Assembly (NCBI GenBank): GCA_030426955.1 | Contig: JAUHXS010000001.1 | Coordinates: 332,661-396,660 of the forward strand | Source: Bacteroidia bacterium | GTDB lineage: Bacteria; Bacteroidota; Bacteroidia; Chitinophagales; JAUHXS01 | Length of the DNA: 64,000 nt | Direction of reading: 5' to 3' | Shown: positions 1 through 64,000 of the stretch, piece by piece | Numbering within the stretch: the first letter of the stretch is position 1 | Layout: each line of letters starts with the position of its first letter | Notes under the pieces: generated by a model | Told to the model about the DNA's origin: nothing | The model's input: only the letters and a program-made list of their open reading frames with translations | Databases searched by the model: none | Made by a program: the position numbers and the translations under genes

Positions 1-1870
1 CATCTGAATTGTGGTACTCGTATCGCTTTGTACAATGAAGCAATTTTCTGATACCGTCATTATCAATTGTACACTATCGCCGTCTTTTAAGCTATCGGTT
101 ACATAATGTATGTTGGTCGCTCCTGTAATATTTACTCCGTTTAGCAACCATTGGTAGCTTGGGGTTAAACCACTATCTACTGCGGTAGAAAGACTAAACG
201 TTACGCTTGTGCCTTCACAGATCGTATCGTTTGGACTTACAGATATCACTACATTAGGATCTAATGGATTGATATTGTATATCGTCATGCTGTCTCTACT
301 CGTTGGACAGATGCCATTGCTAATACTCCACTCTAAGTCAATCGTGTCTGGAAACAACAGTCCATTAATCGTCGTTGTTGGTTGTGACGAGTCTACTAAA
401 TTGCCACTGCCACTCAATATCTGCCATAGGCCATTACCCACTAGTGGCGTGTTGCCATATAATACTAAATTTGTACCGTTGCATAATACCGTGTCCACTC
501 CTGCGCCTGCTATTGTTGGTAAACTATCTACTCTTACATTCACCGAATCAACACCGATACAGCCATTCGCATCAGTAACTTGAAGTTGGTATTCAGTAGT
601 AGTAGTCGGGAAAGCTAACGGATTAAAGATTGTATCATTGCTTAATGAATCTGATGGAGCCCACTGATAACTATAAGGAGATGTTCCTCCACTTGAACCA
701 AATAAACTTCCTATCAGAACTGTATCTCCAATACATAAGCTGTCATCAGCTCCGGCATCAGCAATTGGATTTGCATTTACAGTAATTTGGACACTATCCT
801 GAGCTGAACAGAGATATGTATCTACTACTGTAAAAATGTAGCTAGTGGTTGAAGTCGGCCATGCCATTGTGAAAAAGCAAGTATCACAGTCTAAACTATC
901 TGATGGCGTCCATTGAATACTATAAGGCATTGTTCCTCCAGCAACCGCAGCCAGTAAAGTTGTTGTATCTCCTAGGCATATTCCAGTATCATTAGTTAAT
1001 GACAAAGTTAAGCCAGGAAGAACAAGTATGTTGACCGTATCTGCATTGCTACACCCATTTGCATCGGTAATTGTGACAATATAATCAGTTGTATCTATAG
1101 GATAAGCCCAAGGGTTAGCTATTGTATCATTACTTAAAGAGTCTGTAGGCAACCATTGATAGCTGTAAGGCATTAATCCTGTTGATGCCGTTGAATTTAG
1201 TTGGATAGAATCTCCAGAACATATTGTGTCATCAACTCCTGCATTAGTATTAGGTCTATCATTTACAACAACATCAATAGTATCGATTGAAGCACAGCCA
1301 TTGCTATCCGCAACAGTGACTATGTAAGTTGTATCGAATAAAGCAACTACCCTTGGGTTTGCTACTGTATCCGCATCTACAAAGAATGTGTCTGGAGTCC
1401 ACTGGTAACTTAATATACCTATTGCAGAACTTCCTGTAGGAATGCCACCTAAGACAAGTGTATCTCCAATACAAATGCCAGTATCATTTCCAGCATCTAC
1501 CACAGGTGGTGTAGATGGTAATACTTCCGTCTGGTCAGTTGACATACATCCATTGGTATCGGTTACAGCTACTGTATAAAGACCAGGTGTATTTACCGTA
1601 ATGGTTTGAGTCGTGTCTGTAGTGCTCCAAAGAATAGAATCAAACCCAAGTCCAACATCAAGCATTACTGAATCCAAACCACAGGCATAAGCAGTATCTT
1701 GGAGCTGAGGCTCTACCCCGTCTACGACTCTGATTGTAGTTGTTAATATACTTCCACAATACCCTATCGTGTAATTGTACTGAATTGTATGTAATCCTGC
1801 TCCAGCAACTGCGGGGTCGAATACTCCGCTTGAGGACATACCTGGACCTGAGTAAGTCGCATTACAAACG
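1..1870 (-). other. Ig/PKD-like module array at the downstream end of the giant protein
   Basis: Translated on the minus strand this stretch begins with a TYSGPG…SSSGVFDP segment. It then has four modules of about 80 residues, each containing a P-Y-S-Y-Q-W-type strand, a C..DT…L stretch and a V.DANGC ending. The last visible module has YQWLLNGVNITGAT followed by SLKDGD, the same pattern as the Ig-like half-units of the 30040-39039 protein. Such modules usually act as spacers or ligand-binding stalks in Bacteroidota surface proteins. Confidence 0.7.
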
Positions 1871-4800
1871 TAAAATGGCGTTGATGTATCTGGATCATCT
1901 GTAGTACAGTAAATACTGTCTAGACCATTCCAAGGACTAACGTTCCAATCTACAAGCGAAACCCTTTTTATTTTGTTATTTCTAGTATCGGCAACATCTA
2001 TAAAACCTTTGATAAAAGCAGATACCGCTGTAGGATCATTGAATCTTGCATCTTCCGCAGAGCCAGTTACGTCTCCTGAAATACCTAAAGCACCAGCAAA
2101 GGTCGTCAAAGAATCTTCAGATAAATCAATTTTTCTTATTGCTTGATTTTGTTTATCTGCAACAAATACTTCACCATTACATGTAACACTAACCCCATTA
2201 GGTAACCAAAGACCTCCTTGGCCAGCGCCTTCAGACAAGGTGCCATCTGTAAAACCTGGAAATGGTGGATTACCAGCATAAAGTGTTATTGAATCTGTAG
2301 CATATTCATATCTGTAAATCGCATTTCTAAACTCGTCTGCAATATACAAGTAATCATTATCGCTTATAATGTGTCGCGGTCGATACAAGCGAGCATCCGA
2401 AGCAGCAATATTCACACCATATAAAGCTATATCCATACCTCCACCTCCTATAACATTTGTCACATTATAATCACCACTTAACAAGTCTATCCTTTTCACT
2501 CTTGGAATAGCACCAGCAAATCCCCCCTCTTGAGCCACATATAGAGCATCCAAAGATGGGCTAAAACATAAACCATAAGGAGCTGACAGTCTAGCTGAAA
2601 CACCCGGTCCCACAGAAGTTCCTGCACTACCATTTCCAACTACAGTAATAACAGAGTCATTCCTTAATAAACGAACAGTATGGTTATTAACATCTACAAA
2701 ATAAATCAACCCAGTAGGGTCTTTTACAATACCAAAAGGTTGATCCATTAAAGCCTTACTAGCAATTGGATCAAATGCATAACCATCTCGATAGCCAGAT
2801 GTACTACTATCTCCTGCTATTAGACTCGCATTACCAAATGTATCAACTTCTACTAACCAAGTAGGCTGTGTTGTATAAATTTGTCCATCACAATCTGTAA
2901 ACAAGCCTTGAGGATCTTTTATTGCTTTTTCTGTGCTATCATTTACGACATCATCTACACAAGGAGCGGGTAATATTGTTGTGGTATCAAATGTAGTATC
3001 GCAGATCACATGACCAATAATGTGCGTACCGATTCCTGCTTCTTCGGGATCGAAATACCATTTATTTAAGCCTACGCTAAATTTGATCCCTACTCCAAAG
3101 AATGTTCCTCCAGGGTTGACAGGATTTAAAATTTGAAGAAAGCTAGAAGTACAATAAGTACTATCAAGACCTGTAAAAGCAGAGCTTGATGAAGGAGTAA
3201 TGACAATATCTGTACCGTTATCTAAACCTGTAATAATTGGATCGCTAGATACAATTCTAATTCGATAACCATCTCCCGCTGGAATCGTATCTGGTACATC
3301 AATAAATCGACATTGCCCCACCGTATCTATAATTGTATCAATAACTGTTGGTGAAGAGAAGCTACCGTTGCTGTCTGATAGTTCAACTGAGAAAACATTA
3401 CCTAAATTAAATGTACCTGTCTTACTAAAACAAACATATAAATTTGTACCTGCACAAGTCGTATCTGGCGATACTGAGTCAATAGTAATAGTAGCACCTA
3501 CAAACTCAAATGCTCCCATATCAACTATTCCCCCAATGATACGGTCATTATTGTCTAAATCAGTAGAAATAGCGGCTACATAAGAATTATCTCCTGAGTT
3601 AACTGCTGGAGAAGTACTTGTGTCGATGGTATAATCATCATTAACAGCATCTGTAAAGAGTGGGTTTCCATTGACACTATTGGTCGTAACAACGCCAATG
3701 CTAATACTATCAAAAATGCTATGATCAGCAATAATTGCTCCTCCTCCATTTTCACGTGCATCCATTACTGAGTTGCCATGTAAAATAGTATTAAATGCAC
3801 TAATCTGTCCAGTGCCTGTAGTGACAATTCCTCCAGAGAGTGGAGCAGCGCCAAGTGACTGATTATCAGCAATTGTTGTATTTAATAGGTTGGTAACCTG
3901 CTCGTCGTCAAATATAACAGCTTCTATTAAGGCTATATTTTCATAGATTAAGCTATTAACCAAGTTAAACGTGTCTGAGCCAGTATTTCCTGAAGAGGCT
4001 AAAAACGCCCCACGATTAGACGTGTTATTATAAGCCCTTACTTTGCTAGCATAACCACTTCCTCTTATCCAAAGCCCTCCACCTAAAACATTTGCATTAT
4101 TATCATGTATTTCACTATTACTTATGGAGAAGAAATTTGCTAACTCAGCCAATTCGATACCACCACCGCTCGAACTAGCATTGTTAAAAGCAATATCTGA
4201 ACTGTCAATAACCAATGAATCACTAGCAAAGTAAATACCTCCAGCTGAGGTATTGGATATATTACCACCTTGAGCAGCATTGCCAATTATTGAATTCAAA
4301 ATTTTGATACTTCCTCCAGGTACGAAGCTATATATCCCTGCTCCAATATTAGCTTCATTATCAATCAGACTCACATCATCCAATCCTAGAAGAGACGAAT
4401 TATTTGCCTGATTTATACCTCCACCATTTATTCTGGCTATATTGCTATCTATTCTTACAGAAACCAATGTTGCATTCCCGCGTGCTAGGTATATTGCCCC
4501 TCCAGCATTAGCGGAATCACCCTCAAAGGAAACATCTTGAGCATATAATGTATCTCCATTGAAATATAATCCTCCTCCTTCAAATGACTTATTGCCTCCA
4601 AATTGAGCCCCAACATTTGTATTATTTATAAGGTAAAGGTCAGAGTTTAGTCCACTAAAAATACCCCCTCCAGCGTGATGCGCAAAATTATTTTCGATGG
4701 CAGTATTGCCTACCGTCATCCTACCAGCATTATATATTCCACCTCCAAAGCTATTAGCAGCACTATTAAATGTTCGATTTAACTCAATTGTATTTTGGCT

Positions 4801-7800
4801 TAATGAGGCACTTCCGTTATTAAAAATGGCACCTCCTCTTCTCGCTATTGACGCAAAATATGTAGATGATATAGATACGATGGTATTGTTGGAATCCACA
4901 AATACAGCACCTCCATTTCTTAACGAAGAATCCCTTTGAAAGAAAACACTTTGTAAAACTAGGTTACCACTTCCCGTAGCAGGCATACCGATACCACCTC
5001 CATGAAATGCCCTGTTGTCCCAAAATAATGTATTAGCAATAAGAGCAATACTATTGGTTTCTATGTACATACCTCCTCCAACACTGTCTGCCTTATTAAA
5101 ACTCACATCAGATCCTGGCGTAACAAATAAGCTGTCATTCACATCTGATGTCTGGAAGTATACTCCTCCTCCATCTCGAGCAGAACGATTTTGGTTGATG
5201 TTAGTTGAGTCTATAACAATATAAGAGTTTCGAGCAAAGATACCGCCTCCACTACCTGTCAATGCTATATTTTCTCTAATAGTTGAGTTAGAAAAGACTA
5301 TTTCTTCAGCACCTGAAACCCAAAGCCCTCCACCGCGATTTGCAGCATTTCCTTGCCCAAAGTCACCTAAATTAGTCTCATCAATCAATATACTAAAACT
5401 TCCACCTAGGTTATCCGCAAACACAGCGCCACCTCTAATGGATGCCTGATTTTGCACTAGGTTACTATTTTGTATAACTAAGATATTGGTATCTCCAACT
5501 AAAGCTACCATAGCAACTCCTCCTCCTTGTGTGGCTAAGTTACTATCTACAACCATACTATCTAGAGTAGTAATACCTCTAAACCCACTGATAGCTAGTG
5601 CACCTCCTGAACCACTTGGAGAGGCTGAAGCATTATATTTTCTTATTCTAATACTCTTAAATACATTGCCTGAAGTTTGTACAAGAAAGGCACTTTTATC
5701 ATTAGCCCCATAAGTTGTTCCGTCAAATATTGTGTTGTGTACTCCACCGCTGATCACTCCATAAAAAACGGCAACGTCTGATGTAATTGTAGTATTGGTA
5801 TCAGGATATGTACCAGCATCGATAAATATCGTATCATTATTTAACACATACTGATCCAGTACAAATTGAACTGTCCTACAAGGATTGCTTGGCGTACCAC
5901 AACCTACAGCATCAACACCTGTTGCGGAAGTCCATTTTTCATCTCCTCCTAATACATCATTGACATAATAATTAGGTCCAAGTGTTTCGGGCATTTTGAA
6001 ATAAGGCGCTGAAAACTTTGAGGTATTCCCAGCACTGTCTTGCAATGCAGTTAAGCTATCCAAACCATTAGTACCATATACTCCGTATCCGTTAATAACT
6101 TTACTCCAGTTTCCAGTAGCATCTGCTAAAGTAGTATCTAGGAACGCCTGCCCTTCATGTGCAGAGTCACAATATATTTGTATTAAAGCATTTGGCGAAG
6201 CAGTTCCTGAAACAATAGTATCTGTACCCACGACAGTAACGTTGTTAATTTTTGGTGGCAATATACCTTCTTGTGCACCTGGATTAAAATCAATTCCCAA
6301 TCCAACATTCTGTGCAATAGAGTTTCCATGTATTAAATTGTCTTTGCCAAGCATATAAATTCCTCCTAATGAGTTTCCTCCTCTTATATTATTGGCTTGC
6401 ATTGGGTCAAAACCACCAATCTGATTAGAGTCATTAAAGATCAATAATGAAGCAGACCCTGCTGAGAAAACTGTAATACCATCTAAGGCTAATCCTATAT
6501 TATTATTATATAAAATGTTATGCTTAGATACAGATGTGCTAATATTCTCTCCATTATTTCCAGCAATTACGTTGCCCCCACCTACAACTGCTAGCCCTAT
6601 CTGATTACTATCTGCATCGATTGAAATACCCTGAAATCCATTTCCAAGAGCTACATTTCCAGTAACATCCGTCCCAATAAAGTTTCCAGATATAATATTG
6701 TTATGACAATTAGCACTGATTATATGGCAACCTCTCTCTGTATTAGCAGACAACAAGTTTCCTTGCCCAGGTATTCCAATATTATTATTAGATGCGCCAT
6801 TGTCAATCCTTACACCATCCAAAGCATTTCCGCTATCTGCTAATCCACTGTAATCTGTCCCTAGATAGTTAGATATTATAGTATTATTTCTTGCATTTAC
6901 TGTATTGATTAAAATTCCGCTAGCCGAGAATCTATTAATTACTAGCCCCTTAATCGTATTTGTACTACTTAAAATTTCAAGACCATTTGTAATGGGTCCA
7001 ACATTTGCTCCGTACAGTTCGACATCTGGCCTATTATTGTTATTTAAGTCGCCGTTTATATATGTGCTATCATCGATCAGATCAGGTAAAGCTGACAAAA
7101 TTGTGATGGTATGTCCCCCCATAGCAATGGTATCAAATGTGATTGTATCAGCTCCAAAGTTATTATTGGCATACCCTATTGCTCTTCTCAAGGTTCCACA
7201 GGAGGAATCATCAGCAGCAGAAGTAACCAGTAAAGGATTATTACAAATGTCAATAAAGAATTCTAACGAGAAGTCTGAGGTATTTTCTAAACTATCTTGA
7301 AGTGCTCGAAGTGTATCAACATTGGCAGGCAAGCTTGATAGGTCAATCTGAATACTCCAATCTCCTGCTGCATCTGCTCTAGTTGTATCTACAAAAATTT
7401 GCCCTTCAAAAGTAGAATCTGCATAAATCTGAATAAAAGCGTTTGGAGATGAAGTTCCAGAAAGAGTGCTGTCTGCAGAAAGGTTATTAATAATTGGCGG
7501 TTTTATATTTTCCTGTACTCCAGCTACCTGAAACCATATCGCACGATTAATGCCGTTGTCCCAGAACCTATTTTGATGCATCATATTTTTGGATGAAGCA
7601 GCAGATGGATATCTTATACCCGAGCCTTCATGATGTGCAATAACGTTATAGTTAATAATATTAGAGGACGACTGAATATTAATTCCATTCCCGCCTCCAA
7701 TAGTACCCATATCTATGGTTTCTGAAGTATCTGTACCTACGTAGTTGCCTCTAATAATGTTACTATCTCCAATTATTTCAATACCTTTTTGTCTTCCAAC

Positions 7801-10800
7801 AATTACATTATATTGATTTAATGAAGTATCTCCGATAATATTACCACTACTAGTTCCTGCTATACGTACGGCGACATTTACCAGGTCATTGATTGCGTTA
7901 ATCGGTCCGCTTAACGTAATATTCGTACCAATATAGTTTCCTATGACGATATTTCCCGATGAATTATTAAGTCGTATTTCACTTCCAAAACCTCCTCCCG
8001 TAGTGGCTCCTGCTATTAAGTTTCTTCCAACAAGAGTTCCATCGCCAATAAAGTTGCTATTTGCATCATTAATAGAAATTCCCAAGTGGCCTCTTCCTGA
8101 ATCAACCATACCAGAATAGTCGGTATTGATATAGTTTCCAACAATTCTATTTCGAATACTCCCTGCCCCTGCAATCTCTAAAGCAACCGAGTCAAATTGA
8201 TTTATGACGAGTCCTCTTATCTCATTATAAGAAGACTGAATACGGAGTCCTATTTCACTATTATTTAAACTCCCTCCCCAAATTTCTACATCTGGCTTTC
8301 CGTCCATACTTAGGTCGCCATTGATAACTGTAGAGTCATCAAATATGAGTGGCAACTGTCCATTTACAATAGCAATAGTATGTCCGCCCATAGCAACGGT
8401 ATCAAAAGTGATGGTATCGGCTCCTGGATTAGCATTGGCATATCCGATAGCATATCTCAAGGTTCCACAGGTGGAGTCATCAGCCGTAGAGGTAACTAAT
8501 AAAGGTTGCCCGATGCTGATATCTTGTCCATTATCGATTCCTATAAAGTTTGGATTTAGACTAATTGCTCGGACTCTATACCCTGTACCTGAGAGCATAC
8601 TAGGAATATTCACGCTAAATGTATCAGGCACATTAGGAAAACCAGTAATGGTATCTAAATTTGTCGGAGAAGCAAAGCTACCTGCGTTATCTGATATCTG
8701 AAAAATAAGTTCACTTGCGGCATTGTATGTATTCACAGCTACTACCACAGCCTCTAGATTGTCACCCTGGCAGTATAATAAACCTGAGAGCATTGTATCA
8801 ATATAAAGTGTATCTGCGAAAAATGCCTCGTATGCTCCTATATCCCAAATTCCTTTTTGAGGTCTTGCACTATCTACAATATCAACAATAGGCGCATTTA
8901 AACTTATTCCTCCATTATATGCTGGAGATAACGGATTAGCAATGCTAAAATCATTATTCATTGAGTCAACAAATATTGGATAGCTTGTTGAGCTATTAAA
9001 AATAGTTGCACCATTACTCATATTGTATATGGAATGATCAACTGTTATATTTCCACCCAGCACGTCAAAGTCAAAAGTTTCATTATTATAAACGATACTA
9101 TTAATAATATCTACTTTGGCAAATGTTTCTGTTACAACACCTCCTGAACTTGAGTTCGTAGAATAGTTGTCGATAATTGTAGAATTAACTATTTCAATGC
9201 CAGAACTACCAATTCCTTTAATTGCTCCATCGTCTCCAGCAATATTGTCATATACTAAGCAATTCTCAAGATAAACTGAGTCTGTAGCACCCAAAAACAC
9301 AACAGAGCCATCGTCTGGAGCTATATTATCAAAAAACTGTGATTGAAATACTTTTACAATGCCTCCAATTTTCATGGCTCCACCATCAGCAGCAGCATGA
9401 TTGTACACATAGTTGCTATCAAAAATACACTTTGTTATAATTGCTAGACCATCAGAAATTCTGACACCTGCGCCTCCATCATTTGGAGAAGAGGCTCTTA
9501 CCCTATTACGACTTATCGTAGAAGCTGTTAGTTTTAATGTATCTCCATCAAAGAAGAACACTCCTCCTCCTCCATTTGTTGAAATATTGCCATCTATATT
9601 GGTTGTATTTAAATTTGCATTTCCAACATGAACATAGATACCTCCTCCAAGCTGACCAGCAGAGTCTATATTTATATTACTATTTTGAATATTTAACTCA
9701 TTTCCAGCAAAATAGATACCTCCTCCATCGAGAGAAGCAACATTAGATGTAATTGCGCTGTTATTGGTTATAGTCAAACTATCTCCATTAAAATAGATTC
9801 CCCCTCCATTTCTAGCCCTATTCTTCTTGCCCGTAACACCGATTAAGGTATTATTCGTCATTAGTATATTTGCTCCTGTTGCTGCATACAAAGCACCTCC
9901 ATTTTCTTTAGCAAAGGAACTATCAATAACAGTTCCTCTCATTATCATTGGATTATTAGAAGATGTATATATACCGCCTCCATTATTATTTAGCGCAGCG
10001 TTCTGCTCAATAGCACATATGCTTATATCAACGTACCCATTCTCAATGTAAAGTGCACCACCATTGCTATCTGCTATATTTCCGCTTACAATAGCTGTAT
10101 CTAAACTTAGCGTATCTCCATCAAAATAAACTCCTGCACCGTTGTTTGCAGTATTAGCTAATGCTAGATTACCTATGGCCGAAAGGCCAGATATATACAA
10201 ACTAGCAGAACCACCGTTGTTAGCTACATATACTCCTCCTCCATTTCCTGTAGCATCATTTAACCCAATATCCGTATTATCGATATATACTCGTTGTGCG
10301 TTTTGACCATCAATATAAATACCTGCGCCGTCTAATGCAGCAGTATTGAGCCCTATATTAGACCTATTCTGGATTGTCGTACTATTTTCTGCCAAACTGT
10401 AAACCGCTCCTCCATTAGAAGCCTCATTACTTATAAAATAAGAGGTTCTTACTGTTAGATCATCCCCATCAAAGTAGATGCCTCCTCCATTTTGATTGGC
10501 ATAATTCCCCAAAGCCCCTATTCCTACTCTAGTAGAATCAGATATTAAGAGAACGGTATTATTGGTAGCATATATGGCACCACCATGACCCATTGCAGAG
10601 TCTCTTCTGAATGTTGTTTTACTGATAGTGGCATAATTATCATTTATATAGACGGCACCACCATTATCACTAGTTGTGTTTTTACTAAAAAGGGAATTGT
10701 TAATAATCAGTGTATCTCCCTCAAAGTAGATACCTCCTCCTCCTGAAACAGATTCATTACCATTAAGTGTCCCTATTTTTGAGTTTTCAACTTTAAGATT

Positions 10801-13800
10801 TGAAAATCCTCCGCGATCAAATGACCGTATTGCTCCTCCACGACCATTTGCATAATTACCATCTAATTTTGAATTTGACAAGTATAACGTAGCATCTGTA
10901 TTGGGTTTATTTTCAAACATAATACCTCCTGCACCTTGTGCTAAGTTATCAACAATTACAACTTCGTCGATAATACAATTGCCTTGAGCATTTTTTATTT
11001 TTACTCCTCCTCCTGCTGGTTCTGAAGCAATACCTCTAGAATCATAATTTTTTATCGTTACTTTTTGAAGATTTATCAATGTACTATCAAACCTAAATGC
11101 ACGAATCATATTCGTTCCTAGAATAGAGCCATCAAAAACTGTAAGAGACGAATCTGCACCTATAAACACTGCAGTATCGTCGTAATTGACCATAATATTT
11201 GCATCTGGGTATGATCCTGCATCGATGAATATGGTATCTCCTCCTAAAATATTATTATCTAAAACGTATTGCACTGTTCTACATGGATTTGATGGGCAAC
11301 CACAACCTGGCTCATCTATTCCAATATTTGTTGTAAACATGTCATTTGTACTTGATCCGTCATTTACGTAATAATTATTTGTATTGGCAATCGTAAGATC
11401 ATAGCCATTATCAGTGCTGGTTGCGGAAGGGACGGAAGACTGTATTCTTATTCGGTATGTGATGCCTGGAACTTGGGCAATTGGAATGACAACATTAATA
11501 AAACTATCCACATCAGACACAATCATACCAATTGTATCGGGTGAAGTAAAGCTTCCTCCTGCATCAGATAATTCAGCATAAAAAGTATCAAAAGGTATTG
11601 GTGGCCATTCTATTCCTGTAGAAGAGAAATATACCCGAAATGATTGTCCTTGGCAAAATACGGTGTCTTGCTTTTCTAAACTATCTACATCAAAGGTATA
11701 ACCAGGGCCATACATTGGTATGACTTGTTCCTGACGTCCTGTACTATTACCATCATATATGCTATAAATCGTATTCGATGATATATCAGCAATTGTAAAT
11801 GAGTCAACAGCCCAAGAACCCGATGCATTATTATTTCTATTGCCTAATCTAATCGAGGCTTCATTAACAGCACCATTAAGTTTTGGATTAGTCGTATAGT
11901 CCAGTTCATGTTTAATTAAACTGGTGTGATTACCAACTCGATAAGTTCCCCAATAGCCTGATAGCTCAAAACTATCAACTCCTGTGGGCAATACAATATT
12001 ATTAGGTGTATCTGACACAAAATATAGGTGCACACTGTCTGCTAACCCTGTTGGGAAAGCTTGTAAATTCATTTGTCCACTCGATGGGCTCAACATTGAT
12101 AGCATAGGAACTCCTGCATATGCAAACACACTTGTATCCCCTATTGGAGCAATCGAAAGTTGCCTGTCTGTATTCTCCGCATTTCGATAAAACCCATCCT
12201 TTCCTGTTACCAAATCTTCTAGAGTATCAATCAACCCGTCATCAAAACGCCAATAGGCTAAAAGCCTTGATTCAGCTGGATGATTATTGAGTGTTTTGTT
12301 ACACATATATTTTCGGATAATTGATTCTGGCATCAAAGTATCCCAAATTCTTACTTCATCAATATACCCATCAAAGTATTCACCCATCAATCTATTGGTT
12401 CCGATAAAAAGGCTATCACCAACAGTAAGGTCTTGTCCTATAACTGGGTCGGCAACGGTAACCTCAACAACCCCGTCCACGTAGAGTCTTGCAGTATTTA
12501 TAGACCGATCAACAGATAAAACAAGATGATGCGGCTGTTGGTCATCTATAATTGTGGAAGTAGAAATCACAGCAGTATTAAGCCCACCAAGTCCATCTCC
12601 TATTTCTGCTCCAAACGTATTGGTATTGACGACCAATTGGAATCCTTTCATATCATCAATGTTCAATATTTGATTTGCTTTTGACAACAAGCCAGTTACA
12701 GGGGTTTGAGGATCGTCAATTTTCACCCACATTTCAACGGTAAAATCTCTTGTAGTACCAAAATCCAAGCTAGCATCTGGAACAACAGCTACGTATTCAT
12801 CATTAGAACCTCCAGAATTAAATCGTGTTGCATAGCCTGAACCTGGTTCATCAGGATACGTTGAATTTGCGTATCCTAACACATACTCTGTTCCGTACTG
12901 ATAACCCGAAGAGATTGTATTGTTGTCGGTATTCGTTCTTAGCTGGCCTGATGCTCTTTTCCATGTATTATCAGCACCATTCTGCCTTTTCAACAACCTT
13001 ACTCGATCCTCATTGCCAGAACCATTTAATGGTGTACCCGTATAGTTATAGGTGGGCCTATAACCTGCATTGGCGTCTCCTACTTTAAAGACACCAACAT
13101 AACCTCCTTGATCGTATGAGCTTATCCCAGATGGTAATTGGTCGATTAATATACTATCATTCACCTCATATATATGCATGCCATCAATTGCGCCAGTGAA
13201 GTCTCCTAAACTAAGTACTCCCCCATTATCAAAAGTATAATTAACTGGTGAACCTCCATATAAATAGACAGAGGTATCTCCAAGAGCTGCACCTGAAGTC
13301 ACCCAGTCTGTTGCTGGATTCATGGCGTTTAATACTCCATGATTAGCATTCCCTGAATAGTCTGTCAAGGTTGTTCCAGTGGTGTCATCAAAACGATAGT
13401 ATGCAACTAGGTCGGAATATTTAGGATGCTTGTCAGTAACTTTCCGACACATCCAATTTCTAATTTCTGCAGTTGTCAACTCGCTCTCCCAAATACGCAC
13501 CTCGTCAATTTGGCCAGGAAAGTTTGACGTACCAAATTCTCTTGAGCCTATCGTAAGGTCTCCCGATGGGAATGCTGGAGTATTATTATTAGTTGCCCTA
13601 AGCTGTCCATCTACATAAATCTCCCAAGTACCTCCAGCTATTCTTCTAGTTGCAGCGAAATGTGTCCATTTATTTGGAGTTGGGATATATGCTGTTGAGG
13701 CACTTGTACCGTTACCTAGCCTAAAAAGTAATTGATTAGCAGCATTCATAAAAAAGCCATAGCCATTATTTGTGCTATGCCCATTCATCATAATATAGCG

Positions 13801-16800
13801 CACCGTTCCCGATCCAGTCCCATTCCATTTAAACCAAGCCTCTATCGTAACATCAATTAAACTAGTTGTTACAGTAGAACCAACATTCACATAGTCATCA
13901 TTTCCATCAAAATCCAATGCTTCTCCTGCTCCAGTTAATTCCAAAGGAGTTGAGAAATTTGATTCATAGGCACCTAAGTCAAAACCATTGCCTTTAGGAC
14001 GTATTGTATCGTTGATATCTACTGCTGGTGCTCCTGTAGCAGTTCCTACATCTATAGCAGGAGAGGCTTCTTGCAGAGTGTAATCATTTGTAACCGAACT
14101 ATTGAAAAGAGGATCTTGACCTGTTATGTTATTTCCATTATCTGTAAAGTCAGTCCCAGCAGATGCATTATCATATAATGAATATGAAACGTTTATCGCA
14201 CCATTTAATTGGCTAAAATCTCTTCCTGTATTGCCATAAAATATACTATTCTGAACATTGATAACATTACCAGTATTGTTAGAATATATTGCAGCATTAC
14301 TCGTATTTGAAACATTATCTGCAAAAGTACAGTTTGAAATACTTCCACTTCCTGAGTTATAATAGATTATACCTTGTGTTTCTGCAGTATCCTTATATAG
14401 CAGACAGTTTTCTAAAGTTACTGTTGCACTAGCATTATCAACCATAATAGCAGAACCATCGTCTTCTGCATAATTTTCATAAAATATCGTTTTAGAAATG
14501 TGTGCCTCCGTTGTATATGCTAATATTGCACCCCCATCGGCAGTATTACTTCCGTTATCAGTATAGTTATGGTGAATATCACACTCATCTATAATAACTG
14601 TTGAGCCTCCTGAAAACATAAAGGCTCCTCCTCCTTGACTGGCCATTGAGCTGTTGCCTGCTATTTCAGAATGATTAATCACTAATGAGTCCCCTATAAA
14701 ATGGATCGCTCCTCCCTGATTTGTCACACGATTGCCTTCACTTTGTGTACCTAATATTGAATTACTGATAATGATGTCTGATGAAGTCATCCCTCTTATT
14801 GCCGCTCCATTTGTGCTTGCATTATTTATAAACACTACGCTATCTGCTTCTAACCTAGCATCAGATGATAAATAAACGGCACCTCTTGTATTGTTGTCTA
14901 TAGTGATCCCATTAAGATATCCTCTACTACCTAATCCTCCCAAAAACAATGCTCCGCCACTATTTACTGAAATATTGTTTAAGAAATTTCCTCCTGAGAA
15001 TGTTCCTGTAGCGCCATTTGCTAGACATACTCCTGCGCCACTATTACTTACCTTATTTGCTTCAAATTGAGTGTTAATAGTTGTTATAGATTCGCTTGTA
15101 CCATCACCATATATTGCCCCTCCAGTACCTGACGTATCTCCCTTAAAGCTTGAATTTTCAATATATAAAAAGTCGCCAAACTGGTATATGCCTCCTCCAC
15201 CCGTATTTGCTAGGTTGCTATCAATATTACTATTTAGAATAATGGTAGGATCATTAGCATAGATACCCCCACCACGACTACCTGCATGGTTATTGCTAAT
15301 CCTAGAGTTGTTTATAAATACAGAATCAGAAACTGTATTGTAGTATATGCCTCCGCCATTAAGTGTACAATAATTGTTACTAATCTCAGAAGAGTCTATA
15401 AACAATAAATTGCAACTATTCACATATATCCCACCACCACTTCTAGAGGCTCCAGTAACACTATCGCCTGCGATTAAGGTTTTAGAAATCATCAAGGTGT
15501 CTCCATCAAAGTAAATGCCCCCTCCATGTCTTACCGACTTATTTCCATTTGATTTTTCTCCAATGATACCATTTTTAATGTTTGCATTATTGGTAGATCC
15601 GAAGTAAATTGCGCCACCCTCACCATTAACACCACTTGCCTCATTAGAGATAAATGTGTCGTTAGATGACAAATAGGTTACATTTGCAATATCAGGCATA
15701 TGTAGCCCTCCTCCATCACCGGTTGACTCATTATTATCAAATTTATTTCCAATTGATACTAATGTGTCTCCATCAAAGAAAACTGCTCCACCATTTACTC
15801 CTTTACACCTTTCAAAAGCACAATTAAGAAGGGTAAGTTCATCTGTTGTATTGGCATTAAAAAGAATAGCTGCGCCACTTGAGGCAAAGCCTGAAATATC
15901 ATAGTTTTTAACAGTAATATCACTAATTGTCATATTATGGCTACCTACATTGATCTGCATCCATCTGCCAATTACGCCATAGCTTGCACCATCGAAAGTT
16001 GTTGTATTTTTGCCAGCGCCCAATATTGTTACACCTTCATCATTTGCTGTCATAATTCCTTCATCCGTATAATCGCCAGCATCTACAAAAATGGTGTCCT
16101 TAAAAGTAAGATCATTATTGTCTAAAACATACTTCAAGCTACGACAAGGATGCCCTGGTTCTCCGCAACCTGGAACATCTGAGCCCACTATTGTGGTATA
16201 AATGTCTCCAGCTTGACTATTATCATTTACATAAAAGCCATTAGATGATTCGTATGCTCCAATGGTAGGAGGATCATTTCTTTCCTCTCCATTTATGTCT
16301 TCCTCAATGCTTAAGATGCTAAAACCTGCTTCAACAACAGGAGAGCCTTTTTCAAGATCTAAATTATTTCCAGTAGGGTCCAAAAATCGAGGATCTACTT
16401 CTAATGAATTTTCATCGCCATTATTTATGCCTTCTTCTGAGTGGTCTATAGTTGACCAAGTAGTGACATCTGGGTAATTCGCTCCATCAAATTGAACCAC
16501 TTCACCTCCAGGATTCCAAAAAACGTTATAATCACAGAAGTCAAACTTACTTGAACCAGTAATCTCTAAACAAAACTGCCCCCCACCTCCAGTTGTCTGA
16601 AAAATATTATTTCTAACATCCCATCCTAAGTTTGCTCCGCTGCTTCCGAAGTCAACACATGCTTCCATAGTGTAGAAGCTATTAAACTGTAGTGTATTGT
16701 CATTGGATACTCCTGCTCCTACTGCTATCCCCTTAACATTTTCACTGAAATAATTGTTAAATATTTCTGTATTTGTTGCACCGCCTGGCATATTCATGCG

Positions 16801-19431
16801 CAATCCTCTCCACCCCCTTATAAATCTAGACTTGCTAATTTCAGCAGAATCGACTTTAGTCAGGTCAAGCCCAATACTATTGCCTCCTGCAAAAGACAAA
16901 TCAAAAGTACACGATTCAACCTTGAGAAACCTTGCACGATTTGACATATCGTCTCCAGAAAAAGAAATGGCAGTAGGACTGGATGGACCGCTTAAAGAGA
17001 ATGTACATTGTGAAAAATATAAGTTATTTGAATTATTTCCCCCGATATTTTCAATTCGGATCATGTCTAAGTTTGCAGCGCTAAAAAAGCTACAATCTGA
17101 AAATGAGATATCTTCTGATTGAGCAATTCTAATTAAAGAAAGAGCTGCACCAACATTTTCAAACCTAATATTGGATATTTCATAACCCGAGGTATTGAAC
17201 ATATCCAATCCAACTCCAGATGCTTCTCTCCAGTTAGTAACTCCAGGGCCTGCTCCAATAATAACGACTGGAAAAGATTTTGATCCTGCATCTGCTATAG
17301 AAATATTTACATTTTCAACATAAGAACCCGCATCTATATATATGGTATCATTTTCATTGATATCATAATTATCAAAAATATCCTGAATTGATGTTATTGG
17401 GTCTGAGGGACTCATGCCAAAGTTGGTTCCATATGGTGCTCCAATAGCCGTAGTAAAAGTATCACCTGGAGTATTAAGATCGTTTACATAATATTTTCTG
17501 CTCGGAGGATTCGCTTCATGAGCACCCATCCAAAAACCCAAACGAGGTTTACCATCAACATCGTCAGTAATTACAGGAGAAAGATTTGCTGCGTTATCGT
17601 ACAATTCTGCGGGGGTCGTAACTGTCAGATAAAGCAAAGAATCATATTGATAGACTGGATCGAAAGATACAGAGCTTGCATCTTTTCCTGTAGCGGGCTT
17701 CCAAAGGGTTAAAGTCGGGTAATCTACTCCATCATAATGTCCTAAATTTGCAGAATTAGAAAAGTGATCATTATTATCTAAAACATTAACGGTAGTAGCA
17801 TTGTTTATAAATATGGCATATCCTCCTGTACCCTTATTATAAAATATGTTATTTTGAATGTTAATATTGTTACCAGAAGTAGGATAAGAAAACGCAGCTG
17901 CGTTAGGATGATTACTATTCGTAAGCACACTATTATTGTAAACATTTATATAGTCTGACCCAGCAATAAAGAGCGTTCTTGACTCAGCAGATGAGTTATG
18001 AATTGAAGCAAAGTTGTTAGCAATCAAACCCATTTGCCCAAGAGAGCCACTTCCTGAAGTAAAACTAATTGCAGAATGACCAGTATTAATTGATACTTTA
18101 TTATTTCTTGCTTCAAAATCGTAAGAGCATCGATCACAATAAATACCTCTATAACTTATAGTTGCATTGTCAGCAACAACTTGATTTTGAGTTATTTTAA
18201 TGGCAGTATGGTCTCCTAACTCCATCGCTCGATGTCTCTGGTTTCCAAAATAGCAACCATTAATTATTGTACCTAATGCATCAGCGGTCATTGTAGGGTT
18301 TCTAAAGTCTATTCCTATTGCTCCATTCAAGAAGTCACAATATTGAAATTCAATACTATCCTGGGTAAAACTGTCAACAGCAAAAACTAAAGCTCTATTA
18401 TCACCTGTAGAAGAAGTATTAAATGCTTCTATTGAACAGTCAGAAAACTTAATCTTTTTTGCAACTCCTTCCAATACAACTACCCTGCTGTAACCGAAAG
18501 GCTCTCCTAATGCTTTGAGGGTAAGTGCTTCGAAATCTACATATGGAGTTTCTATAATATCTACCACATAGTTACTGTCAGCTACGCTCGCTTGATACTG
18601 AACTACAACATCTTTTCTATCGTTTGTTGCAGAGCTAAAACTGATTGTTTTAGAAGGACTTGTTCCTACAATATTATCGAGTACAAATTGCTCATTATAA
18701 GTACCTGTAGCTACTTCAAAATTCACCTTACAGGCAACTCCAGGACCATTTGTTGGGCCACCATCAGACCTTGTTCCATAACTAAGATCTTCTGCTGCTG
18801 CAGAGAAAGTTCTATAATTGGTTGCACTTGCTGCTTGACTCCCATCAATCGTGTATTCTCCGAGCAAGCCACTTCCACCTGAATAATATACTGTAATTAA
18901 TATATGGTCTATATTTGCAGTTTGAAACCCGAACGTACCATTCTCCACACGGATGGCCACCCCAAAATCTGGTGAATTAACAATAGCAGACGTCAATGAA
19001 ACGCCCCAAGTACCATGACCACTGTAAGCAACATAGGCATCTGTAGACGGCCAAGGGGTAAGAGTTTTTGCATGATTACTCCCTGTTGGAGGCCCCGCAT
19101 CTTTGAGCAACTGCACGTCCGCATCTCTTATGTCAGTTCCTGCTGACTTTTCCATTACAACTACTACACTATCAATAGTGGCTCCATTAGGAATACAAAA
19201 TCCAAAATCTGTTACATAAAGCCAATAAGAAGACTGAAGAAATAAAGAGACATTTGCATGTAAATCATCACTTAAACCTATATTGAATGGTGTACTCCAT
19301 GCAACTCCTCCAGTTGCTACATTTGCCCCTGAACCAGCTGAATTAGGCCCTTGACTTTGTTGCGCACCAGCAATTCTTACTATAAAAAGCAGACAAACTA
19401 AAACCAGTAAGAATCTATATATTCTATGCAT
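1..19431 (-). CDS. Giant secreted multidomain beta-helix protein, C-terminus beyond window
   Basis: The frame opens at ATG 19431 and I find no stop in the parts I translated; it is still open at base 1, so at least 6477 codons lie here and the 3' end is missing. Residues 1-23 form a signal peptide (MHRIYRFLLVLVCLLFIVRIAGA). An N-terminal beta-sandwich-like domain follows (about 25-190), then right-handed beta-helix blocks (about 245-1050), a GGGIYF/GGAIY-rich Pmp-like helix (1065-1800), two LamG-like domains (about 1825-2035 and 2200-2400), another Pmp-like helix (2690-3510), two beta-helix modules opening with CGTLR.AI.YAN (3640-4475), a further Pmp-like helix ending in the choice-of-anchor style NPLF…D.GAFEF (4480-5310), NHL repeats (about 5480-5835) and Ig/PKD-like modules (5855-6477). 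Likely a surface or released adhesin-like T9SS cargo; a type B sorting domain is expected just outside the window but not seen. No catalytic residues are recognisable. Confidence 0.9.
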   Translation of the reverse strand, partial: MHRIYRFLLVLVCLLFIVRIAGAQQSQGPNSAGSGANVATGGVAWSTPFNIGLSDDLHANVSLFLQSSYWLYVTDFGFCIPNGATIDSVVVVMEKSAGTDIRDADVQLLKDAGPPTGSNHAKTLTPWPSTDAYVAYSGHGTWGVSLTSAIVNSPDFGVAIRVENGTFGFQTANIDHILITVYYSGGSGLLGEYTIDGSQAASATNYRTFSAAAEDLSYGTRSDGGPTNGPGVACKVNFEVATGTYNEQFVLDNIVGTSPSKTISFSSATNDRKDVVVQYQASVADSNYVVDIIETPYVDFEALTLKALGEPFGYSRVVVLEGVAKKIKFSDCSIEAFNTSSTGDNRALVFAVDSFTQDSIEFQYCDFLNGAIGIDFRNPTMTADALGTIINGCYFGNQRHRAMELGDHTAIKITQNQVVADNATISYRGIYCDRCSYDFEARNNKVSINTGHSAISFTSGSGSLGQMGLIANNFASIHNSSAESRTLFIAGSDYINVYNNSVLTNSNHPNAAAFSYPTSGNNINIQNNIFYNKGTGGYAIFINNATTVNVLDNNDHFSNSANLGHYDGVDYPTLTLWKPATGKDASSVSFDPVYQYDSLLYLTVTTPAELYDNAANLSPVITDDVDGKPRLGFWMGAHEANPPSRKYYVNDLNTPGDTFTTAIGAPYGTNFGMSPSDPITSIQDIFDNYDINENDTIYIDAGSYVENVNISIADAGSKSFPVVIIGAGPGVTNWREASGVGLDMFNTSGYEISNIRFENVGAALSLIRIAQSEDISFSDCSFFSAANLDMIRIENIGGNNSNNLYFSQCTFSLSGPSSPTAISFSGDDMSNRARFLKVESCTFDLSFAGGNSIGLDLTKVDSAEISKSRFIRGWRGLRMNMPGGATNTEIFNNYFSENVKGIAVGAGVSNDNTLQFNSFYTMEACVDFGSSGANLGWDVRNNIFQTTGGGGQFCLEITGSSKFDFCDYNVFWNPGGEVVQFDGANYPDVTTWSTIDHSEEGINNGDENSLEVDPRFLDPTGNNLDLEKGSPVVEAGFSILSIEEDINGEERNDPPTIGAYESSNGFYVNDNSQAGDIYTTIVGSDVPGCGEPGHPCRSLKYVLDNNDLTFKDTIFVDAGDYTDEGIMTANDEGVTILGAGKNTTTFDGASYGVIGRWMQINVGSHNMTISDITVKNYDISGFASSGAAILFNANTTDELTLLNCAFERCKGVNGGAVFFDGDTLVSIGNKFDNNESTGDGGGLHMPDIANVTYLSSNDTFISNEASGVNGEGGAIYFGSTNNANIKNGIIGEKSNGNKSVRHGGGIYFDGDTLMISKTLIAGDSVTGASRSGGGIYVNSCNLLFIDSSEISNNYCTLNGGGIYYNTVSDSVFINNSRISNNHAGSRGGGIYANDPTIILNSNIDSNLANTGGGGIYQFGDFLYIENSSFKGDTSGTGGAIYGDGTSESITTINTQFEANKVSNSGAGVCLANGATGTFSGGNFLNNISVNSGGALFLGGLGSRGYLNGITIDNNTRGAVYLSSDARLEADSVVFINNASTNGAAIRGMTSSDIIISNSILGTQSEGNRVTNQGGAIHFIGDSLVINHSEIAGNSSMASQGGGAFMFSGGSTVIIDECDIHHNYTDNGSNTADGGAILAYTTEAHISKTIFYENYAEDDGSAIMVDNASATVTLENCLLYKDTAETQGIIYYNSGSGSISNCTFADNVSNTSNAAIYSNNTGNVINVQNSIFYGNTGRDFSQLNGAINVSYSLYDNASAGTDFTDNGNNITGQDPLFNSSVTNDYTLQEASPAIDVGTATGAPAVDINDTIRPKGNGFDLGAYESNFSTPLELTGAGEALDFDGNDDYVNVGSTVTTSLIDVTIEAWFKWNGTGSGTVRYIMMNGHSTNNGYGFFMNAANQLLFRLGNGTSASTAYIPTPNKWTHFAATRRIAGGTWEIYVDGQLRATNNNTPAFPSGDLTIGSREFGTSNFPGQIDEVRIWESELTTAEIRNWMCRKVTDKHPKYSDLVAYYRFDDTTGTTLTDYSGNANHGVLNAMNPATDWVTSGAALGDTSVYLYGGSPVNYTFDNGGVLSLGDFTGAIDGMHIYEVNDSILIDQLPSGISSYDQGGYVGVFKVGDANAGYRPTYNYTGTPLNGSGNEDRVRLLKRQNGADNTWKRASGQLRTNTDNNTISSGYQYGTEYVLGYANSTYPDEPGSGYATRFNSGGSNDEYVAVVPDASLDFGTTRDFTVEMWVKIDDPQTPVTGLLSKANQILNIDDMKGFQLVVNTNTFGAEIGDGLGGLNTAVISTSTIIDDQQPHHLVLSVDRSINTARLYVDGVVEVTVADPVIGQDLTVGDSLFIGTNRLMGEYFDGYIDEVRIWDTLMPESIIRKYMCNKTLNNHPAESRLLAYWRFDDGLIDTLEDLVTGKDGFYRNAENTDRQLSIAPIGDTSVFAYAGVPMLSMLSPSSGQMNLQAFPTGLADSVHLYFVSDTPNNIVLPTGVDSFELSGYWGTYRVGNHTSLIKHELDYTTNPKLNGAVNEASIRLGNRNNNASGSWAVDSFTIADISSNTIYSIYDGNSTGRQEQVIPMYGPGYTFDVDSLEKQDTVFCQGQSFRVYFSSTGIEWPPIPFDTFYAELSDAGGSFTSPDTIGMIVSDVDSFINVVIPIAQVPGITYRIRIQSSVPSATSTDNGYDLTIANTNNYYVNDGSSTNDMFTTNIGIDEPGCGCPSNPCRTVQYVLDNNILGGDTIFIDAGSYPDANIMVNYDDTAVFIGADSSLTVFDGSILGTNMIRAFRFDSTLINLQKVTIKNYDSRGIASEPAGGGVKIKNAQGNCIIDEVVIVDNLAQGAGGIMFENKPNTDATLYLSNSKLDGNYANGRGGAIRSFDRGGFSNLKVENSKIGTLNGNESVSGGGGIYFEGDTLIINNSLFSKNTTSDNGGAVYINDNYATISKTTFRRDSAMGHGGAIYATNNTVLLISDSTRVGIGALGNYANQNGGGIYFDGDDLTVRTSYFISNEASNGGAVYSLAENSTTIQNRSNIGLNTAALDGAGIYIDGQNAQRVYIDNTDIGLNDATGNGGGVYVANNGGSASLYISGLSAIGNLALANTANNGAGVYFDGDTLSLDTAIVSGNIADSNGGALYIENGYVDISICAIEQNAALNNNGGGIYTSSNNPMIMRGTVIDSSFAKENGGALYAATGANILMTNNTLIGVTGKKNRARNGGGIYFNGDSLTITNNSAITSNVASLDGGGIYFAGNELNIQNSNINIDSAGQLGGGIYVHVGNANLNTTNIDGNISTNGGGGVFFFDGDTLKLTASTISRNRVRASSPNDGGAGVRISDGLAIITKCIFDSNYVYNHAAADGGAMKIGGIVKVFQSQFFDNIAPDDGSVVFLGATDSVYLENCLVYDNIAGDDGAIKGIGSSGIEIVNSTIIDNYSTNSSSGGVVTETFAKVDIINSIVYNNETFDFDVLGGNITVDHSIYNMSNGATIFNSSTSYPIFVDSMNNDFSIANPLSPAYNGGISLNAPIVDIVDSARPQKGIWDIGAYEAFFADTLYIDTMLSGLLYCQGDNLEAVVVAVNTYNAASELIFQISDNAGSFASPTNLDTITGFPNVPDTFSVNIPSMLSGTGYRVRAISLNPNFIGIDNGQDISIGQPLLVTSTADDSTCGTLRYAIGYANANPGADTITFDTVAMGGHTIAIVNGQLPLIFDDSTVINGDLSMDGKPDVEIWGGSLNNSEIGLRIQSSYNEIRGLVINQFDSVALEIAGAGSIRNRIVGNYINTDYSGMVDSGRGHLGISINDANSNFIGDGTLVGRNLIAGATTGGGFGSEIRLNNSSGNIVIGNYIGTNITLSGPINAINDLVNVAVRIAGTSSGNIIGDTSLNQYNVIVGRQKGIEIIGDSNIIRGNYVGTDTSETIDMGTIGGGNGINIQSSSNIINYNVIAHHEGSGIRYPSAASSKNMMHQNRFWDNGINRAIWFQVAGVQENIKPPIINNLSADSTLSGTSSPNAFIQIYADSTFEGQIFVDTTRADAAGDWSIQIDLSSLPANVDTLRALQDSLENTSDFSLEFFIDICNNPLLVTSAADDSSCGTLRRAIGYANNNFGADTITFDTIAMGGHTITILSALPDLIDDSTYINGDLNNNNRPDVELYGANVGPITNGLEILSSTNTIKGLVINRFSASGILINTVNARNNTIISNYLGTDYSGLADSGNALDGVRIDNGASNNNIGIPGQGNLLSANTERGCHIISANCHNNIISGNFIGTDVTGNVALGNGFQGISIDADSNQIGLAVVGGGNVIAGNNGENISTSVSKHNILYNNNIGLALDGITVFSAGSASLLIFNDSNQIGGFDPMQANNIRGGNSLGGIYMLGKDNLIHGNSIAQNVGLGIDFNPGAQEGILPPKINNVTVVGTDTIVSGTASPNALIQIYCDSAHEGQAFLDTTLADATGNWSKVINGYGVYGTNGLDSLTALQDSAGNTSKFSAPYFKMPETLGPNYYVNDVLGGDEKWTSATGVDAVGCGTPSNPCRTVQFVLDQYVLNNDTIFIDAGTYPDTNTTITSDVAVFYGVISGGVHNTIFDGTTYGANDKSAFLVQTSGNVFKSIRIRKYNASASPSGSGGALAISGFRGITTLDSMVVDSNLATQGGGVAMVALVGDTNILVIQNSNLVQNQASIRGGAVFADNLGGSFSILIDETNLGDFGQGNAANRGGGLWVSGAEEIVFSNSTIRENIALTGSGGGIFARNSYIVIDSTNINQNRSARDGGGVYFQTSDVNDSLFVTPGSDVSFNKADSVGGGMYIETNSIALIANTLFWDNRAFHGGGIGMPATGSGNLVLQSVFFQRDSSLRNGGAVFVDSNNTIVSISSTYFASIARRGGAIFNNGSASLSQNTIELNRTFNSAANSFGGGIYNAGRMTVGNTAIENNFAHHAGGGIFSGLNSDLYLINNTNVGAQFGGNKSFEGGGLYFNGDTLYAQDVSFEGDSANAGGAIYLARGNATLVSVRIDSNIARINGGGINQANNSSLLGLDDVSLIDNEANIGAGIYSFVPGGSIKILNSIIGNAAQGGNISNTSAGGIYFASDSLVIDSSDIAFNNASSSGGGIELAELANFFSISNSEIHDNNANVLGGGLWIRGSGYASKVRAYNNTSNRGAFLASSGNTGSDTFNLVNSLIYENIALIEAVIFDDEQVTNLLNTTIADNQSLGAAPLSGGIVTTGTGQISAFNTILHGNSVMDARENGGGAIIADHSIFDSISIGVVTTNSVNGNPLFTDAVNDDYTIDTSTSPAVNSGDNSYVAAISTDLDNNDRIIGGIVDMGAFEFVGATITIDSVSPDTTCAGTNLYVCFSKTGTFNLGNVFSVELSDSNGSFSSPTVIDTIIDTVGQCRFIDVPDTIPAGDGYRIRIVSSDPIITGLDNGTDIVITPSSSSAFTGLDSTYCTSSFLQILNPVNPGGTFFGVGIKFSVGLNKWYFDPEEAGIGTHIIGHVICDTTFDTTTILPAPCVDDVVNDSTEKAIKDPQGLFTDCDGQIYTTQPTWLVEVDTFGNASLIAGDSSTSGYRDGYAFDPIASKALMDQPFGIVKDPTGLIYFVDVNNHTVRLLRNDSVITVVGNGSAGTSVGPGVSARLSAPYGLCFSPSLDALYVAQEGGFAGAIPRVKRIDLLSGDYNVTNVIGGGGMDIALYGVNIAASDARLYRPRHIISDNDYLYIADEFRNAIYRYEYATDSITLYAGNPPFPGFTDGTLSEGAGQGGLWLPNGVSVTCNGEVFVADKQNQAIRKIDLSEDSLTTFAGALGISGDVTGSAEDARFNDPTAVSAFIKGFIDVADTRNNKIKRVSLVDWNVSPWNGLDSIYCTTDDPDTSTPFYVCNATYSGPGMSSSGVFDPAVAGAGLHTIQYNYTIGYCGSILTTTIRVVDGVEPQLQDTAYACGLDSVMLDVGLGFDSILWSTTDTTQTITVNTPGLYTVAVTDTNGCMSTDQTEVLPSTPPVVDAGNDTGICIGDTLVLGGIPTGSSAIGILSYQWTPDTFFVDADTVANPRVVALFDTTYIVTVADSNGCASIDTIDVVVNDRPNTNAGVDDTICSGDSIQLNSTASTGLMPYSYQWLPTDSLSNDTIANPWAYPIDTTDYIVTITDANGCSNADTVNILVLPGLTLSLTNDTGICLGDTTTLLAAVAGGTMPYSIQWTPSDSLDCDTCFFTMAWPTSTTSYIFTVVDTYLCSAQDSVQITVNANPIADAGADDSLCIGDTVLIGSLFGSSGGTSPYSYQWAPSDSLSNDTIFNPLAFPTTTTEYQLQVTDANGCIGVDSVNVRVDSLPTIAGAGVDTVLCNGTNLVLYGNTPLVGNGLWQILSGSGNLVDSSQPTTTINGLLFPDTIDLEWSISNGICPTSRDSMTIYNINPLDPNVVISVSPNDTICEGTSVTFSLSTAVDSGLTPSYQWLLNGVNITGATNIHYVTDSLKDGDSVQLIMTVSENCFIVQSDTSTTIQM
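1921..3000 (-). other. NHL-repeat block inside the giant protein
   Basis: The translation shows repeated strings of the form NGV.V…GEVFVADK.NQAIRKI, FAGALGISGD…A.F.DPTAV and QPFGIVKDPTG.IYFVDVNNHTVR. These are the hallmark of NHL six-bladed propellers. The block lies between the last beta-helix and the Ig-like array. Confidence 0.75.
3200..5995 (-). other. Pmp-like beta-helix F of the giant protein
   Basis: The block starts with the opener CG.PSNPCRTVQFVLD…DTIFIDAG.YPD near 5980-5740. It continues with many short turns ending in GGG(I/V/L)(Y/W/F) or GGA(V/I)(F/Y), the pattern of polymorphic-membrane-protein-like beta helices. It closes with NPLFTDAVNDDYTI…D.GAFEF and a beta-sandwich-like domain around 3510-3200 (DTTCAGTNLYVCFS…). 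Confidence 0.75.
6010..8520 (-). repeat. Tandem pair of beta-helix modules with CSLREA-like start motifs
   Basis: Two modules are arranged head to tail. Each starts with VTS(S/T)ADDS(S/T)CGTLR(R/Y)AIGYAN, then ADTITFDT.AMGGHTI and an INGDL segment (about 8500-8260 and 7240-6990). Each is followed by repeats of the N-N-I-I-G-N-x-I-G-T-D type. The start motif resembles the CSLREA family (C-S-L-R-E-A-I..AN), with GT replacing S and R/Y replacing E. The pair looks like an internal duplication. Confidence 0.7.
8880..11365 (-). other. Pmp-like beta-helix D of the giant protein
   Basis: The opener CGCPSNPCRTVQYVLDNN…GDTIFIDAGSYPD lies near 11310-11210. About twenty turns of the GGGIYFDGD / GGAVY type follow, down to about 8880. 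The organisation matches the block at 3500-5995, and the two openers are nearly the same, so these blocks probably arose by duplication. Confidence 0.7.
12240..13990 (-). other. Two LamG-like (concanavalin A fold) domains of the giant protein
   Basis: The first domain (13960-13330) reads LDFDGNDDYVNVG…IEAWFKWNG…IYVDGQLRAT…LTIGSREFG…GQIDEVRIWE…TEIR-type sequence and ends with LVAYYRFDD. The second (about 12850-12240) reads FTVEMWVKIDD…ARLYVDGVVEV…LFIGTNR…GYIDEVRIWD and ends with LLAYWRFDD. This is the standard LamG_3 layout. The folds usually bind carbohydrate or protein ligands. Confidence 0.8.
14010..16240 (-). other. Pmp-like beta-helix C of the giant protein
   Basis: The opener CGEPGHPCRSLKYVLDNNDL…DTIFVDAGDYTD lies near 16170-16060. 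Turns of GGGIYFDGDTL, GGAIYFG and related type follow, down to about 14010, where a closing D.GAYESNF segment leads into the first LamG domain. Confidence 0.7.
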
Positions 19432-19661
19432 TCAAGAAAAAAGTCTAAAAAAATAGACATGATTTTTCGGTCAACAAAGGGCTAAAATAAAGAAAATATA
19501 TACTTAAGTCAACACATATTGACATTATTAATAAGAAATTGTTGAAAACAATTATTCACCAAAAACAAAACGGTGCAGATCAAACAAATAAGTTAATTAC
19601 GACACATAATAATATCAGTTGATTCGCAAGTATGCCTAAAGCAAAACAACACTTGCCTTTC

Positions 19662-19697
19662 TCTTGATCAAAATAGTTTAAACTATTTTGATCAAGA
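19662..19697. promoter_or_regulatory. Perfect 36-bp palindrome in the divergent intergenic region
   Basis: The half-site TCTTGATCAAAATAGTTT (19662-19679) is followed directly by its exact reverse complement (19680-19697); symmetry breaks at 19661/19698. It lies in the 336-bp space between two divergent genes, the giant protein (start 19431) and the small secreted protein (start 19768). Its right arm contains TTTG at 19687-19690, the likely -33 element of the downstream gene. A dimeric repressor operator is the best guess. It could also form a terminator-like RNA hairpin, but there is no spacer loop and no T-run after it. The rest of 19432-19661 shows only short, weak inverted repeats. Confidence 0.75.
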
Positions 19698-19720
19698 ATT
19701 GGTATAACTTGTACCTTAGC
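19687..19720 (+). promoter_or_regulatory. Bacteroidota-type promoter for the small secreted protein
   Basis: TTTG (19687-19690) and TACCTTAGC (19712-19720) are separated by 21 bases. This matches the TTTG / TAnnTTTG arrangement with one mismatch in the -7 box. Transcription would start near 19725, which argues against the GTG at 19726 as start codon and for the ATG at 19768. Confidence 0.5.
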
Positions 19721-19767
19721 ACGCTGTGAGAATAAACAATAAAAAATCACGTTATTGTTGTGGATTG

Positions 19768-20337
19768 ATGTGTCAGTTTAGAAGTATAGTATTAATTGTA
19801 TTTACATCACTTTCTTTTGTAAGCCTTGCTCAAAAGAAAGATGCCATGCAATGTACTTTTTTCAACAAAGACCATATTGACGAGGTTTTAATATTGGGCT
19901 ATCATCAATTAGACCATAAATTCTTTCAGTTTGGCATAGGCAGCGTTACCTCTCAACTAATTTATCCTAAAGCTGGAGGCAGATACTTGGCTACTGGACC
20001 TATTATAAGCTCAATATCCATGTCATTGGAAGCTAGATTGCTTGACAGCCTATTAATTGCACCACAATTATCTTACTGGTCTAATGACTTTTTTGCAGTT
20101 ATGGGATTACGGAATATCAAATATGGACTCAACTTAATCACATATACCAATACTAATGATGGCAACTTAGTATTAAGACCTGAAATCGGTTTTGTAAATT
20201 ATTTTGATTGGATGCCTTTCAAAGGTGGATATGCAGAAATCGTATATGGGCTGAATATTCCAGTTTTAAACCCAAAGTTTCAAGGATATAATAAGCCGCA
20301 TAATTTGGCAGTAAGATTTTACTTAAAGTATAGATAG
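19768..20337 (+). CDS. Small secreted protein, possible outer-membrane beta-barrel, unknown function
   Basis: From the ATG at 19768 the protein is 189 residues and begins with a signal peptide (MCQFRSIVLIVFTSLSFVSLAQ). An in-frame GTG at 19726 would add 14 residues but falls at the predicted transcription start, so I prefer the ATG. The mature part has alternating hydrophobic strands (LLIAPQLSYWS, IKYGLNLITYTN, LVLRPEIGFVNYF, YAEIVYGLNIPVL) and ends in AVRFYLKYR, compatible with a small 8-strand outer-membrane barrel. I do not recognise the family. The gene stands alone between the giant gene (divergent) and purM (same strand, 140 bp downstream). Confidence 0.75.
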   Translation: MCQFRSIVLIVFTSLSFVSLAQKKDAMQCTFFNKDHIDEVLILGYHQLDHKFFQFGIGSVTSQLIYPKAGGRYLATGPIISSISMSLEARLLDSLLIAPQLSYWSNDFFAVMGLRNIKYGLNLITYTNTNDGNLVLRPEIGFVNYFDWMPFKGGYAEIVYGLNIPVLNPKFQGYNKPHNLAVRFYLKYR

Positions 20338-20465
20338 GTTTAGTTCAAAGTTAGAAACTCACGTTATACTGGCAATTATATTACATTTACACATACAGCT
20401 TAAATAAAAGCGAATCATATTAATATAAGTTGATAAGTTGTACGAAATATAAATGTATTGATGAT

Positions 20466-20473
20466 TAACTTTG
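20466..20473 (+). promoter_or_regulatory. -7 box abutting the purM start codon
   Basis: TAACTTTG is a perfect TAnnTTTG match that ends only 4 bases before the purM ATG. No well-spaced TTG -33 element is visible (nearest 25 bases upstream). If active, the transcript would be leaderless or nearly so. Confidence 0.45.
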
Positions 20474-20477
20474 TTTC

Positions 20478-21644
20478 ATGTCAAATCTGAAATATTCTCA
20501 AAGAGGGGTTTCCGCGCAAAAAGAAGATGTTCACGCAGCTATAAAAAATGTAGATAAAGGGCTCTTCCCTAAGGCGTTTTGCAAGATAGTGCCAGACTAC
20601 TTAGGAAACTCAGAAGAGCATTGTATTATTATGCATGCAGATGGTGCTGGAACAAAATCTTCACTTGCATATGCTTATTGGAAAGAAACTGGAGATTTAT
20701 CTGTTTGGAAAGGAATTGCTCAAGATGCACTGGTTATGAATATCGATGATCTATTGTGTGTAGGTGCAACTGATAATTTCATGTTGTCGTCAACGATAGG
20801 GAGAAATAAAAATCTTATTCCAGGAGAGGTTATTTCGGCTATTATAAATGGTACAGAAGAGCTCATTAGAGAGCTAGAAGTGTATGGCATAAAAATTCAT
20901 TCTACAGGTGGCGAAACCGCAGATGTGGGCGATCTAGTTCGCACCATCATTGTTGACTCAACAGTCATAGCAAGAATAAAACGAGCTGATGTTATTGACA
21001 ACGCAAATATTAAGTCGGGGAACGTTATTGTTGGACTAGCGTCATATGGTCAAGCCACGTACGAAAATGCTTATAATGGAGGAATGGGAAGCAATGGACT
21101 TACTTCTGCAAGACATGATGTGTTTAACAAAGAGGTTGCAGATAAATATCCTGAAACTTATGACCATGCTGTGCCTAAAGATATCATTTATTCAGGTTCA
21201 AAAAAATTGACAGATGCTGTAGATGACAGTCCGCTAGATGCTGGAAAATTAGTTTTATCCCCTACTCGAACTTACGCACCCGTCTTAAAAGAGATCATCG
21301 AAAAATATAAATCTAATATTAGTGGCATGGTTCATTGTTCTGGAGGGGCACAGACAAAAGTGCTACATTTTGTAGACAAACTCCATGTCATAAAAGATAA
21401 TATGTTCCCTATCCCACCTCTCTTTAAATTAATAAAAGAAGAGTCAGGTACCGATTGGAAAGAAATGTACCAAGTATTTAATATGGGGCATAGAATGGAA
21501 ATATATTGCGATGAGCAAATAGCCAGTGACATCATTGCTATTTCTAATAGTTTTAATATTGATGCACAAATCATTGGAAAAGTAAAAGAATCAGAAAGTA
21601 AAAGACTTACTATTAATAGTGAGTTTGGGACGTTTGAGTATTAG
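20478..21644 (+). CDS. purM: Phosphoribosylformylglycinamidine cyclo-ligase (AIR synthase)
   Basis: Catalyses the ATP-dependent ring closure of FGAM to aminoimidazole ribonucleotide, the fifth step of purine synthesis, in the cytosol. The 388-residue protein has the PurM/AIR-synthase fold: SQRGVSAQKEDVH at the N-terminus, the glycine-rich HADGAGTK at 53-60, the metal/ATP-binding MNIDDLL at 87-93 and GGETADVGD at 144-152. It is the longer Bacteroidota-type PurM, with the N-terminus conserved in that group, so the ATG at 20478 is secure even though the promoter box touches it. It is followed 45 bases later by an epimerase gene and is not in a pur operon here. Confidence 0.93.
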   Translation: MSNLKYSQRGVSAQKEDVHAAIKNVDKGLFPKAFCKIVPDYLGNSEEHCIIMHADGAGTKSSLAYAYWKETGDLSVWKGIAQDALVMNIDDLLCVGATDNFMLSSTIGRNKNLIPGEVISAIINGTEELIRELEVYGIKIHSTGGETADVGDLVRTIIVDSTVIARIKRADVIDNANIKSGNVIVGLASYGQATYENAYNGGMGSNGLTSARHDVFNKEVADKYPETYDHAVPKDIIYSGSKKLTDAVDDSPLDAGKLVLSPTRTYAPVLKEIIEKYKSNISGMVHCSGGAQTKVLHFVDKLHVIKDNMFPIPPLFKLIKEESGTDWKEMYQVFNMGHRMEIYCDEQIASDIIAISNSFNIDAQIIGKVKESESKRLTINSEFGTFEY

Positions 21645-21652
21645 TTTTTTGC

Positions 21653-21660
21653 TATATTTG
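21653..21660 (+). promoter_or_regulatory. -7 promoter box upstream of the epimerase gene
   Basis: TATATTTG is a perfect TAnnTTTG match 29 bases before the ATG at 21690. A TTTG at 21633-21636 lies 16 bases upstream, slightly short of the usual spacing. The epimerase-glycosyltransferase pair can therefore be transcribed separately from purM. Confidence 0.45.
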
Positions 21661-21689
21661 GACACATTGCAGAAGATTAAATCAATAAT

Positions 21690-22742
21690 ATGAAAAATCA
21701 TCTAATATCAGGAGGCTGCGGGTTTGTAGGTAGAAACATGGTCAAAAGACTATACAATACAACCTCAGATAGAGTTATATTTATTGACAACCTATCTGTT
21801 GGAACAGATCCATCTAATTGGCTTGATGTACCATTAAAAAGAGAAGTAAAGGGGCTTAAGATTTATGGAGAGGATGAGAGACTGATGTTTTTCAAAAGTG
21901 ATTTCATCGATGTTCTTAGAAATCTTATTGCTAATCCAGAGTGGTTTTTAAAAGAGTTTGAAGTAGATGCCATTGAATTTGCTGATGTATTCCATTTTGC
22001 AGCTATCGTAGGCGGTAGAGCCATGATTGATGGCGACCCCATGAAGGTCGCACTTGACTTATCTATCGATGCGGAATTCTTTTATTGGATAACAAGGTCT
22101 AAGCCACAAAGGGTGCTTTATCCAAGCTCTAGTGCGGCGTACCCAATCAGTAAACAAACTGAAGAAAATGCTATCCAATTAAGGGAGTCCGATATTGACT
22201 TCATGAATATGGGACAGCCTGATATGACTTATGGTTGGACTAAGTTAACGGGTGAATTTCTAGCTAAAATAGCAGCAGAACATTATGGTATTAATATAGT
22301 ATGCATAAGACCTTTTTCAGGATACGGGGAAGATCAAGATTACTCTTATCCTATCCCTGCTATTGCAAGAAGAGCAGTTTATAAAGAAAGTCCTTTTGAG
22401 GTTTGGGGAACTGGACTTCAAGGAAGAGATTTTGTGCATATTGATGATGTTCTAGATTGCACATTGCTTGCAATGGATAAAATCAACGATGGAACAGCAA
22501 TCAACATCGGTATGGGTAAGCTCACTACCTTTAGAGATATTATTGGCATATTCTGTCAAATTGCTGGTTATGAAACGGATATTAAATGTTTATTAGACAA
22601 GCCCGTTGGCGTTTTCTCTAGATATTGTAGCATTGATTACGTTAAAGAACACCTCGGCTGGGAGCCCAAAATCTCTCTAGAAGCTGGCTTAAAAAGAGTT
22701 TACGACGCAGTAGCTGAGAAAGAGCTTGCAAATGCAAAATAA
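21690..22742 (+). CDS. NAD-dependent sugar-nucleotide epimerase/dehydratase (extended SDR)
   Basis: Extended short-chain dehydrogenase/reductase acting on a nucleotide sugar. The NAD-binding glycine motif GGCGFVG is at residues 8-14, the acidic cofactor residue at the end of beta-2 in FIDNLS (31-36), and the catalytic Y-x-x-x-K at Y181/K185 with the serine cluster PSSSAAYP before it. The C-terminal half carries RPFSGYGEDQ and GRDFVHIDDV, typical of substrate-binding loops in UDP-glucose/GDP-mannose epimerases and dTDP-glucose dehydratases. The exact substrate cannot be read from sequence. The following glycosyltransferase overlaps its 3' end, so the pair probably supplies and transfers one sugar for surface polysaccharide or protein glycosylation. 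Confidence 0.85.
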   Translation: MKNHLISGGCGFVGRNMVKRLYNTTSDRVIFIDNLSVGTDPSNWLDVPLKREVKGLKIYGEDERLMFFKSDFIDVLRNLIANPEWFLKEFEVDAIEFADVFHFAAIVGGRAMIDGDPMKVALDLSIDAEFFYWITRSKPQRVLYPSSSAAYPISKQTEENAIQLRESDIDFMNMGQPDMTYGWTKLTGEFLAKIAAEHYGINIVCIRPFSGYGEDQDYSYPIPAIARRAVYKESPFEVWGTGLQGRDFVHIDDVLDCTLLAMDKINDGTAINIGMGKLTTFRDIIGIFCQIAGYETDIKCLLDKPVGVFSRYCSIDYVKEHLGWEPKISLEAGLKRVYDAVAEKELANAK

Positions 22743-24018
22743 GAATACGACTGTTGTTTGCTTCGGTGCTGGCCCTGCCTATAAAGGCGGTATGTCTAAT
22801 TATAACACTTCTCTTGCAAAAACATTAGACAAGTTTGACAACGTAAAAGTTCATATTGTTTCCTGGTCTCAACAATATCCGAGTATTGTTCCAAGAGAGT
22901 TTAAGGACAAAAGCAGTCGCCTAGACTTTTTAGAAGGAACGGATATTTCATGTAAATATATAACGAACTATAACAATCCACTTTCATGGACGGCTACAGC
23001 AAAACACATTGCCTCTTTAAAGCCTGATATCGTTGTTATTCAATGGTCTATTGCAATACAAGGCCTGCCTATTAGTAGTATCATAAGAAAACTTAAAAAG
23101 ATTCATCCATGTGAAGTTATTTTAGACCTGCATTTTGTTATACAAAAGGAAAAAAGCAACATAGACAAAAAACTTACTCAAATGGGTATAAAAAGTGCAG
23201 ACTCTTATATTGTACATGCACTAAAGACGTTTGAGGAGCTAAAAGAGATCTTTCCTAAAAAGAAGTTTACATTAACAACTACAGGAGAACGTGATTTCAA
23301 AGACCATTCTTCTACTCCTGTTATTAAATTATTTCACCCTATTTATGATCTTTATAAGCCAGATCAAAGTTTTGATATACAGGAATTTAAGGATAAAAAT
23401 GGACTAAAAGAGAATGTATTTTTATTCTTTGGTTTTATCCGAAAATATAAAGGGTTACATAACGCCATTAAAGCCTTTAACATTGTCTCACAACAACGAG
23501 ATGATGTCTCTTTTCTTATTTGTGGTGAATTGTTTTGGAACACATTAGATTCTAACAACATCTTTACTAAAGTTAAAAAGGTGCTATTTTCCTCAGCAAA
23601 GAAGATCTTTCTTAATTCTGATGACGACGAGAAAAACTATAACCCATTGTTACTCATTGATGAATTAGGCTTACAAGATAAGACAATGGTAATAAGCGAG
23701 TATGTACCTAACGAGGACGTTCATAAGTATTTCCAAGTGGCAGATGCAGTGGTACTATACTACCTAACAGCAACCCCTTCTGGAATAGAATCATTGAGCT
23801 ACAATTTTGATCTACCGATTGTTGCAACGGATGTTGGACATTTTCCAGAAACCATCAAGGAAGGACAAAATGGCTACCTCGCTAAAGACCAAGATATTCA
23901 ATCTATGGCCGATACAATGATTAAAGCTCTTAATAACCCAATACCTCGTAAGAATGTTGAGCAATACAAAAGCGCATTAAGTTGGGAAACTTATGCCAAA
24001 GCAATTCTTCAGCAATAA
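22732..24018 (+). CDS. Glycosyltransferase, GT4-like (GT-B fold)
   Basis: Predicted 428-residue cytosolic glycosyltransferase. It starts with VVCFGAGPAYKGGMSNYN, the N-terminal Rossmann loop of GT-B enzymes, and the C-terminal half has the donor-binding run TPSGIESLSYNFDLPIVATD with the E-x7-E-like spacing of GT4 enzymes (SGIE…), then VGHFPETIKEGQNGYLA. I use the ATG at 22732; a TTG two codons earlier is possible. The gene overlaps the epimerase by 11 bases, implying translational coupling. The end converges on the FKBP gene with a 15-base gap. The donor and acceptor are unknown. Confidence 0.85.
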   Translation: MQNKNTTVVCFGAGPAYKGGMSNYNTSLAKTLDKFDNVKVHIVSWSQQYPSIVPREFKDKSSRLDFLEGTDISCKYITNYNNPLSWTATAKHIASLKPDIVVIQWSIAIQGLPISSIIRKLKKIHPCEVILDLHFVIQKEKSNIDKKLTQMGIKSADSYIVHALKTFEELKEIFPKKKFTLTTTGERDFKDHSSTPVIKLFHPIYDLYKPDQSFDIQEFKDKNGLKENVFLFFGFIRKYKGLHNAIKAFNIVSQQRDDVSFLICGELFWNTLDSNNIFTKVKKVLFSSAKKIFLNSDDDEKNYNPLLLIDELGLQDKTMVISEYVPNEDVHKYFQVADAVVLYYLTATPSGIESLSYNFDLPIVATDVGHFPETIKEGQNGYLAKDQDIQSMADTMIKALNNPIPRKNVEQYKSALSWETYAKAILQQ

Positions 24019-24033
24019 GCACACTCTTTTTTA

Positions 24034-24888
24034 CTAAACTCCTTCTTGAATATCTACTAATTCAACGTCAAATACCAAGATTGCATTTGGCGGAATAATA
24101 TTGCCTGCCCCACTTTCTCCATAAGCAAGATACGGAGGAATAATTAATGTTCCTTTGCTTCCTTTCTTTAGCAAAGCAATTCCTTCATCCCATCCTGGAA
24201 TAACCTGTCCTACTCCCAATGGAAAATCAATAGGTTGACCCCTATCAACCGATGAATCAAAAACTTTACCGTCTATTAACTTCCCAGTATAGTGGACACT
24301 TACCGTTTGACCTGTTTCAGGAAAGCTTCCCTCGCCTTCTTGTGTAATAACATAATACAACCCAGATGTTGTTTGCTGAACATCCAATCCATTTTCTGAT
24401 GCATATTTCTCTATTTCTTGTGCATATACTTCTTTTGTTTTTTCCATTTCTTCTTGTTTTGCTAATTCATATTCTTCTTGAGTCATGACACTCTCAATCT
24501 TTACTTCATACTTAATCTCATCTCCAGCTTTTAAAAACTCTGGCATTGTTCCTCCTTTAAACATAGAGTCAGCACTTACCCAAAATGTCGCACTGTCTCC
24601 TGTAGCCATCATCGCTAACCCTTCAATAAGATCTCCATCAAATCCAGGCTCTGTCATTTGAAATTCAACCGCTCCACCATTTTCATAGGTACTGAAAATA
24701 ACTGAATCTTTTACTGTTTTGTGAATAATATTTAACGAAATATAGTCACCAATCTGTGGTTTAATTCCCTCATTGCTAGTATACATTCTATACTTCAAAC
24801 CCGTTTCAGTAGTCATTGGTTTGTCTGAACTATTGCATGCAGCTAGTACAACTAACCCTGCACCTAATATTTTTTTACTGATACTCAT
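24034..24888 (-). CDS. FKBP-type peptidyl-prolyl cis-trans isomerase, lipoprotein, two domains
   Basis: A lipoprotein signal peptide ends in the lipobox VLAAC with the lipidated cysteine at position 18, so the protein sits on the periplasmic or outer face of a membrane. Two FKBP-like domains follow, at about 47-134 and 192-281, joined by a Glu/Lys-rich helical linker (135-170). The second domain keeps the classical active-site pattern (VSVHYTG, VFDSS, VIPGWDEG, AYGESG, NAILVFDVELV). The first lacks several of these aromatic residues and is probably a folding or chaperone module. Bacteroidota GldI belongs to this broad lipoprotein FKBP group, but I cannot assign gldI without its neighbours. 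It converges on the glycosyltransferase gene. Confidence 0.88.
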   Translation of the reverse strand: MSISKKILGAGLVVLAACNSSDKPMTTETGLKYRMYTSNEGIKPQIGDYISLNIIHKTVKDSVIFSTYENGGAVEFQMTEPGFDGDLIEGLAMMATGDSATFWVSADSMFKGGTMPEFLKAGDEIKYEVKIESVMTQEEYELAKQEEMEKTKEVYAQEIEKYASENGLDVQQTTSGLYYVITQEGEGSFPETGQTVSVHYTGKLIDGKVFDSSVDRGQPIDFPLGVGQVIPGWDEGIALLKKGSKGTLIIPPYLAYGESGAGNIIPPNAILVFDVELVDIQEGV

Positions 24889-24990
24889 TTCTTTGTTTAT
24901 GTTTTGCTAATGTACGTTTTATTATTAAACTAATATTAACAATCAAGGCAAAATATAGTACGCTAATAAAATGCCTTCCATCTACTGCTT

Positions 24991-26010
24991 TTATTTCTTC
25001 AACGCAAACTCAATAATCTTTTCTTGTAACTCAGAAAATGAAATTCCAATATGGGCTGCCGCCTGAGGCAACAAGCTCGTCTCCGTCATACCTGGCAGTG
25101 TATTCGTTTCTAGTACATAAATATCATTCTCCGTTACAATCATATCTGTTCTGCTCATACATTGACATCCCAAAATCCTATGGGCTTTAAGCGCAATAGC
25201 TTGTATCTTTTCAATTTTATCTTGAGGTAATCTTGGCGGCGTCACTTCTTCGCAAGCTCCTTTTTCATACTTAGCCTCTAAATCAAAGAAGTCACCTTTT
25301 AATGGAATAATCTGCGTTGGAGGTAGTACTTGGAACTCTGCTTCAATATTGCCTAGCACACCACAACTTACCTCATCTCCCTTTACATATTGCTGAAACA
25401 TTATGGTATCACTCACGGAAAAAGCTTTTTCTACTTTTTCCTCAAAATCTTTCCCATCTTTCAATATAAAAGTTGCCTCACTCGATCCACCATCTACTGG
25501 CTTAAGCACCATCGGAAAGCCTACTTTGCTTTTTACAATATCTAAAATCTTATCTGCCTTTAAACGATCACTTTTTTTAAAAGAAAGGTATTGAGGAAAC
25601 TTGAGTCCGTGGAACTCACAAATATCTTGAGAGCGAGCTTTATCCATTGCCAATGAGCTGGCAAATAGGCCAGAGCCCGTAAAAGGTATTTTCATATAAT
25701 CCAACAATCCCTGTATCCGTCCATCCTCTCCATAAAGCCCATGCAATGCAATGTAAACCAAGTCAACAGATGCTTGTTCGAGAACTCCCAAAGCAGCAAC
25801 CAAAGACAACTTTTTCTCTGTATCAAAATTGGGAATTTGAGATAATGCTTCTTTAGAATCTAAAAAAATCCAAGAGCCATCTTTAGTAATGATGATCGGC
25901 AAGACCTCATATCTTGAGCGATCCAATCCATTACACACAGCCATACCAGTCTTTAAAGAGATGCCATGCTCTGTCGAAATACCGCCCATTAAAACAGCAA
26001 CCTTGACCAT
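24991..26010 (-). CDS. ddl: D-alanine--D-alanine ligase
   Basis: ATP-grasp ligase that makes D-Ala-D-Ala for peptidoglycan precursors in the cytosol. The 339 residues match the usual size. Visible signatures are the N-terminal GGISTEHGIS (9-18), LHGLYGEDG (89-97), TGSG (111-114), the ATP-grasp KPVDGGSSEAT (170-180) and the C-terminal metal/substrate motif NTLPGMT (303-309) followed by SLLPQAAAHIGISF. The gene is divergent from a PASTA-domain gene, a wall-related pairing that recurs in Bacteroidota. A -7 box for it lies at 26035-26042. Confidence 0.95.
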   Translation of the reverse strand: MVKVAVLMGGISTEHGISLKTGMAVCNGLDRSRYEVLPIIITKDGSWIFLDSKEALSQIPNFDTEKKLSLVAALGVLEQASVDLVYIALHGLYGEDGRIQGLLDYMKIPFTGSGLFASSLAMDKARSQDICEFHGLKFPQYLSFKKSDRLKADKILDIVKSKVGFPMVLKPVDGGSSEATFILKDGKDFEEKVEKAFSVSDTIMFQQYVKGDEVSCGVLGNIEAEFQVLPPTQIIPLKGDFFDLEAKYEKGACEEVTPPRLPQDKIEKIQAIALKAHRILGCQCMSRTDMIVTENDIYVLETNTLPGMTETSLLPQAAAHIGISFSELQEKIIEFALKK

Positions 26011-26034
26011 ATTGGTTATTTAATTTAGTTTTAC

Positions 26035-26042
26035 CAAATTTA
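26035..26042 (-). promoter_or_regulatory. -7 promoter box for ddl
   Basis: Read on the minus strand the bases are TAAATTTG, a perfect TAnnTTTG, 24 bases before the ddl ATG. No convincing -33 element is seen. It faces away from the box at 26111-26118, making a divergent promoter pair. Confidence 0.4.
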
Positions 26043-26110
26043 CACTATTATTGAGTAAAATGCGTTTAAATAATATCAATCATTTAGTATAAATAAAGTA
26101 TTATTCAGCT

Positions 26111-26118
26111 TATTTTTG
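26111..26118 (+). promoter_or_regulatory. -7 promoter box for the PASTA operon
   Basis: TATTTTTG matches TAnnTTTG exactly and ends 18 bases before the TTG start codon at 26137. It supports a short leader and a TTG initiation, since the frame has no upstream start before a stop codon at 26131-26133. Confidence 0.4.
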
Positions 26119-26136
26119 GATTTAATTCTTTAAAGT

Positions 26137-26940
26137 TTGTTTAGATTTTTAATCAGTAGAAGATTCCTAATTAATTTGACAATAGTGTTTTTCTTATCAC
26201 TATTAATCACTTGTGGTGGATATAAAGCACTAGATCTTTACACCAACCACGGAGAAACTATAACTGTACCCAATCTGGCGGAACTTACCATTGAAGAGGC
26301 AGAGGAATTACTAGCTCAACAAAACTTAAGATGTAAAATCCATGACTCTTCATTTGTAGTTGATCAACCTCCATTGACTATCATATCCCAAAACCCGAAG
26401 GCACTATCAAAAGTTAAAGAAGATAGGCAAATTTATATTACTATTAACTCTGTGAATCCCCCGAAAGTGGATATGCCCGATTTAAAAGACGTTTCTCTTG
26501 AACAAGCAAAACTTATACTTGAAAGTAGAGGTTTGTTTGCGGGCACACTTACTTATAAACCAGGATTAGGAAGGAATACAGTATTGTCAACGACATTTGA
26601 TGAAGCCCCTATAAAGCCAGGAGACAAAGTTTTCAAAGGAAGTAAAATTGGTCTTATTTTAGCAAATGGATATGGAACTGCCGAAGTCGAGGTTCCAGAT
26701 CTTTATGGTCTTACCTTAAGCGAAGCAGAGTTTTTACTTCAAAGTGTATACCTAAATGCAGGCGGAGTAAACTATGATGAAGAGGTAACAGATGAATCTA
26801 CTGCACAAATATATAAGCAAATCCCCCAATCACTTCCTGATGTCATGCTCAACTACGGAGAATCAATTGACATATTTCTCAAGCAAGAAGTAGAAGAGCG
26901 CCCCGATACGCTTAACATCAATAATAGTCAGGAATTATAA
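26137..26940 (+). CDS. Membrane-anchored PASTA-domain protein
   Basis: A single membrane segment (about 11-28, LINLTIVFFLSLLITCGG) is followed by three PASTA repeats at about 42-106, 110-177 and 184-255, each with VPNL/MPDL/VPDL, an EEAE/EQAK/SEAE helix and a KPGD-like or equivalent turn. PASTA domains bind uncrosslinked muropeptides or beta-lactams. Here they are not fused to a Ser/Thr kinase or a penicillin-binding protein, the usual state of this family in Bacteroidota, where it lies close to ddl. The start is TTG: upstream in frame there is only one codon before a stop. It is followed after 5 bases by a T9SS cargo gene. Confidence 0.85.
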   Translation: MFRFLISRRFLINLTIVFFLSLLITCGGYKALDLYTNHGETITVPNLAELTIEEAEELLAQQNLRCKIHDSSFVVDQPPLTIISQNPKALSKVKEDRQIYITINSVNPPKVDMPDLKDVSLEQAKLILESRGLFAGTLTYKPGLGRNTVLSTTFDEAPIKPGDKVFKGSKIGLILANGYGTAEVEVPDLYGLTLSEAEFLLQSVYLNAGGVNYDEEVTDESTAQIYKQIPQSLPDVMLNYGESIDIFLKQEVEERPDTLNINNSQEL

Positions 26941-26945
26941 AAAAG

Positions 26946-28799
26946 ATGCGAATTTCTTTGATTTTATTGATTGGCACAATATTCTTGATTTCCAACGCTC
27001 AGGAATCAGTTCGCTTTGCAAGCTATAATAGTCAGCTGGTAATTAAAAACAAACCCTTTGCCTCAAAGTCTACTGTAAGCAATAATTTAGATACTTTACA
27101 ACTGCCCTTTTTTGATGATTTTTCAAGGAATTTCGTATTTCCAGACTCCACCCTTTGGATAGACCGACATGCTTATATCAATAACTCCTTTCCAATTAAT
27201 CCACCTACATTAGGCGTTGCCACACTGGACGGGCTAAATGAACTTGGATTACCACATGGTGGCACATCAAATGACACGGCTGATTTTTTGACCTCCTGCC
27301 CTATTAACCTAGATAACTTACAAGACAGCAATATCATTCTAAGCTTTTACTATCAGCCAGGTGGAAATGGGGACTTACCCGAACCAGAAGATGTTTTATT
27401 TCTTCAATTTAAAGACTCATCAAAGAAATGGCAAACGGTTTGGAGCAGATCTGACTCTATGTTGTCCGACTTTAAGTTTGTTGCCATACCCATAGATACT
27501 AATATTTATTGCCATAAAAGCTTTCAATTTAGACTTGGCAATATAGCTACTTTGTCTGGTAACTTAGATCATTGGCATATTGACTATATATATATTGACA
27601 AGGATAGATCAATAATAGATTCTACTTTCAACGATATCGCCATCACAAATACTCCGAGCTCTATGCTTAGCAATTATACAGCAATGCCTTGGAGGCAATT
27701 TAAAGGATTTGAGACTCAAGAACTGAAAACACAATTGCCACTCCATATTAAAAGTCTTCACCCAATTGTTGGCAGTACAGATATAAATTATCAGATTTCC
27801 TTTACAGAAACAGTTACAGATACATTGATTGAATCAATACCTACAACTAGCACAACTATACCTTATGGAACTAGTATTAATGAAAGTTATTCACTCAACC
27901 CACTTTTAACTAAACTGCAGGGTAATATTTCAGAAACTTTTAATGAGGATTCAGTCAGGATTCAAGCTCAATGCATAATTGGTGATACATCCATTGCCAA
28001 TCGTCCACCAAACGACACTTGTATCTTTGAGCAACCCTTTTACAATTATTTGGCTTACGATGATGGCAGTTCAGAGAAAGTTTACGGTATTAATGGTGTG
28101 GCAAGTTATGAAAGATTTGTAGCTTATAAGTTTTCATTAAATCGAACTGATACACTTCGAGCGGTTCAATTTCATTTTTCTCATTTCATCCAAAAAAGAG
28201 ACAATATGCTTTTCAATATTATTATTTGGAAAACTATAGATCAAAATAATACGGGCTCTGGTGACGTTATACTCCACAGGGAAGATTTCAAAAGACCTCA
28301 ATTCACAGAAATGGTCAATGGTTTTAGTCATTATACTTTATTTCCAGATGAGCCTATAGTTTTAGATGGAGATTTCTATATCGGATGGGGACAAACAGAT
28401 AATAGAAGCCTTGATGTTGGATTTGATATTCACTCAGATAATTCTTCAAAGCTTTATTTTAATACAGATGGGAATTGGAATCAATCTGGACAAACAGGAA
28501 CATTAATGCTAAGACCAGTATTAGGAAAGCCTGTTTTGATAGCTAGCAATGATCCTTTGACAACCCACAATACTAATAAAATAGAATATTACCCGAATCC
28601 TACTGACGATGTTTTGTACTTATTAAAAAGTGGATTAGAGATAACTATAACTAATCTATCAGGTCAAATGGTGTTAAAAGAACAAGATGGTAGCAAGAGT
28701 ATCTTTACCGACCAATTAAAAAATGGCATTTATCTTTTAACTCTACACGACAAACAAAACAGAAAAACTCAACATTCAAAATTAATTATTCAACATTAA
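26946..28799 (+). CDS. T9SS type A sorting-domain protein, unknown function
   Basis: The 617-residue protein has a signal peptide (MRISLILLIGTIFLISNAQ) and a beta-rich body with a jelly-roll-like segment around 90-220 (NIILSFYYQPGG…, FQFRLGN…HWHIDYIYI), reminiscent of carbohydrate-binding or MAM-like folds. The C-terminal 70 residues form a type A sorting domain: IEYYPNPTDDVLYL…ITITNLSGQMVL…L.NGIYLLTL…KLIIQH. It is expected to be exported by Sec and then T9SS to the cell surface. It sits between the PASTA and rhodanese genes with gaps of 5 and 4 bases, so it is cotranscribed. I do not recognise the central domain. Confidence 0.82.
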   Translation: MRISLILLIGTIFLISNAQESVRFASYNSQLVIKNKPFASKSTVSNNLDTLQLPFFDDFSRNFVFPDSTLWIDRHAYINNSFPINPPTLGVATLDGLNELGLPHGGTSNDTADFLTSCPINLDNLQDSNIILSFYYQPGGNGDLPEPEDVLFLQFKDSSKKWQTVWSRSDSMLSDFKFVAIPIDTNIYCHKSFQFRLGNIATLSGNLDHWHIDYIYIDKDRSIIDSTFNDIAITNTPSSMLSNYTAMPWRQFKGFETQELKTQLPLHIKSLHPIVGSTDINYQISFTETVTDTLIESIPTTSTTIPYGTSINESYSLNPLLTKLQGNISETFNEDSVRIQAQCIIGDTSIANRPPNDTCIFEQPFYNYLAYDDGSSEKVYGINGVASYERFVAYKFSLNRTDTLRAVQFHFSHFIQKRDNMLFNIIIWKTIDQNNTGSGDVILHREDFKRPQFTEMVNGFSHYTLFPDEPIVLDGDFYIGWGQTDNRSLDVGFDIHSDNSSKLYFNTDGNWNQSGQTGTLMLRPVLGKPVLIASNDPLTTHNTNKIEYYPNPTDDVLYLLKSGLEITITNLSGQMVLKEQDGSKSIFTDQLKNGIYLLTLHDKQNRKTQHSKLIIQH

Positions 28800-28803
28800 T
28801 ACT

Positions 28804-29100
28804 ATGGATATTACAGTACAGCAACTAAAAGAAAGGCTTGATAACAAAGAAGCTATAAACATTATAGATGTTAGGGAAATTCATGAGCACGAAGAATTTA
28901 ACATTGGAGGAAAGAATATTCCAATGGGTGAAATTCCTAGCAAACTTGATGAACTTGAGTCACTTAAAACCAAAGAGCTTATTGTCTATTGTAGAAGTGG
29001 CAACAGAAGCGGTAATATCAAGATGTTTTTAGAAAGCAACGGCTTTACCAACGTCAAAAACCTTGAAGGTGGAATGCTGGCTTGGCAAGAACAGAGCTAA
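28804..29100 (+). CDS. Single-domain rhodanese-like protein
   Basis: A 98-residue cytosolic rhodanese domain (GlpE/PspE size). It has the NIIDVRE motif at 19-25, the active-site loop CRSGNRS at 63-69 with the persulfide-forming Cys63, and the closing LEGGMLAWQ. Such proteins transfer sulfane sulfur from thiosulfate or a carrier; the partner is unknown. It is the third gene of the PASTA operon (4-base gap), with no obvious mechanistic link to wall synthesis. Confidence 0.88.
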   Translation: MDITVQQLKERLDNKEAINIIDVREIHEHEEFNIGGKNIPMGEIPSKLDELESLKTKELIVYCRSGNRSGNIKMFLESNGFTNVKNLEGGMLAWQEQS

Positions 29101-29173
29101 ATTAGGAGATCAGAAACGCGAAACAAAACCAAGGGTCATTAGTTAGTATCTTATCAACTATAAACTGCGTAAC

Positions 29174-29830
29174 TTAGGCATTTCCTTTCTTATAATCTTC
29201 TAAAAACTTAGCCAACCCGATATCTGTTAAGGGATGATTTAGCAAGCCCATAATTGAACTTAAAGGACAAGTCACCACATCAGCACCAACCTCAGCACAT
29301 TTTACAATATGAAGTGGGTTTCTAATCGATGCCGCTAAAACTTGTGTTTGATAACCATACACGGAATAAATATGACTAATCTGTTGAATAAGCTGAACAC
29401 CATCCCAACTTGTATCGTCTACCCTACCTATAAATGGTGAAAGATACGTAGCACCTGCCTTTGCTGCCAACAATGCTTGTCCTGCAGAAAAAACAAGTGT
29501 ACAATTGGTCTTAATGTTTTGACTAGACAAGTCTTTAATTGCCTTCACACCATCTTTAATCATTGGAACTTTAACGACAATATTAGGGTGTAATGCAGCT
29601 AAGCGATGTCCTTCTTCTATAATGCCCTTATAATCCGTAGATACAACTTCAGCGCTTACATCAGATTTAACTAACTCACAAATTTTCACATAGTGATCTA
29701 AAATGTTTTTCTCGCCAGTAATTCCCTCTTTGGCCATTAAAGACGGATTTGTTGTCACACCATCTAAAATGCCAAGGTCTTTAGCTTCCTTTATCTGATC
29801 TATGTTAGCAGTATCTATAAAAAATTTCAT
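29174..29830 (-). CDS. Transaldolase / fructose-6-phosphate aldolase family protein
   Basis: A 218-residue class I aldolase of the small TalC/FSA type. MKFFIDTANIDQI at the N-terminus supplies the conserved Asp6, GVTTNPSLMAKEG (24-36) is the phosphate loop, and Lys87 in NIVVKVPMI is the Schiff-base lysine. FSA and short transaldolases share these residues; in Bacteroidota the gene usually serves as the pentose-phosphate transaldolase, which I take as more likely. It converges on the rhodanese gene and is monocistronic here. Confidence 0.9.
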   Translation of the reverse strand: MKFFIDTANIDQIKEAKDLGILDGVTTNPSLMAKEGITGEKNILDHYVKICELVKSDVSAEVVSTDYKGIIEEGHRLAALHPNIVVKVPMIKDGVKAIKDLSSQNIKTNCTLVFSAGQALLAAKAGATYLSPFIGRVDDTSWDGVQLIQQISHIYSVYGYQTQVLAASIRNPLHIVKCAEVGADVVTCPLSSIMGLLNHPLTDIGLAKFLEDYKKGNA

Positions 29831-29850
29831 TTTTTACTTATTAATTTTTA

Positions 29851-29858
29851 CAAATGTA
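29851..29858 (-). promoter_or_regulatory. -7 promoter box for the transaldolase gene
   Basis: On the minus strand the bases read TACATTTG, a perfect TAnnTTTG, 20 bases before the ATG. No TTG lies at the usual distance upstream, so the call rests on the -7 box alone. Confidence 0.4.
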
Positions 29859-29976
29859 ATGAATTGCGATAAGTATTCATTTTTGTTTTAAACAATCATT
29901 ACTATTGTTATCCACACCAAGCCCTAAAGCACTAATAATAAGCACATAAAGATTAAATTATTATAATTAATTGTTA

Positions 29977-29984
29977 TAACTTTG
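29977..29984 (+). promoter_or_regulatory. -7 promoter box for the 2999-residue repeat protein
   Basis: TAACTTTG matches TAnnTTTG exactly, 55 bases before the GTG start at 30040. The leader holds a weak 5-bp hairpin (TCCAC…GTGGA, about 29996-30013). No good -33 element is visible. Confidence 0.45.
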
Positions 29985-30039
29985 TAGTCTGATAGTCCAC
30001 CACACTAAGTGGAAGTACTTAAGCAAACAAAAACAATTT

Positions 30040-33000
30040 GTGAAATATACCAAACTCCTTATTCTACTCATTGGCAATTGTTTTTTATTCTTTACATCGT
30101 TAGGACAATGTGAACTAACAATTCAGCCAAAAAATTCAGGAACTGCTTCAATTATATCAAAGGAAGAAGCGGTTTGGACTGATATTGATAATATCAACAC
30201 AAACGGTAATGATCTATCCAAATCTGCCGCTGCTGGTTGGAACTCTGGTGCCATATCCACGTCTAGCATTTACAACAATGGCTATATAAAGCTTACTGCA
30301 ACAGAAGCTAATAAAAGAAGAATGGTCGGATTGTCTGATAATAATACCACTTCATCCTATACTGATATTGACTATGCCATATATTTACAACACAATGCTG
30401 TTATAACTATTTATGAATCTGGAAGCAACAAGGGGACATTTGGCACATACACTGCTGGAGACTCTTTCAAGGTGGCGGTAGAAGATAATATTGTCATATA
30501 TTATCACAACGAAATTCCAATGTATACAAGTACTGCTACTCCTACTCTGCCTATGACATTTGATGCTTCGTTATACGATGTAGGCGCAACCGTTACCAAT
30601 GTGATCATTTCGAATGGTACTGATGATACACTGATTGCAACTTCATTAAATGGTGGTACTGGAACTACTTATGAGTGGACTAGAAATGGAGTTGTAGTTG
30701 ATAACGATAGCATATATGATAATGTTGCTTTAAGCCATAATGATACTATTATTTGCATCATGACATCTGGTGCTGGCTCATGTGCAGGGTCGACAGATAC
30801 AGCAAATAGCATTATAATAGACACTGTTCATGCATCAGAACTTCCTAAAGTTTGGATTTTGAATGACCCAAATGTTAGCATAGGTTGTAGCAAAGTAAGA
30901 GAAGAAGTTGTATGGTGGAATCTGTCTAACGTAGTAGATACTGGCAATAACATAACAAAGGTCATAGGAGGCGATGCACAATGGTACGCAGGAGCAGCTT
31001 CAAAAAACAAAGTATATGATAATGGTTATCTGGAGTTCATCGCTGAAGAAGATGATAAGTATAGAATGATTGGGTTAGATTATGATGATGCAAATAATAG
31101 TTATGCAACTCTTGACTATGCTATTTACTTATATGCCAATGGTACTTATTACATCTATGAATCAGGAAGCAACCTTGGAGTAAAAGGAGCCTTTTCTGCT
31201 GGTGATACTTTCAGGGTTGCAGTTGAAGATAGTGTTGTACTATATTATCACAACGGAAACCCTTTTTATACAAGCTTGGTCGCACCTTCATTGCCACTTT
31301 TAGCAGATAATTCTATACGCGATGAAGGAGGAACCGTAAAAAATGCCTATGTAATCAATAATGCATCTGATACTTTTAGAGCTTATACATTCAACGCGGG
31401 AAGTAACCCTACTTATCAATGGCAAGTTAATGGTGCAAATATTGGCGGAGCAACAAATTCATTTTATGTCAATAATAGCTTAAGTGACGGCGATACTGTT
31501 ACCTGTCTAATTACTACTGACTTAAACAATTTTAGTAGTCAAGCCACTATTACTTCAAATATTATTATCAAAGAATCAACAAGCATTAATGATTTATCTT
31601 ACGCATATATATACAATGAAGCAGATAATGACTCGGCAGCTTGCTCTATTGTCATTGAAGACATAGCTTGGCGCAACATATCCAATTTAAGTATTTCTGG
31701 TAATGACTGCGAAAAGACAAGCGGTGGAGCATATTGGGGTGCTGGCGCATCATCATACAATCCAATCTCAAACAATGGATATACTCAAGCGGTTACGACT
31801 GCAAACAATGAGCGAATAATGTTTGGGTTAACAAGTAATGATGCAAACTCAAGTTATACAACGATAGATTTTGCCATTTACTTGCAAAACAATGGCTATA
31901 TGCGTATTTATGAATCTGGTGCTAATATTGGACAATTTGGACAATACTCAACCGGTGACACCATAAAAGTAGCTATTGAAGACTCAACTATCATATACTA
32001 CGTTAACAACAATCCTATTTATACAAGTAGTAATGCACCTACCCTTCCTCTGTATACAGATATGTCCTTTTTTGATGAAGGAGCAGCACTAGAAGATATC
32101 ACTATTGTCCACTCTCCTACAGATACATTTAGAGCAGTAGGCGTTAATATGGGAGAAAGCCCAACTTATCAATGGCAATTAAATAGCGTTGATATTGGCG
32201 GGGCAACAAGCTCTTTCTATGTCAATGGGTCACTAAACAATGATGACACCTTATCGTGCGTTATTACCAGTTCCTTAAACTGTAGCCCCGACTCATTAAT
32301 TTCCAATTATATTTTCAGGTCTTCTTCAACCCTAGAAGACATTGCAGATGTTTATATAACCAACAATACTCCATCTGACAAAACATGTGTAAGAACTAGA
32401 GAAGAAATTAAATGGAATGACTTATCCCACTTACAACCTTCAGGCAATGATATCATCAAAACATCTGGAGGAGCTTCATGGGAAGCAGGAGCCGTTTCTT
32501 ATAATCAAGTTTCAGATAATGGCTTTGTTCAAACCATCGTAGATGAAACAAACACAAGAAGAATGTTTGGACTAAATATAGCCAACACATCTGCGTCATA
32601 TCAAGATATAGACTTTGCCATGTACCTATCTAACAATGGTTACATCTATATTTATGAAAATGGGGCTTCAAAATTAGCACCACATGGAGGACGATACTAC
32701 TCAGGAGACACTATGCAAGTGGCTATTGAGTCTGGCGTGGTAAAGTATTATAGAAATAACGATTTAGTCTATACAAGCTTAGTTGTACCATCTCCTCCAC
32801 TTTATGTTGATGTATCAATGGTTGAAGAAGGAGCAACACTTAGAAACATTAATATATTTCATGCTGCGGGCGACACCTTTACGGTAGGCACTCATAATGT
32901 TGGCTCAAGTCCTACTTACCAATGGCAACTAAATGGCGTTGATATTGGTGGAGCAACAAGCAGCACATATGTAAACAATGGCTTAAGCGATGGAGATTCC

Positions 33001-36000
33001 ATCCGATGTAAAATTATTTCAACTCTAAACTGTGATCCCGACTCAATATTTTCCAATTATATTATAAGAGAAAATTTTGCAGCATCAGATATCGTAAACC
33101 TTTATATCAGTAACGATGCTACTGCAACAAACTCCTGTCTCAGAGCAAGAGAAGAAGCTTTTTGGACAGACAATGTCTACTTAACGATATCTGGAAATAA
33201 TGTTGAGAAAACATCTGGCAATAATGCATCTTGGGATGCTGCTGCCATAACGTATAATCAAGTAAGCGATTATGGCTATATAGAAACTATCGTAGATGAA
33301 ACTGATAAATATCGAATGTTTGGCCTTAATGATGCTAATACAACTGCTTCATTTCAGGATATTGACTATGCAATATACCTTATTACTAATGGTACAATAC
33401 AAATTTATGAAAGCGGAACTTATAGAGGAATATTTGCAACATATACTACTGGAGATACTCTCAAAGTTGCTGTTGAGGATAGCACCGTTATTTACTATAA
33501 AAACAATGTCAAGTTTTACACAAGTGCTGTAGCTCCTACACTACCTATGTTTGGAGACTTATCAATACGTGATACTGGTGGTACTTTCAAGAATGTAATG
33601 ATCGCACACACACTAACTGATACATTTAGGACAACCTTACTAAATGATGCTGGAAGTAGCCCAACTTATCAATGGCAACTAAACGGCGCTGATATTGGTG
33701 GGGCAACAAGTTCTTTCTATGAGCATTCTGGACTAGATGCTGGAGATACAATCACTTGCAAGCTCTTTGTCGACTTAAACTGTGACCCAGATTCAATTTA
33801 TTCCCCTGACATTGTTATTGAGGAAATTCCAATTAATGATGCTATTGAATTTTATATCTATAATGATTCTACAAACTCTAGTGCCTGTAGACAAGCTATA
33901 GAAGAGGTCACCTGGGCTGACATTGCCGACAACGTATCAGCAGATGGCAACAACTTAATCAGAACCTATAGTTCTGGCTGGAATGCTGGAGCAGTATCGA
34001 CCAATTACATCGGTAATGGTGGCTATGTGCAGACCATTGCAGATGAAACAAATACGGCTAGAATGTTTGGCTTAAGCAATTCAAGCCCTAATGATAATTA
34101 TACCAGTATAGATTTTGCCTTATATTTAACGGCATCTGCAACAGTACTTGTTTATGAATCAGGAGCGCAGATAGCATCTGTAGGCTCCTATGCTACAGGA
34201 GATACATTCAAGGTTTCAATAGAAGATGATAAGGTTTACTATTACAAAAATGGAGACGTATTGTATGAGAGCACGACTTCTCCCACTCTCCCAATGTTAG
34301 TAGACCTCTCCTTAAATACATTAAACAGCACACTAAAAGACGTAACCATTGTACACCCTATGTCTGACACGTTCAGATTAGTTGTTAACAATGCAGAGTC
34401 CAGCCTATCCTACCAATGGAAGTTAAATGGCACGAACATTCCAGGTGCAACTGACATATATTACGCAAACAATAGTTTATCAAATAATGATACCATTACC
34501 TGTTTATTATCAACTGGGCTGGACTGCGAGCCAGATTCTATAGAGTCTAATACAGTAGTGGTTCATGAAGTGCCTTTGTCATCCTTCGGCTCTTTATATA
34601 TTGAAAATGATACCTCTTCTCAAAAAGCGTGTAAGTTAGCAAAAGAAGAAGTGCGCTGGACTGACTTAAGCGCCTATTCTATCGCTGATGAAAATGATCT
34701 AACTAAAGCGGTTCAAAGTGCTTGGAATGGAGGAGCTGCGTCTACAAATCAAATTCAAAGCTCTGGTTATGTTAGCACTGTCATTGAGGGCACAAATACA
34801 TATAGAGCTATTGGCTTAAGCAATGGGAATATTAATGACAATTGGAATACCATTGACTATTGTTTTTATTTACATACCAACGGTATCGTTTACATTTATG
34901 AATCAGGTACATCTCGCGGAGCCTATGGAGCACAAGTAGATGGAGACACGCTTAAAGTACAAGTTATAAATAGCGTTGTTACTTACTATAGAAATGATTC
35001 ATTACTTTATACAAGTGCTGTTTCGGCAACGATGCCACTATTAGTAGATGCCTCAATCTACTCTTTAGGTGCAACGCTTAAAGACGTCTACATTGCACAC
35101 GAGTTAACAGATACCTTTCGAGCAACAGTTTCTAATGCTGGCAATAACCCGACCTATCAATGGCAAGTTAACGGTATAAACCAAGGAGCTAATAGTCCAA
35201 CTTATGCAAATTCATCGCTCAATACAGATGACGTAATTAGATGTATCGTCACACCTGATCTAAATTGCTCTAACGGAGATACAACAGCACCAATAGTTGT
35301 TGATGAGATCCTAGCAAATAACTTTCTTGACATACAAGTCACCAATGATACAACATCAACTGTAGGTTGTAAAATAGCAGAAGAGCAAGTCATATGGACA
35401 GATATTGTATCGTGTACTGCGGACAGCAATGACTTGATAAGAAACACTGGTAGCGGCTGGAATGGAGGAGCTGCCTCTAGCAATATTGTAACGGACTGGG
35501 GATATCTATATACAGTTGCAGGCGAAACCAATACTCAAAGAATGATTGGTTTGAGCTCTAATAACACAGATGCTAATTATACAACAATTGATTTTGCCTT
35601 TTATCTGCAAAGCAACTCAAATGTAGCAATTTATGAATCTGGGTCTAATAGAGGGAATTATGCAACATATACAACTGGCGACACATTAAAGATAGCAGTA
35701 GAAAACAGCGTTATCAAATATTATAAAAACAGTGAATTGATTTACATATCTGAAGTCGCTCCTATCCTGCCACTTATTGCAGACGCATCTATAAATAGCA
35801 CAAATGGAACATTAAAAAATTGTAGGCTGGCACATTTATTATCAGATACCTTCCGTACAACTATATCAGCAGAAGCAGGAGTAACCTATTCCTATCAATG
35901 GAAAAAGAATGGTGTCGATATTGCAGGAGCAAATAGTGATGTTTATGGTACTAGCTCGTTAGATGATGGCGATCAAATTACTTGTGACATTTCTATTGAT

Positions 36001-39000
36001 CTCAACTGCACAGACTCATCTGTCGTATCCAGTCCGATAATTATCAAAGATTTGGATTTCAGCAAACTCAATAGCTTTTATATCGCTAACACAATAGATA
36101 ATGACGGCTCTTGTAAAATTATTGAAAATCCTGTCACATGGACTAATGGAAATAATATTGAAATTCAATCCAATAATATCAGAAAAACGGCTGGAACAAA
36201 TAATAGCTGGGATGCTGGAGCAGAATCTAGCAAACAAATCGAGGATTGGGGCTATGTTCAAACCATTGTATTTGAAACCAACGAAAATAGAATGATTGGT
36301 TTGAGTCAAACCAATACTAATGACCATCACAATACAATAGATTTTGCCATATATTTAGCCAGTGCTAATTATTATGTATATGAGAGCGGTGCTAATGTAT
36401 CTGGACTTATTGGTGGCTTCTCCAAAGGTGATACCTTTAAAGTTCAAATTGAGGACGATACAGCGCACTATTATAGAAATGGCACGCTGTTTTATACTAG
36501 TACGAAGCAAGCTATTACCCCAATGGTAGTTGATGTTTCCCTATATGGATATAACGCTACCTTAAGAGATGTGACTATTGGCCATGCTTTATCAGATACA
36601 TTTGAGGTAAGAGCATCAAATATTGGCGCTTCTCCAACTTATCAATGGAAAATTGATGGTGTAGATGTGGGTGGGGAAACTTCATCAACATACATCAATA
36701 CAAGTCTTGGAGACAATGAAGTGGTGAGTTGTCTATTCATGCCAGATATAGGTTGTACCAACCAACAACTTTCCAATGAAATATCTATTCAAAACACGGT
36801 TTCAGTCAATAGCGTTGTTGAAGATGTATATATTACAAATGGCACAGAATTCAACTGCAATCAATATTCCAAGATCAAAGTTCTATGGGATGGTATAAGC
36901 ACCTCTGTTACCCAAAGTAACAATGGCAACCTATCTAGAACAACTAGCTCTGGGTGGAATGCAGGGGCATATTCTAAGCAAACAGTTGCAAACAACGGCT
37001 TTGTTCAAACTATTGTCAACGAAACAAATAGGCAACGTATGTTCGGATTAAGCAACTCAAGTGCCGACGATAATTATACCACCATAGCGTATGCCATATA
37101 TTTACACTCAAATGCAAACATCTACGTTTACGAATCGGGGGTTAGCAGAGGAGGGTTTGGAACTTATTCAAGTGGCGACACAGTAAAAGTTGCAGTTGAA
37201 AACGACTTAGTACATTATTACAAAAACGGTGTAAAGCTATATACTAGCTCAGTGACTCCTACTCTACCTATGATAGTTGACCTCTCCTTAAATACAAATG
37301 GAGCGACATTGCAAGATGTCATGATTTATAATGGGATGTCTGATACAAGTTATGTATTTGGGGAACTAATTGGAAACGATCCTAGCTATCAATGGAAACT
37401 AAATGGAGGTAATGTTGGTATTGATACGAACTTCTACGTCAATACCAGTCCTAACGATGATGATATGATCACTTGTGAGATAACAACAGATTTAGAATGC
37501 GCCAGCACAGATGTAGAATCAGATACACTATTTGTTATTGGGGACCCAGTTACATCTACCAACTGGCTTGGAACTTCCACTACTTGGTTTGACAAAAATA
37601 ACTGGAGCAACGGGATTCCTAATTATAAGAAATCTGTAGTTATACCTAATGGCACTCCAAGTAGCCCAACAATTACTAGCTATGCAGCTGTATATGACTT
37701 AGAAGTTCAGACAGGCGCAACACTTAATATAAGTGGAAGCAATACACTTTGCGTGACTGATGATTATACTAATCGTGGCACTATTAACTCTTCAACAGGC
37801 ACAGTAATATTTACAGATGGATGTCAAATGAGTACCGATACATTATGGAATGATGGCGTTACTCAGATATTTGATAACTTCACAATGGATAATGAAAATG
37901 GATTAGTTATAGATTCTGGCTCTATCGAAATTAGTGGAACACTTACATTTACTAATGGCATTATCTATTCAGATAGCAACAATCTAGTGATTTTTGAAGA
38001 TGATGCAAATCATGCAAGTGTCTCTAATAGCAGTTTTGTTGATGGTTATGTGCGTAAAATAGGAGACGATGCTTTTACATTCCCAGTCGGAGATAGTGGC
38101 TACTACCAACCCATAAGTATTACTGCGCCATCTTCTACCTCTGATCATTTTACCGCTAAGTTTTTTGCAGAAAACTATTTTCCAACTTATTACTCTGCAC
38201 ATAAAGACACGGATATAGCACATACTAGCAGTTGTAACTTCTGGACACTAGATAGAACCAATGGTAGCTCTGATGTAACTGTTACCTTAAGCTGGAGTGA
38301 TAGCAATTGTACAAACGGCTCTGATGTAACAGATATGGACAGCCTTATAGTTTGTAGATACAATGGCAGCAAGTGGGTTAGCGAGGGTAACAACGGCAGC
38401 CCTACAGGAGACAATTCTAGTGGAACGATAACTTCTGCCGCTGCTATTACATCATTTAGTCCATTTGTTTTAGGCACAACTGACCCAGGATCAAACCCAT
38501 TGCCAATCGAGTTGCTTTACTTCTATGCCCTTCCTCAAGAAAATAATGTAGAAATTTACTGGGGAACTGCAAGTGAAGTAAATAATGCTTTCTTTTCTAT
38601 TGAAAGATCAGCAGACGGTCAAACTTTTGAAGAATTAAAACAAATTGAAGCAAATGGTTCTGAATATTCAAAGACTGATTATCAGGAAGTAGATTACAAT
38701 CCTTTAGCTGGCATAGCTTATTATAGGTTAAAACAAACAGACGATGACGGTTCTTTTTCCTATTCTAATATTATAAAAATTGACTTACACCAAAAAATCA
38801 ATATTAGGATATTCCCAGTTCCTGCTAAAGAAAAATTAAACGTAGTATTTAAAGATGGTAATATGAGTGAATCATCTATCTCTATAAAGAATATACTAGG
38901 TCAAAAGATAAATGTGGATGTGAATACATATGGAACAATTACGCAAATAAATACCAAACCTTTAAAATCAGGTATTTATATCCTAGAAGTTCAGCAAGAT

Positions 39001-39039
39001 GCACATACTCACGAACAATTTAAATTTGTTGTAGAATAA
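30040..39039 (+). CDS. 2999-residue secreted repeat protein with ten ConA-like/Ig-like units, T9SS type A
   Basis: A signal peptide (MKYTKLLILLIGNCFLFFTSLGQ; GTG start) is followed by ten tandem units of about 248 residues. Each unit has a beta-sandwich half (EE..W.D…GN…KT…W.AGA.S…I..NGY.QT…RM.GL…Y..IDFA.YL…IYESG…GDT.KVA.E…YY.N…YTS…LP…GAT…) and an Ig-like half (P.YQW.LNG..IGGA…SL.DGD.I.C). After unit ten come a beta-strand-rich segment (WFDKNNWSNGIPN…, about 2510-2800), an FN3-like LPIELLYFYA…VEIYWGTASEVNN…FSIERS module and a type A sorting domain (IFPVPAKEKLNVVF…SGIYILEVQ). The sandwich half resembles an unnamed SPRY/ConA-like domain seen in bacterial Rhs and surface proteins. Probably an extended surface adhesin or matrix protein; no catalytic site seen. 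Confidence 0.9.
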   Translation: MKYTKLLILLIGNCFLFFTSLGQCELTIQPKNSGTASIISKEEAVWTDIDNINTNGNDLSKSAAAGWNSGAISTSSIYNNGYIKLTATEANKRRMVGLSDNNTTSSYTDIDYAIYLQHNAVITIYESGSNKGTFGTYTAGDSFKVAVEDNIVIYYHNEIPMYTSTATPTLPMTFDASLYDVGATVTNVIISNGTDDTLIATSLNGGTGTTYEWTRNGVVVDNDSIYDNVALSHNDTIICIMTSGAGSCAGSTDTANSIIIDTVHASELPKVWILNDPNVSIGCSKVREEVVWWNLSNVVDTGNNITKVIGGDAQWYAGAASKNKVYDNGYLEFIAEEDDKYRMIGLDYDDANNSYATLDYAIYLYANGTYYIYESGSNLGVKGAFSAGDTFRVAVEDSVVLYYHNGNPFYTSLVAPSLPLLADNSIRDEGGTVKNAYVINNASDTFRAYTFNAGSNPTYQWQVNGANIGGATNSFYVNNSLSDGDTVTCLITTDLNNFSSQATITSNIIIKESTSINDLSYAYIYNEADNDSAACSIVIEDIAWRNISNLSISGNDCEKTSGGAYWGAGASSYNPISNNGYTQAVTTANNERIMFGLTSNDANSSYTTIDFAIYLQNNGYMRIYESGANIGQFGQYSTGDTIKVAIEDSTIIYYVNNNPIYTSSNAPTLPLYTDMSFFDEGAALEDITIVHSPTDTFRAVGVNMGESPTYQWQLNSVDIGGATSSFYVNGSLNNDDTLSCVITSSLNCSPDSLISNYIFRSSSTLEDIADVYITNNTPSDKTCVRTREEIKWNDLSHLQPSGNDIIKTSGGASWEAGAVSYNQVSDNGFVQTIVDETNTRRMFGLNIANTSASYQDIDFAMYLSNNGYIYIYENGASKLAPHGGRYYSGDTMQVAIESGVVKYYRNNDLVYTSLVVPSPPLYVDVSMVEEGATLRNINIFHAAGDTFTVGTHNVGSSPTYQWQLNGVDIGGATSSTYVNNGLSDGDSIRCKIISTLNCDPDSIFSNYIIRENFAASDIVNLYISNDATATNSCLRAREEAFWTDNVYLTISGNNVEKTSGNNASWDAAAITYNQVSDYGYIETIVDETDKYRMFGLNDANTTASFQDIDYAIYLITNGTIQIYESGTYRGIFATYTTGDTLKVAVEDSTVIYYKNNVKFYTSAVAPTLPMFGDLSIRDTGGTFKNVMIAHTLTDTFRTTLLNDAGSSPTYQWQLNGADIGGATSSFYEHSGLDAGDTITCKLFVDLNCDPDSIYSPDIVIEEIPINDAIEFYIYNDSTNSSACRQAIEEVTWADIADNVSADGNNLIRTYSSGWNAGAVSTNYIGNGGYVQTIADETNTARMFGLSNSSPNDNYTSIDFALYLTASATVLVYESGAQIASVGSYATGDTFKVSIEDDKVYYYKNGDVLYESTTSPTLPMLVDLSLNTLNSTLKDVTIVHPMSDTFRLVVNNAESSLSYQWKLNGTNIPGATDIYYANNSLSNNDTITCLLSTGLDCEPDSIESNTVVVHEVPLSSFGSLYIENDTSSQKACKLAKEEVRWTDLSAYSIADENDLTKAVQSAWNGGAASTNQIQSSGYVSTVIEGTNTYRAIGLSNGNINDNWNTIDYCFYLHTNGIVYIYESGTSRGAYGAQVDGDTLKVQVINSVVTYYRNDSLLYTSAVSATMPLLVDASIYSLGATLKDVYIAHELTDTFRATVSNAGNNPTYQWQVNGINQGANSPTYANSSLNTDDVIRCIVTPDLNCSNGDTTAPIVVDEILANNFLDIQVTNDTTSTVGCKIAEEQVIWTDIVSCTADSNDLIRNTGSGWNGGAASSNIVTDWGYLYTVAGETNTQRMIGLSSNNTDANYTTIDFAFYLQSNSNVAIYESGSNRGNYATYTTGDTLKIAVENSVIKYYKNSELIYISEVAPILPLIADASINSTNGTLKNCRLAHLLSDTFRTTISAEAGVTYSYQWKKNGVDIAGANSDVYGTSSLDDGDQITCDISIDLNCTDSSVVSSPIIIKDLDFSKLNSFYIANTIDNDGSCKIIENPVTWTNGNNIEIQSNNIRKTAGTNNSWDAGAESSKQIEDWGYVQTIVFETNENRMIGLSQTNTNDHHNTIDFAIYLASANYYVYESGANVSGLIGGFSKGDTFKVQIEDDTAHYYRNGTLFYTSTKQAITPMVVDVSLYGYNATLRDVTIGHALSDTFEVRASNIGASPTYQWKIDGVDVGGETSSTYINTSLGDNEVVSCLFMPDIGCTNQQLSNEISIQNTVSVNSVVEDVYITNGTEFNCNQYSKIKVLWDGISTSVTQSNNGNLSRTTSSGWNAGAYSKQTVANNGFVQTIVNETNRQRMFGLSNSSADDNYTTIAYAIYLHSNANIYVYESGVSRGGFGTYSSGDTVKVAVENDLVHYYKNGVKLYTSSVTPTLPMIVDLSLNTNGATLQDVMIYNGMSDTSYVFGELIGNDPSYQWKLNGGNVGIDTNFYVNTSPNDDDMITCEITTDLECASTDVESDTLFVIGDPVTSTNWLGTSTTWFDKNNWSNGIPNYKKSVVIPNGTPSSPTITSYAAVYDLEVQTGATLNISGSNTLCVTDDYTNRGTINSSTGTVIFTDGCQMSTDTLWNDGVTQIFDNFTMDNENGLVIDSGSIEISGTLTFTNGIIYSDSNNLVIFEDDANHASVSNSSFVDGYVRKIGDDAFTFPVGDSGYYQPISITAPSSTSDHFTAKFFAENYFPTYYSAHKDTDIAHTSSCNFWTLDRTNGSSDVTVTLSWSDSNCTNGSDVTDMDSLIVCRYNGSKWVSEGNNGSPTGDNSSGTITSAAAITSFSPFVLGTTDPGSNPLPIELLYFYALPQENNVEIYWGTASEVNNAFFSIERSADGQTFEELKQIEANGSEYSKTDYQEVDYNPLAGIAYYRLKQTDDDGSFSYSNIIKIDLHQKINIRIFPVPAKEKLNVVFKDGNMSESSISIKNILGQKINVDVNTYGTITQINTKPLKSGIYILEVQQDAHTHEQFKFVVE
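30124..37545 (+). repeat. Ten tandem coding repeats of about 745 bp
   Basis: The conserved E-E-x-x-W block recurs near 30165, 30903, 31655, 32401, 33153, 33901, 34645, 35380, 36124 and 36872. Period is 735-750 bases and reading frame is kept. Units 3-5 share nearly identical DNA across the GVDIGGATSS coding stretch (about 32190, 32938 and 33688), while units 1, 9 and 10 are more diverged. This suggests recent expansion or gene conversion in the centre of the array. Confidence 0.85.
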
Positions 39040-39087
39040 TATTTAAAGCATTTTGATCGGCAAAATATCACTTACAGGCAAAGTTCT

Positions 39088-39119
39088 TTTGAATTAATAA
39101 TATTATTTACGATCTTTGC
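39088..39119 (+). promoter_or_regulatory. Promoter of the rpmB-rpmG operon
   Basis: TTTG at 39088-39091 and GATCTTTGC at 39111-39119 are separated by 19 bases. The -7 box deviates from TAnnTTTG only in its first base. The expected start lies about 25 bases before the rpmB ATG. Confidence 0.5.
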
Positions 39120-39148
39120 GACCTGTTTTAAGCTAAAAGCGTAGAAAA

Positions 39149-39388
39149 ATGTCAAGAGTTTGTGAATTAACAGGGAAAGGGCCTATTTCAGGTAACAAAG
39201 TTTCTCATGCTAATAATAGGACAAAAAGGAAGTTTTACCCTAATTTAAAGACAAAGAAGTTCTATATTCCTGAGGAGGATGAGTGGATTACCTTGAAGGT
39301 GTCTACTTCTGCATTGAGAACAATCAATAAGAAAGGCATTTATGCTTATTTGCAAGAATTAGAAAAAGAATATAAAGATTCTTTATAA
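39149..39388 (+). CDS. rpmB: 50S ribosomal protein L28
   Basis: A 79-residue basic protein with the L28 signature: SRVCELTGKGPISGNKVSHANNRTKR at the start, then FYPNLKTKKFYIPEE and ISTSALRTINKKG-like sequence (residues 50-62). Binds 23S rRNA in the large subunit. It is the first gene of a ribosomal operon, 9 bases before rpmG, with its own promoter behind the giant repeat gene. Confidence 0.96.
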   Translation: MSRVCELTGKGPISGNKVSHANNRTKRKFYPNLKTKKFYIPEEDEWITLKVSTSALRTINKKGIYAYLQELEKEYKDSL

Positions 39389-39397
39389 TCTAGAATT

Positions 39398-39580
39398 ATG
39401 GCAAAGAAAGGTAATAGAGTTCAAGTAATATTAGAGTGTACAGAACACAAAACATCTGGAAAACCGGGTACTTCCAGATATATTACAACTAAGAACAAAA
39501 AAAATACCCCCGATAGAATGGAGATCAAGAAATACAATCCTATTCTAAAGAAATATACAGTTCATAAAGAAATAAAATAG
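39398..39580 (+). CDS. rpmG: 50S ribosomal protein L33
   Basis: A 60-residue L33 with [18 protein letters not shown], the [17 protein letters not shown] core and [15 protein letters not shown] at the end. A single Cys (residue 14) remains and no CxxC pair is seen, so this is the zinc-free (C-) form. It lies between rpmB and a DUF4295 gene with short gaps (9 and 6 bases), the standard order in Bacteroidota. Confidence 0.96.
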
Positions 39581-39586
39581 CACGTC

Positions 39587-39757
39587 ATGGGAAAAGTCAG
39601 TAAGAATGCCAGAACAGATAGAGGCCAAAATCAAACTGGTAAAGATATCGTTAAAGTTATTAAGGCCATCAAGTCTAAAAAATCTTCAGGATATAGCTTT
39701 AAAGAAGGATATGTTCATAAAGATGATGTAAAAAAGTTTCTAGCTGAAGCAGAATAG
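39587..39757 (+). CDS. DUF4295 family small basic protein
   Basis: A 56-residue ORF (MGKVSKNARTDRGQNQTGKD…) that is rich in Lys and ends in VHKDDVKKFLAEAE. The layout, with a K-x-x-K-S-x-K-S-G-x-Y/F-x-F-K-E core, matches the DUF4295 family found in Bacteroidota directly after rpmG. Function is unknown; its position and charge suggest a ribosome-associated role. It is followed by a strong hairpin and then ftsY. Confidence 0.85.
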   Translation: MGKVSKNARTDRGQNQTGKDIVKVIKAIKSKKSSGYSFKEGYVHKDDVKKFLAEAE

Positions 39758-39781
39758 TTTGCATCAAATTAAAAAGAATGT

Positions 39782-39818
39782 AAAAGCTTCTCCTAAGAAA
39801 ATGGGAGAAGCTTTTTTT
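39782..39818 (+). terminator. Rho-independent terminator between DUF4295 and ftsY
   Basis: A perfect 12-bp stem (AAAAGCTTCTCC at 39782-39793 with GGAGAAGCTTTT at 39804-39815) has a 10-base loop and runs into a tract of seven T. It ends 15 bases before the ftsY ATG. It either ends the ribosomal operon or partly attenuates read-through into ftsY, since no separate promoter fits between it and ftsY. Confidence 0.85.
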
Positions 39819-39832
39819 ATGAAATAATAATA

Positions 39833-40807
39833 ATGGGAATATTTAGCATTTTTTCTAAGAAAAAAGACAATAAGCAACAAGAAGAAGAAAAGAAAGACCT
39901 TCAACAGGCTGTTCAAAAGACCAAAGAAAGCTTTTTCTCAAAAGTAACTAAAGTTGTCGCTGGCAAGTCTACCGTTGATGATGAGGTTTTGGATGATTTG
40001 GAAGAAGTATTAGTCTCTTCTGATGTCGGCATCGATACAACGGTTCAAATTATTGAAAGACTAGAGCAAAGAGTTGCTAAAGATAAATACGTTAATGCTT
40101 CAGGCTTGAATAGATTGTTGAAAGAGGAAATTATTGAGCTACTAAAGGAAAACAACACTTATGATGTAACAAATTACAACATCACTTCTGGAAAAAAGCC
40201 TCACGTCATCATGGTTGTTGGTGTAAATGGTGTAGGAAAAACTACTACTATCGGGAAACTTGCTAACCAATTCAAACAGGCTGATCAAAAGGTTTTGCTT
40301 GGGGCAGCAGATACTTTTAGAGCAGCTGCAATAGATCAGCTTGATATTTGGGCAAAGAGAGTTGATGTGCCTATAATCAAACAACAAATGGGGTCAGATC
40401 CAGGAGCCGTTGCTTTTGACACAATACAATCTGCAGTAGCAAATGATCAGGACATAGTAATTATCGATACGGCTGGAAGGCTTCATAACAAAGTTAACTT
40501 AATGAATGAGCTATCAAAAGTAAAGCGTGTGATGACAAAGGTAATTCCCGATGCTCCGCATGAAGTTATCTTAGTATTAGATGCTTCGACAGGTCAAAAT
40601 GCTATTGAACAAGCTAAGCAATTTATCAATGCTACAGAAGTTACTGGAATTGCTTTAACGAAGCTTGACGGAACTGCAAAAGGTGGTGTTATACTCGGTA
40701 TTGTAAGCCAATTTAAAGTCCCAATCAAATATATAGGTGTTGGTGAAAAGATTGAAGATATACAACTCTTCAATAGTGCTGAGTTTATAGATAGTTTATT
40801 TAATTAA
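39833..40807 (+). CDS. ftsY: Signal recognition particle receptor FtsY
   Basis: SRP-receptor GTPase that docks ribosome-SRP complexes to the SecYEG translocon. The 324 residues hold a short charged N-terminal segment, the helical N domain (about 25-115) and the G domain: GVNGVGKTTT (130-139), DTFRAAA (160-166), DTAGR near 219 and TKLDGTAKGG near 277. The long acidic A domain of E. coli FtsY is absent, as is common in this phylum. The gene follows the ribosomal operon and overlaps the convergent 41308 gene by 12 bases at the 3' ends. Confidence 0.96.
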   Translation: MGIFSIFSKKKDNKQQEEEKKDLQQAVQKTKESFFSKVTKVVAGKSTVDDEVLDDLEEVLVSSDVGIDTTVQIIERLEQRVAKDKYVNASGLNRLLKEEIIELLKENNTYDVTNYNITSGKKPHVIMVVGVNGVGKTTTIGKLANQFKQADQKVLLGAADTFRAAAIDQLDIWAKRVDVPIIKQQMGSDPGAVAFDTIQSAVANDQDIVIIDTAGRLHNKVNLMNELSKVKRVMTKVIPDAPHEVILVLDASTGQNAIEQAKQFINATEVTGIALTKLDGTAKGGVILGIVSQFKVPIKYIGVGEKIEDIQLFNSAEFIDSLFN

Positions 40808-41308
40808 CTTACTGTGCCAACTATCTTTCAACTTAACCTCCCATTCTTTTTCTAACTTCTCCTTAGTACTTACAAGGTTATTAAACACTACAGCATCGTG
40901 ATCGACCTCTCCACTTTCTGTAAGCTGCTTGAACTTTACTTTGCTTACTATCTTTAGTCCTTCTTCAGATCGATACGCAACATTCAATCGGTTGAATAAA
41001 TCAACTTTATATTTTGCCTCTACTTCTTTAATAAAGTGAACAGAGCTATCAATTGAACAGCCACTTGCTCCTGCCTGAGACTCATCAACCATTAAAACAA
41101 TAAAACAATTGTAGAAAACATCTCCAGCGGCCTTAAGTTGGCTTCCATGCGCAGCCCACTGATTGGTAAAAGTATCTAGTGCTGAACGTATTTCTGATGC
41201 CTCGTTATCACTAAACAATCTATCGCTTTGGTATATCCATACTTTTGAAGCATGATTAAAATCATTAAATATTGAAAAAATATTTTTTTCTGTAACTTCT
41301 TGCCCCAT
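40796..41308 (-). CDS. Conserved Bacteroidota protein, often mislabelled 'ABC transporter ATPase'
   Basis: A 170-residue cytosolic protein with no Walker A, Walker B or signature motif. It matches a family common in Bacteroidota with the blocks SKVWIYQSDRLFSDNE, FTNQWAAHGSQL, FIVLMVDESQAGASGCSIDSSVHF and VVFNNLVSTKEKLEKEWEV…DSWHSK. Databases often call it an ABC transporter ATPase, which the sequence does not support. It is 16 bases downstream of rseP on the same strand, so probably cotranscribed. The strictly kept GCSIDSSV Cys may be functional, but no activity is known to me. Confidence 0.8.
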   Translation of the reverse strand: MGQEVTEKNIFSIFNDFNHASKVWIYQSDRLFSDNEASEIRSALDTFTNQWAAHGSQLKAAGDVFYNCFIVLMVDESQAGASGCSIDSSVHFIKEVEAKYKVDLFNRLNVAYRSEEGLKIVSKVKFKQLTESGEVDHDAVVFNNLVSTKEKLEKEWEVKLKDSWHSKLIK

Positions 41309-41324
41309 AAAAGATTTATTTCAA

Positions 41325-42644
41325 CTAAAACAGCTTGAAGATGTCATTGCCATTTACAAAAATCAGCAATGCAAAAAGGATGATCATACCAACCATCTGA
41401 GCATATTCCATAAATTTGTCGTGAGGTTTTCTACCTGTAATAATTTCATACAACAAGAATAAGACGTGACCACCATCTAACGCTGGGATAGGGAGCACAT
41501 TCATAAATGCCAAAATGATGGAAAGTAGTGCTGTCATACTCCAAAAAGTTTGCCAATCCCAAACTGGAGGAAATAAATTTCCAATAGAGATAAAGCCTCC
41601 TAACGACTTATATGCTCCTGTCTTAGGCGAAAGAACAAGCTTAAATTGGTTGATATAATCATTTAAAACCTTAAAAGCTTTTTTAGCACCTGCGGGAATA
41701 GACTCCCAAAACCCATATTGTATGGTCTCCAAATCAAAAAAGTAATTGGGCTCCACTGGGTATATACCAAGCTTTCCACTTTCTGGAATTACGATGTCTA
41801 TCTCTTGTTCTTCTCCGCCTCTTAGTATCTTAAGCTTTGCACGTTGTCCCTTTTTAGCCTGCAAGGTTTCTGTAAAGCGATCAAAATAGATGATTTTTTC
41901 TCCGTCTAATCCAATAAATTCATCTTCTTTTTGAATTCCAATTTCCTCAGCATAAGAGTCTTTTACAATCTTGCCTGCAACAAAAGGGAATCTGGGTGTC
42001 AAAAAAGGTCTACCTCTATTATCGATTACAGCCTTTACAAAAGCATCTGTCACTTGTAATTCAACAGATTCCCCTCCTCGCTCTATTTGAATAGTTTTTA
42101 CATCTTCAAGCAACACTCTTCCTGTAATTTCAGAAAATTTATTAATGCTTTTGTCATCCAAAGAGACAACATTATCACCATTCTCAAAACCGATTGTTTG
42201 TGCTATAGAATCAGCCCAAACGCCATATTTCACATTATCATTAGGTAAATACTCCTCTCCCCAAGTAAATAGCATCATGCCATAAATAATTATGCCTAAG
42301 AATAGATTGACGGTAACACCTCCTAACATAATGATAAGCCTTTGCCAAGCTGGCTTAGAACGAAATTCCCAAGGTTGAGCAGGCTGCTTCATAGCTTCTT
42401 TATCCATAGATTCATCAATCATGCCTGATATTTTGACATATCCGCCCAATGGCAACCACCCAATGCCGTATTCCGTCTCCCCTATCTTCTTTTTGATTAA
42501 CGAAAACCATGGATCAAAAAATAGATAAAATTTCTCAACCTTGGTCTTAAAAAGTTTTGCGGGGATGAAGTGTCCTAGCTCGTGAAGAATAATTAAGAAT
42601 GATAAGCTAAGAAGGAACTGAGAGGTCTTAATAAAAATATCCAT
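41325..42644 (-). CDS. rseP: RIP metalloprotease RseP (site-2 protease)
   Basis: Intramembrane zinc metalloprotease that cleaves anti-sigma factors and remnant signal peptides in the inner membrane. The 439 residues show the zinc motif HELGH at 21-25 in the first membrane helix, the LPLGGYVKISGM segment after it, a membrane segment near 100-120 (LGGVTVNLFLGIIIYG), one or two PDZ-like regions in the periplasm (about 150-290), and the third zinc ligand motif NVLPIPALDGGH near 385 with two further membrane helices. Upstream is a 114-base gap; downstream is the conserved 170-residue protein. Confidence 0.93.
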   Translation of the reverse strand: MDIFIKTSQFLLSLSFLIILHELGHFIPAKLFKTKVEKFYLFFDPWFSLIKKKIGETEYGIGWLPLGGYVKISGMIDESMDKEAMKQPAQPWEFRSKPAWQRLIIMLGGVTVNLFLGIIIYGMMLFTWGEEYLPNDNVKYGVWADSIAQTIGFENGDNVVSLDDKSINKFSEITGRVLLEDVKTIQIERGGESVELQVTDAFVKAVIDNRGRPFLTPRFPFVAGKIVKDSYAEEIGIQKEDEFIGLDGEKIIYFDRFTETLQAKKGQRAKLKILRGGEEQEIDIVIPESGKLGIYPVEPNYFFDLETIQYGFWESIPAGAKKAFKVLNDYINQFKLVLSPKTGAYKSLGGFISIGNLFPPVWDWQTFWSMTALLSIILAFMNVLPIPALDGGHVLFLLYEIITGRKPHDKFMEYAQMVGMIILFALLIFVNGNDIFKLF

Positions 42645-42758
42645 GAATCTTTTAAAACTTGACTAGCACAAAGAAAACCAAATTAGTTTGAAGTTCTAAA
42701 TGTTAGCCTAGAAATATTAACATTAACCTACAAACACGTATTATAAAATATTGATAGT

Positions 42759-43400
42759 CTATTTAGACAATCCAACTAGCCCATTCAAAAACATCTCCAT
42801 TTCACCTTCTCTAGTTTTGAATAAGTTTTCTGAAGTATATGTCACTAGTTGAACTGTTCCATAACTACTCGTGAAATAATAGCCATAATATACAAACTTA
42901 ACGCCCTGAATAGTACCTATTAACTGCATCATCAGCACTTCATTATCATTCACAGTTCGATACTCCTGATTAATGACTTTAGTATCTGGAGCAACGCTTT
43001 TAGCATTATTAATGGCAGCCTGTCTTAAATTTTGAATTGGAATTTCAATCTTTTCAGTAATTAACATTCCATAAATGCCTTCATCGTTACTAGTAAAAGT
43101 ATACTCCGCTGCTGCTTCACTATCTTCTTTTTCAAACTTCCATTCCTTTGGATTTATCCATACTCCTACATTTACCTTATTACTTTTGACAATAAAAGAT
43201 GAAGAAGCTTCTTTTTTGTATTTTTTCTTATTTGTAGAAATAACTTCAAGATTATTCAATCCATTATCAATATAGCTCCATTTGCCATCTTCATAGAGTA
43301 TTACTTCATCTCCAGTTTCCGTCAAGGCTTTTATCTGACTATAGCTATATAGACTTGATATAAGTAGCATTGAAGCTATAAAGAAGTTCCTTTTTATCAT
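42759..43400 (-). CDS. Secreted protein of unknown function
   Basis: A 213-residue protein with a signal peptide (MIKRNFFIASMLLISSLYSYSQ) and an N-terminal strand TGDEVILYEDGKWSYI, a short motif frequent in hypothetical exported proteins of Flavobacteriia. The rest is an alpha/beta domain (VGVWINPKEWKF…, YGYYFTSSYGTVQLVTYTS) resembling small stress or lipoprotein-like domains. It has no sorting domain, so it is probably periplasmic. It follows the T9SS-cargo gene by 5 bases and is the last gene of the ychF operon. Confidence 0.7.
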   Translation of the reverse strand: MIKRNFFIASMLLISSLYSYSQIKALTETGDEVILYEDGKWSYIDNGLNNLEVISTNKKKYKKEASSSFIVKSNKVNVGVWINPKEWKFEKEDSEAAAEYTFTSNDEGIYGMLITEKIEIPIQNLRQAAINNAKSVAPDTKVINQEYRTVNDNEVLMMQLIGTIQGVKFVYYGYYFTSSYGTVQLVTYTSENLFKTREGEMEMFLNGLVGLSK

Positions 43401-43405
43401 GTATA

Positions 43406-44419
43406 TTAGTATTTTAATATTCTCTCGGTGTAAATGCTCTCGCCTATTTTAAATTGAACAAAATAAACACCAGCACTTAACGCTTTGGCATCTACTTTAA
43501 GATTGTGCCTATTCCTTCCCGATGGAGACACTTTATCGTAAAGCGTCTCTACCAACTTGCCATTTATATCAAGCAACTGAATATTAACAGGAAATTTATC
43601 CTCTAGGTTATACTCAACTTGTATCACATCTTTAAATGGATTAGGCATGATTGAAATTTTCAACATCTCAAAATCAACTCCTTCTACATTAGTATATTGA
43701 TAGCCAAATGAACTTGAATCAACAATGATTTCTATATCATGCGTATCGCTTCCTGTTACATTAACAGTAAAGTCCAACCCTTTTATTCCTGTTATGCCAC
43801 AATAGATATAGTACTCTCCAGGAGGAATGTTGGCAAACTTATATAAACCACTATCAATACCAGCTGGATGCGTATGGGTTACATCATACCCCCAAACTGC
43901 TCCTTTCGTAACACTTTTGTCAATTAAAGACACATCAACTCCATTCAATGGATCACCAGGTCCAAATACCTTGCCAAAATCATTAGGTCCTTTAACCATT
44001 CGACCTAGTACAACTCCATTACCTGTAGTAGAGGTTTTCATCTCTACTAGATTGATCATTTTATCACTAGTGTCAGTATGATGATAAATTTTGGCACTAT
44101 CCCAATTGACAACATCACCATAGTAGGTTGGAACTGTATTAGGATTAAGTGACGTATCGGGTTTTGCTAAAATCAGATACTTACCTGTATCAATAGACTG
44201 AAAGTTAGCCTGTCCATCAAGTGATGTTACGCTACTTGCGGCTTTTTCAAAAACTTTCTTTGACATATCATATATGTATAAGTTTACGATAGCCTCTTCT
44301 ACGTAAAAAGCTCCTCCTGTGTCACGCACTGTAACAGTCATGTCATATTGACTCTGCGCATTTACTAAGCCAGTAATAATGAAAAGGAACCAAAAACTTG
44401 TAATACTCTTTTTTAACAT
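43406..44419 (-). CDS. T9SS type A cargo protein with transthyretin-like domains
   Basis: A 337-residue protein with a signal peptide (MLKKSITSFWFLFIITGLVNA). It has two beta-sandwich segments resembling carboxypeptidase-regulatory/prealbumin-like folds: VTSLDGQANFQSIDTGKYLILAKPD near 65-90 and SGLYKFANIPPGEYYIYCG near 190-210. The C-terminus (about 255-337) is a type A sorting domain: ISIMPNPFKDVIQVEY…VNIQLLDINGKLV…LSAGVYFVQFKIGES. It lies 10 bases downstream of ychF and 5 upstream of the 43400 gene. Confidence 0.82.
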   Translation of the reverse strand: MLKKSITSFWFLFIITGLVNAQSQYDMTVTVRDTGGAFYVEEAIVNLYIYDMSKKVFEKAASSVTSLDGQANFQSIDTGKYLILAKPDTSLNPNTVPTYYGDVVNWDSAKIYHHTDTSDKMINLVEMKTSTTGNGVVLGRMVKGPNDFGKVFGPGDPLNGVDVSLIDKSVTKGAVWGYDVTHTHPAGIDSGLYKFANIPPGEYYIYCGITGIKGLDFTVNVTGSDTHDIEIIVDSSSFGYQYTNVEGVDFEMLKISIMPNPFKDVIQVEYNLEDKFPVNIQLLDINGKLVETLYDKVSPSGRNRHNLKVDAKALSAGVYFVQFKIGESIYTERILKY

Positions 44420-44429
44420 AACTCATTTT

Positions 44430-45518
44430 TTAATTATTAAATCTAAAATGCATGATATCGCCATCATCAACAATATATTCTTTTCCCTCAATTCTCAACT
44501 TGCCTGATTCTTTACATGCTAACTCAGACCCTAAAGCAACAAAATCATTATACTTAATAACTTCTGCTTTTATAAAACCCTTTTCAAAATCAGTATGAAT
44601 AACACCCGCAGCCTGAGGTGCAGAAGCTCCTATGTTTACCGTCCACGCTCTCACTTCTTTTTTGCCTGCTGTAAAGTATGTAATCAAACTTAATAACTTA
44701 TATGCTGACTTTATTAGCCTTGTTACACCAGATTCTTTTAAACCTAACTCGTCTAAAAACTCTTTTCTATCATTATAGTCATCCAGTTGTGCAATGTCTG
44801 CCTCTATTGCTGCACTTATGATTAAAACTTCTGCTTTTTCATCTTTAATAGACTCTTTAAGCTGGTTTACATATTGATTGCCTTCTAGAACAGCCCCCTC
44901 ATCTACATTGCACACGTACATTACTGGCTTGACAGTCAGCAAGTGTAAGTCTTGCAATAATGCCATATCCACTTCAGCACTGCGAAGATTCTTGCCTTCT
45001 AGCAAGTGTGTTCTGCAAGTTTCTAATATCTCGAGTTGCTTTCTTGCCTCTTTGTCTCCCGACTTTGCTACCTTTTGTGCACTCTGCACTCTTTTTTCAA
45101 CAGTTTCTAAGTCCTTAAGCTGAAGTTCCGTATCTATAATCTCCTTATCACGAACTGGATCAACTGCCCCATCTACATGTACTACATTTTCGTCATCAAA
45201 ACACCTCACAACGTGAATAATAGCATCTGTATCTCTTATGTTTGCTAAGAACTGATTACCTAGGCCTTCTCCTTTACTAGCACCTTTTACCAAACCCGCA
45301 ATATCTACAATTTCAACTGTAGTTGGCAAAACTTTCTCTGGCTCAACCAGTTTTTCAAGAATACCAAGACGCTCATCGGGAACTGTTATAACTCCAACAT
45401 TAGGTTCTATTGTGCAAAATGGAAAATTTGCCGCTTGTGCTTTTGCACTAGACAAAGCATTAAAAAGTGTTGATTTTCCAACATTAGGCAACCCTACAAT
45501 ACCACATTGTAATGACAT
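44430..45518 (-). CDS. ychF: Ribosome-binding ATPase YchF
   Basis: An Obg-family P-loop NTPase (OLA1-like) that binds ribosomes and prefers ATP. The 362 residues carry GLPNVGKSTLFNAL at 8-21, DIAGLVKGASKGEGLGNQFL (70-89), the altered G4 motif, and the C-terminal TGS domain (about 280-362) with KEVRAWTVNIGASAPQAAGVIHTDFEKGFI. A 21-bp inverted repeat lies directly before its ATG. Two secreted-protein genes follow at 10- and 5-base gaps, an odd coupling for a translation factor. Confidence 0.96.
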   Translation of the reverse strand: MSLQCGIVGLPNVGKSTLFNALSSAKAQAANFPFCTIEPNVGVITVPDERLGILEKLVEPEKVLPTTVEIVDIAGLVKGASKGEGLGNQFLANIRDTDAIIHVVRCFDDENVVHVDGAVDPVRDKEIIDTELQLKDLETVEKRVQSAQKVAKSGDKEARKQLEILETCRTHLLEGKNLRSAEVDMALLQDLHLLTVKPVMYVCNVDEGAVLEGNQYVNQLKESIKDEKAEVLIISAAIEADIAQLDDYNDRKEFLDELGLKESGVTRLIKSAYKLLSLITYFTAGKKEVRAWTVNIGASAPQAAGVIHTDFEKGFIKAEVIKYNDFVALGSELACKESGKLRIEGKEYIVDDGDIMHFRFNN

Positions 45519-45522
45519 TTAC

Positions 45523-45543
45523 ATTAGTTTAATCTAAACTAAT
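45523..45543. promoter_or_regulatory. 21-bp inverted repeat before ychF
   Basis: ATTAGTTTA-ATC-TAAACTAAT has perfect 9-bp arms with a 3-base centre, ending 4 bases upstream of the ychF ATG (minus strand). It could be an operator or an mRNA hairpin covering the start codon region. Its TAGTTTA/TAAACTA core resembles the centre of the palindrome at 19662-19697. Confidence 0.5.
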
Positions 45544-45582
45544 ATAGAATAAAATACCCAATAAAGAAACAAATTAGAACTA

Positions 45583-45894
45583 TTAAGAATCTTCACTCTC
45601 CTCGTCCCTTCGACTAAACTCATCAAAATCATAGTCTGGAAGCAACTCTGTTTTGACATGATCTACAGCCTCTGATAGATGCTCTATAAACCGATTAAAA
45701 TCTTCTTTATATAAAAACAGTTTATGTCGCTCATAGCCATCATCGTCAAATCGTTTCTTACTCTCTGTTATTGTAAGATAATAGTCGTTAGACTTTGTTG
45801 TTCTGACATCAAAGAAGTAAGTTCTTCTTTTTCCAGCCTTTAACCTTTTTGAAAAGACCCCGTCATGGTTTTTACCATTGTCCTGATCCACCAA
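45583..45894 (-). CDS. DUF3276 / PUR-alpha-like nucleic-acid-binding protein
   Basis: A 103-residue protein of the DUF3276 family, the bacterial PUR-domain proteins that bind single-stranded DNA/RNA. Visible parts are the basic FSKRLKAGKRRTYFFDVR strand pair, NDYYLTITESKKRF and the helix LFLYKEDFNRFIEHLSEAVDHV, matching one PUR repeat. An acidic tail follows (DFDEFSRRDEESEDS). It lies between ychF and an ABC transporter gene on the same strand, with gaps of 64 and 73 bases, so it may have its own transcript. Known family members occur almost entirely in Bacteroidota and spirochaetes. Confidence 0.85.
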   Translation of the reverse strand: MVDQDNGKNHDGVFSKRLKAGKRRTYFFDVRTTKSNDYYLTITESKKRFDDDGYERHKLFLYKEDFNRFIEHLSEAVDHVKTELLPDYDFDEFSRRDEESEDS

Positions 45895-45967
45895 TTTGAT
45901 TTTTGTTATAAAAAATAAATATATAGAAAAAAAAACATATTTGCAAGACTTTTTAAATCAGGGAGAT

Positions 45968-47749
45968 TTAAAGCTGTTTGTTTTGATTATCAAATAACTC
46001 TTTATAATAACCATTTTTCTGGAGTAATTCATCGTGTGTACCTGACTCTAAAACACTTCCACTATCTAGGATAACTATCTTGTCAAAATTCAAAGATGTA
46101 ATGATTCTATGTGTAATTATAATGACAGTTTTATCCTCCCACAATGCTCCAAGATTCTTTACAATTTTTTTCTCTGTTGTTGCATCAACGGCTGATAAAC
46201 AATCATCAAGAAGTAAAACTGGGCTATCTTTTAACAATGCACGAGCCAGTGATATTCTTTGCTTCTGCCCTCCTGACAAAGTCACTCCTCTTTCTCCTAT
46301 CAGATTATCAAATTGTTTAGGAATAGCCCCAATCTCTTTTTTAATAGATGCCAGCTCGGCAGCTTGAACAATTAACTCTTTTTCTGCATCATTTGCAGAG
46401 AAGGCGATATTATTTGAAATCGTATCAGAAAATAAAAACACGTCTTGTGGGACATAGCTAATCAAACTTCTAAGTCGCTCTAAATCTAATTCTTTAATAT
46501 TATTACTATTGATCTTTATATTCCCTTTTGTAACATCATAAAGTCGCGTCAATAGGTTAGCAACGGTTGACTTACCTGATCCAGTCTTACCCATTATTGC
46601 TATTTTATCTCCAGGTTTTATGTCTAAAGAGAAATTCTTAATTGCCTCAATTCCAGTATCTGGATAAACAAATCCTACATTTTCAAACCTTATATTTATA
46701 CTATTTTTATCAGTAAGACTTACCGTCCCAGAGTGTATTACAGGCTCAACTTGTAAAAATTCGTTTATTCTTTTCTGAGAAGCCTCTGCACGTTGAATTA
46801 GCGATGCCACCCACCCTACTGAGGCAATCGGCCATGTCAACATATTGATGTATATCACAAATTCTGCAATATTACCTGTTGTAATTTCACCTGAAATGAC
46901 TTTTAATCCTCCTAAATAAATAGTCAGGATGGTACTTAATCCTGTTAATAATAACATCAAAGGGAAAAAGAGTGACTCAACTCGTGCCAAACTTAGTGTC
47001 CTATCTTTATATTCCTCGCACTCACTATCAAAAAAGGCTTTCATTGATTTTTCCTGAACGAATGACTTTATGATTCTTATTCCAGAGAAAGATTCCTGAG
47101 CAATACTTGTAAGATGAGACAACTGCTTTTGGATCGCTTCACTGCGCTTATTAATCCTACTGCTTACGAAATATATTGAAAAAGACAATATGGGTAACGG
47201 TAATAAAACGTAAAGAGTCAATTGCACATTTACGCTCAACATCATATAAATCGTTACGATAAATAATGCTCCTAGGTTAATACTATACATAATCGCTGGG
47301 CCCAGATACATTCTAACTCTTGAGACATCTTCTGTAATTCTCGACATTAAGTCTCCTGTCATGTTCTTTTTATAAAATGCCATATCCATTTTACTGTAAT
47401 GTTTGTATACATCATTCTTTAAATCAAACTCAATTAAACGTGACATGACAATGATGGTTTGCCTCATGAAAAACATAAACAACCCTCTCATTATAGCAAG
47501 GCCAATAACAATTAGTCCAAAAATAAATATGCTTTCAACCAATGTATCGTATATATTGCCTTTTACCGTTTCATCGGCTGTTGCACTATAGAGCTTAAGT
47601 TGCTCTTTAACCAAATCAAAGGCTCTCCTAATTACTTGGGCAGGGAAAATGGCAAAAATGTTAGAAATGATAATAAATATAATTCCAGAAATAAATCGAA
47701 GCTTATACTTTAAAATATATTTATTAAGTGCCTTTAATGATCCCAACAA
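45968..47749 (-). CDS. ABC exporter, permease-ATPase fusion (MsbA/BmrC-like)
   Basis: A half-size ABC exporter (593 residues) for lipids or drugs in the inner membrane. Six membrane helices occupy about 1-310, followed by the ATPase domain: Walker A GKTGSGKST (about 385), Q-loop SYVPQDVFLFS, signature LSGGQKQRISLARALL, Walker B VLLLDD and H-loop HRI. After Walker B the usual catalytic Glu is an Asp (LLLDDCLSAVD), as in BmrC/YheI-type half transporters. The start is TTG at 47749: no ATG or GTG exists in frame before the upstream stop. Its partner, if it is a heterodimer, is not in the window. It is divergent from leucine dehydrogenase. Confidence 0.85.
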   Translation of the reverse strand: MLGSLKALNKYILKYKLRFISGIIFIIISNIFAIFPAQVIRRAFDLVKEQLKLYSATADETVKGNIYDTLVESIFIFGLIVIGLAIMRGLFMFFMRQTIIVMSRLIEFDLKNDVYKHYSKMDMAFYKKNMTGDLMSRITEDVSRVRMYLGPAIMYSINLGALFIVTIYMMLSVNVQLTLYVLLPLPILSFSIYFVSSRINKRSEAIQKQLSHLTSIAQESFSGIRIIKSFVQEKSMKAFFDSECEEYKDRTLSLARVESLFFPLMLLLTGLSTILTIYLGGLKVISGEITTGNIAEFVIYINMLTWPIASVGWVASLIQRAEASQKRINEFLQVEPVIHSGTVSLTDKNSINIRFENVGFVYPDTGIEAIKNFSLDIKPGDKIAIMGKTGSGKSTVANLLTRLYDVTKGNIKINSNNIKELDLERLRSLISYVPQDVFLFSDTISNNIAFSANDAEKELIVQAAELASIKKEIGAIPKQFDNLIGERGVTLSGGQKQRISLARALLKDSPVLLLDDCLSAVDATTEKKIVKNLGALWEDKTVIIITHRIITSLNFDKIVILDSGSVLESGTHDELLQKNGYYKELFDNQNKQL

Positions 47750-47766
47750 ACTATCCTTTATGATAG

Positions 47767-47774
47767 CAAAGCTA
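47767..47774 (-). promoter_or_regulatory. -7 promoter box for the ABC exporter
   Basis: On the minus strand the bases read TAGCTTTG, a perfect TAnnTTTG, 17 bases upstream of the TTG start. It supports that start, since it allows only a short leader. Confidence 0.4.
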
Positions 47775-47842
47775 AGCTTTATTATTACTCTTTTCTAAAA
47801 TTCAAGTCGAGAGACCAAGAATAATTCAAAAAATAATTTAGC

Positions 47843-47873
47843 TTTGCTCCGCAATTGATTTGTAGTATCTTTA
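47843..47873 (+). promoter_or_regulatory. Promoter of the leucine dehydrogenase-nusB operon
   Basis: TTTG at 47843-47846 and TATCTTTA at 47866-47873 are 19 bases apart, matching the Bacteroidota promoter with one mismatch at the last base of the -7 box. The ATG is 24 bases further downstream. Confidence 0.5.
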
Positions 47874-47897
47874 AAAGAAGACAAAACGGTATTTACG

Positions 47898-49001
47898 ATG
47901 CAAGAAACCTTGATACAAAATAAGACGGAGGAGACATTATTTGGACAGTTAGATCAATATGAGCATGAGCAAGTTGTTTACGGCTATGATAAAGACACTG
48001 GATTAAAATGCATTATTGCAATACACAATACAGTTTTAGGGCCAGCACTCGGAGGCACTAGGATTTGGAATTACAATTCAGAAAAGGAAGCCCTAAAAGA
48101 TGTTTTAAGGTTATCTAGAGGAATGACTTACAAATCAGCGATAAGCGGTATCAACCTTGGTGGAGGGAAAGCAGTTCTTATTGGAGACTCTAGGCAAGAA
48201 AAATATAAATCAGAAAAACTTTGGAGAAGCTATGGAAAAGTAGTCAATAGCTTAAACGGTAAATATGTTACTGCTGAAGATGTTGGAACATCTGCAAAAG
48301 AGATGGAATATATTGCCGAGGAAACGGAGTGGGTTATGGGCAAGCCTTCTTACCTTGGAGGGAGTGGAGATCCTTCTCCTATGACTGCATATGGAACTTA
48401 TTTAGGCATGAAAGCTTCTGCAAAGAAAAAGTGGGGGAATGATAGCCTAGAAGGCAAAAAGGTAATGGTTCAAGGTGCGGGTCACGTTGGGGCATATCTT
48501 ATCGGATACCTAGCTAAAGAAGGAGCACAAATATTGGTATCTGATATTTACGAAGACAAGATTGAAGCTATTGCAAAAGAACATAAAGTGGAAGTAATCC
48601 CTGCTGATGACGTTTATGATGTAGACATGGACATTTACGCACCTTGTGCGCTGGGTGCTACTCTAAATGATGATACAATAGATAAGTTGAAATGCAGCAT
48701 TATTTCTGGTGCAGCCAACAATCAGTTAGAAAATGAAAAGATACATGGTAACATTTTAAAAGAGCGAGATATCTTATACGCCCCTGACTTTTTAATTAAT
48801 GCTGGAGGCGTCATCAATGTTTATCTTGAATTAGTTGGCTATAGTGAGGAAAGAGCTTACGCCACTACTGAAAAAATCTATGATAGAACTTTAGAGATAT
48901 ACGCTCGAGCTGAGAAAGATAATATCACATCTCATCAGGCAGCAATAGAATTAGCTGAAGAGCGTATAAACGATATTGCAAAATTAAAAGCTAAGATTTA
49001 A
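47898..49001 (+). CDS. Leucine dehydrogenase (Glu/Leu/Phe/Val dehydrogenase family)
   Basis: NAD-dependent oxidative deamination of branched-chain amino acids, in the cytosol. The 367 residues fit leucine/valine dehydrogenase rather than glutamate dehydrogenase. GPALGGTR is at 48-55, the substrate-binding Lys79 in MTYKSA and the catalytic Lys91 in GGGKA are 12 apart, as in leucine dehydrogenase, and EDVGTS follows. The Rossmann motif VQGAGHVGAYL sits near 192. Leucine versus valine preference cannot be read. In Flavobacteriia this gene is usually next to an ABC transporter and nusB, as here. Confidence 0.92.
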   Translation: MQETLIQNKTEETLFGQLDQYEHEQVVYGYDKDTGLKCIIAIHNTVLGPALGGTRIWNYNSEKEALKDVLRLSRGMTYKSAISGINLGGGKAVLIGDSRQEKYKSEKLWRSYGKVVNSLNGKYVTAEDVGTSAKEMEYIAEETEWVMGKPSYLGGSGDPSPMTAYGTYLGMKASAKKKWGNDSLEGKKVMVQGAGHVGAYLIGYLAKEGAQILVSDIYEDKIEAIAKEHKVEVIPADDVYDVDMDIYAPCALGATLNDDTIDKLKCSIISGAANNQLENEKIHGNILKERDILYAPDFLINAGGVINVYLELVGYSEERAYATTEKIYDRTLEIYARAEKDNITSHQAAIELAEERINDIAKLKAKI

Positions 49002-49018
49002 GCTACCTTCTGCGAAGT

Positions 49019-49948
49019 ATGCTTACGAGGAGAAATATTCGAATTAAGGTAATGCAAACGCTCTACATTAAGGAGCAAAATGATGATTTGCAATTACCAC
49101 AAGTAGAAAAACAGCTTACAGACCTGATAGAGGACACTTACCACCTATATCTTTATCTTTTATTATTTATTGAACAAGTTGCCGAACAATCAACAGTACA
49201 TGCAACTACTCAATCTGAGAAGCTCTTAGAAGAGAATAAGAAGAAGTTCATCTCTACTAAGATCAATGAAAACCCAATTGTTCAGTTTATAAGAGAAGAT
49301 GAAGCTATCCAGAAAGCTATAAAAAAGGCTAAATTAAAATATCTTCTAGATGAAAAGCTAATCGAAAAAACTTACAAACAACTTATCGAAACACCTGAGT
49401 ACAGAGACTATATCAACAATGAATCTAATGATTGGAAAAGTCATCATAAAATAATTTCTTACTTACTAAATCCATTATTAGCAGACAATGAAGATTTCGA
49501 TGATCATCTAGAAGCATTTTTACCTAATTGGCAAGACGATGCCGAAATGGTTATCAACTATGTATTAAAAAATTCATCCAAAAGCTCTGGAAGGATTTTT
49601 GATGCAAGTTTTAGCTGGAAAGAAGAGGAAACATTTGCCCAAGAATTGCTTAATACTACTATTAAGAATGAATCGGAGTATAAAAAACTTATTCAAGAAA
49701 AAGCAAAAAACTGGGAAGTTGATAGAATAACAGTCTTAGACATCATTCTAATGCAAATGGCTGTTTGTGAGTTTTTGGAATTCCCATTCATCCCCACTAA
49801 AGTGACGATGAACGAATACATTGAGTTATCTAAATTCTACAGCACTCCTAAAAGTAAAGAGTTTATCAATGGTATCATCGATAAGCTGAGAATCCAACTA
49901 GTAGAGGAAGGGAAGATCAAAAAGACTGGTAGAGGGTTAGTAGAGTAA
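49019..49948 (+). CDS. nusB: Transcription antitermination factor NusB
   Basis: RNA-binding component (with NusE/S10) of the rRNA antitermination complex. At 309 residues it is the long Bacteroidota form, about twice the E. coli length. It begins with LTRRNIRIKVMQTLYI, followed by an inserted helical region. The canonical C-terminal half (about 195-300) reads FAQELLNTTIKNE…W.VDRITVLDIILMQMAVCEFLEF…NEYIELSKFYSTPKSKEFINGIID. It is 17 bases after leucine dehydrogenase and likely cotranscribed. The usual next genes (DUF1573, yajC) are not here; a T9SS cargo gene with its own promoter follows. Confidence 0.92.
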   Translation: MLTRRNIRIKVMQTLYIKEQNDDLQLPQVEKQLTDLIEDTYHLYLYLLLFIEQVAEQSTVHATTQSEKLLEENKKKFISTKINENPIVQFIREDEAIQKAIKKAKLKYLLDEKLIEKTYKQLIETPEYRDYINNESNDWKSHHKIISYLLNPLLADNEDFDDHLEAFLPNWQDDAEMVINYVLKNSSKSSGRIFDASFSWKEEETFAQELLNTTIKNESEYKKLIQEKAKNWEVDRITVLDIILMQMAVCEFLEFPFIPTKVTMNEYIELSKFYSTPKSKEFINGIIDKLRIQLVEEGKIKKTGRGLVE

Positions 49949-49967
49949 TGTTACTGGATTAGTCTCA

Positions 49968-49985
49968 TTACCCTAAGTAGGGTAA
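49968..49985. promoter_or_regulatory. 7-2-7 inverted repeat before a T9SS cargo gene
   Basis: TTACCCTAAGTAGGGTAA is a perfect inverted repeat; its inner part is TACCCTA-AG-TAGGGTA. The TACYYMT-N2-AKRRGTA layout is the one bound by NarL-type (GerE/LuxR) response regulators. It lies 8 bases upstream of the -33 element of the 50040 promoter, a plausible activator position. A weak terminator for nusB is the alternative, but no T-run follows. Confidence 0.5.
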
Positions 49986-49993
49986 ACGACGTA

Positions 49994-50024
49994 TTGTATA
50001 ATTAAGTTTAGCAAACTATATTTG
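49994..50024 (+). promoter_or_regulatory. Promoter of the beta-propeller T9SS gene
   Basis: TTG at 49994-49996 and a perfect TATATTTG at 50017-50024 are 20 bases apart. Transcription would start about ten bases before the ATG at 50040. Confidence 0.6.
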
Positions 50025-50039
50025 TAGATATTATAAACT

Positions 50040-51230
50040 ATGGCTATGAAAAACCGATATCTCTTATTGACTAATCTCTTAATATTTACCACCACTCTTT
50101 TATACGGTCAGCAAGCTTATGTTGAGGGCTATGGATATATGACTGTTGTAGACCCCACCAATCATAGCACACAAGATTCAATTTGTTGTGCAAACTTCAT
50201 TTCACCTGCCCCTTCAAATGATAACTCTACTATATATACGGTAAAAGTAGATTTTGCAAATGGGAATAAAATTTATTACATCGATCATGGTACCAAGCAG
50301 GTTACTGATTCCATAGATCTAGTTGCACATGGAGTGGAAACAGGTTTTAATACAAACTTATTATTCGCTAGAAATGTTGCAAATAATAACATTTATCTAA
50401 TTGATCCTTCTACAAAAAGTATAGACTCATTAAGTTTTAATAACCCTTCGAATCTTAATCGGCGACCAAATAGTGAGGAGGTTTGGGTGTCTAACGGTGC
50501 CAGCTTTGGGGTTGTTGATTATAGCTCTGGGACGACCATTACGACATATACCTATCATACTGGTAGTACTTTTTTTCATGCAGGAATAAGTTTTTCTCAT
50601 GATGGCACACAAGCTATTATGAGAGATTTCATGAGAGAACGCATTTATTTTATCAATGCCAATACAAAGTCTATTATAGATTCTATGGATGTAAATGGGG
50701 AATATCTAGAGTTTAATAGTGATGCAAGTGAATACATTGCCGTACACGGCACCAAAATGTATCGATACAATGTATCCACAAAATCAGTTATCGACTCCAC
50801 AGAATTACCTCACACAGGTTTTGATATTTTCAGAAATCCAGTGGCTGAAGAGATATGGGTTGTGTACCATAATGATGATAGTATCGGAATTTTTAACATT
50901 AACACACTTGCTTCCATAAAAACTATTGGAACAGGCTCCAACCCACACAAAGTAGCATTTATTGATGTGCAGAACAGCACCTTTATAGAAGCAAATAAAA
51001 AAGCAATAAGTGTTTACCCCAATCCTGCTTCTGAATATATTTCTTTTCAAGGCATAGCATTAACAAAGGTTTATATTTATGATAATATGGGTAGGCTTAT
51101 TATACAACAGTCAAATAACCTTAATAAAATGATTTCGGTAAAACAACTTACAAAAGGAATTTATACTATACGTGCTTATGACGAAAGGGGGCAAGTATAC
51201 CTGAATAGATTAATAAAAAGCGAAAGTTAA
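50040..51230 (+). CDS. T9SS type A protein with YVTN-like beta-propeller
   Basis: A 396-residue exported protein. A signal peptide (MAMKNRYLLLTNLLIFTTTLLYGQ) precedes a propeller of YVTN-like blades. Each blade has the form N.I.Y.ID..TK.V.DSI (for example NIYLIDPSTKSIDSL, RIYFINANTKSIIDSM, KMYRYNVSTKSVIDST), and the last ends GTGSNPHKVAF. The C-terminus (about 320-396) is a type A sorting domain: ISVYPNPASEYISFQGIALTKVYIYDNMGRLIIQQ…LTKGIYTIRAYDERG. It is monocistronic with a clear promoter and a NarL-type repeat upstream, and converges on the iron-sulfur gene. Confidence 0.85.
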   Translation: MAMKNRYLLLTNLLIFTTTLLYGQQAYVEGYGYMTVVDPTNHSTQDSICCANFISPAPSNDNSTIYTVKVDFANGNKIYYIDHGTKQVTDSIDLVAHGVETGFNTNLLFARNVANNNIYLIDPSTKSIDSLSFNNPSNLNRRPNSEEVWVSNGASFGVVDYSSGTTITTYTYHTGSTFFHAGISFSHDGTQAIMRDFMRERIYFINANTKSIIDSMDVNGEYLEFNSDASEYIAVHGTKMYRYNVSTKSVIDSTELPHTGFDIFRNPVAEEIWVVYHNDDSIGIFNINTLASIKTIGTGSNPHKVAFIDVQNSTFIEANKKAISVYPNPASEYISFQGIALTKVYIYDNMGRLIIQQSNNLNKMISVKQLTKGIYTIRAYDERGQVYLNRLIKSES

Positions 51231-51284
51231 GCACATTCACAAAAAAAGGGCTTGCGCTAAAAATACTTGAAGAGCATGGGGCAT

Positions 51285-52082
51285 TTACAAATCATTAGCT
51301 TTCGCCACAATCTCCGCTAAATCCAGATTCTCGATCTCTTCCTCTTTACCTTTTGTTTTAACCCCATCCATAAGCATAGTCATACAAAAAGGACATGCGG
51401 AAGCAACAACATTTGCCTTAGTTTCAATCGCCTCTTCAATCCGTTCTTGATTAATTCTCTTCTCTCCTGGCTCATCTTCTTTAAACATCTGAGCACCTCC
51501 AGCTCCACAACAAAGCCCTTTAGCTTTGCAACGTTTCATCTCTACCAAATCTGCATCCAACTGTTCTAGAACTTTTCTTGGTGCTTCATAAATACCATTT
51601 GATCGCCCGATGTAGCAAGAGTCATGATAAGTTATCTTCTTTCCTTTAAAGTGATTACCATCCGTCATCTTTATTCTACCTTGATCTATTAACTCTTGGA
51701 GTAATACCGTATGATGAATGACTTCATAGTTACCACCCAAATCAGGATATTCATTTTTTAAGGTATTAAAACAATGAGGACAAGCTGTAACAATCTTAGT
51801 AATGTTATATCCGTTTAAAACTTGAATATTACTCATTGCTTGCATCTGAAACAAAAACTCATTACCTGCTCTTCTAGCGGGATCTCCAGTACAACTTTCT
51901 TCTGTTCCAAGAATGGCAAACTTAATACCTACATGGTGTAATATTTTAGAAAAAGCAACAGTAATTTTTTGTGCTCGTTCGTCATAACTTCCAGCACAGC
52001 CTACCCAAAACAAAATTTCAGGTTGCTCCCCTTTGGCAATCATTTCAGCAACTGTTGGCACGGAATATGTGGTATCACTCAT
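51285..52082 (-). CDS. CCG-domain (Fe-S)-binding protein, HdrB/LutA-like
   Basis: A 265-residue protein with two cysteine-rich CCG-type domains, as in heterodisulfide reductase HdrB, GlpC and LutA. The second motif is full: C156, C191-C192 and C230-x-x-C233. The first is C29, C64 and C101-x-x-C104, with Ser63 in place of one Cys (ESCTGD), which is usual in this subfamily. Such proteins carry a non-cubane iron-sulfur cluster and pass electrons within oxidoreductase complexes. In Bacteroidota it is normally paired with a longer ferredoxin-CCG partner; that gene is not adjacent here. Confidence 0.88.
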   Translation of the reverse strand: MSDTTYSVPTVAEMIAKGEQPEILFWVGCAGSYDERAQKITVAFSKILHHVGIKFAILGTEESCTGDPARRAGNEFLFQMQAMSNIQVLNGYNITKIVTACPHCFNTLKNEYPDLGGNYEVIHHTVLLQELIDQGRIKMTDGNHFKGKKITYHDSCYIGRSNGIYEAPRKVLEQLDADLVEMKRCKAKGLCCGAGGAQMFKEDEPGEKRINQERIEEAIETKANVVASACPFCMTMLMDGVKTKGKEEEIENLDLAEIVAKANDL

Positions 52083-52168
52083 ATTACTAATTTGAAATAA
52101 ATATACTATAAAAAGTTTTATCCGCTAAATTTAAGGGACAGGACAAAGGATTTTTAAAATACTGGCAC

Positions 52169-54301
52169 CTAGCGCAAGACTTGAATGTTTCCCACCCTAC
52201 TTATATGTTTACCAAAGGGAATATCAAAGTCTAGCTTATAAACATATACGCCCTGGGAAACGCTCCTTCCATTATAAGTTCCATCCCAAAAGTCCTTATT
52301 ATCTGCAAATTGATATATCAACTTACCTTTCTGGTCATATATGCTGAGATTAAAATTATTCTTACTAGCTCTTAAGACTTTCAAAACATCATTCTCTCCG
52401 TCTTCATTTGGCGTAAAGACATTAGGAATAAATGGATATTCACAAGAAACCACCTCAATAGATAGCGAATCCATGTATTGAACAAATGAGTTGCCAAAGC
52501 ATGGGTCTTTGTATTCAGCATCTAGAAGGTAGTTTGTAGAACTATCTGGAAATACCATCGCATCTAAACTAAAGGTATCATCATTTATCACATTGATCCA
52601 ATACCCCGTTATGTCTGCTTGAGATTTAACGAACAACTCTAAAGGTTCTTGCTCACATATTGCCTGATCAATTGGTATTTCTAGACTAGCTGCGCTATTA
52701 TAACAAACCGTATTCCCCGAAGCATCTGTTAAAGGTGCCTGAATAAGAAATGAATTAAATAACTCAAATGGCACCAAAGGGTTTTGTTGTGGCTTACAAG
52801 GTACTCTGAGATTATCATCAATATTAGTGATGTTATAGTTATACTGATTCATAAGATGCCTGGATGGTGCCCAACTAGGGTTAGAAAAGGCGACTATATC
52901 CCTAAGCGTACAACCTATTAGAATATCAGTATGTCCGTCCTTATCAATATCTGCAATGGTAGGCCGCTCTTGTAATGTTCCACTTCGACACTCAACAATT
53001 GCCTCTAAAGAACCATCTTTTCCATTAAAAATCCTCAGGGAATCAGTCCTATTGACGATATCTAAAAAGCCATCACAGTTGAAGTCAAAAGCAGAGCTAC
53101 TCGGAGTTAGATTTGCTGAGCCATCACGTATTTTTTGAACCCAAACCACATTCATATTATTATCGAGCATATAAATGCTATCCTCATTCGATATAACAAT
53201 CTCTGCCTCTCCATCGTTATCAAAATCTGCTACTGTCGGCGTACTACCCAACTGAGAAGTTGTGGGTGGCATTGTAAACGTGTTTCCAATCTGGTCTCCA
53301 GTTCTAGGGTTCCAGACATAAACAGCAGCGCCATGGTTAACAATCACATCCAATTGGTCATCTCCGTCAAAATCTGCAACCGCAGTATATCCATCATTTA
53401 GAGAATCATTATTGGTTGTACTTTCTATTTTCAAGAAAGATACTCCTGGATCATAAGCATATACTACATCTCCACAGATTAATTCTAATCCATCGCAATC
53501 GCCACAAAAAGAACTTGGAAGCACATCTGCTGCAACAGAAACCCTCATCCAAGATTGATTAGCAAAACCAGATGGAGGCACTCCTTCTGAAGAAAAACCT
53601 CTAGCTAATAATGCTCCTGTATTTGCATTATAAATTCTATTTCGCACATATACTTCTGGTGAAAAGTCTCCATCGAAGTCTGCTAACCCTGGGTTTGCGG
53701 GATAACCACTAGATATAAAACCAATAGCAAGAGAATTTATTTTATTATGCCACTTAATACTCCCATCATGCTCAAAGCAAACTAAGCCCACATTATCACC
53801 AGGAAATTCTTGCATAGAACCAATAATTTCTCCAAATCCATCATTATCCACATCTCCAATTGCAAAATTTCTATAGATCGTTTCTGCTACGATATCTTTA
53901 GAAAAAGTAACAGCACCATCTACGCCACTCCGATATATAAGCCTAGGAGAGCCTAAGGGTTGATTTTGAACGGTAATGATATCAACTACTCCATCTTTAT
54001 TAACATCAGCAACAGCAAAGGTTGAAAAGGTAGAATATGAAGAGTCCTCCACACTCCATTTTTGAGATAAATTCATGGAAGGATCATCCACCTGATTTTT
54101 GACACAATTTTCGTCAAATAGCTCATCCGTGGAAGTCTTAATTACAAAATCTTCGCAAAAACTGCTACCATAACATTCTGAATCGTAACAATCAATTAGT
54201 CCATCTCCATCGTTATCTTGACAGTCACCACACACTTCTTGCGCAAGAGAATTTGCAAAAAAACAACATAGTATAGCAAAACACAAAAACCTGAAAATCA
54301 T
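52169..54301 (-). CDS. FG-GAP/VCBS-repeat protein with T9SS type B sorting domain
   Basis: A 710-residue surface protein. The signal peptide (MIFRFLCFAILCCFFANSLA) is followed by a calcium-loop-like cysteine segment (CGDCQDNDGDGLIDCYDSEC). Integrin-like FG-GAP/VCBS repeats extend over about 85-460, recognisable as AVADVNKDGVVDIITV, AIGDVDNDGFGEIIG, LADFDGDFSPEVYV, AVADFDGDDQLDVIV, TVADFDNDGEAEIVI and TIADIDKDGHTDILI, each with a DxDxDG calcium loop. The C-terminal 85 residues are a gliding-motility type B domain: FIPNVFTPNEDGENDVL…NLSIYDQKGKLIYQ…WDGTYNGR…QGVYVYKLDF. It precedes the iron-sulfur gene by 86 bases. Confidence 0.9.
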   Translation of the reverse strand: MIFRFLCFAILCCFFANSLAQEVCGDCQDNDGDGLIDCYDSECYGSSFCEDFVIKTSTDELFDENCVKNQVDDPSMNLSQKWSVEDSSYSTFSTFAVADVNKDGVVDIITVQNQPLGSPRLIYRSGVDGAVTFSKDIVAETIYRNFAIGDVDNDGFGEIIGSMQEFPGDNVGLVCFEHDGSIKWHNKINSLAIGFISSGYPANPGLADFDGDFSPEVYVRNRIYNANTGALLARGFSSEGVPPSGFANQSWMRVSVAADVLPSSFCGDCDGLELICGDVVYAYDPGVSFLKIESTTNNDSLNDGYTAVADFDGDDQLDVIVNHGAAVYVWNPRTGDQIGNTFTMPPTTSQLGSTPTVADFDNDGEAEIVISNEDSIYMLDNNMNVVWVQKIRDGSANLTPSSSAFDFNCDGFLDIVNRTDSLRIFNGKDGSLEAIVECRSGTLQERPTIADIDKDGHTDILIGCTLRDIVAFSNPSWAPSRHLMNQYNYNITNIDDNLRVPCKPQQNPLVPFELFNSFLIQAPLTDASGNTVCYNSAASLEIPIDQAICEQEPLELFVKSQADITGYWINVINDDTFSLDAMVFPDSSTNYLLDAEYKDPCFGNSFVQYMDSLSIEVVSCEYPFIPNVFTPNEDGENDVLKVLRASKNNFNLSIYDQKGKLIYQFADNKDFWDGTYNGRSVSQGVYVYKLDFDIPFGKHISRVGNIQVLR

Positions 54302-54381
54302 AATCAGGTTAAGATATGTATAAAAGAATACCTTTCAGAAGAAAAAAATTGATAAAATCATATTTTAAACACGATAATTCC

Positions 54382-55926
54382 TTACAATGGAATATTACCA
54401 TGTTTTTTTCTAGGCAGGTTATCTACCTTGTTTTCCAACATTTTAAAAGCTTTGATCAGTTTGATTCTTGTCTCATCAGGCTTAATCACCTCATCAACAA
54501 AGCCTCTATTTGCTGCTCTATATGGATCTGCAAATTTTTCGGTATACTCATCAGTTTTCTCCTGCAATGTCTTTTCGGGATCCTTAGATGCTTTGATCTC
54601 ATTTCTAAAGATAATTTCAACGGCTCCTTTTGCACCCATTACCGCGATTTCTGCGGTTGGCCATGCAAAGTTCATGTCTGCTCCAATATGCTTGGAGTTC
54701 ATCACATCATAAGCACCTCCATATGCCTTTCTCGTAATTACTGTAATTCTAGGAACAGTTGCTTCACTGAAAGCGTATAACAATTTTGCTCCATTGGTAA
54801 TGATCGCATTCCACTCTTGATCTGTGCCAGGTAAAAAGCCAGGAACGTCTTCAAATACAAGTAAGGGAATATTGAAAGCATCACAAAAACGAACAAACCT
54901 AGCTCCCTTTCTAGAAGAATTGATATCTAATACCCCAGCCAAAAAAGCAGGCTGATTAGCCACTATACCGATACTTCTTCCAGCTAGTCTACTGAATCCA
55001 ACGACTATATTTTCTGCATAATCTTTATGTATCTCATAAAAAGAACCTTCATCAACCACCTCATTAATCACATCTCGAATGTCATATGGTTGGTTTGGGT
55101 TTTCAGGGATAATATTAAGCAAATCTTCTCTTTTCTCATCTCCACCTTCATAAGGCTGAGTAGGCGTTTCATCCTCACAATTTTGAGGCATATAGCTTAA
55201 TAAAGTTTTAATCCCATTAATACATTCAATTTCATTAGTATAAGCAAAATGCGTCACTCCTGACTTGCTTGCATGGGTATTAGCTCCTCCTAACTCTTCT
55301 GATGTCACCTCTTCGTGAGTAACAGTTTTCACAACATTAGGCCCCGTAACAAACATATATGAAGTATTTTCTACCATCATAATAAAATCAGTAATGGCAG
55401 GTGAGTACACAGCACCTCCAGCACAAGGCCCCATGATAGCAGAAATCTGCGGAACAACTCCAGATGCTAAAGTATTTCTGTAGAAAATATCAGCATAGCC
55501 TCCTAGTGAAACAACACCCTCTTGAATTCTAGCACCTCCTGAATCATTCAGACCGATAACAGGGGCTCCATTTTTCATCGCCAAGTCCATCACCTTGCAA
55601 ATTTTCTCAGCATGAGTCTCTGATAGAGACCCTCCAAAAACTGTAAAATCTTGAGAAAAAACATAAACTAATCGTCCATTGACGGTTCCATAACCCGTCA
55701 CAACACCATCGCCTAAAGGTCTATTTTTATCCAAGCCAAAATCGGTTGACCGATGACGTACCAGCATACCAATTTCTTCAAATGAGCCTTCGTCTAAAAG
55801 AAAATGAATTCTTTCTCTTGCGGTTAACTTACCTTTATCATGTTGAGCATCAATTCTTTTCTGTCCTCCCCCTAATTTTGCTTCTACAATTTTTTCCTGT
55901 AACCTTTCAATCTTCTCTTTCATCAA
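54382..55926 (-). CDS. Acyl-CoA carboxylase carboxyltransferase subunit (propionyl/methylmalonyl-CoA type)
   Basis: The 514 residues match the biotin-dependent carboxyltransferase (beta) subunit of propionyl-CoA carboxylase or methylmalonyl-CoA decarboxylase: two crotonase-like halves with [22 protein letters not shown] at the start, [44 protein letters not shown] in the first half, and [16 protein letters not shown] and [19 protein letters not shown] in the second. It transfers CO2 from carboxybiotin to acyl-CoA. Neither a biotin carboxylase nor a biotin carrier gene is nearby. It is the third gene of the thioesterase-MATE operon (36-base gap). Confidence 0.9.
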
Positions 55927-55962
55927 TTTCTAGTTTTCTGCTTTAAAATCTAAGTTAACCAA

Positions 55963-57294
55963 TTATAATTTAATTTGTTTCCATTTGCCTTTTCTCAAGC
56001 CATTGTATGCTAACAATCCAATAAATACCCAATATATTACTTCTGCAAACCAAACTACTTCAATGGGCACATTCATGTAATGTACCATTACAAAAGCTGA
56101 AGAAATTGATAAAAATACAGATACGGCTTCCACCAACATTGCAGAACGTGTATCCCCTGCCCCCGTTAAAGAATTGAATAAAACAGTAGATACGGAGAAA
56201 AGGACAACACCAAATAACATGACTTTTAGCGCTCCTAATGAATCATTTATTAAACTAATGTCCCTAGTATAAATTGATACGATTTGCCTAGGAAACAGAA
56301 AGATAATAATACAACCAACTATAGTCAATAAAAAACTCAAAGTAGCTATCCTCTTAATTAATAGTGGAACAAGTTCTATCTTTCCTTGACCAATAACATT
56401 ACTTACCAGAGTATTTGAGGCAAATGCAAAACCAACACCAAATATGGTTACCATCATAGATAAACTCTTGATGATATTTGATATAGCCAATGCTCTTTCT
56501 CCTAATTGCTCAATAATGACAAAAAATACAAACCATCCTCCAAAAGCAAATAGATAAAATATAATAGCAGGATAGGATAACCGAAAAATTTTACGAATCA
56601 AGTCTTTAGAATGTGCTTTAAACTTATATAAGTTATAACGCACATGGTCTTTCTTTACAATACTATAAAGAACTAAGAAAACACTAGCTGCTATTTCCGC
56701 TACATAAGTTGCCAGCCCTGCGCCAGTAATTCCCATTTTAGGCATTCCCCAGTTACCAAAAATCAACCCATAATCCAACAAAATATTCACAACAGCAGTG
56801 ACGAGTGTACTCCATGCAATAACAGCAGTTTGGCCAGTACCGTTATATAAGGACCTAAAGAGTACATTAATAGCAACAAAAATAATTCCAAAACTCAAAT
56901 AGGATAAATATTCGAGGGCTGCCTCGGCAACTAATTCAGATTTTAAGAATAAGTGAAATATAAAGCCTGATGATATTTTCATATTGATCCATAACAGAGA
57001 TGCCACAATCAGAAGCAATTTAATACCATGATTAAATATCTTACCTATCTCGTGATATTCTCCTTCCCCTGTCCTACGTGCAACTAAAACCTGCAATCCA
57101 ACTCCAAGTCCCAAGCAAATAAAAATCTGAATAAAGTAGAAAATACCGCCTATAGCAGCAGCACCTAATTCTATCTCACCCACTCTCCCTAAGAAAATAG
57201 TATCTATTATATTAACTAAAGTCTGTGCTGAAGTGCTTAGTACGATCGGATATGCTAAGTTCCAAATTTGCTTATAGGAGATATCCAGTTTCAT
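55963..57294 (-). CDS. MATE family efflux transporter
   Basis: A 443-residue multidrug and toxin extrusion antiporter with about twelve membrane helices. The N-terminal sequence IWNLAYPIVLSTSAQTLVNIIDTIFLGRVGEIELGAAAIGG is typical of MATE helix 1-2, and a second similar half follows (IFRLSYPAIIFYLFAFGGWFVFFVII…). Drug or metabolite is exported in exchange for Na+ or H+. It starts 26 bases after the thioesterase gene and is followed by the carboxyltransferase. Confidence 0.9.
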   Translation of the reverse strand: MKLDISYKQIWNLAYPIVLSTSAQTLVNIIDTIFLGRVGEIELGAAAIGGIFYFIQIFICLGLGVGLQVLVARRTGEGEYHEIGKIFNHGIKLLLIVASLLWINMKISSGFIFHLFLKSELVAEAALEYLSYLSFGIIFVAINVLFRSLYNGTGQTAVIAWSTLVTAVVNILLDYGLIFGNWGMPKMGITGAGLATYVAEIAASVFLVLYSIVKKDHVRYNLYKFKAHSKDLIRKIFRLSYPAIIFYLFAFGGWFVFFVIIEQLGERALAISNIIKSLSMMVTIFGVGFAFASNTLVSNVIGQGKIELVPLLIKRIATLSFLLTIVGCIIIFLFPRQIVSIYTRDISLINDSLGALKVMLFGVVLFSVSTVLFNSLTGAGDTRSAMLVEAVSVFLSISSAFVMVHYMNVPIEVVWFAEVIYWVFIGLLAYNGLRKGKWKQIKL

Positions 57295-57320
57295 TTGCTC
57301 AAGACCTTATCAGTAAAGGC

Positions 57321-57758
57321 TTACATAAATTTGTCTATCACAGCCATTGTAGTTGTAGCCTTAGCAATCAAAGTTCTCTCCTCCCCATTAATTGTCCACA
57401 CCTCACTTTCGCAAAAAGATAATCGATTACCAGGCTTAAGCACCCACCCTTTGGCATATACTTTTTCTCCCACTCCACCTTTGAGACAAGAAACCTTAAT
57501 TTCAGCAGTTACTACATGCTTGCCTTCTGGAACTAATGAGAAAGCGGCAAATCCAGCAACAATATCACAGAGTGTTGACACCAATCCTCCATGTAATGCC
57601 TCATTTTGCTGTTTATGTATCTGCTGAATTAGCATTTCTCCCTCTACTAATCCCTCGCCTATATTCGTCAATTCAAAGCCAATATGTTTCATAAAATATT
57701 GACGCGTCAATTTATCCTCTATAACAGCCTTATAATTCGGATTTCTAGCCTTGTACAT
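57321..57758 (-). CDS. PaaI-like hotdog thioesterase
   Basis: A 145-residue single hotdog domain. The helix-turn segment QNEALHGGLVSTLCDIVAGFAAFSLVPEGK contains the HGG-plus-Asp pattern of PaaI/YdiI-type acyl-CoA thioesterases, and the strand VVTAEIKVSCLKGG follows. It hydrolyses acyl-CoA to acid and CoA; the chain is unknown. It heads the operon with the MATE transporter and the carboxyltransferase, which suggests CoA-ester metabolism. The -7 box at 57764-57771 leaves almost no leader before the ATG. Confidence 0.85.
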   Translation of the reverse strand: MYKARNPNYKAVIEDKLTRQYFMKHIGFELTNIGEGLVEGEMLIQQIHKQQNEALHGGLVSTLCDIVAGFAAFSLVPEGKHVVTAEIKVSCLKGGVGEKVYAKGWVLKPGNRLSFCESEVWTINGEERTLIAKATTTMAVIDKFM

Positions 57759-57763
57759 GACGG

Positions 57764-57771
57764 CAAAGTTA
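57764..57771 (-). promoter_or_regulatory. -7 box abutting the thioesterase start codon
   Basis: On the minus strand the bases read TAACTTTG, a perfect TAnnTTTG, ending 5 bases before the ATG. No TTG lies at the standard distance. As at purM, this predicts a leaderless or very short-leader transcript. Confidence 0.4.
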
Positions 57772-57895
57772 AGGAATCAGATCACAAATTTATATATCAA
57801 GTTTTCGACTTAATAATTCTGTAAATGCATTAAAACAAAATGCCACTTTAAAAAGCTTTACATAATGTGCACAATGTACATTAAGTCAATTAAGG

Positions 57896-58246
57896 CTACT
57901 CGTTGTACTTTTCCTTAGTCTTTTGAGGTTGATTGGTGGCCTTCTTGTACTTCCTTCTAGAGGCTTTAGGATTTCCCTTTGCATCTACATACTTTTTCTT
58001 TGATTTTGGATAGTTACTTTTAGCGTCTTTATAGACTTGCTTTGAAGCTTCTGGGTTATTATTGTATTTTGTCTTCAAACGATTTCTTTTCTCAGGGTGA
58101 CTCTCCACATCATTTTTTACTACTTTTGCCGCAGCGGGTCTCTTTTTAGCATCTTTTTTTACAATTGCTTTATTTTGTTGAGCGCATATATTCAAACAAC
58201 TCAACAATAATCCCATTAAACACAAGCCAGCAATATTATTCTTCAT
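57896..58246 (-). CDS. Secreted lysine-rich protein with 14-residue repeats
   Basis: A 116-residue protein with a signal peptide (MKNNIAGLCLMGLLLSCLNICAQQ) and then an extremely basic, Lys/Ala/Asn-rich body. The second half is a repeat of period about 14: KTKYNNNPEASKQ, KDAKSNYPKSKKK, VDAKGNPKASRRK, KKATNQPQKTKEK, with a conserved Y-x-x-A-x-x-N-P pattern. No known domain is seen. Low-complexity, positively charged secreted peptides of this size may bind DNA, teichoic-like polyanions or cell-surface polysaccharide, but this is a guess. The gene is monocistronic, 137 bases before the thioesterase operon. Confidence 0.7.
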   Translation of the reverse strand: MKNNIAGLCLMGLLLSCLNICAQQNKAIVKKDAKKRPAAAKVVKNDVESHPEKRNRLKTKYNNNPEASKQVYKDAKSNYPKSKKKYVDAKGNPKASRRKYKKATNQPQKTKEKYNE

Positions 58247-58407
58247 TATACATAGTTTTATATAAAGCTAACGCTTAGCTATTAAGAATAGAAGTCAACC
58301 ACCCTTTATTAATTACAAGTCTACCTGCAAATAGAAACCAAATAAAATCTCATTGTTTTACCAATAGTCTTTTATAACTTACAGGTTAGAATTTACAACC
58401 AACCAAT

Positions 58408-59958
58408 ATGGCACGACCTATTTCAGACGATTTATTTAAGCTGATAAAATCTCTTACGAGAAATGAGAAGCGCTATTTCAAGGTGTTTTCATCTTTGCAT
58501 ATCATTGGAGAAAAAAATAGTTATATAAAATTATTTGATATCGTAGACAAGCAAACTGAATATGATGAGCAAAGTATCATTAAAAAATATGGACATGAAA
58601 CATTTGTGAAAAATATTGCCAGATCAAAACATTATTTATATCAGCAAGTCTTAAAAAGCCTTCATGTCTTTCATCTAGAAAGCAGCCTTGTTTTGAAGTT
58701 CAAGTATGAAATGTCTTTGGTAGAAATATTATTCGAAAAAAGACTATTTGAACAAGGTCGCAAAGTACTAAAGAATACCAAGAATGTTGCACAACAGGTT
58801 CACGCACCTATAATTACACTAGATGTCTTAAAACTTGAGCGCAGAGCATTTACAGACAAACATTTTTTCAAGAATCCCGAATTGAAGATTTCAAGGCATT
58901 TAGAAGAGGAAAGAAAGACACTACAAGATCTTGATTCAATTATTACAAACTGGGGTTATAGGATTCAGACCTATTCGGTAATAGCGACGGAAGGTGTAAT
59001 AAGAGGAAAACAACAAGATAAAAAGCTTAAGCAAATTATTAATAGTCTAAAAAATCAAGATTTAAACCAACTTCCTTTTAATGCAAAGATAAATCACTAT
59101 AATACTCTTGCAAGCTACTATGATCGAATCAATGATTCAGCCAATGCTTTAAAATATGACAACTTGGCATTATCACTATTAGAATCAGACAAATCTATAT
59201 TATCATTAAATATTGGATTATATATTACAACCCTTGCCAATGCCATTATGATGAGTGCACGCTACTCAAAGGCAACCTATGAGGAATTAATTGATAAGCT
59301 TCAAACGTTGTATGATATGAAGCCATTAAACAATCTCGGGCAACCAACAAGTATATTCTTTTATTATCATTTACTAATGCTGCAATATTATATAGATTGT
59401 GGACAAACAACAGGTATTGAAAAGCATATTGAAGTAATGTCTAGTGCTATAGAACAGTACAAAGCTTTTGATAGCAAAATAAGAATAATATATATATACT
59501 ACATCTTATTTTATGCAAGTTTTACCATTGAATCATATACAACAGCTCTAGTATGGCTCAACAAGGTCCTTGACTCTAAGGAAACGGCAGAGTTAAAAGA
59601 TCTAAAAGCTATTAGTAGAATGGTTAATCTTATATTGCACTATGAACTAAGTAACACAATACTACTTTCAAATATTATAAAGCCAACCTATCGCTATTTA
59701 GTTAAAGCTGAGAAATTATATACCCCAGAGACATTAGTTTTGAAGTTTTTAAGGCAAAGATCTCACAAACTAGAAAGTCGTAATGAATTGGTCAATTCAT
59801 TTAAGAAACTACTAGTAGACATAGAAGAAGTAATGTCTCAAAATACTCCTGATAAAAATATGTTGCTATTATTCGATATCCCTTCTTGGCTTGAAAGCAA
59901 AATTAAAAGCAAGCCTTTTACAACTATCGTTCAAGAAAAGTATAAGGCTAGAACGTAA
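58408..59958 (+). CDS. Conserved helical (TPR-like) cytosolic protein of unknown function
   Basis: A 516-residue protein without a signal peptide or membrane segment. The N-terminal part carries the run SDDLFKLIKSLTRNEKRYFKVFSSL, conserved in a family of about 500-residue proteins in Bacteroidota, and then long amphipathic helices (for example YLYQQVLKSLHVFHLESSLVLKFKYEMSLVEILFEKRLFEQGRKVLKN) with TPR-like spacing of Y, A, L and K. No catalytic motif is seen. It lies between a secreted basic protein and T9SS cargo genes, which does not indicate a function. Confidence 0.75.
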   Translation: MARPISDDLFKLIKSLTRNEKRYFKVFSSLHIIGEKNSYIKLFDIVDKQTEYDEQSIIKKYGHETFVKNIARSKHYLYQQVLKSLHVFHLESSLVLKFKYEMSLVEILFEKRLFEQGRKVLKNTKNVAQQVHAPIITLDVLKLERRAFTDKHFFKNPELKISRHLEEERKTLQDLDSIITNWGYRIQTYSVIATEGVIRGKQQDKKLKQIINSLKNQDLNQLPFNAKINHYNTLASYYDRINDSANALKYDNLALSLLESDKSILSLNIGLYITTLANAIMMSARYSKATYEELIDKLQTLYDMKPLNNLGQPTSIFFYYHLLMLQYYIDCGQTTGIEKHIEVMSSAIEQYKAFDSKIRIIYIYYILFYASFTIESYTTALVWLNKVLDSKETAELKDLKAISRMVNLILHYELSNTILLSNIIKPTYRYLVKAEKLYTPETLVLKFLRQRSHKLESRNELVNSFKKLLVDIEEVMSQNTPDKNMLLLFDIPSWLESKIKSKPFTTIVQEKYKART

Positions 59959-60010
59959 TATATTCCTTTACTCAAAATGGTGTTTACAGAATTGGCATTT
60001 AATCTGTTTA

Positions 60011-61999
60011 TCAAATTAATATTAACTTTTTATAAAAAAAACCTATTTCTGTTTTTAGTATTATCCAAAAAAGTCCATGAAGTTCACCTAAGTCCACTTC
60101 TTGTTTAAGTAAACCGTCATTCTGTAAGTCTTCTACATAAACCACCCTACCCTCAATATCTAAGATAGATAACTCTACTTTTCCACTTGCTCCTGTAGAT
60201 ATCTCTACTAAAAACTGACCTTTATTAGGGTTGGGATATACAATAAAATCATCACTCAAAAAACCTTCATTTATCCCCACTATTCCGATATTATTGCATT
60301 CAGAAGTATCACTACAATTATCTTGTGTAATAATAACTGCATAATCACCATTTATAGTAGCAGTAAATGATTGATTAGTGTCTCCTGCAAGGATATTATT
60401 TTCATTGTTACAATCTATCCATTGATAAGAGGTAGCTCCTGTAAAATTGGCAGTAAGTGTTGCCTGATTGGCTGTCACTGACACATCTAGAGAATCTCTA
60501 ATAGATAGTATGATTGTAATTATACTATCGCATCCTGCTGTATTGGTAATAGTATCTGAATAAATTCCATTATCTGACCAAATGTATTTTCCGCTAGGAG
60601 AAACATAACTTTCACATAAATCAAGTGATATTGAATCAACAGTAGGCAAACAGGTTTTCCATAGCTCACTACCATTAATGCCATCATTAGCTGAAAAGTA
60701 GAGATCTGCCCCTCGAACAGCTAATTCATCTGGATCTGAAGAAGCAGATAAAGGGCGAATATCACTTACCATGAACATCGTATCATCCACACTACTATAC
60801 TTCCAAAGCTCCTTACCATTGATCCCATCATCAGCTGCAAAATAAAGATCAGTTCCCAATATAATCATATCACTTATTGAAGCATTGTCACTTCCTGAAT
60901 TAAGGTCTTTTACCATAGTAGCGCCTGTCTCGCTATCATAACGCCATAGTTCTCTTCCAACATTACCATCATCTGCTGTAAAATAGAGATATCCTTCAAA
61001 TGCCAAGAATTGTTGAGGAAATGAAGAACTACTTCCTAAGTTTATATCTAATACTAGGATTGTAGTATCCATCATAGGGTCATATTGCCATAGCTCTTTT
61101 CCTATCGAGGTGCCTTTAGCCTGAAAATACAGACTCCCTTCAAATTCTGTTATATATTTTGGGCTAGAGTTACTGACTCCAAGATTAATATCTTGAATTA
61201 TCATGGCAGTATCCATTATAGGATCATATTTCCATAGTTCTCTTCCAGCACTAGATGAGCCTTTAGCACTAAAATAAAGAGCTGTATCAAATATGGCAAA
61301 TTGTTCAGGCGAAGAGGATGTTGAACCAGAGTTGATGTCTATTAAGTAAAGAGTTGAACCGTCATATCTCCACAATTCAATGCCATTACTGCCATCATCT
61401 GCTTGAAAATATATGTTGGAACCTAATACAATTGGATATTTTGGCGAAGAAGATCCTGCACCTGGATTGACATCGATTAACGTAGTATTTATACCATCAT
61501 GTTTCCAAAACTCTACTCCATTGGTACCATCATTTGCTGTGAAATATAAGTCAGTCCCCAATATTCTTATTTTCAATGGTGTTGAAGAGTTAGCACCTGG
61601 ATTGATATCTTTTACCAAAACAACAGAATCCATAAAACTGTCGTATTTCCATAATTCTATTCCAGTGGTTCCATCATCTGCGGTAAAGAACAAATCTGCT
61701 CCCAAAGCAATTAATTGATCGGGTGATGAGGATCCTGCATCAGGGTTGATGTCAAACAAAGTCGTTTCCACTCCATTAGTCTTCCATAATTCTACTCCAC
61801 TAAAGCCGTCATCTGCAGTAAAAAATAAATCTGTCCCTAATACAGTTAAGTGATCTACAAAAGAAGAACCAAAGCCAGGTTGAATGTCTTGTGCTAAAAC
61901 AACTTGTTGAGCATTAGCCCTAAAGCTGATCAAAAAAACGAGTAACACAAAAGTTACCTTTTGAATAATCACTTCTCTTTTTATTAAACTTCTTTTCAT
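60011..61999 (-). CDS. ELWxxDGT-repeat protein with T9SS type A sorting domain
   Basis: A 662-residue exported protein with a signal peptide (…VTFVLLVFLISFRANAQ). Nine repeats follow, about 47 residues each, with the core ELWK/R-Y/T-D/N-G and the half LG.DLYF.ADDG…G (for example GVELWKTNG, GIELWKYDS, GVEFWKHDG, GRELWRYDS, GSELWKTC). This is the ELWxxDGT repeat family, expected to form a beta-propeller. A short Ig-like module (DSISLDLCESYVSPSGKYIW…) and a type A sorting domain (FIVYPNPNKGQFLVEIS…LSILDIEGRVVYVED…) follow. It is 21 bases downstream of the 63709 gene, probably one operon. Confidence 0.88.
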   Translation of the reverse strand: MKRSLIKREVIIQKVTFVLLVFLISFRANAQQVVLAQDIQPGFGSSFVDHLTVLGTDLFFTADDGFSGVELWKTNGVETTLFDINPDAGSSSPDQLIALGADLFFTADDGTTGIELWKYDSFMDSVVLVKDINPGANSSTPLKIRILGTDLYFTANDGTNGVEFWKHDGINTTLIDVNPGAGSSSPKYPIVLGSNIYFQADDGSNGIELWRYDGSTLYLIDINSGSTSSSPEQFAIFDTALYFSAKGSSSAGRELWKYDPIMDTAMIIQDINLGVSNSSPKYITEFEGSLYFQAKGTSIGKELWQYDPMMDTTILVLDINLGSSSSFPQQFLAFEGYLYFTADDGNVGRELWRYDSETGATMVKDLNSGSDNASISDMIILGTDLYFAADDGINGKELWKYSSVDDTMFMVSDIRPLSASSDPDELAVRGADLYFSANDGINGSELWKTCLPTVDSISLDLCESYVSPSGKYIWSDNGIYSDTITNTAGCDSIITIILSIRDSLDVSVTANQATLTANFTGATSYQWIDCNNENNILAGDTNQSFTATINGDYAVIITQDNCSDTSECNNIGIVGINEGFLSDDFIVYPNPNKGQFLVEISTGASGKVELSILDIEGRVVYVEDLQNDGLLKQEVDLGELHGLFWIILKTEIGFFYKKLILI
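60720..61880 (-). repeat. Nine coding ELWxxDGT repeats
   Basis: Tandem units of about 140 bases code the ELWK/ADDG pattern, giving regularly spaced TTCCATAATTC / TTCCAAAGCTC-like stretches on the plus strand. Repeats 5 and 6 have a shortened loop (SSAGRELWKYD, TSIGKELWQYD). The number of repeats is read directly from the translation. Confidence 0.8.
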
Positions 62000-62020
62000 T
62001 AGTATAATTTTTTTTGATTA

Positions 62021-63673
62021 TTAATAAACTACAGTTACATTAGAACTTTTAGTAATAGTCTCACCCAGTATGTAGCCTATCTCTATACGATATAAATAAA
62101 CGCCTCTTTCTACCACCATATTAGCAACTTTACCATCCCACTCTGTTGCATTCATTTCCTTATAGAGAAGATTTCCAAATCTATCAAAGATGCTAAGTTC
62201 AACATACTTAACATTTTCGTAACCCTTCATGGTAATTACCAATTGATCATTATAGCCATCTCCATTCGGAGAAAAGGCATTTGGCAAAAATGGAACTTGT
62301 CTTGTAAATACGGTAACAGAATCTCGACCTGAACAACCATTTGGATCAACTGCAATAACGTAGTATGTTGTCTTTGAATCTGGACTAGCAACTGGCTTTT
62401 CACAAATTAAACAACTAAGAGATAGCTCATCATCCCAAGTATAGGCATTCCCTCCTGAGGGCATTAGCACAACGCTATTTCCCAAAATGATTGAGGTATC
62501 TTTCCCTGCATCAATGATTATCGGGAAAGCTATTTCTGAAACTGAATCTTTAGCCACACCACAAGCATTCATCACAGACAAGCTATAGCTAGTATTCTCA
62601 CTTACAACATCAAAGAAGAAAGAATCAGTCGCTGAACCTGTATTCCAAAGAAAATGATCGCCATTAATAATAGAGGATATATGGATGGTATCTCCTAGAC
62701 AAACTGAATCAGGAATAATTATCTGCGCATAAGGATCGGAAGTCACTTCAATATCTATGGAGTCATTATAGGTAAAACAATTCCCAGTATCTATCACACT
62801 TAAATAAATAAGGGTATCAGTAGTAACTTCAAAGCTAATTTGCGGAGTAGTATCATCAATATTCCAAATTGTTTGTAGGCCATCTTTCTGGGTAATGGTC
62901 AATGTATCTCCATAGCAAAGTGTATCTTTTGAAAAGGCATACAACGTTTCACCACACCCCATCACTATAACATGATCTATATAGTAATAGGCTGCATCCC
63001 AATTTCCATCACCATTACCATTATTATTAACATATACAGTATCTATATTTGAGTCAAGCTCAAAGTTACCAATCGTCATAAAGCGCTCTCCTCCATTAGC
63101 AGTAAAGCTACCAGATATCAATGTCCAACCTTCTTTATCTGATAGTGTTTGCCCAGATGGAGATGCAACGTGAGGTATTGGGTCTAAATATTGAACTCCT
63201 GTTCCACCAATTGAGGTATAAGAGAAAAATGCTCCTATCGAGCCAACAGCATATCTCATGGTATCTGCTAAACTCACGTAAAACGAAACATTATAACATT
63301 TCCCTGATTCAAGCGGCTGCAATAATTCGACTTGCACATACTCTCTTCTGTTTAAGGGGCTTGTCTTTAAATAGCAATATAACCCTACATATCCTTCCCC
63401 TCTATAAGGTTCTTGTTGTCCAAATACATTACTATACGGATTTACAGAGCCTGTGTTGCAGGTATTAAAATAATCTGAAGATCCAACGCTTGTTGGTGCT
63501 ATCCATGGAAGCGGAATCTTAGAATTTGCCGAGCCAGAGCCAGAAATCCCTGCTGGACAGGTCTCATAACATTCAAAGCTATTGTTCGGTACTAGGTTTT
63601 GTGACGATACAATGTTTGCAAACAAACAAAAGCCAGCAAATAAAAAAATTATACGTTCTACCCTTATATTCAT
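62021..63673 (-). CDS. Secreted protein with gliding-motility (T9SS type B) C-terminal domain
   Basis: From the ATG at 63673 the protein is 550 residues and starts with a clean signal peptide (MNIRVERIIFLFAGFCLFANIVSS). An ATG at 63709 would add 12 charged residues before it and is less likely. An N-terminal domain (NLVPNNSFECYETCPAG…WIAPTSVGSSDYFNTC…) is of the kind often found in Bacteroidota before PKD-like modules; it resembles carbohydrate-binding beta-sandwiches. Ig/PKD-like modules of the DT..I.D.V.L.G.TI.I type follow (about 250-450). The end is a type B domain: LPNAFSPNGDGYNDQLVI…ELSIFDRFGNLLYKE…EWDGKVANMVVERGVYLYRIE. Likely cell-surface, role unknown. It precedes the ELWxxDGT gene by 21 bases. 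Confidence 0.85.
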   Translation of the reverse strand: MNIRVERIIFLFAGFCLFANIVSSQNLVPNNSFECYETCPAGISGSGSANSKIPLPWIAPTSVGSSDYFNTCNTGSVNPYSNVFGQQEPYRGEGYVGLYCYLKTSPLNRREYVQVELLQPLESGKCYNVSFYVSLADTMRYAVGSIGAFFSYTSIGGTGVQYLDPIPHVASPSGQTLSDKEGWTLISGSFTANGGERFMTIGNFELDSNIDTVYVNNNGNGDGNWDAAYYYIDHVIVMGCGETLYAFSKDTLCYGDTLTITQKDGLQTIWNIDDTTPQISFEVTTDTLIYLSVIDTGNCFTYNDSIDIEVTSDPYAQIIIPDSVCLGDTIHISSIINGDHFLWNTGSATDSFFFDVVSENTSYSLSVMNACGVAKDSVSEIAFPIIIDAGKDTSIILGNSVVLMPSGGNAYTWDDELSLSCLICEKPVASPDSKTTYYVIAVDPNGCSGRDSVTVFTRQVPFLPNAFSPNGDGYNDQLVITMKGYENVKYVELSIFDRFGNLLYKEMNATEWDGKVANMVVERGVYLYRIEIGYILGETITKSSNVTVVY

Positions 63674-63858
63674 CTTAATGTCATTTCTAACCCTTTCACT
63701 AATTGTCATAATTCAGCAATTATCATTAGTTACAATTTACAACATAATAAACCATAGTCACAAGACATGAAATACCAGTTGATTACAAGTCAAACACTAC
63801 GGAGATAAAAGGGGCGATAATGATTAATCTTACTAGTCAATAAATGTACTCTTGCATA

Positions 63859-64000
63859 TCACCTAGACAAAGTAACATTACCAGTAATAAGGATATTTTC
63901 ACTACCTTCTCTCTGAATAACAACCGCATATGTATATACTCCGCTAGGCTGAGGCCTTCCATTTCTTGAGCCATTCCAACCTTGGTGTATCTCATTTGTA
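63859..64000 (-). CDS. T9SS type B cargo protein, C-terminal fragment
   Basis: The stop is at 63859-63861 and the gene continues beyond base 64000; 46 residues are visible. They read NEIHQGWNGSRNGRPQPSGVYTYAVVIQ…NILITGNVTLSR, which is the end of the gliding-motility-associated (type B) sorting domain: WNG, PSGVYTY and GNVTL at the C-terminus. Nothing can be said about the rest. It lies 185 bases upstream of the ATG at 63673, in the same direction. Confidence 0.85.
   Translation of the reverse strand, partial: TNEIHQGWNGSRNGRPQPSGVYTYAVVIQREGSENILITGNVTLSR

Follow-up and report, generated by a model that had tools for sequence, protein, structure and literature searches.

Experiments in other species have shown that a type B protein binds the PorP-like barrel cognate to it (PMC9143113) and that a cognate shuttle is required for type B substrates (PMC12618676); according to published work, carriers collect their own type B substrates and remain bound (PMC9143113, PMC12618676, PMC12635249). 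In Flavobacterium johnsoniae, the home of the SprB/SprF pair, both gliding and the disulfide bond between SprF and GldK depend on a Cys-X-Cys motif in the SprF tail, and in the sprF C324A variant a single tail Cys still gives some SprF-GldK bond (PMC12635249). In Porphyromonas gingivalis, a PorE-PorP-PG1035 complex forms (PMC9143113), and Gorasia et al. (PMC9143113) postulated that type B proteins with a PorE-partnered carrier are non-mobile. A giant type B protein of 16,944 aa (TIGR04131) was reported from Kordia antarctica (PMC7477175).

Here we analyzed a window of 64,000 nucleotides (C5:332661-396660; C5 denotes positions on contig 5 of the genome) in which the gene of a 7930-aa protein, hereafter the giant, begins. 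Sequence analysis established its extent, sorting domain, gene order and duplication history. Like SprB, the giant is a very large, repeat-rich protein of presumed surface location with a T9SS type B domain and a neighbouring PorP/SprF gene, from which system it differs by the beta-helices, LamG and NHL blocks on its putative outside, by the one-Cys tail of its carrier, and by the PorE-like gene that comes after. The same three roles as in PorE-PorP-PG1035 (type B protein, PorP barrel, and PorE-like periplasmic tether) appear to be filled, whereas here the type B protein is a giant surface protein, the three genes lie side by side, and the putative tether has a SPOR-like instead of an OmpA-like end. 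The Kordia protein is likewise a repeat protein with a signal peptide and a type B domain, but it is a homogeneous Calx-beta array twice as long, while the giant is multi-domain. Despite its size, the giant is an ordinary representative of an established kind of surface adhesin, and a SPOR-like domain replacing OmpA on the PorE-like protein would be a mild oddity. A size record was considered and rejected, as larger type B giants have been published (e.g., the 16,944 aa of Kordia antarctica, PMC7477175). In an RpoB tree, the organism grouped with a genome of the same order (81% identity), near two Chitinophagaceae sequences.

Extent and domain layout of the giant

The minus-strand frame at window positions 1..19431 has an ATG start and 6477 codons without a stop, and is still open at base 1. 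The C5 sequence left of the window joins it exactly, and the joined frame reaches its stop at C5:328299, 4.4 kb beyond the window, resulting in 7930 aa (calculated ~834 kDa, pI ~4.1), of which residues 1-6477 are encoded in the window and the remaining 1453 to the left of it. A chance frame is impossible, given 23.8 kb without a stop at ~38% GC, and the single long frame claimed in the original prediction from the 19.4 kb open in the window was thus borne out. An in-frame stop, or a missing sorting domain together with a lack of Bacteroidota homologs, had been named there as observations that would count against the proposal; the left flank, once read, ended the frame in a type B sorting domain. 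The N-terminus (MHRIYRFLLVLVCLLFIVRIAGAQQ; residues 1-23, 19363..19431) resembles a Sec signal peptide by eye, in line with the signal peptide proposed for the start of the frame. An assembly artefact fusing separate genes is unlikely in view of the one open frame, the sensible domain order and the terminal sorting domain; mis-assembly might still affect how many of the near-identical Ig repeats are counted.

All domains described below lie on the minus strand. The signal peptide is followed by an N-terminal domain (residues 24-185; 18877..19362), by inference a probable beta-sandwich, then by a probable plain beta-helix A (residues 186-645; 17497..18876), proposed from the sequence pattern, and a probable beta-helix B (residues 646-1050; 16282..17496), whose opener YYVND...DTIYIDAG matched the opener profile. 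Next come the Pmp-like beta-helix H1 (residues 1062-1830; 13942..16248), with an opener and a choice-of-anchor Q cap, recognized by profiles, AlphaFold2 and structure comparison, and two LamG domains, the first at residues 1842-1990 (13462..13908; Pfam PF13385, E 8e-46, in two stretches) and the second at residues ~2193-2370 (12322..12855; the second PF13385 stretch, PF02210, and a partial NF052521 match). The Pmp-like beta-helix H2 (residues 2683-3550; 8782..11385; opener and repeats, clade with H3) precedes two tandem 'LLVTSAADDS.CGTLR.AIGYAN' modules (residues 3632-4040 and 4048-4478; 5998..8538), delimited by their mutual identity, and the Pmp-like beta-helix H3 (residues 4486-5310; 3502..5976; opener, repeats and clade), again with a choice-of-anchor Q cap. 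An NHL beta-propeller region (residues 5557-5770; 2122..2763; PF01436 E 2.5e-11, TEN_NHL E 7.9e-10) leads to the first part of an Ig/PKD array (residues 5830-6477; 1..1944; domain matches and repeat comparison), which has a unit of ~84 residues and extends left of the window to ~residue 7750. The families matched in the giant were LamG (twice), Beta_helix, choice-of-anchor Q caps, NHL, PKD and Ig_7, with a Big_6 Ig matched at the end of the tandem 'CSLREA-like' module pair; the SprB repeat PF13573 gave one match below cut-off (E 0.0015). The predicted domain order was therefore recovered for the two LamG domains, the Pmp-like helices, the tandem modules, NHL and Ig/PKD, while for the N-terminal sandwich and the two 'plain' helices the Pfam search returned no family and a single-sequence model of residues 20-660 was poor (pLDDT 34.5), so that these labels stay unproven.

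Helix openers and duplication within the gene

The opener predicted to be common to the three Pmp-like helices was located in all of them, at residue 1089 in H1 (CGEPGHPCRSLKYVLD; window ~16167), residue 2710 in H2 (CGCPSNPCRTVQYVLD; window ~11304) and residue 4511 in H3 (CGTPSNPCRTVQFVLD; window ~5901), and the related DTIYIDAG string expected in a fourth helix was found at residue 695 (window ~17349) in beta-helix B. When placed among 32 outside relatives, the H1, H2 and H3 openers formed one clade (98/92), with H2 and H3 as sisters (99/91). Genome-wide, all matches of the opener profile fell within the giant's gene. As the three openers form one clade and are absent elsewhere in the genome, the three helices were duplicated inside the gene, and the low identities to H1 (39% for H2 and 30% for H3) make these duplications old. 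The opener of beta-helix B fell outside this clade, which makes the fourth helix a more distant relative and not a fourth copy; its profile match (E 9e-38) involves a profile whose building set included that opener. A test for conservation of coil order from helix to helix gave z values of 1.2 to 3.4, a suggestive result that is confounded by a long last piece.

When 40 same-order genomes were searched, the profile gave four weak matches (E 7e-5 to 7e-4), strong ones being confined to the giant. Bacteroidota relatives of the opener, whose existence had been put forward as a check on the proposal, were found. The same CG..PC-R opener also occurs in multi-opener giants of other phyla, among them Lindowbacteria and Planctomycetota, often several times per protein and up to nine; no type B domain was detected in those frames, a negative that carries no weight as many frames are incomplete and the profile was built from two sequences.

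In a tiled BLAST comparison of the giant with itself, the two tandem modules shared 54% identity over a 155-column alignment (3632-3779 vs. 4048-4201) and 61% over 95 columns; their DNA identity was 81% over 131 nt. In the Ig array, two stretches lying 525 residues apart (~6300-6690 vs. 6825-7213), mostly left of the window, are copies of each other at 84-98% DNA identity, with additional copies at 65-91%, which indicates a young event. No tandem array was reported by TRF on the window, a result compatible with these duplications since TRF considers periods of up to 500 bases and copies that have diverged remain below its threshold. Block duplication, as originally claimed, is hence upheld for the three Pmp-like helices by the opener clade and for the Ig array by DNA identity, but not for the fourth helix. 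The giant offers a clean example of very large Bacteroidota surface proteins growing via within-gene duplication of whole domain blocks.

Sorting domain, carrier and PorE-like gene

The last ~85 residues of the giant (C5:328305-328559) constitute the type B sorting domain that had been predicted past base 1, with scores above the cut-offs of both TIGR04131 and CHU_C (44.2 bits vs. 35 and 57.6 vs. 27, respectively). A PorP/SprF carrier gene (C5:327256-328296; TIGR03519, 179 bits) begins 2 bp after the stop of the giant; its product matched no solved structure by sequence. Such pairing is the rule in this genome, as 11 of its 14 PorP/SprF genes, the giant's carrier included, are located directly downstream of a same-strand type B domain (10/13 when only the others are counted), and one of the three remaining genes sits just before gldK. 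Sorting-domain matches in the genome numbered at least 136 for type A (PF18962) and at least 150 for type B (TIGR04131), with some places matching both; with at least ~125 type B domains over cut-off in 3.4 Mb, adjacency to a PorP/SprF gene by chance should be rare.

Directly after the carrier gene, C5:325141-327255 encodes a PorE-like protein of 704 residues with TPR and PD40 matches as well as NF052230 and NF053607 over residues 55-471, which scored 168 bits against the NCBIfam PorE cut-off of 600. No OmpA match was obtained where PorE has its OmpA-like peptidoglycan-binding C-terminus, and the C-terminal part resembled SPOR below the Pfam cut-off (E 0.0064). One of the genome's PorE-like paralogues (contig 22, position 35803) has a SPOR end above cut-off, which lends some support to this assignment. 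In same-order genomes the best matches to the PorE-like protein end near residue 472, short of the SPOR-like part, and a text search of partial literature returned no paper on a SPOR-ended PorE. SPOR domains bind denuded glycan strands; if the type B anchoring chain exists here in a modified form, with SPOR in place of OmpA on the PorE-like tether, the adhesin might be directed to division or wall-remodelling sites, a scenario that we rate as unlikely.

Probable stationary anchoring and its alternatives

The giant is probably a modular T9SS type B surface adhesin, held by its PorP/SprF and PorE-like partners as a stationary stalk. For its export, anchoring, stationarity and binding partners, we infer from the sequence that the Sec machinery would carry it into the periplasm, the T9SS translocon would move it across the outer membrane via the type B C-terminal domain, the adjacent PorP/SprF barrel would collect it and stay attached, and the PorE-like TPR/propeller protein with the SPOR-like end would link this barrel to peptidoglycan. 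In the stalk, ~20 Ig/PKD domains would lie next to the cell, with the NHL, beta-helix and LamG blocks outermost, where these blocks may recognize glycans or proteins, whether on another cell or on some surface.

A mobile, SprB-type gliding adhesin, with the SprF-like barrel pulled along a GldJ/K/N track, would share the type B domain and the adjacent PorP/SprF, and the genome contains a GldK homolog over cut-off that keeps its internal cysteines, as well as a GldJ-like gene, the latter, however, below its family cut-off. The tail of the giant's carrier ends in NPCPRL, with one Cys, fourth from the end, in contrast to the Cys-X-Cys needed in F. johnsoniae, although a single tail Cys can still yield some SprF-GldK bond (PMC12635249). 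None of the 14 carriers in the genome has a Cys-X-Cys tail: a fourth-last Cys is present in six (the giant's carrier included), a seventh-last in two, and the other six lack one close to the terminus. The single fourth-last Cys was also seen in carriers from two Chitinophagaceae genomes. In addition, a PorE-like gene stands behind the carrier here, while sprB-sprF is without one (PMC9143113). The single tail Cys and the following PorE-like gene make a stationary protein the probable case and gliding an unlikely one; together, carrier tail Cys and PorE-like neighbour allow one to predict, in a testable way, whether a given type B adhesin glides or remains in place. As separate observations, three of the closest PorE-like paralogues come after carriers with a fourth-last Cys, and contig 22 (27691-44253) harbours a cluster in which two type B giants of 1972 and 1961 aa, encoded next to each other, are accompanied by one PorP/SprF gene and by three genes for PorE-like proteins, one of them SPOR-ended.

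The fold of the helices bears on a second alternative, surface polysaccharide processing, in which the helices would act as lyase- or epimerase-like enzymes and LamG and Ig domains would serve for binding and spacing. H1 was folded by AlphaFold2 with H2 and H3 serving as alignment, and the model was a beta-helix (pLDDT mostly 60-93 for residues 110-700, pTM 0.71), a fold also matched by sequence profile (PF13229, E 1e-23). H1 is thereby predicted to be a right-handed, Pmp-like beta-helix; the H1-type helices have what we take to be GGAI-type coils like those of chlamydial Pmps. The model aligned with many polysaccharide-active beta-helices, the best Foldseek rows being PL6 alginate lyases and the AlgE/AlgG epimerases reaching Z ~26, but the top two alignments in the structure comparison were Vag8 (Z 31.4) and pertactin (Z 27.2), autotransporter passengers that resemble H1 in fold and are non-enzymatic surface proteins. 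Identities to solved structures were ~8-17% throughout, so that the fold tells little of function, and the sequence search of the giant gave no lyase or epimerase family; an enzymatic role is accordingly improbable. Secretion followed by release, e.g., as an extracellular matrix component, is more improbable still: some T9SS substrates, chiefly type A, are released (PMC12635249), but a type B protein that has its cognate carrier remains bound to it (PMC9143113, PMC12618676) and the carrier and PorE-like genes directly adjoin the giant, so that the surface-anchored half of the original 'T9SS surface or released adhesin' is favoured.

Further loci of the window include a second giant of 2999 aa (30040-39039, plus strand) with a GTG start, a type A sorting domain at its end (E 2.7e-10) and ~11 repeats of ~265 residues with motifs such as DFAIYL...IYESG, for which no Pfam family exceeded its cut-off. 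An amino acid dehydrogenase is encoded at 47898-49001 (plus strand; 403 bits for tryptophan dehydrogenase ScyB, family cut-off 600). An ELWxxDGT repeat protein with nine repeats and a type A sorting domain lies at 60011-61999 (minus strand), and type B sorting domains were identified at 52169-54301 and 62021-63709.

Follow-up and report, generated by a model that had tools for sequence, protein, structure and literature searches.

The window analysed here, a stretch of 64,000 nucleotides, contains a perfect palindrome of 36 bp in the intergenic region between a giant adhesin-like gene and the gene for a small exported protein. The features of this locus, with positions counted from the first letter of the window, are as follows.

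1 to 19431, minus strand: giant T9SS adhesin-like gene, assigned by domain matches and running past the window start to G000:C5:328299
19642 to 19649, minus strand: weak candidate -7 element for the adhesin gene, TTGTTTTG, agreeing at 5 of 6 positions, spacer 19
19662 to 19697, no strand: perfect palindrome of 36 bp with zero spacer, defined by the sequence and its base-composition expectation
19664 to 19671 and 19688 to 19695: TTGATCAA, a palindrome nested in the larger one, once in each arm
19669 to 19672, minus strand: candidate -33 TTTG toward the adhesin gene, inside the left arm, the mirror of that in the right arm
19677 to 19682: TTTAAA, nested palindrome at the centre of the 36 bp
19686 to 19707, plus strand: 22 nt matching a tRNA gene promoter (G000:C18:112594-112615) at 21 of 22 positions, E 0.012
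19687 to 19690, plus strand: candidate -33 element (TTTG) for the small gene, located in the right arm, by the consensus given in PMC6847099
19712 to 19719, plus strand: candidate -7 element of the small gene, TACCTTAG, a match at 5 of the 6 positions of TAnnTTTG, spacer 21
19768 to 20337, plus strand: gene for a small exported protein of 189 aa, from its likely ATG

The earlier note had placed the palindrome in a divergent intergenic region, which is borne out by the gene starts: the adhesin gene begins with an ATG at 19431 on the minus strand, and the small gene with its likely ATG at 19768 on the plus strand, its longest frame beginning with a GTG at 19726. No open reading frame longer than 56 codons lies in the 336 bp between the two. 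By its coordinates the giant adhesin comprises about 7,930 aa; laminin-G/concanavalin, beta-helix, Ig, and PKD domains are matched by segments of it, and a T9SS type B sorting domain by its C terminus. The next gene after it encodes a PorP/SprF protein, with a match above the curated cut-offs, and is followed by a gene for a 704-aa protein whose similarity to PorE and OmpA-like models stays below the cut-offs. The arrangement of these genes resembles that of sprB-sprF.

The small exported protein belongs to no Pfam or NCBIfam family at an E value of 0.001, and a search of 395 other genomes of the order gave a single homologue (34% identity), in G261, which is from another family. No inverted repeat (arms of at least 8 bp, spacer of up to 8) was present in the upstream stretch searched at that locus (L158), but the locus is no test of the gene pair, since the upstream neighbor of the homologue is co-directional and not divergent. 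The strand-rich sequence suggests that the protein may be an outer-membrane barrel, and "small outer-membrane-barrel-like protein" is possibly a better term than "small secreted protein". A structure prediction from the single sequence was unusable (mean pLDDT, 31.8). As to the wider neighborhood, a Pfam scan of 16 neighboring proteins (2 of which matched no family at all), drawn from the genes before 39833 and without the L156 genes, revealed neither a DNA-binding nor a recombinase family. Among the best 80 matches of the neighboring PurM-like gene, identities are 76 to 80%, mostly to Flavobacteriaceae, which suggests a position of the organism within or close to Flavobacteriales.

With respect to the palindrome itself, we could confirm that an 18-bp half-site is followed immediately by its exact reverse complement. 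The arms (19662 to 19679 and 19680 to 19697) are 18 nt each, 0 nt apart, and 100% complementary, and the symmetry ends at the 36-bp border, beyond which 6 of the next 30 position pairs are complementary. No other zero-spacer perfect palindrome in the 64-kb window has arms longer than 7 bp. The longest in a 400-kb sample of the same genome has arms of 11 bp, which makes it the runner-up across the 464 kb of window and sample combined; five inverted repeats in the sample have perfect arms of at least 14 bp and spacers of up to 12. By base composition, the expected number of 36-bp palindromes is 3e-6 in 64 kb; for 3.4 Mb it is 1.7e-4, rising to 5e-4 if the composition of the intergenic region is used. 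This null model is too simple in that inverted repeats arise nonrandomly in genomes. On this composition-based expectation of about 2e-4 to 5e-4 per 3.4 Mb, the claim that the palindrome is unlikely by chance holds: the dyad symmetry of 19662 to 19697 exceeds chance, as is asked of an operator.

The palindrome is also a singleton. At up to 3 mismatches, the 36-mer has no second copy in its own genome (23 contigs, 97.4% complete), and its 32-mer core is absent from 395 other genomes of the same order; among the 58 nearest other genomes, none is from the same family. The earlier note had named many copies at gene ends as an outcome that would refute its reading, and this outcome did not occur: neither a repeat family nor a gene-end element was found. 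The single copy also speaks against a dispersed palindromic repeat (REP- or MITE-like). A relaxed 26-base pattern matched nothing in viral contigs and nothing in genome contigs, two collections from which records of this or very near genomes were possibly left out.

Searches for related sites gave a similar picture. Within the window, the 16-nt half-site shows no enrichment: with up to 3 mismatches allowed, it has 6 matches including both arms against 3.1 expected, and 5 of 100 shuffles reach 6. Across the genome, the 18-mer half-site (up to 2 mismatches) and the relaxed dyad (up to 3) were found at 3 and 5 further places, respectively, whereas the reversed pattern, used as the control, gave 2 places in each search; seven of the eight further places overlap frames of at least 201 codons, and the eighth (L010) overlaps frames of 75 and 96 codons. 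Paired TTGATCAA, at up to 2 mismatches, occurs at 16 further places against 3 for its reversed control, and we rejected it as a site family because the 4 places checked all lie in frames of at least 183 codons, because 2 others are the known in-frame places L012 and L013, and because the reversed control contains CTAG, a tetranucleotide that is rare in many genomes. The comparison with frames covered these 6 of the 16 places. The inner 20-mer, at up to 3 mismatches, matches 7 additional places (control, 2), every one of the 7 at 3 mismatches; 5 overlap a frame, and L164 and L169 lie outside frames. None of the genome-wide searches (36-mer, half-site, relaxed dyad, paired TTGATCAA, and inner 20-mer) yielded a convincing second site. 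Literature searches, judged by titles and the beginnings of abstracts, gave no paper on such a perfect-palindrome operator in Flavobacterium.

The position of the palindrome relative to promoter elements is central to its interpretation. As described in PMC6847099, the Bacteroidota promoter consensus consists of TTTG at -33 and TAnnTTTG at -7; in Flavobacterium johnsoniae, the -7 element is nearly invariant and the -33 element much less evident, the two free positions of -7 are virtually without G, and leaders average 33 nt. The genome studied here seems to use this promoter type, as 8 of 31 tRNA upstream regions (from 35 tRNA matches, with the tRNA-Ser region picked beforehand for its similarity to the window) score 9 or 10 of 10, compared to 2.7 expected from shuffles. 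Upstream of the small gene, a sole candidate scores at least 9. It agrees at 9 of the 10 scored positions, combines the TTTG of the right arm with TACCTTAG, and implies a leader to 19768 of about 44 nt; a -7 element of 5/6 or better occurs in 8.4% of shuffled right flanks. The tRNA gene whose promoter matches the window at 21 of 22 positions was read by eye as tRNA-Ser and has the elements TTTG and TAACTTTG with a spacer of 22. This match is supportive and not proof, since the segment has its next-best match within a coding gene. In line with the earlier note, the right arm contains the TTTG of a plausible candidate promoter of the small gene. Sigma-70-type promoter sites in the region, 9 in number, are close to the shuffle mean of 6.4.

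Two further observations concern promoters and leaders. The tRNA-Ser-like promoter at L116:1500-1560 shares its 21 of 22 nt with the window segment, and the shared stretch extends into the spacer that separates -33 from -7. At 19735 to 19759, where the leader of the small gene is predicted to lie, inspection by eye showed AACAATAA/TTATTGTT, a short inverted repeat whose 8-bp arms enclose a loop of 9 nt.

On the adhesin side, the palindrome automatically presents a mirror TTTG, and this opens the way for another hypothesis, in which the arms supply the -33 elements of two outward-facing promoters whose polymerases compete for the same 36 bp, so that expression would be mutually exclusive with or without a regulator. 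The mirror TTTGs and the 5/6 candidates for -7 on both sides, at spacers of 19 and 21, are consistent with such a back-to-back core, the left-flank candidate being equaled or bettered in 13% of shuffled flanks. However, TTGTTTTG has another base in place of the nearly invariant A, and one of its free positions is occupied by G, a base almost absent there in F. johnsoniae (PMC6847099); the leader to the adhesin gene would be about 200 nt, far from the F. johnsoniae average. Closer to the adhesin start there are two candidates that score equally, at 19588-19560 and 19478-19448. The adhesin-ward mirror promoter is the weaker of the two. Moreover, a shared core requires TTTG in each arm but not 36 symmetric bases, and we therefore consider this hypothesis improbable. 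The same low estimate applies to the stronger idea that one binding event switches, by coupling through the symmetry, between the giant T9SS adhesin and the small outer-membrane protein in a mutually exclusive manner.

Inverted repeats elsewhere provide the background against which the divergent setting has to be seen. PMC10434271 reports an abundance of inverted repeats near the regulatory regions of bacteria in general. By simple longest-ORF gene calls, the 33 inverted repeats with arms of at least 10 bp and spacers of up to 10 in the own-genome sample and the window divide into 11 in frames, 11 between co-directional genes, 6 between convergent genes, 4 labeled divergent (the present palindrome, L098, L105:12809, and L114), and 1 unplaced. 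L105:12809 owes its label to the caller, as the frames show it to lie where a 90-aa gene, read as rpsO, ends. Of the own-genome repeats with arms of at least 14 bp, L101:5431 is situated between convergent genes and L097:10917 and L109:11100 between co-directional genes; the fourth is L105:12809, and the fifth, L105:12337, is unplaced. In 80 Flavobacteriales loci (854 kb), we found 43 repeats with arms of at least 14 bp and spacers of up to 6, simple AT repeats having been dropped. Ten of these lie at locus edges, and the other 33, again by simple longest-ORF calls, comprise 19 convergent, 13 co-directional, 1 in-frame, and 0 divergent cases, in loci where 96 of 537 intergenic regions are divergent.

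Three of the individual repeats deserve description. L097:10917-10955 has perfect arms of 18 bp and a spacer of 3, lies near a Fic-like frame, and appears by eye to be in a small minus-strand frame. L109:11100-11146, with perfect arms of 20 bp and a spacer of 7, is found 15 bp upstream of an open reading frame that reads as an AAA-type ATPase. In the window, the inverted repeat at 39782 to 39815 has arms of 12 bp and a spacer of 10, is followed by a T-run 17 bp before the gene at 39833, and is terminator-like.

A terminator, or an RNA hairpin in some unseen transcript that crosses the intergenic region, would make use of the same symmetry. If transcribed, the palindrome would form a full hairpin of -19.0 kcal/mol, and the DNA-strand fold has a z of -6.3, but the stem is G+C-poor and no T-run follows it, unlike in an intrinsic terminator; the segment from 19300 to 20500 contains 0 terminator-like sites. 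Moreover, no Rfam match occurs near the palindrome (a single sub-threshold one lies in the next gene), and the setting is divergent, with no open reading frame above 56 codons in between. We regard this explanation as very unlikely. A mobile-element or site-specific recombinase site, be it a relict insertion, a resolution site, or an inversion site, is favored by the perfect symmetry only and is the least likely explanation of all: the palindrome is a singleton whose relaxed pattern is absent from viral contigs, the intergenic region gave short weak matches (up to 15% of the query) against plasmid and phage collections, and the 16 scanned neighbors include no recombinase family.

The main rival, and a serious one, is a mutational palindrome without a dedicated function: during replication, a template switch in intergenic DNA that was free to evolve would have turned one arm into a reverse-complement copy of the other in one step. 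Template switching is able to make perfect stems in a single event, as described in PMC8794818, and the perfect symmetry, the sharp border, and the singleton status all fit such an event. The genome also has other long perfect inverted repeats, among them L097:10917-10955 in its apparent small minus-strand frame. Against this, the palindrome coincides with the strongest promoter candidate that the small gene has, and the next-longest zero-spacer palindrome in 464 kb has arms of only 11 bp. We hold this origin to be possible rather than probable. Should it apply, the locus would offer a clean case of a perfect palindrome that arose in one step within a promoter region.

The reading that fits best is that of a cis-acting control site, the operator of a symmetric regulator, to which we give about an even chance. 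It accounts for an exact 36-bp dyad that is not expected by chance, for a divergent context in which none of the 33 placed long Flavobacteriales repeats lies, and for the absence of terminator-like sites from the region. The small gene's best promoter candidate is in register with the right arm and has its tRNA-promoter match, in a genome that seems to be of the Bacteroidota-promoter type. Nevertheless, the chance is kept at even because no DNA-binding family is encoded among the 16 scanned neighbors, where a linked regulator would be usual but not obligatory, and because no second site was found, the half-site and relaxed-dyad extras falling mostly inside frames. Further points against an operator are that the -7 candidate deviates at one of six positions, at the shuffle frequency given above, that short matches to a promoter segment also arise by chance, and that the genome has other repeats labeled divergent. 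Of the repressor-operator layout proposed in the earlier note, the divergent genes and the TTTG of a plausible promoter in the right arm are supported, and the operator itself is a reading from sequence at that even level. In this scenario, a dimeric or paired-dimer regulator encoded elsewhere would bind the palindrome, occupy the -33 region, and keep RNA polymerase from the promoter of the small gene; the same bound regulator would perhaps also affect the adhesin promoter. An operator at this position would provide a handle on the switching of a giant T9SS adhesin, or of its outer-membrane neighbor, in this lineage.

Palindromic operators that overlap divergent promoters are a known general class. 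The palindrome shares with them the dyad, the position over what are here candidate promoter elements, and the divergent genes, and differs from them in that no regulator is found among the scanned neighbors, no second site was found, and the perfect zero-spacer symmetry is unusually long. The terminator-like stems of Flavobacteriales, which appear to be bidirectional, are long inverted repeats at convergent or co-directional gene ends, most of them with an A-tract. The palindrome is like them in the length and perfection of the inverted repeat, but it lacks A/T tracts at its borders, is G+C-poor, and lies between divergent genes. Compared to the Bacteroidota primary promoter, as described in PMC6847099, the candidate upstream of the small gene has TTTG and TACCTTAG at a spacer of 21 in common; the free positions of TACCTTAG are likewise without G, as in F. 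johnsoniae, and the difference consists of one mismatch in the -7 element.
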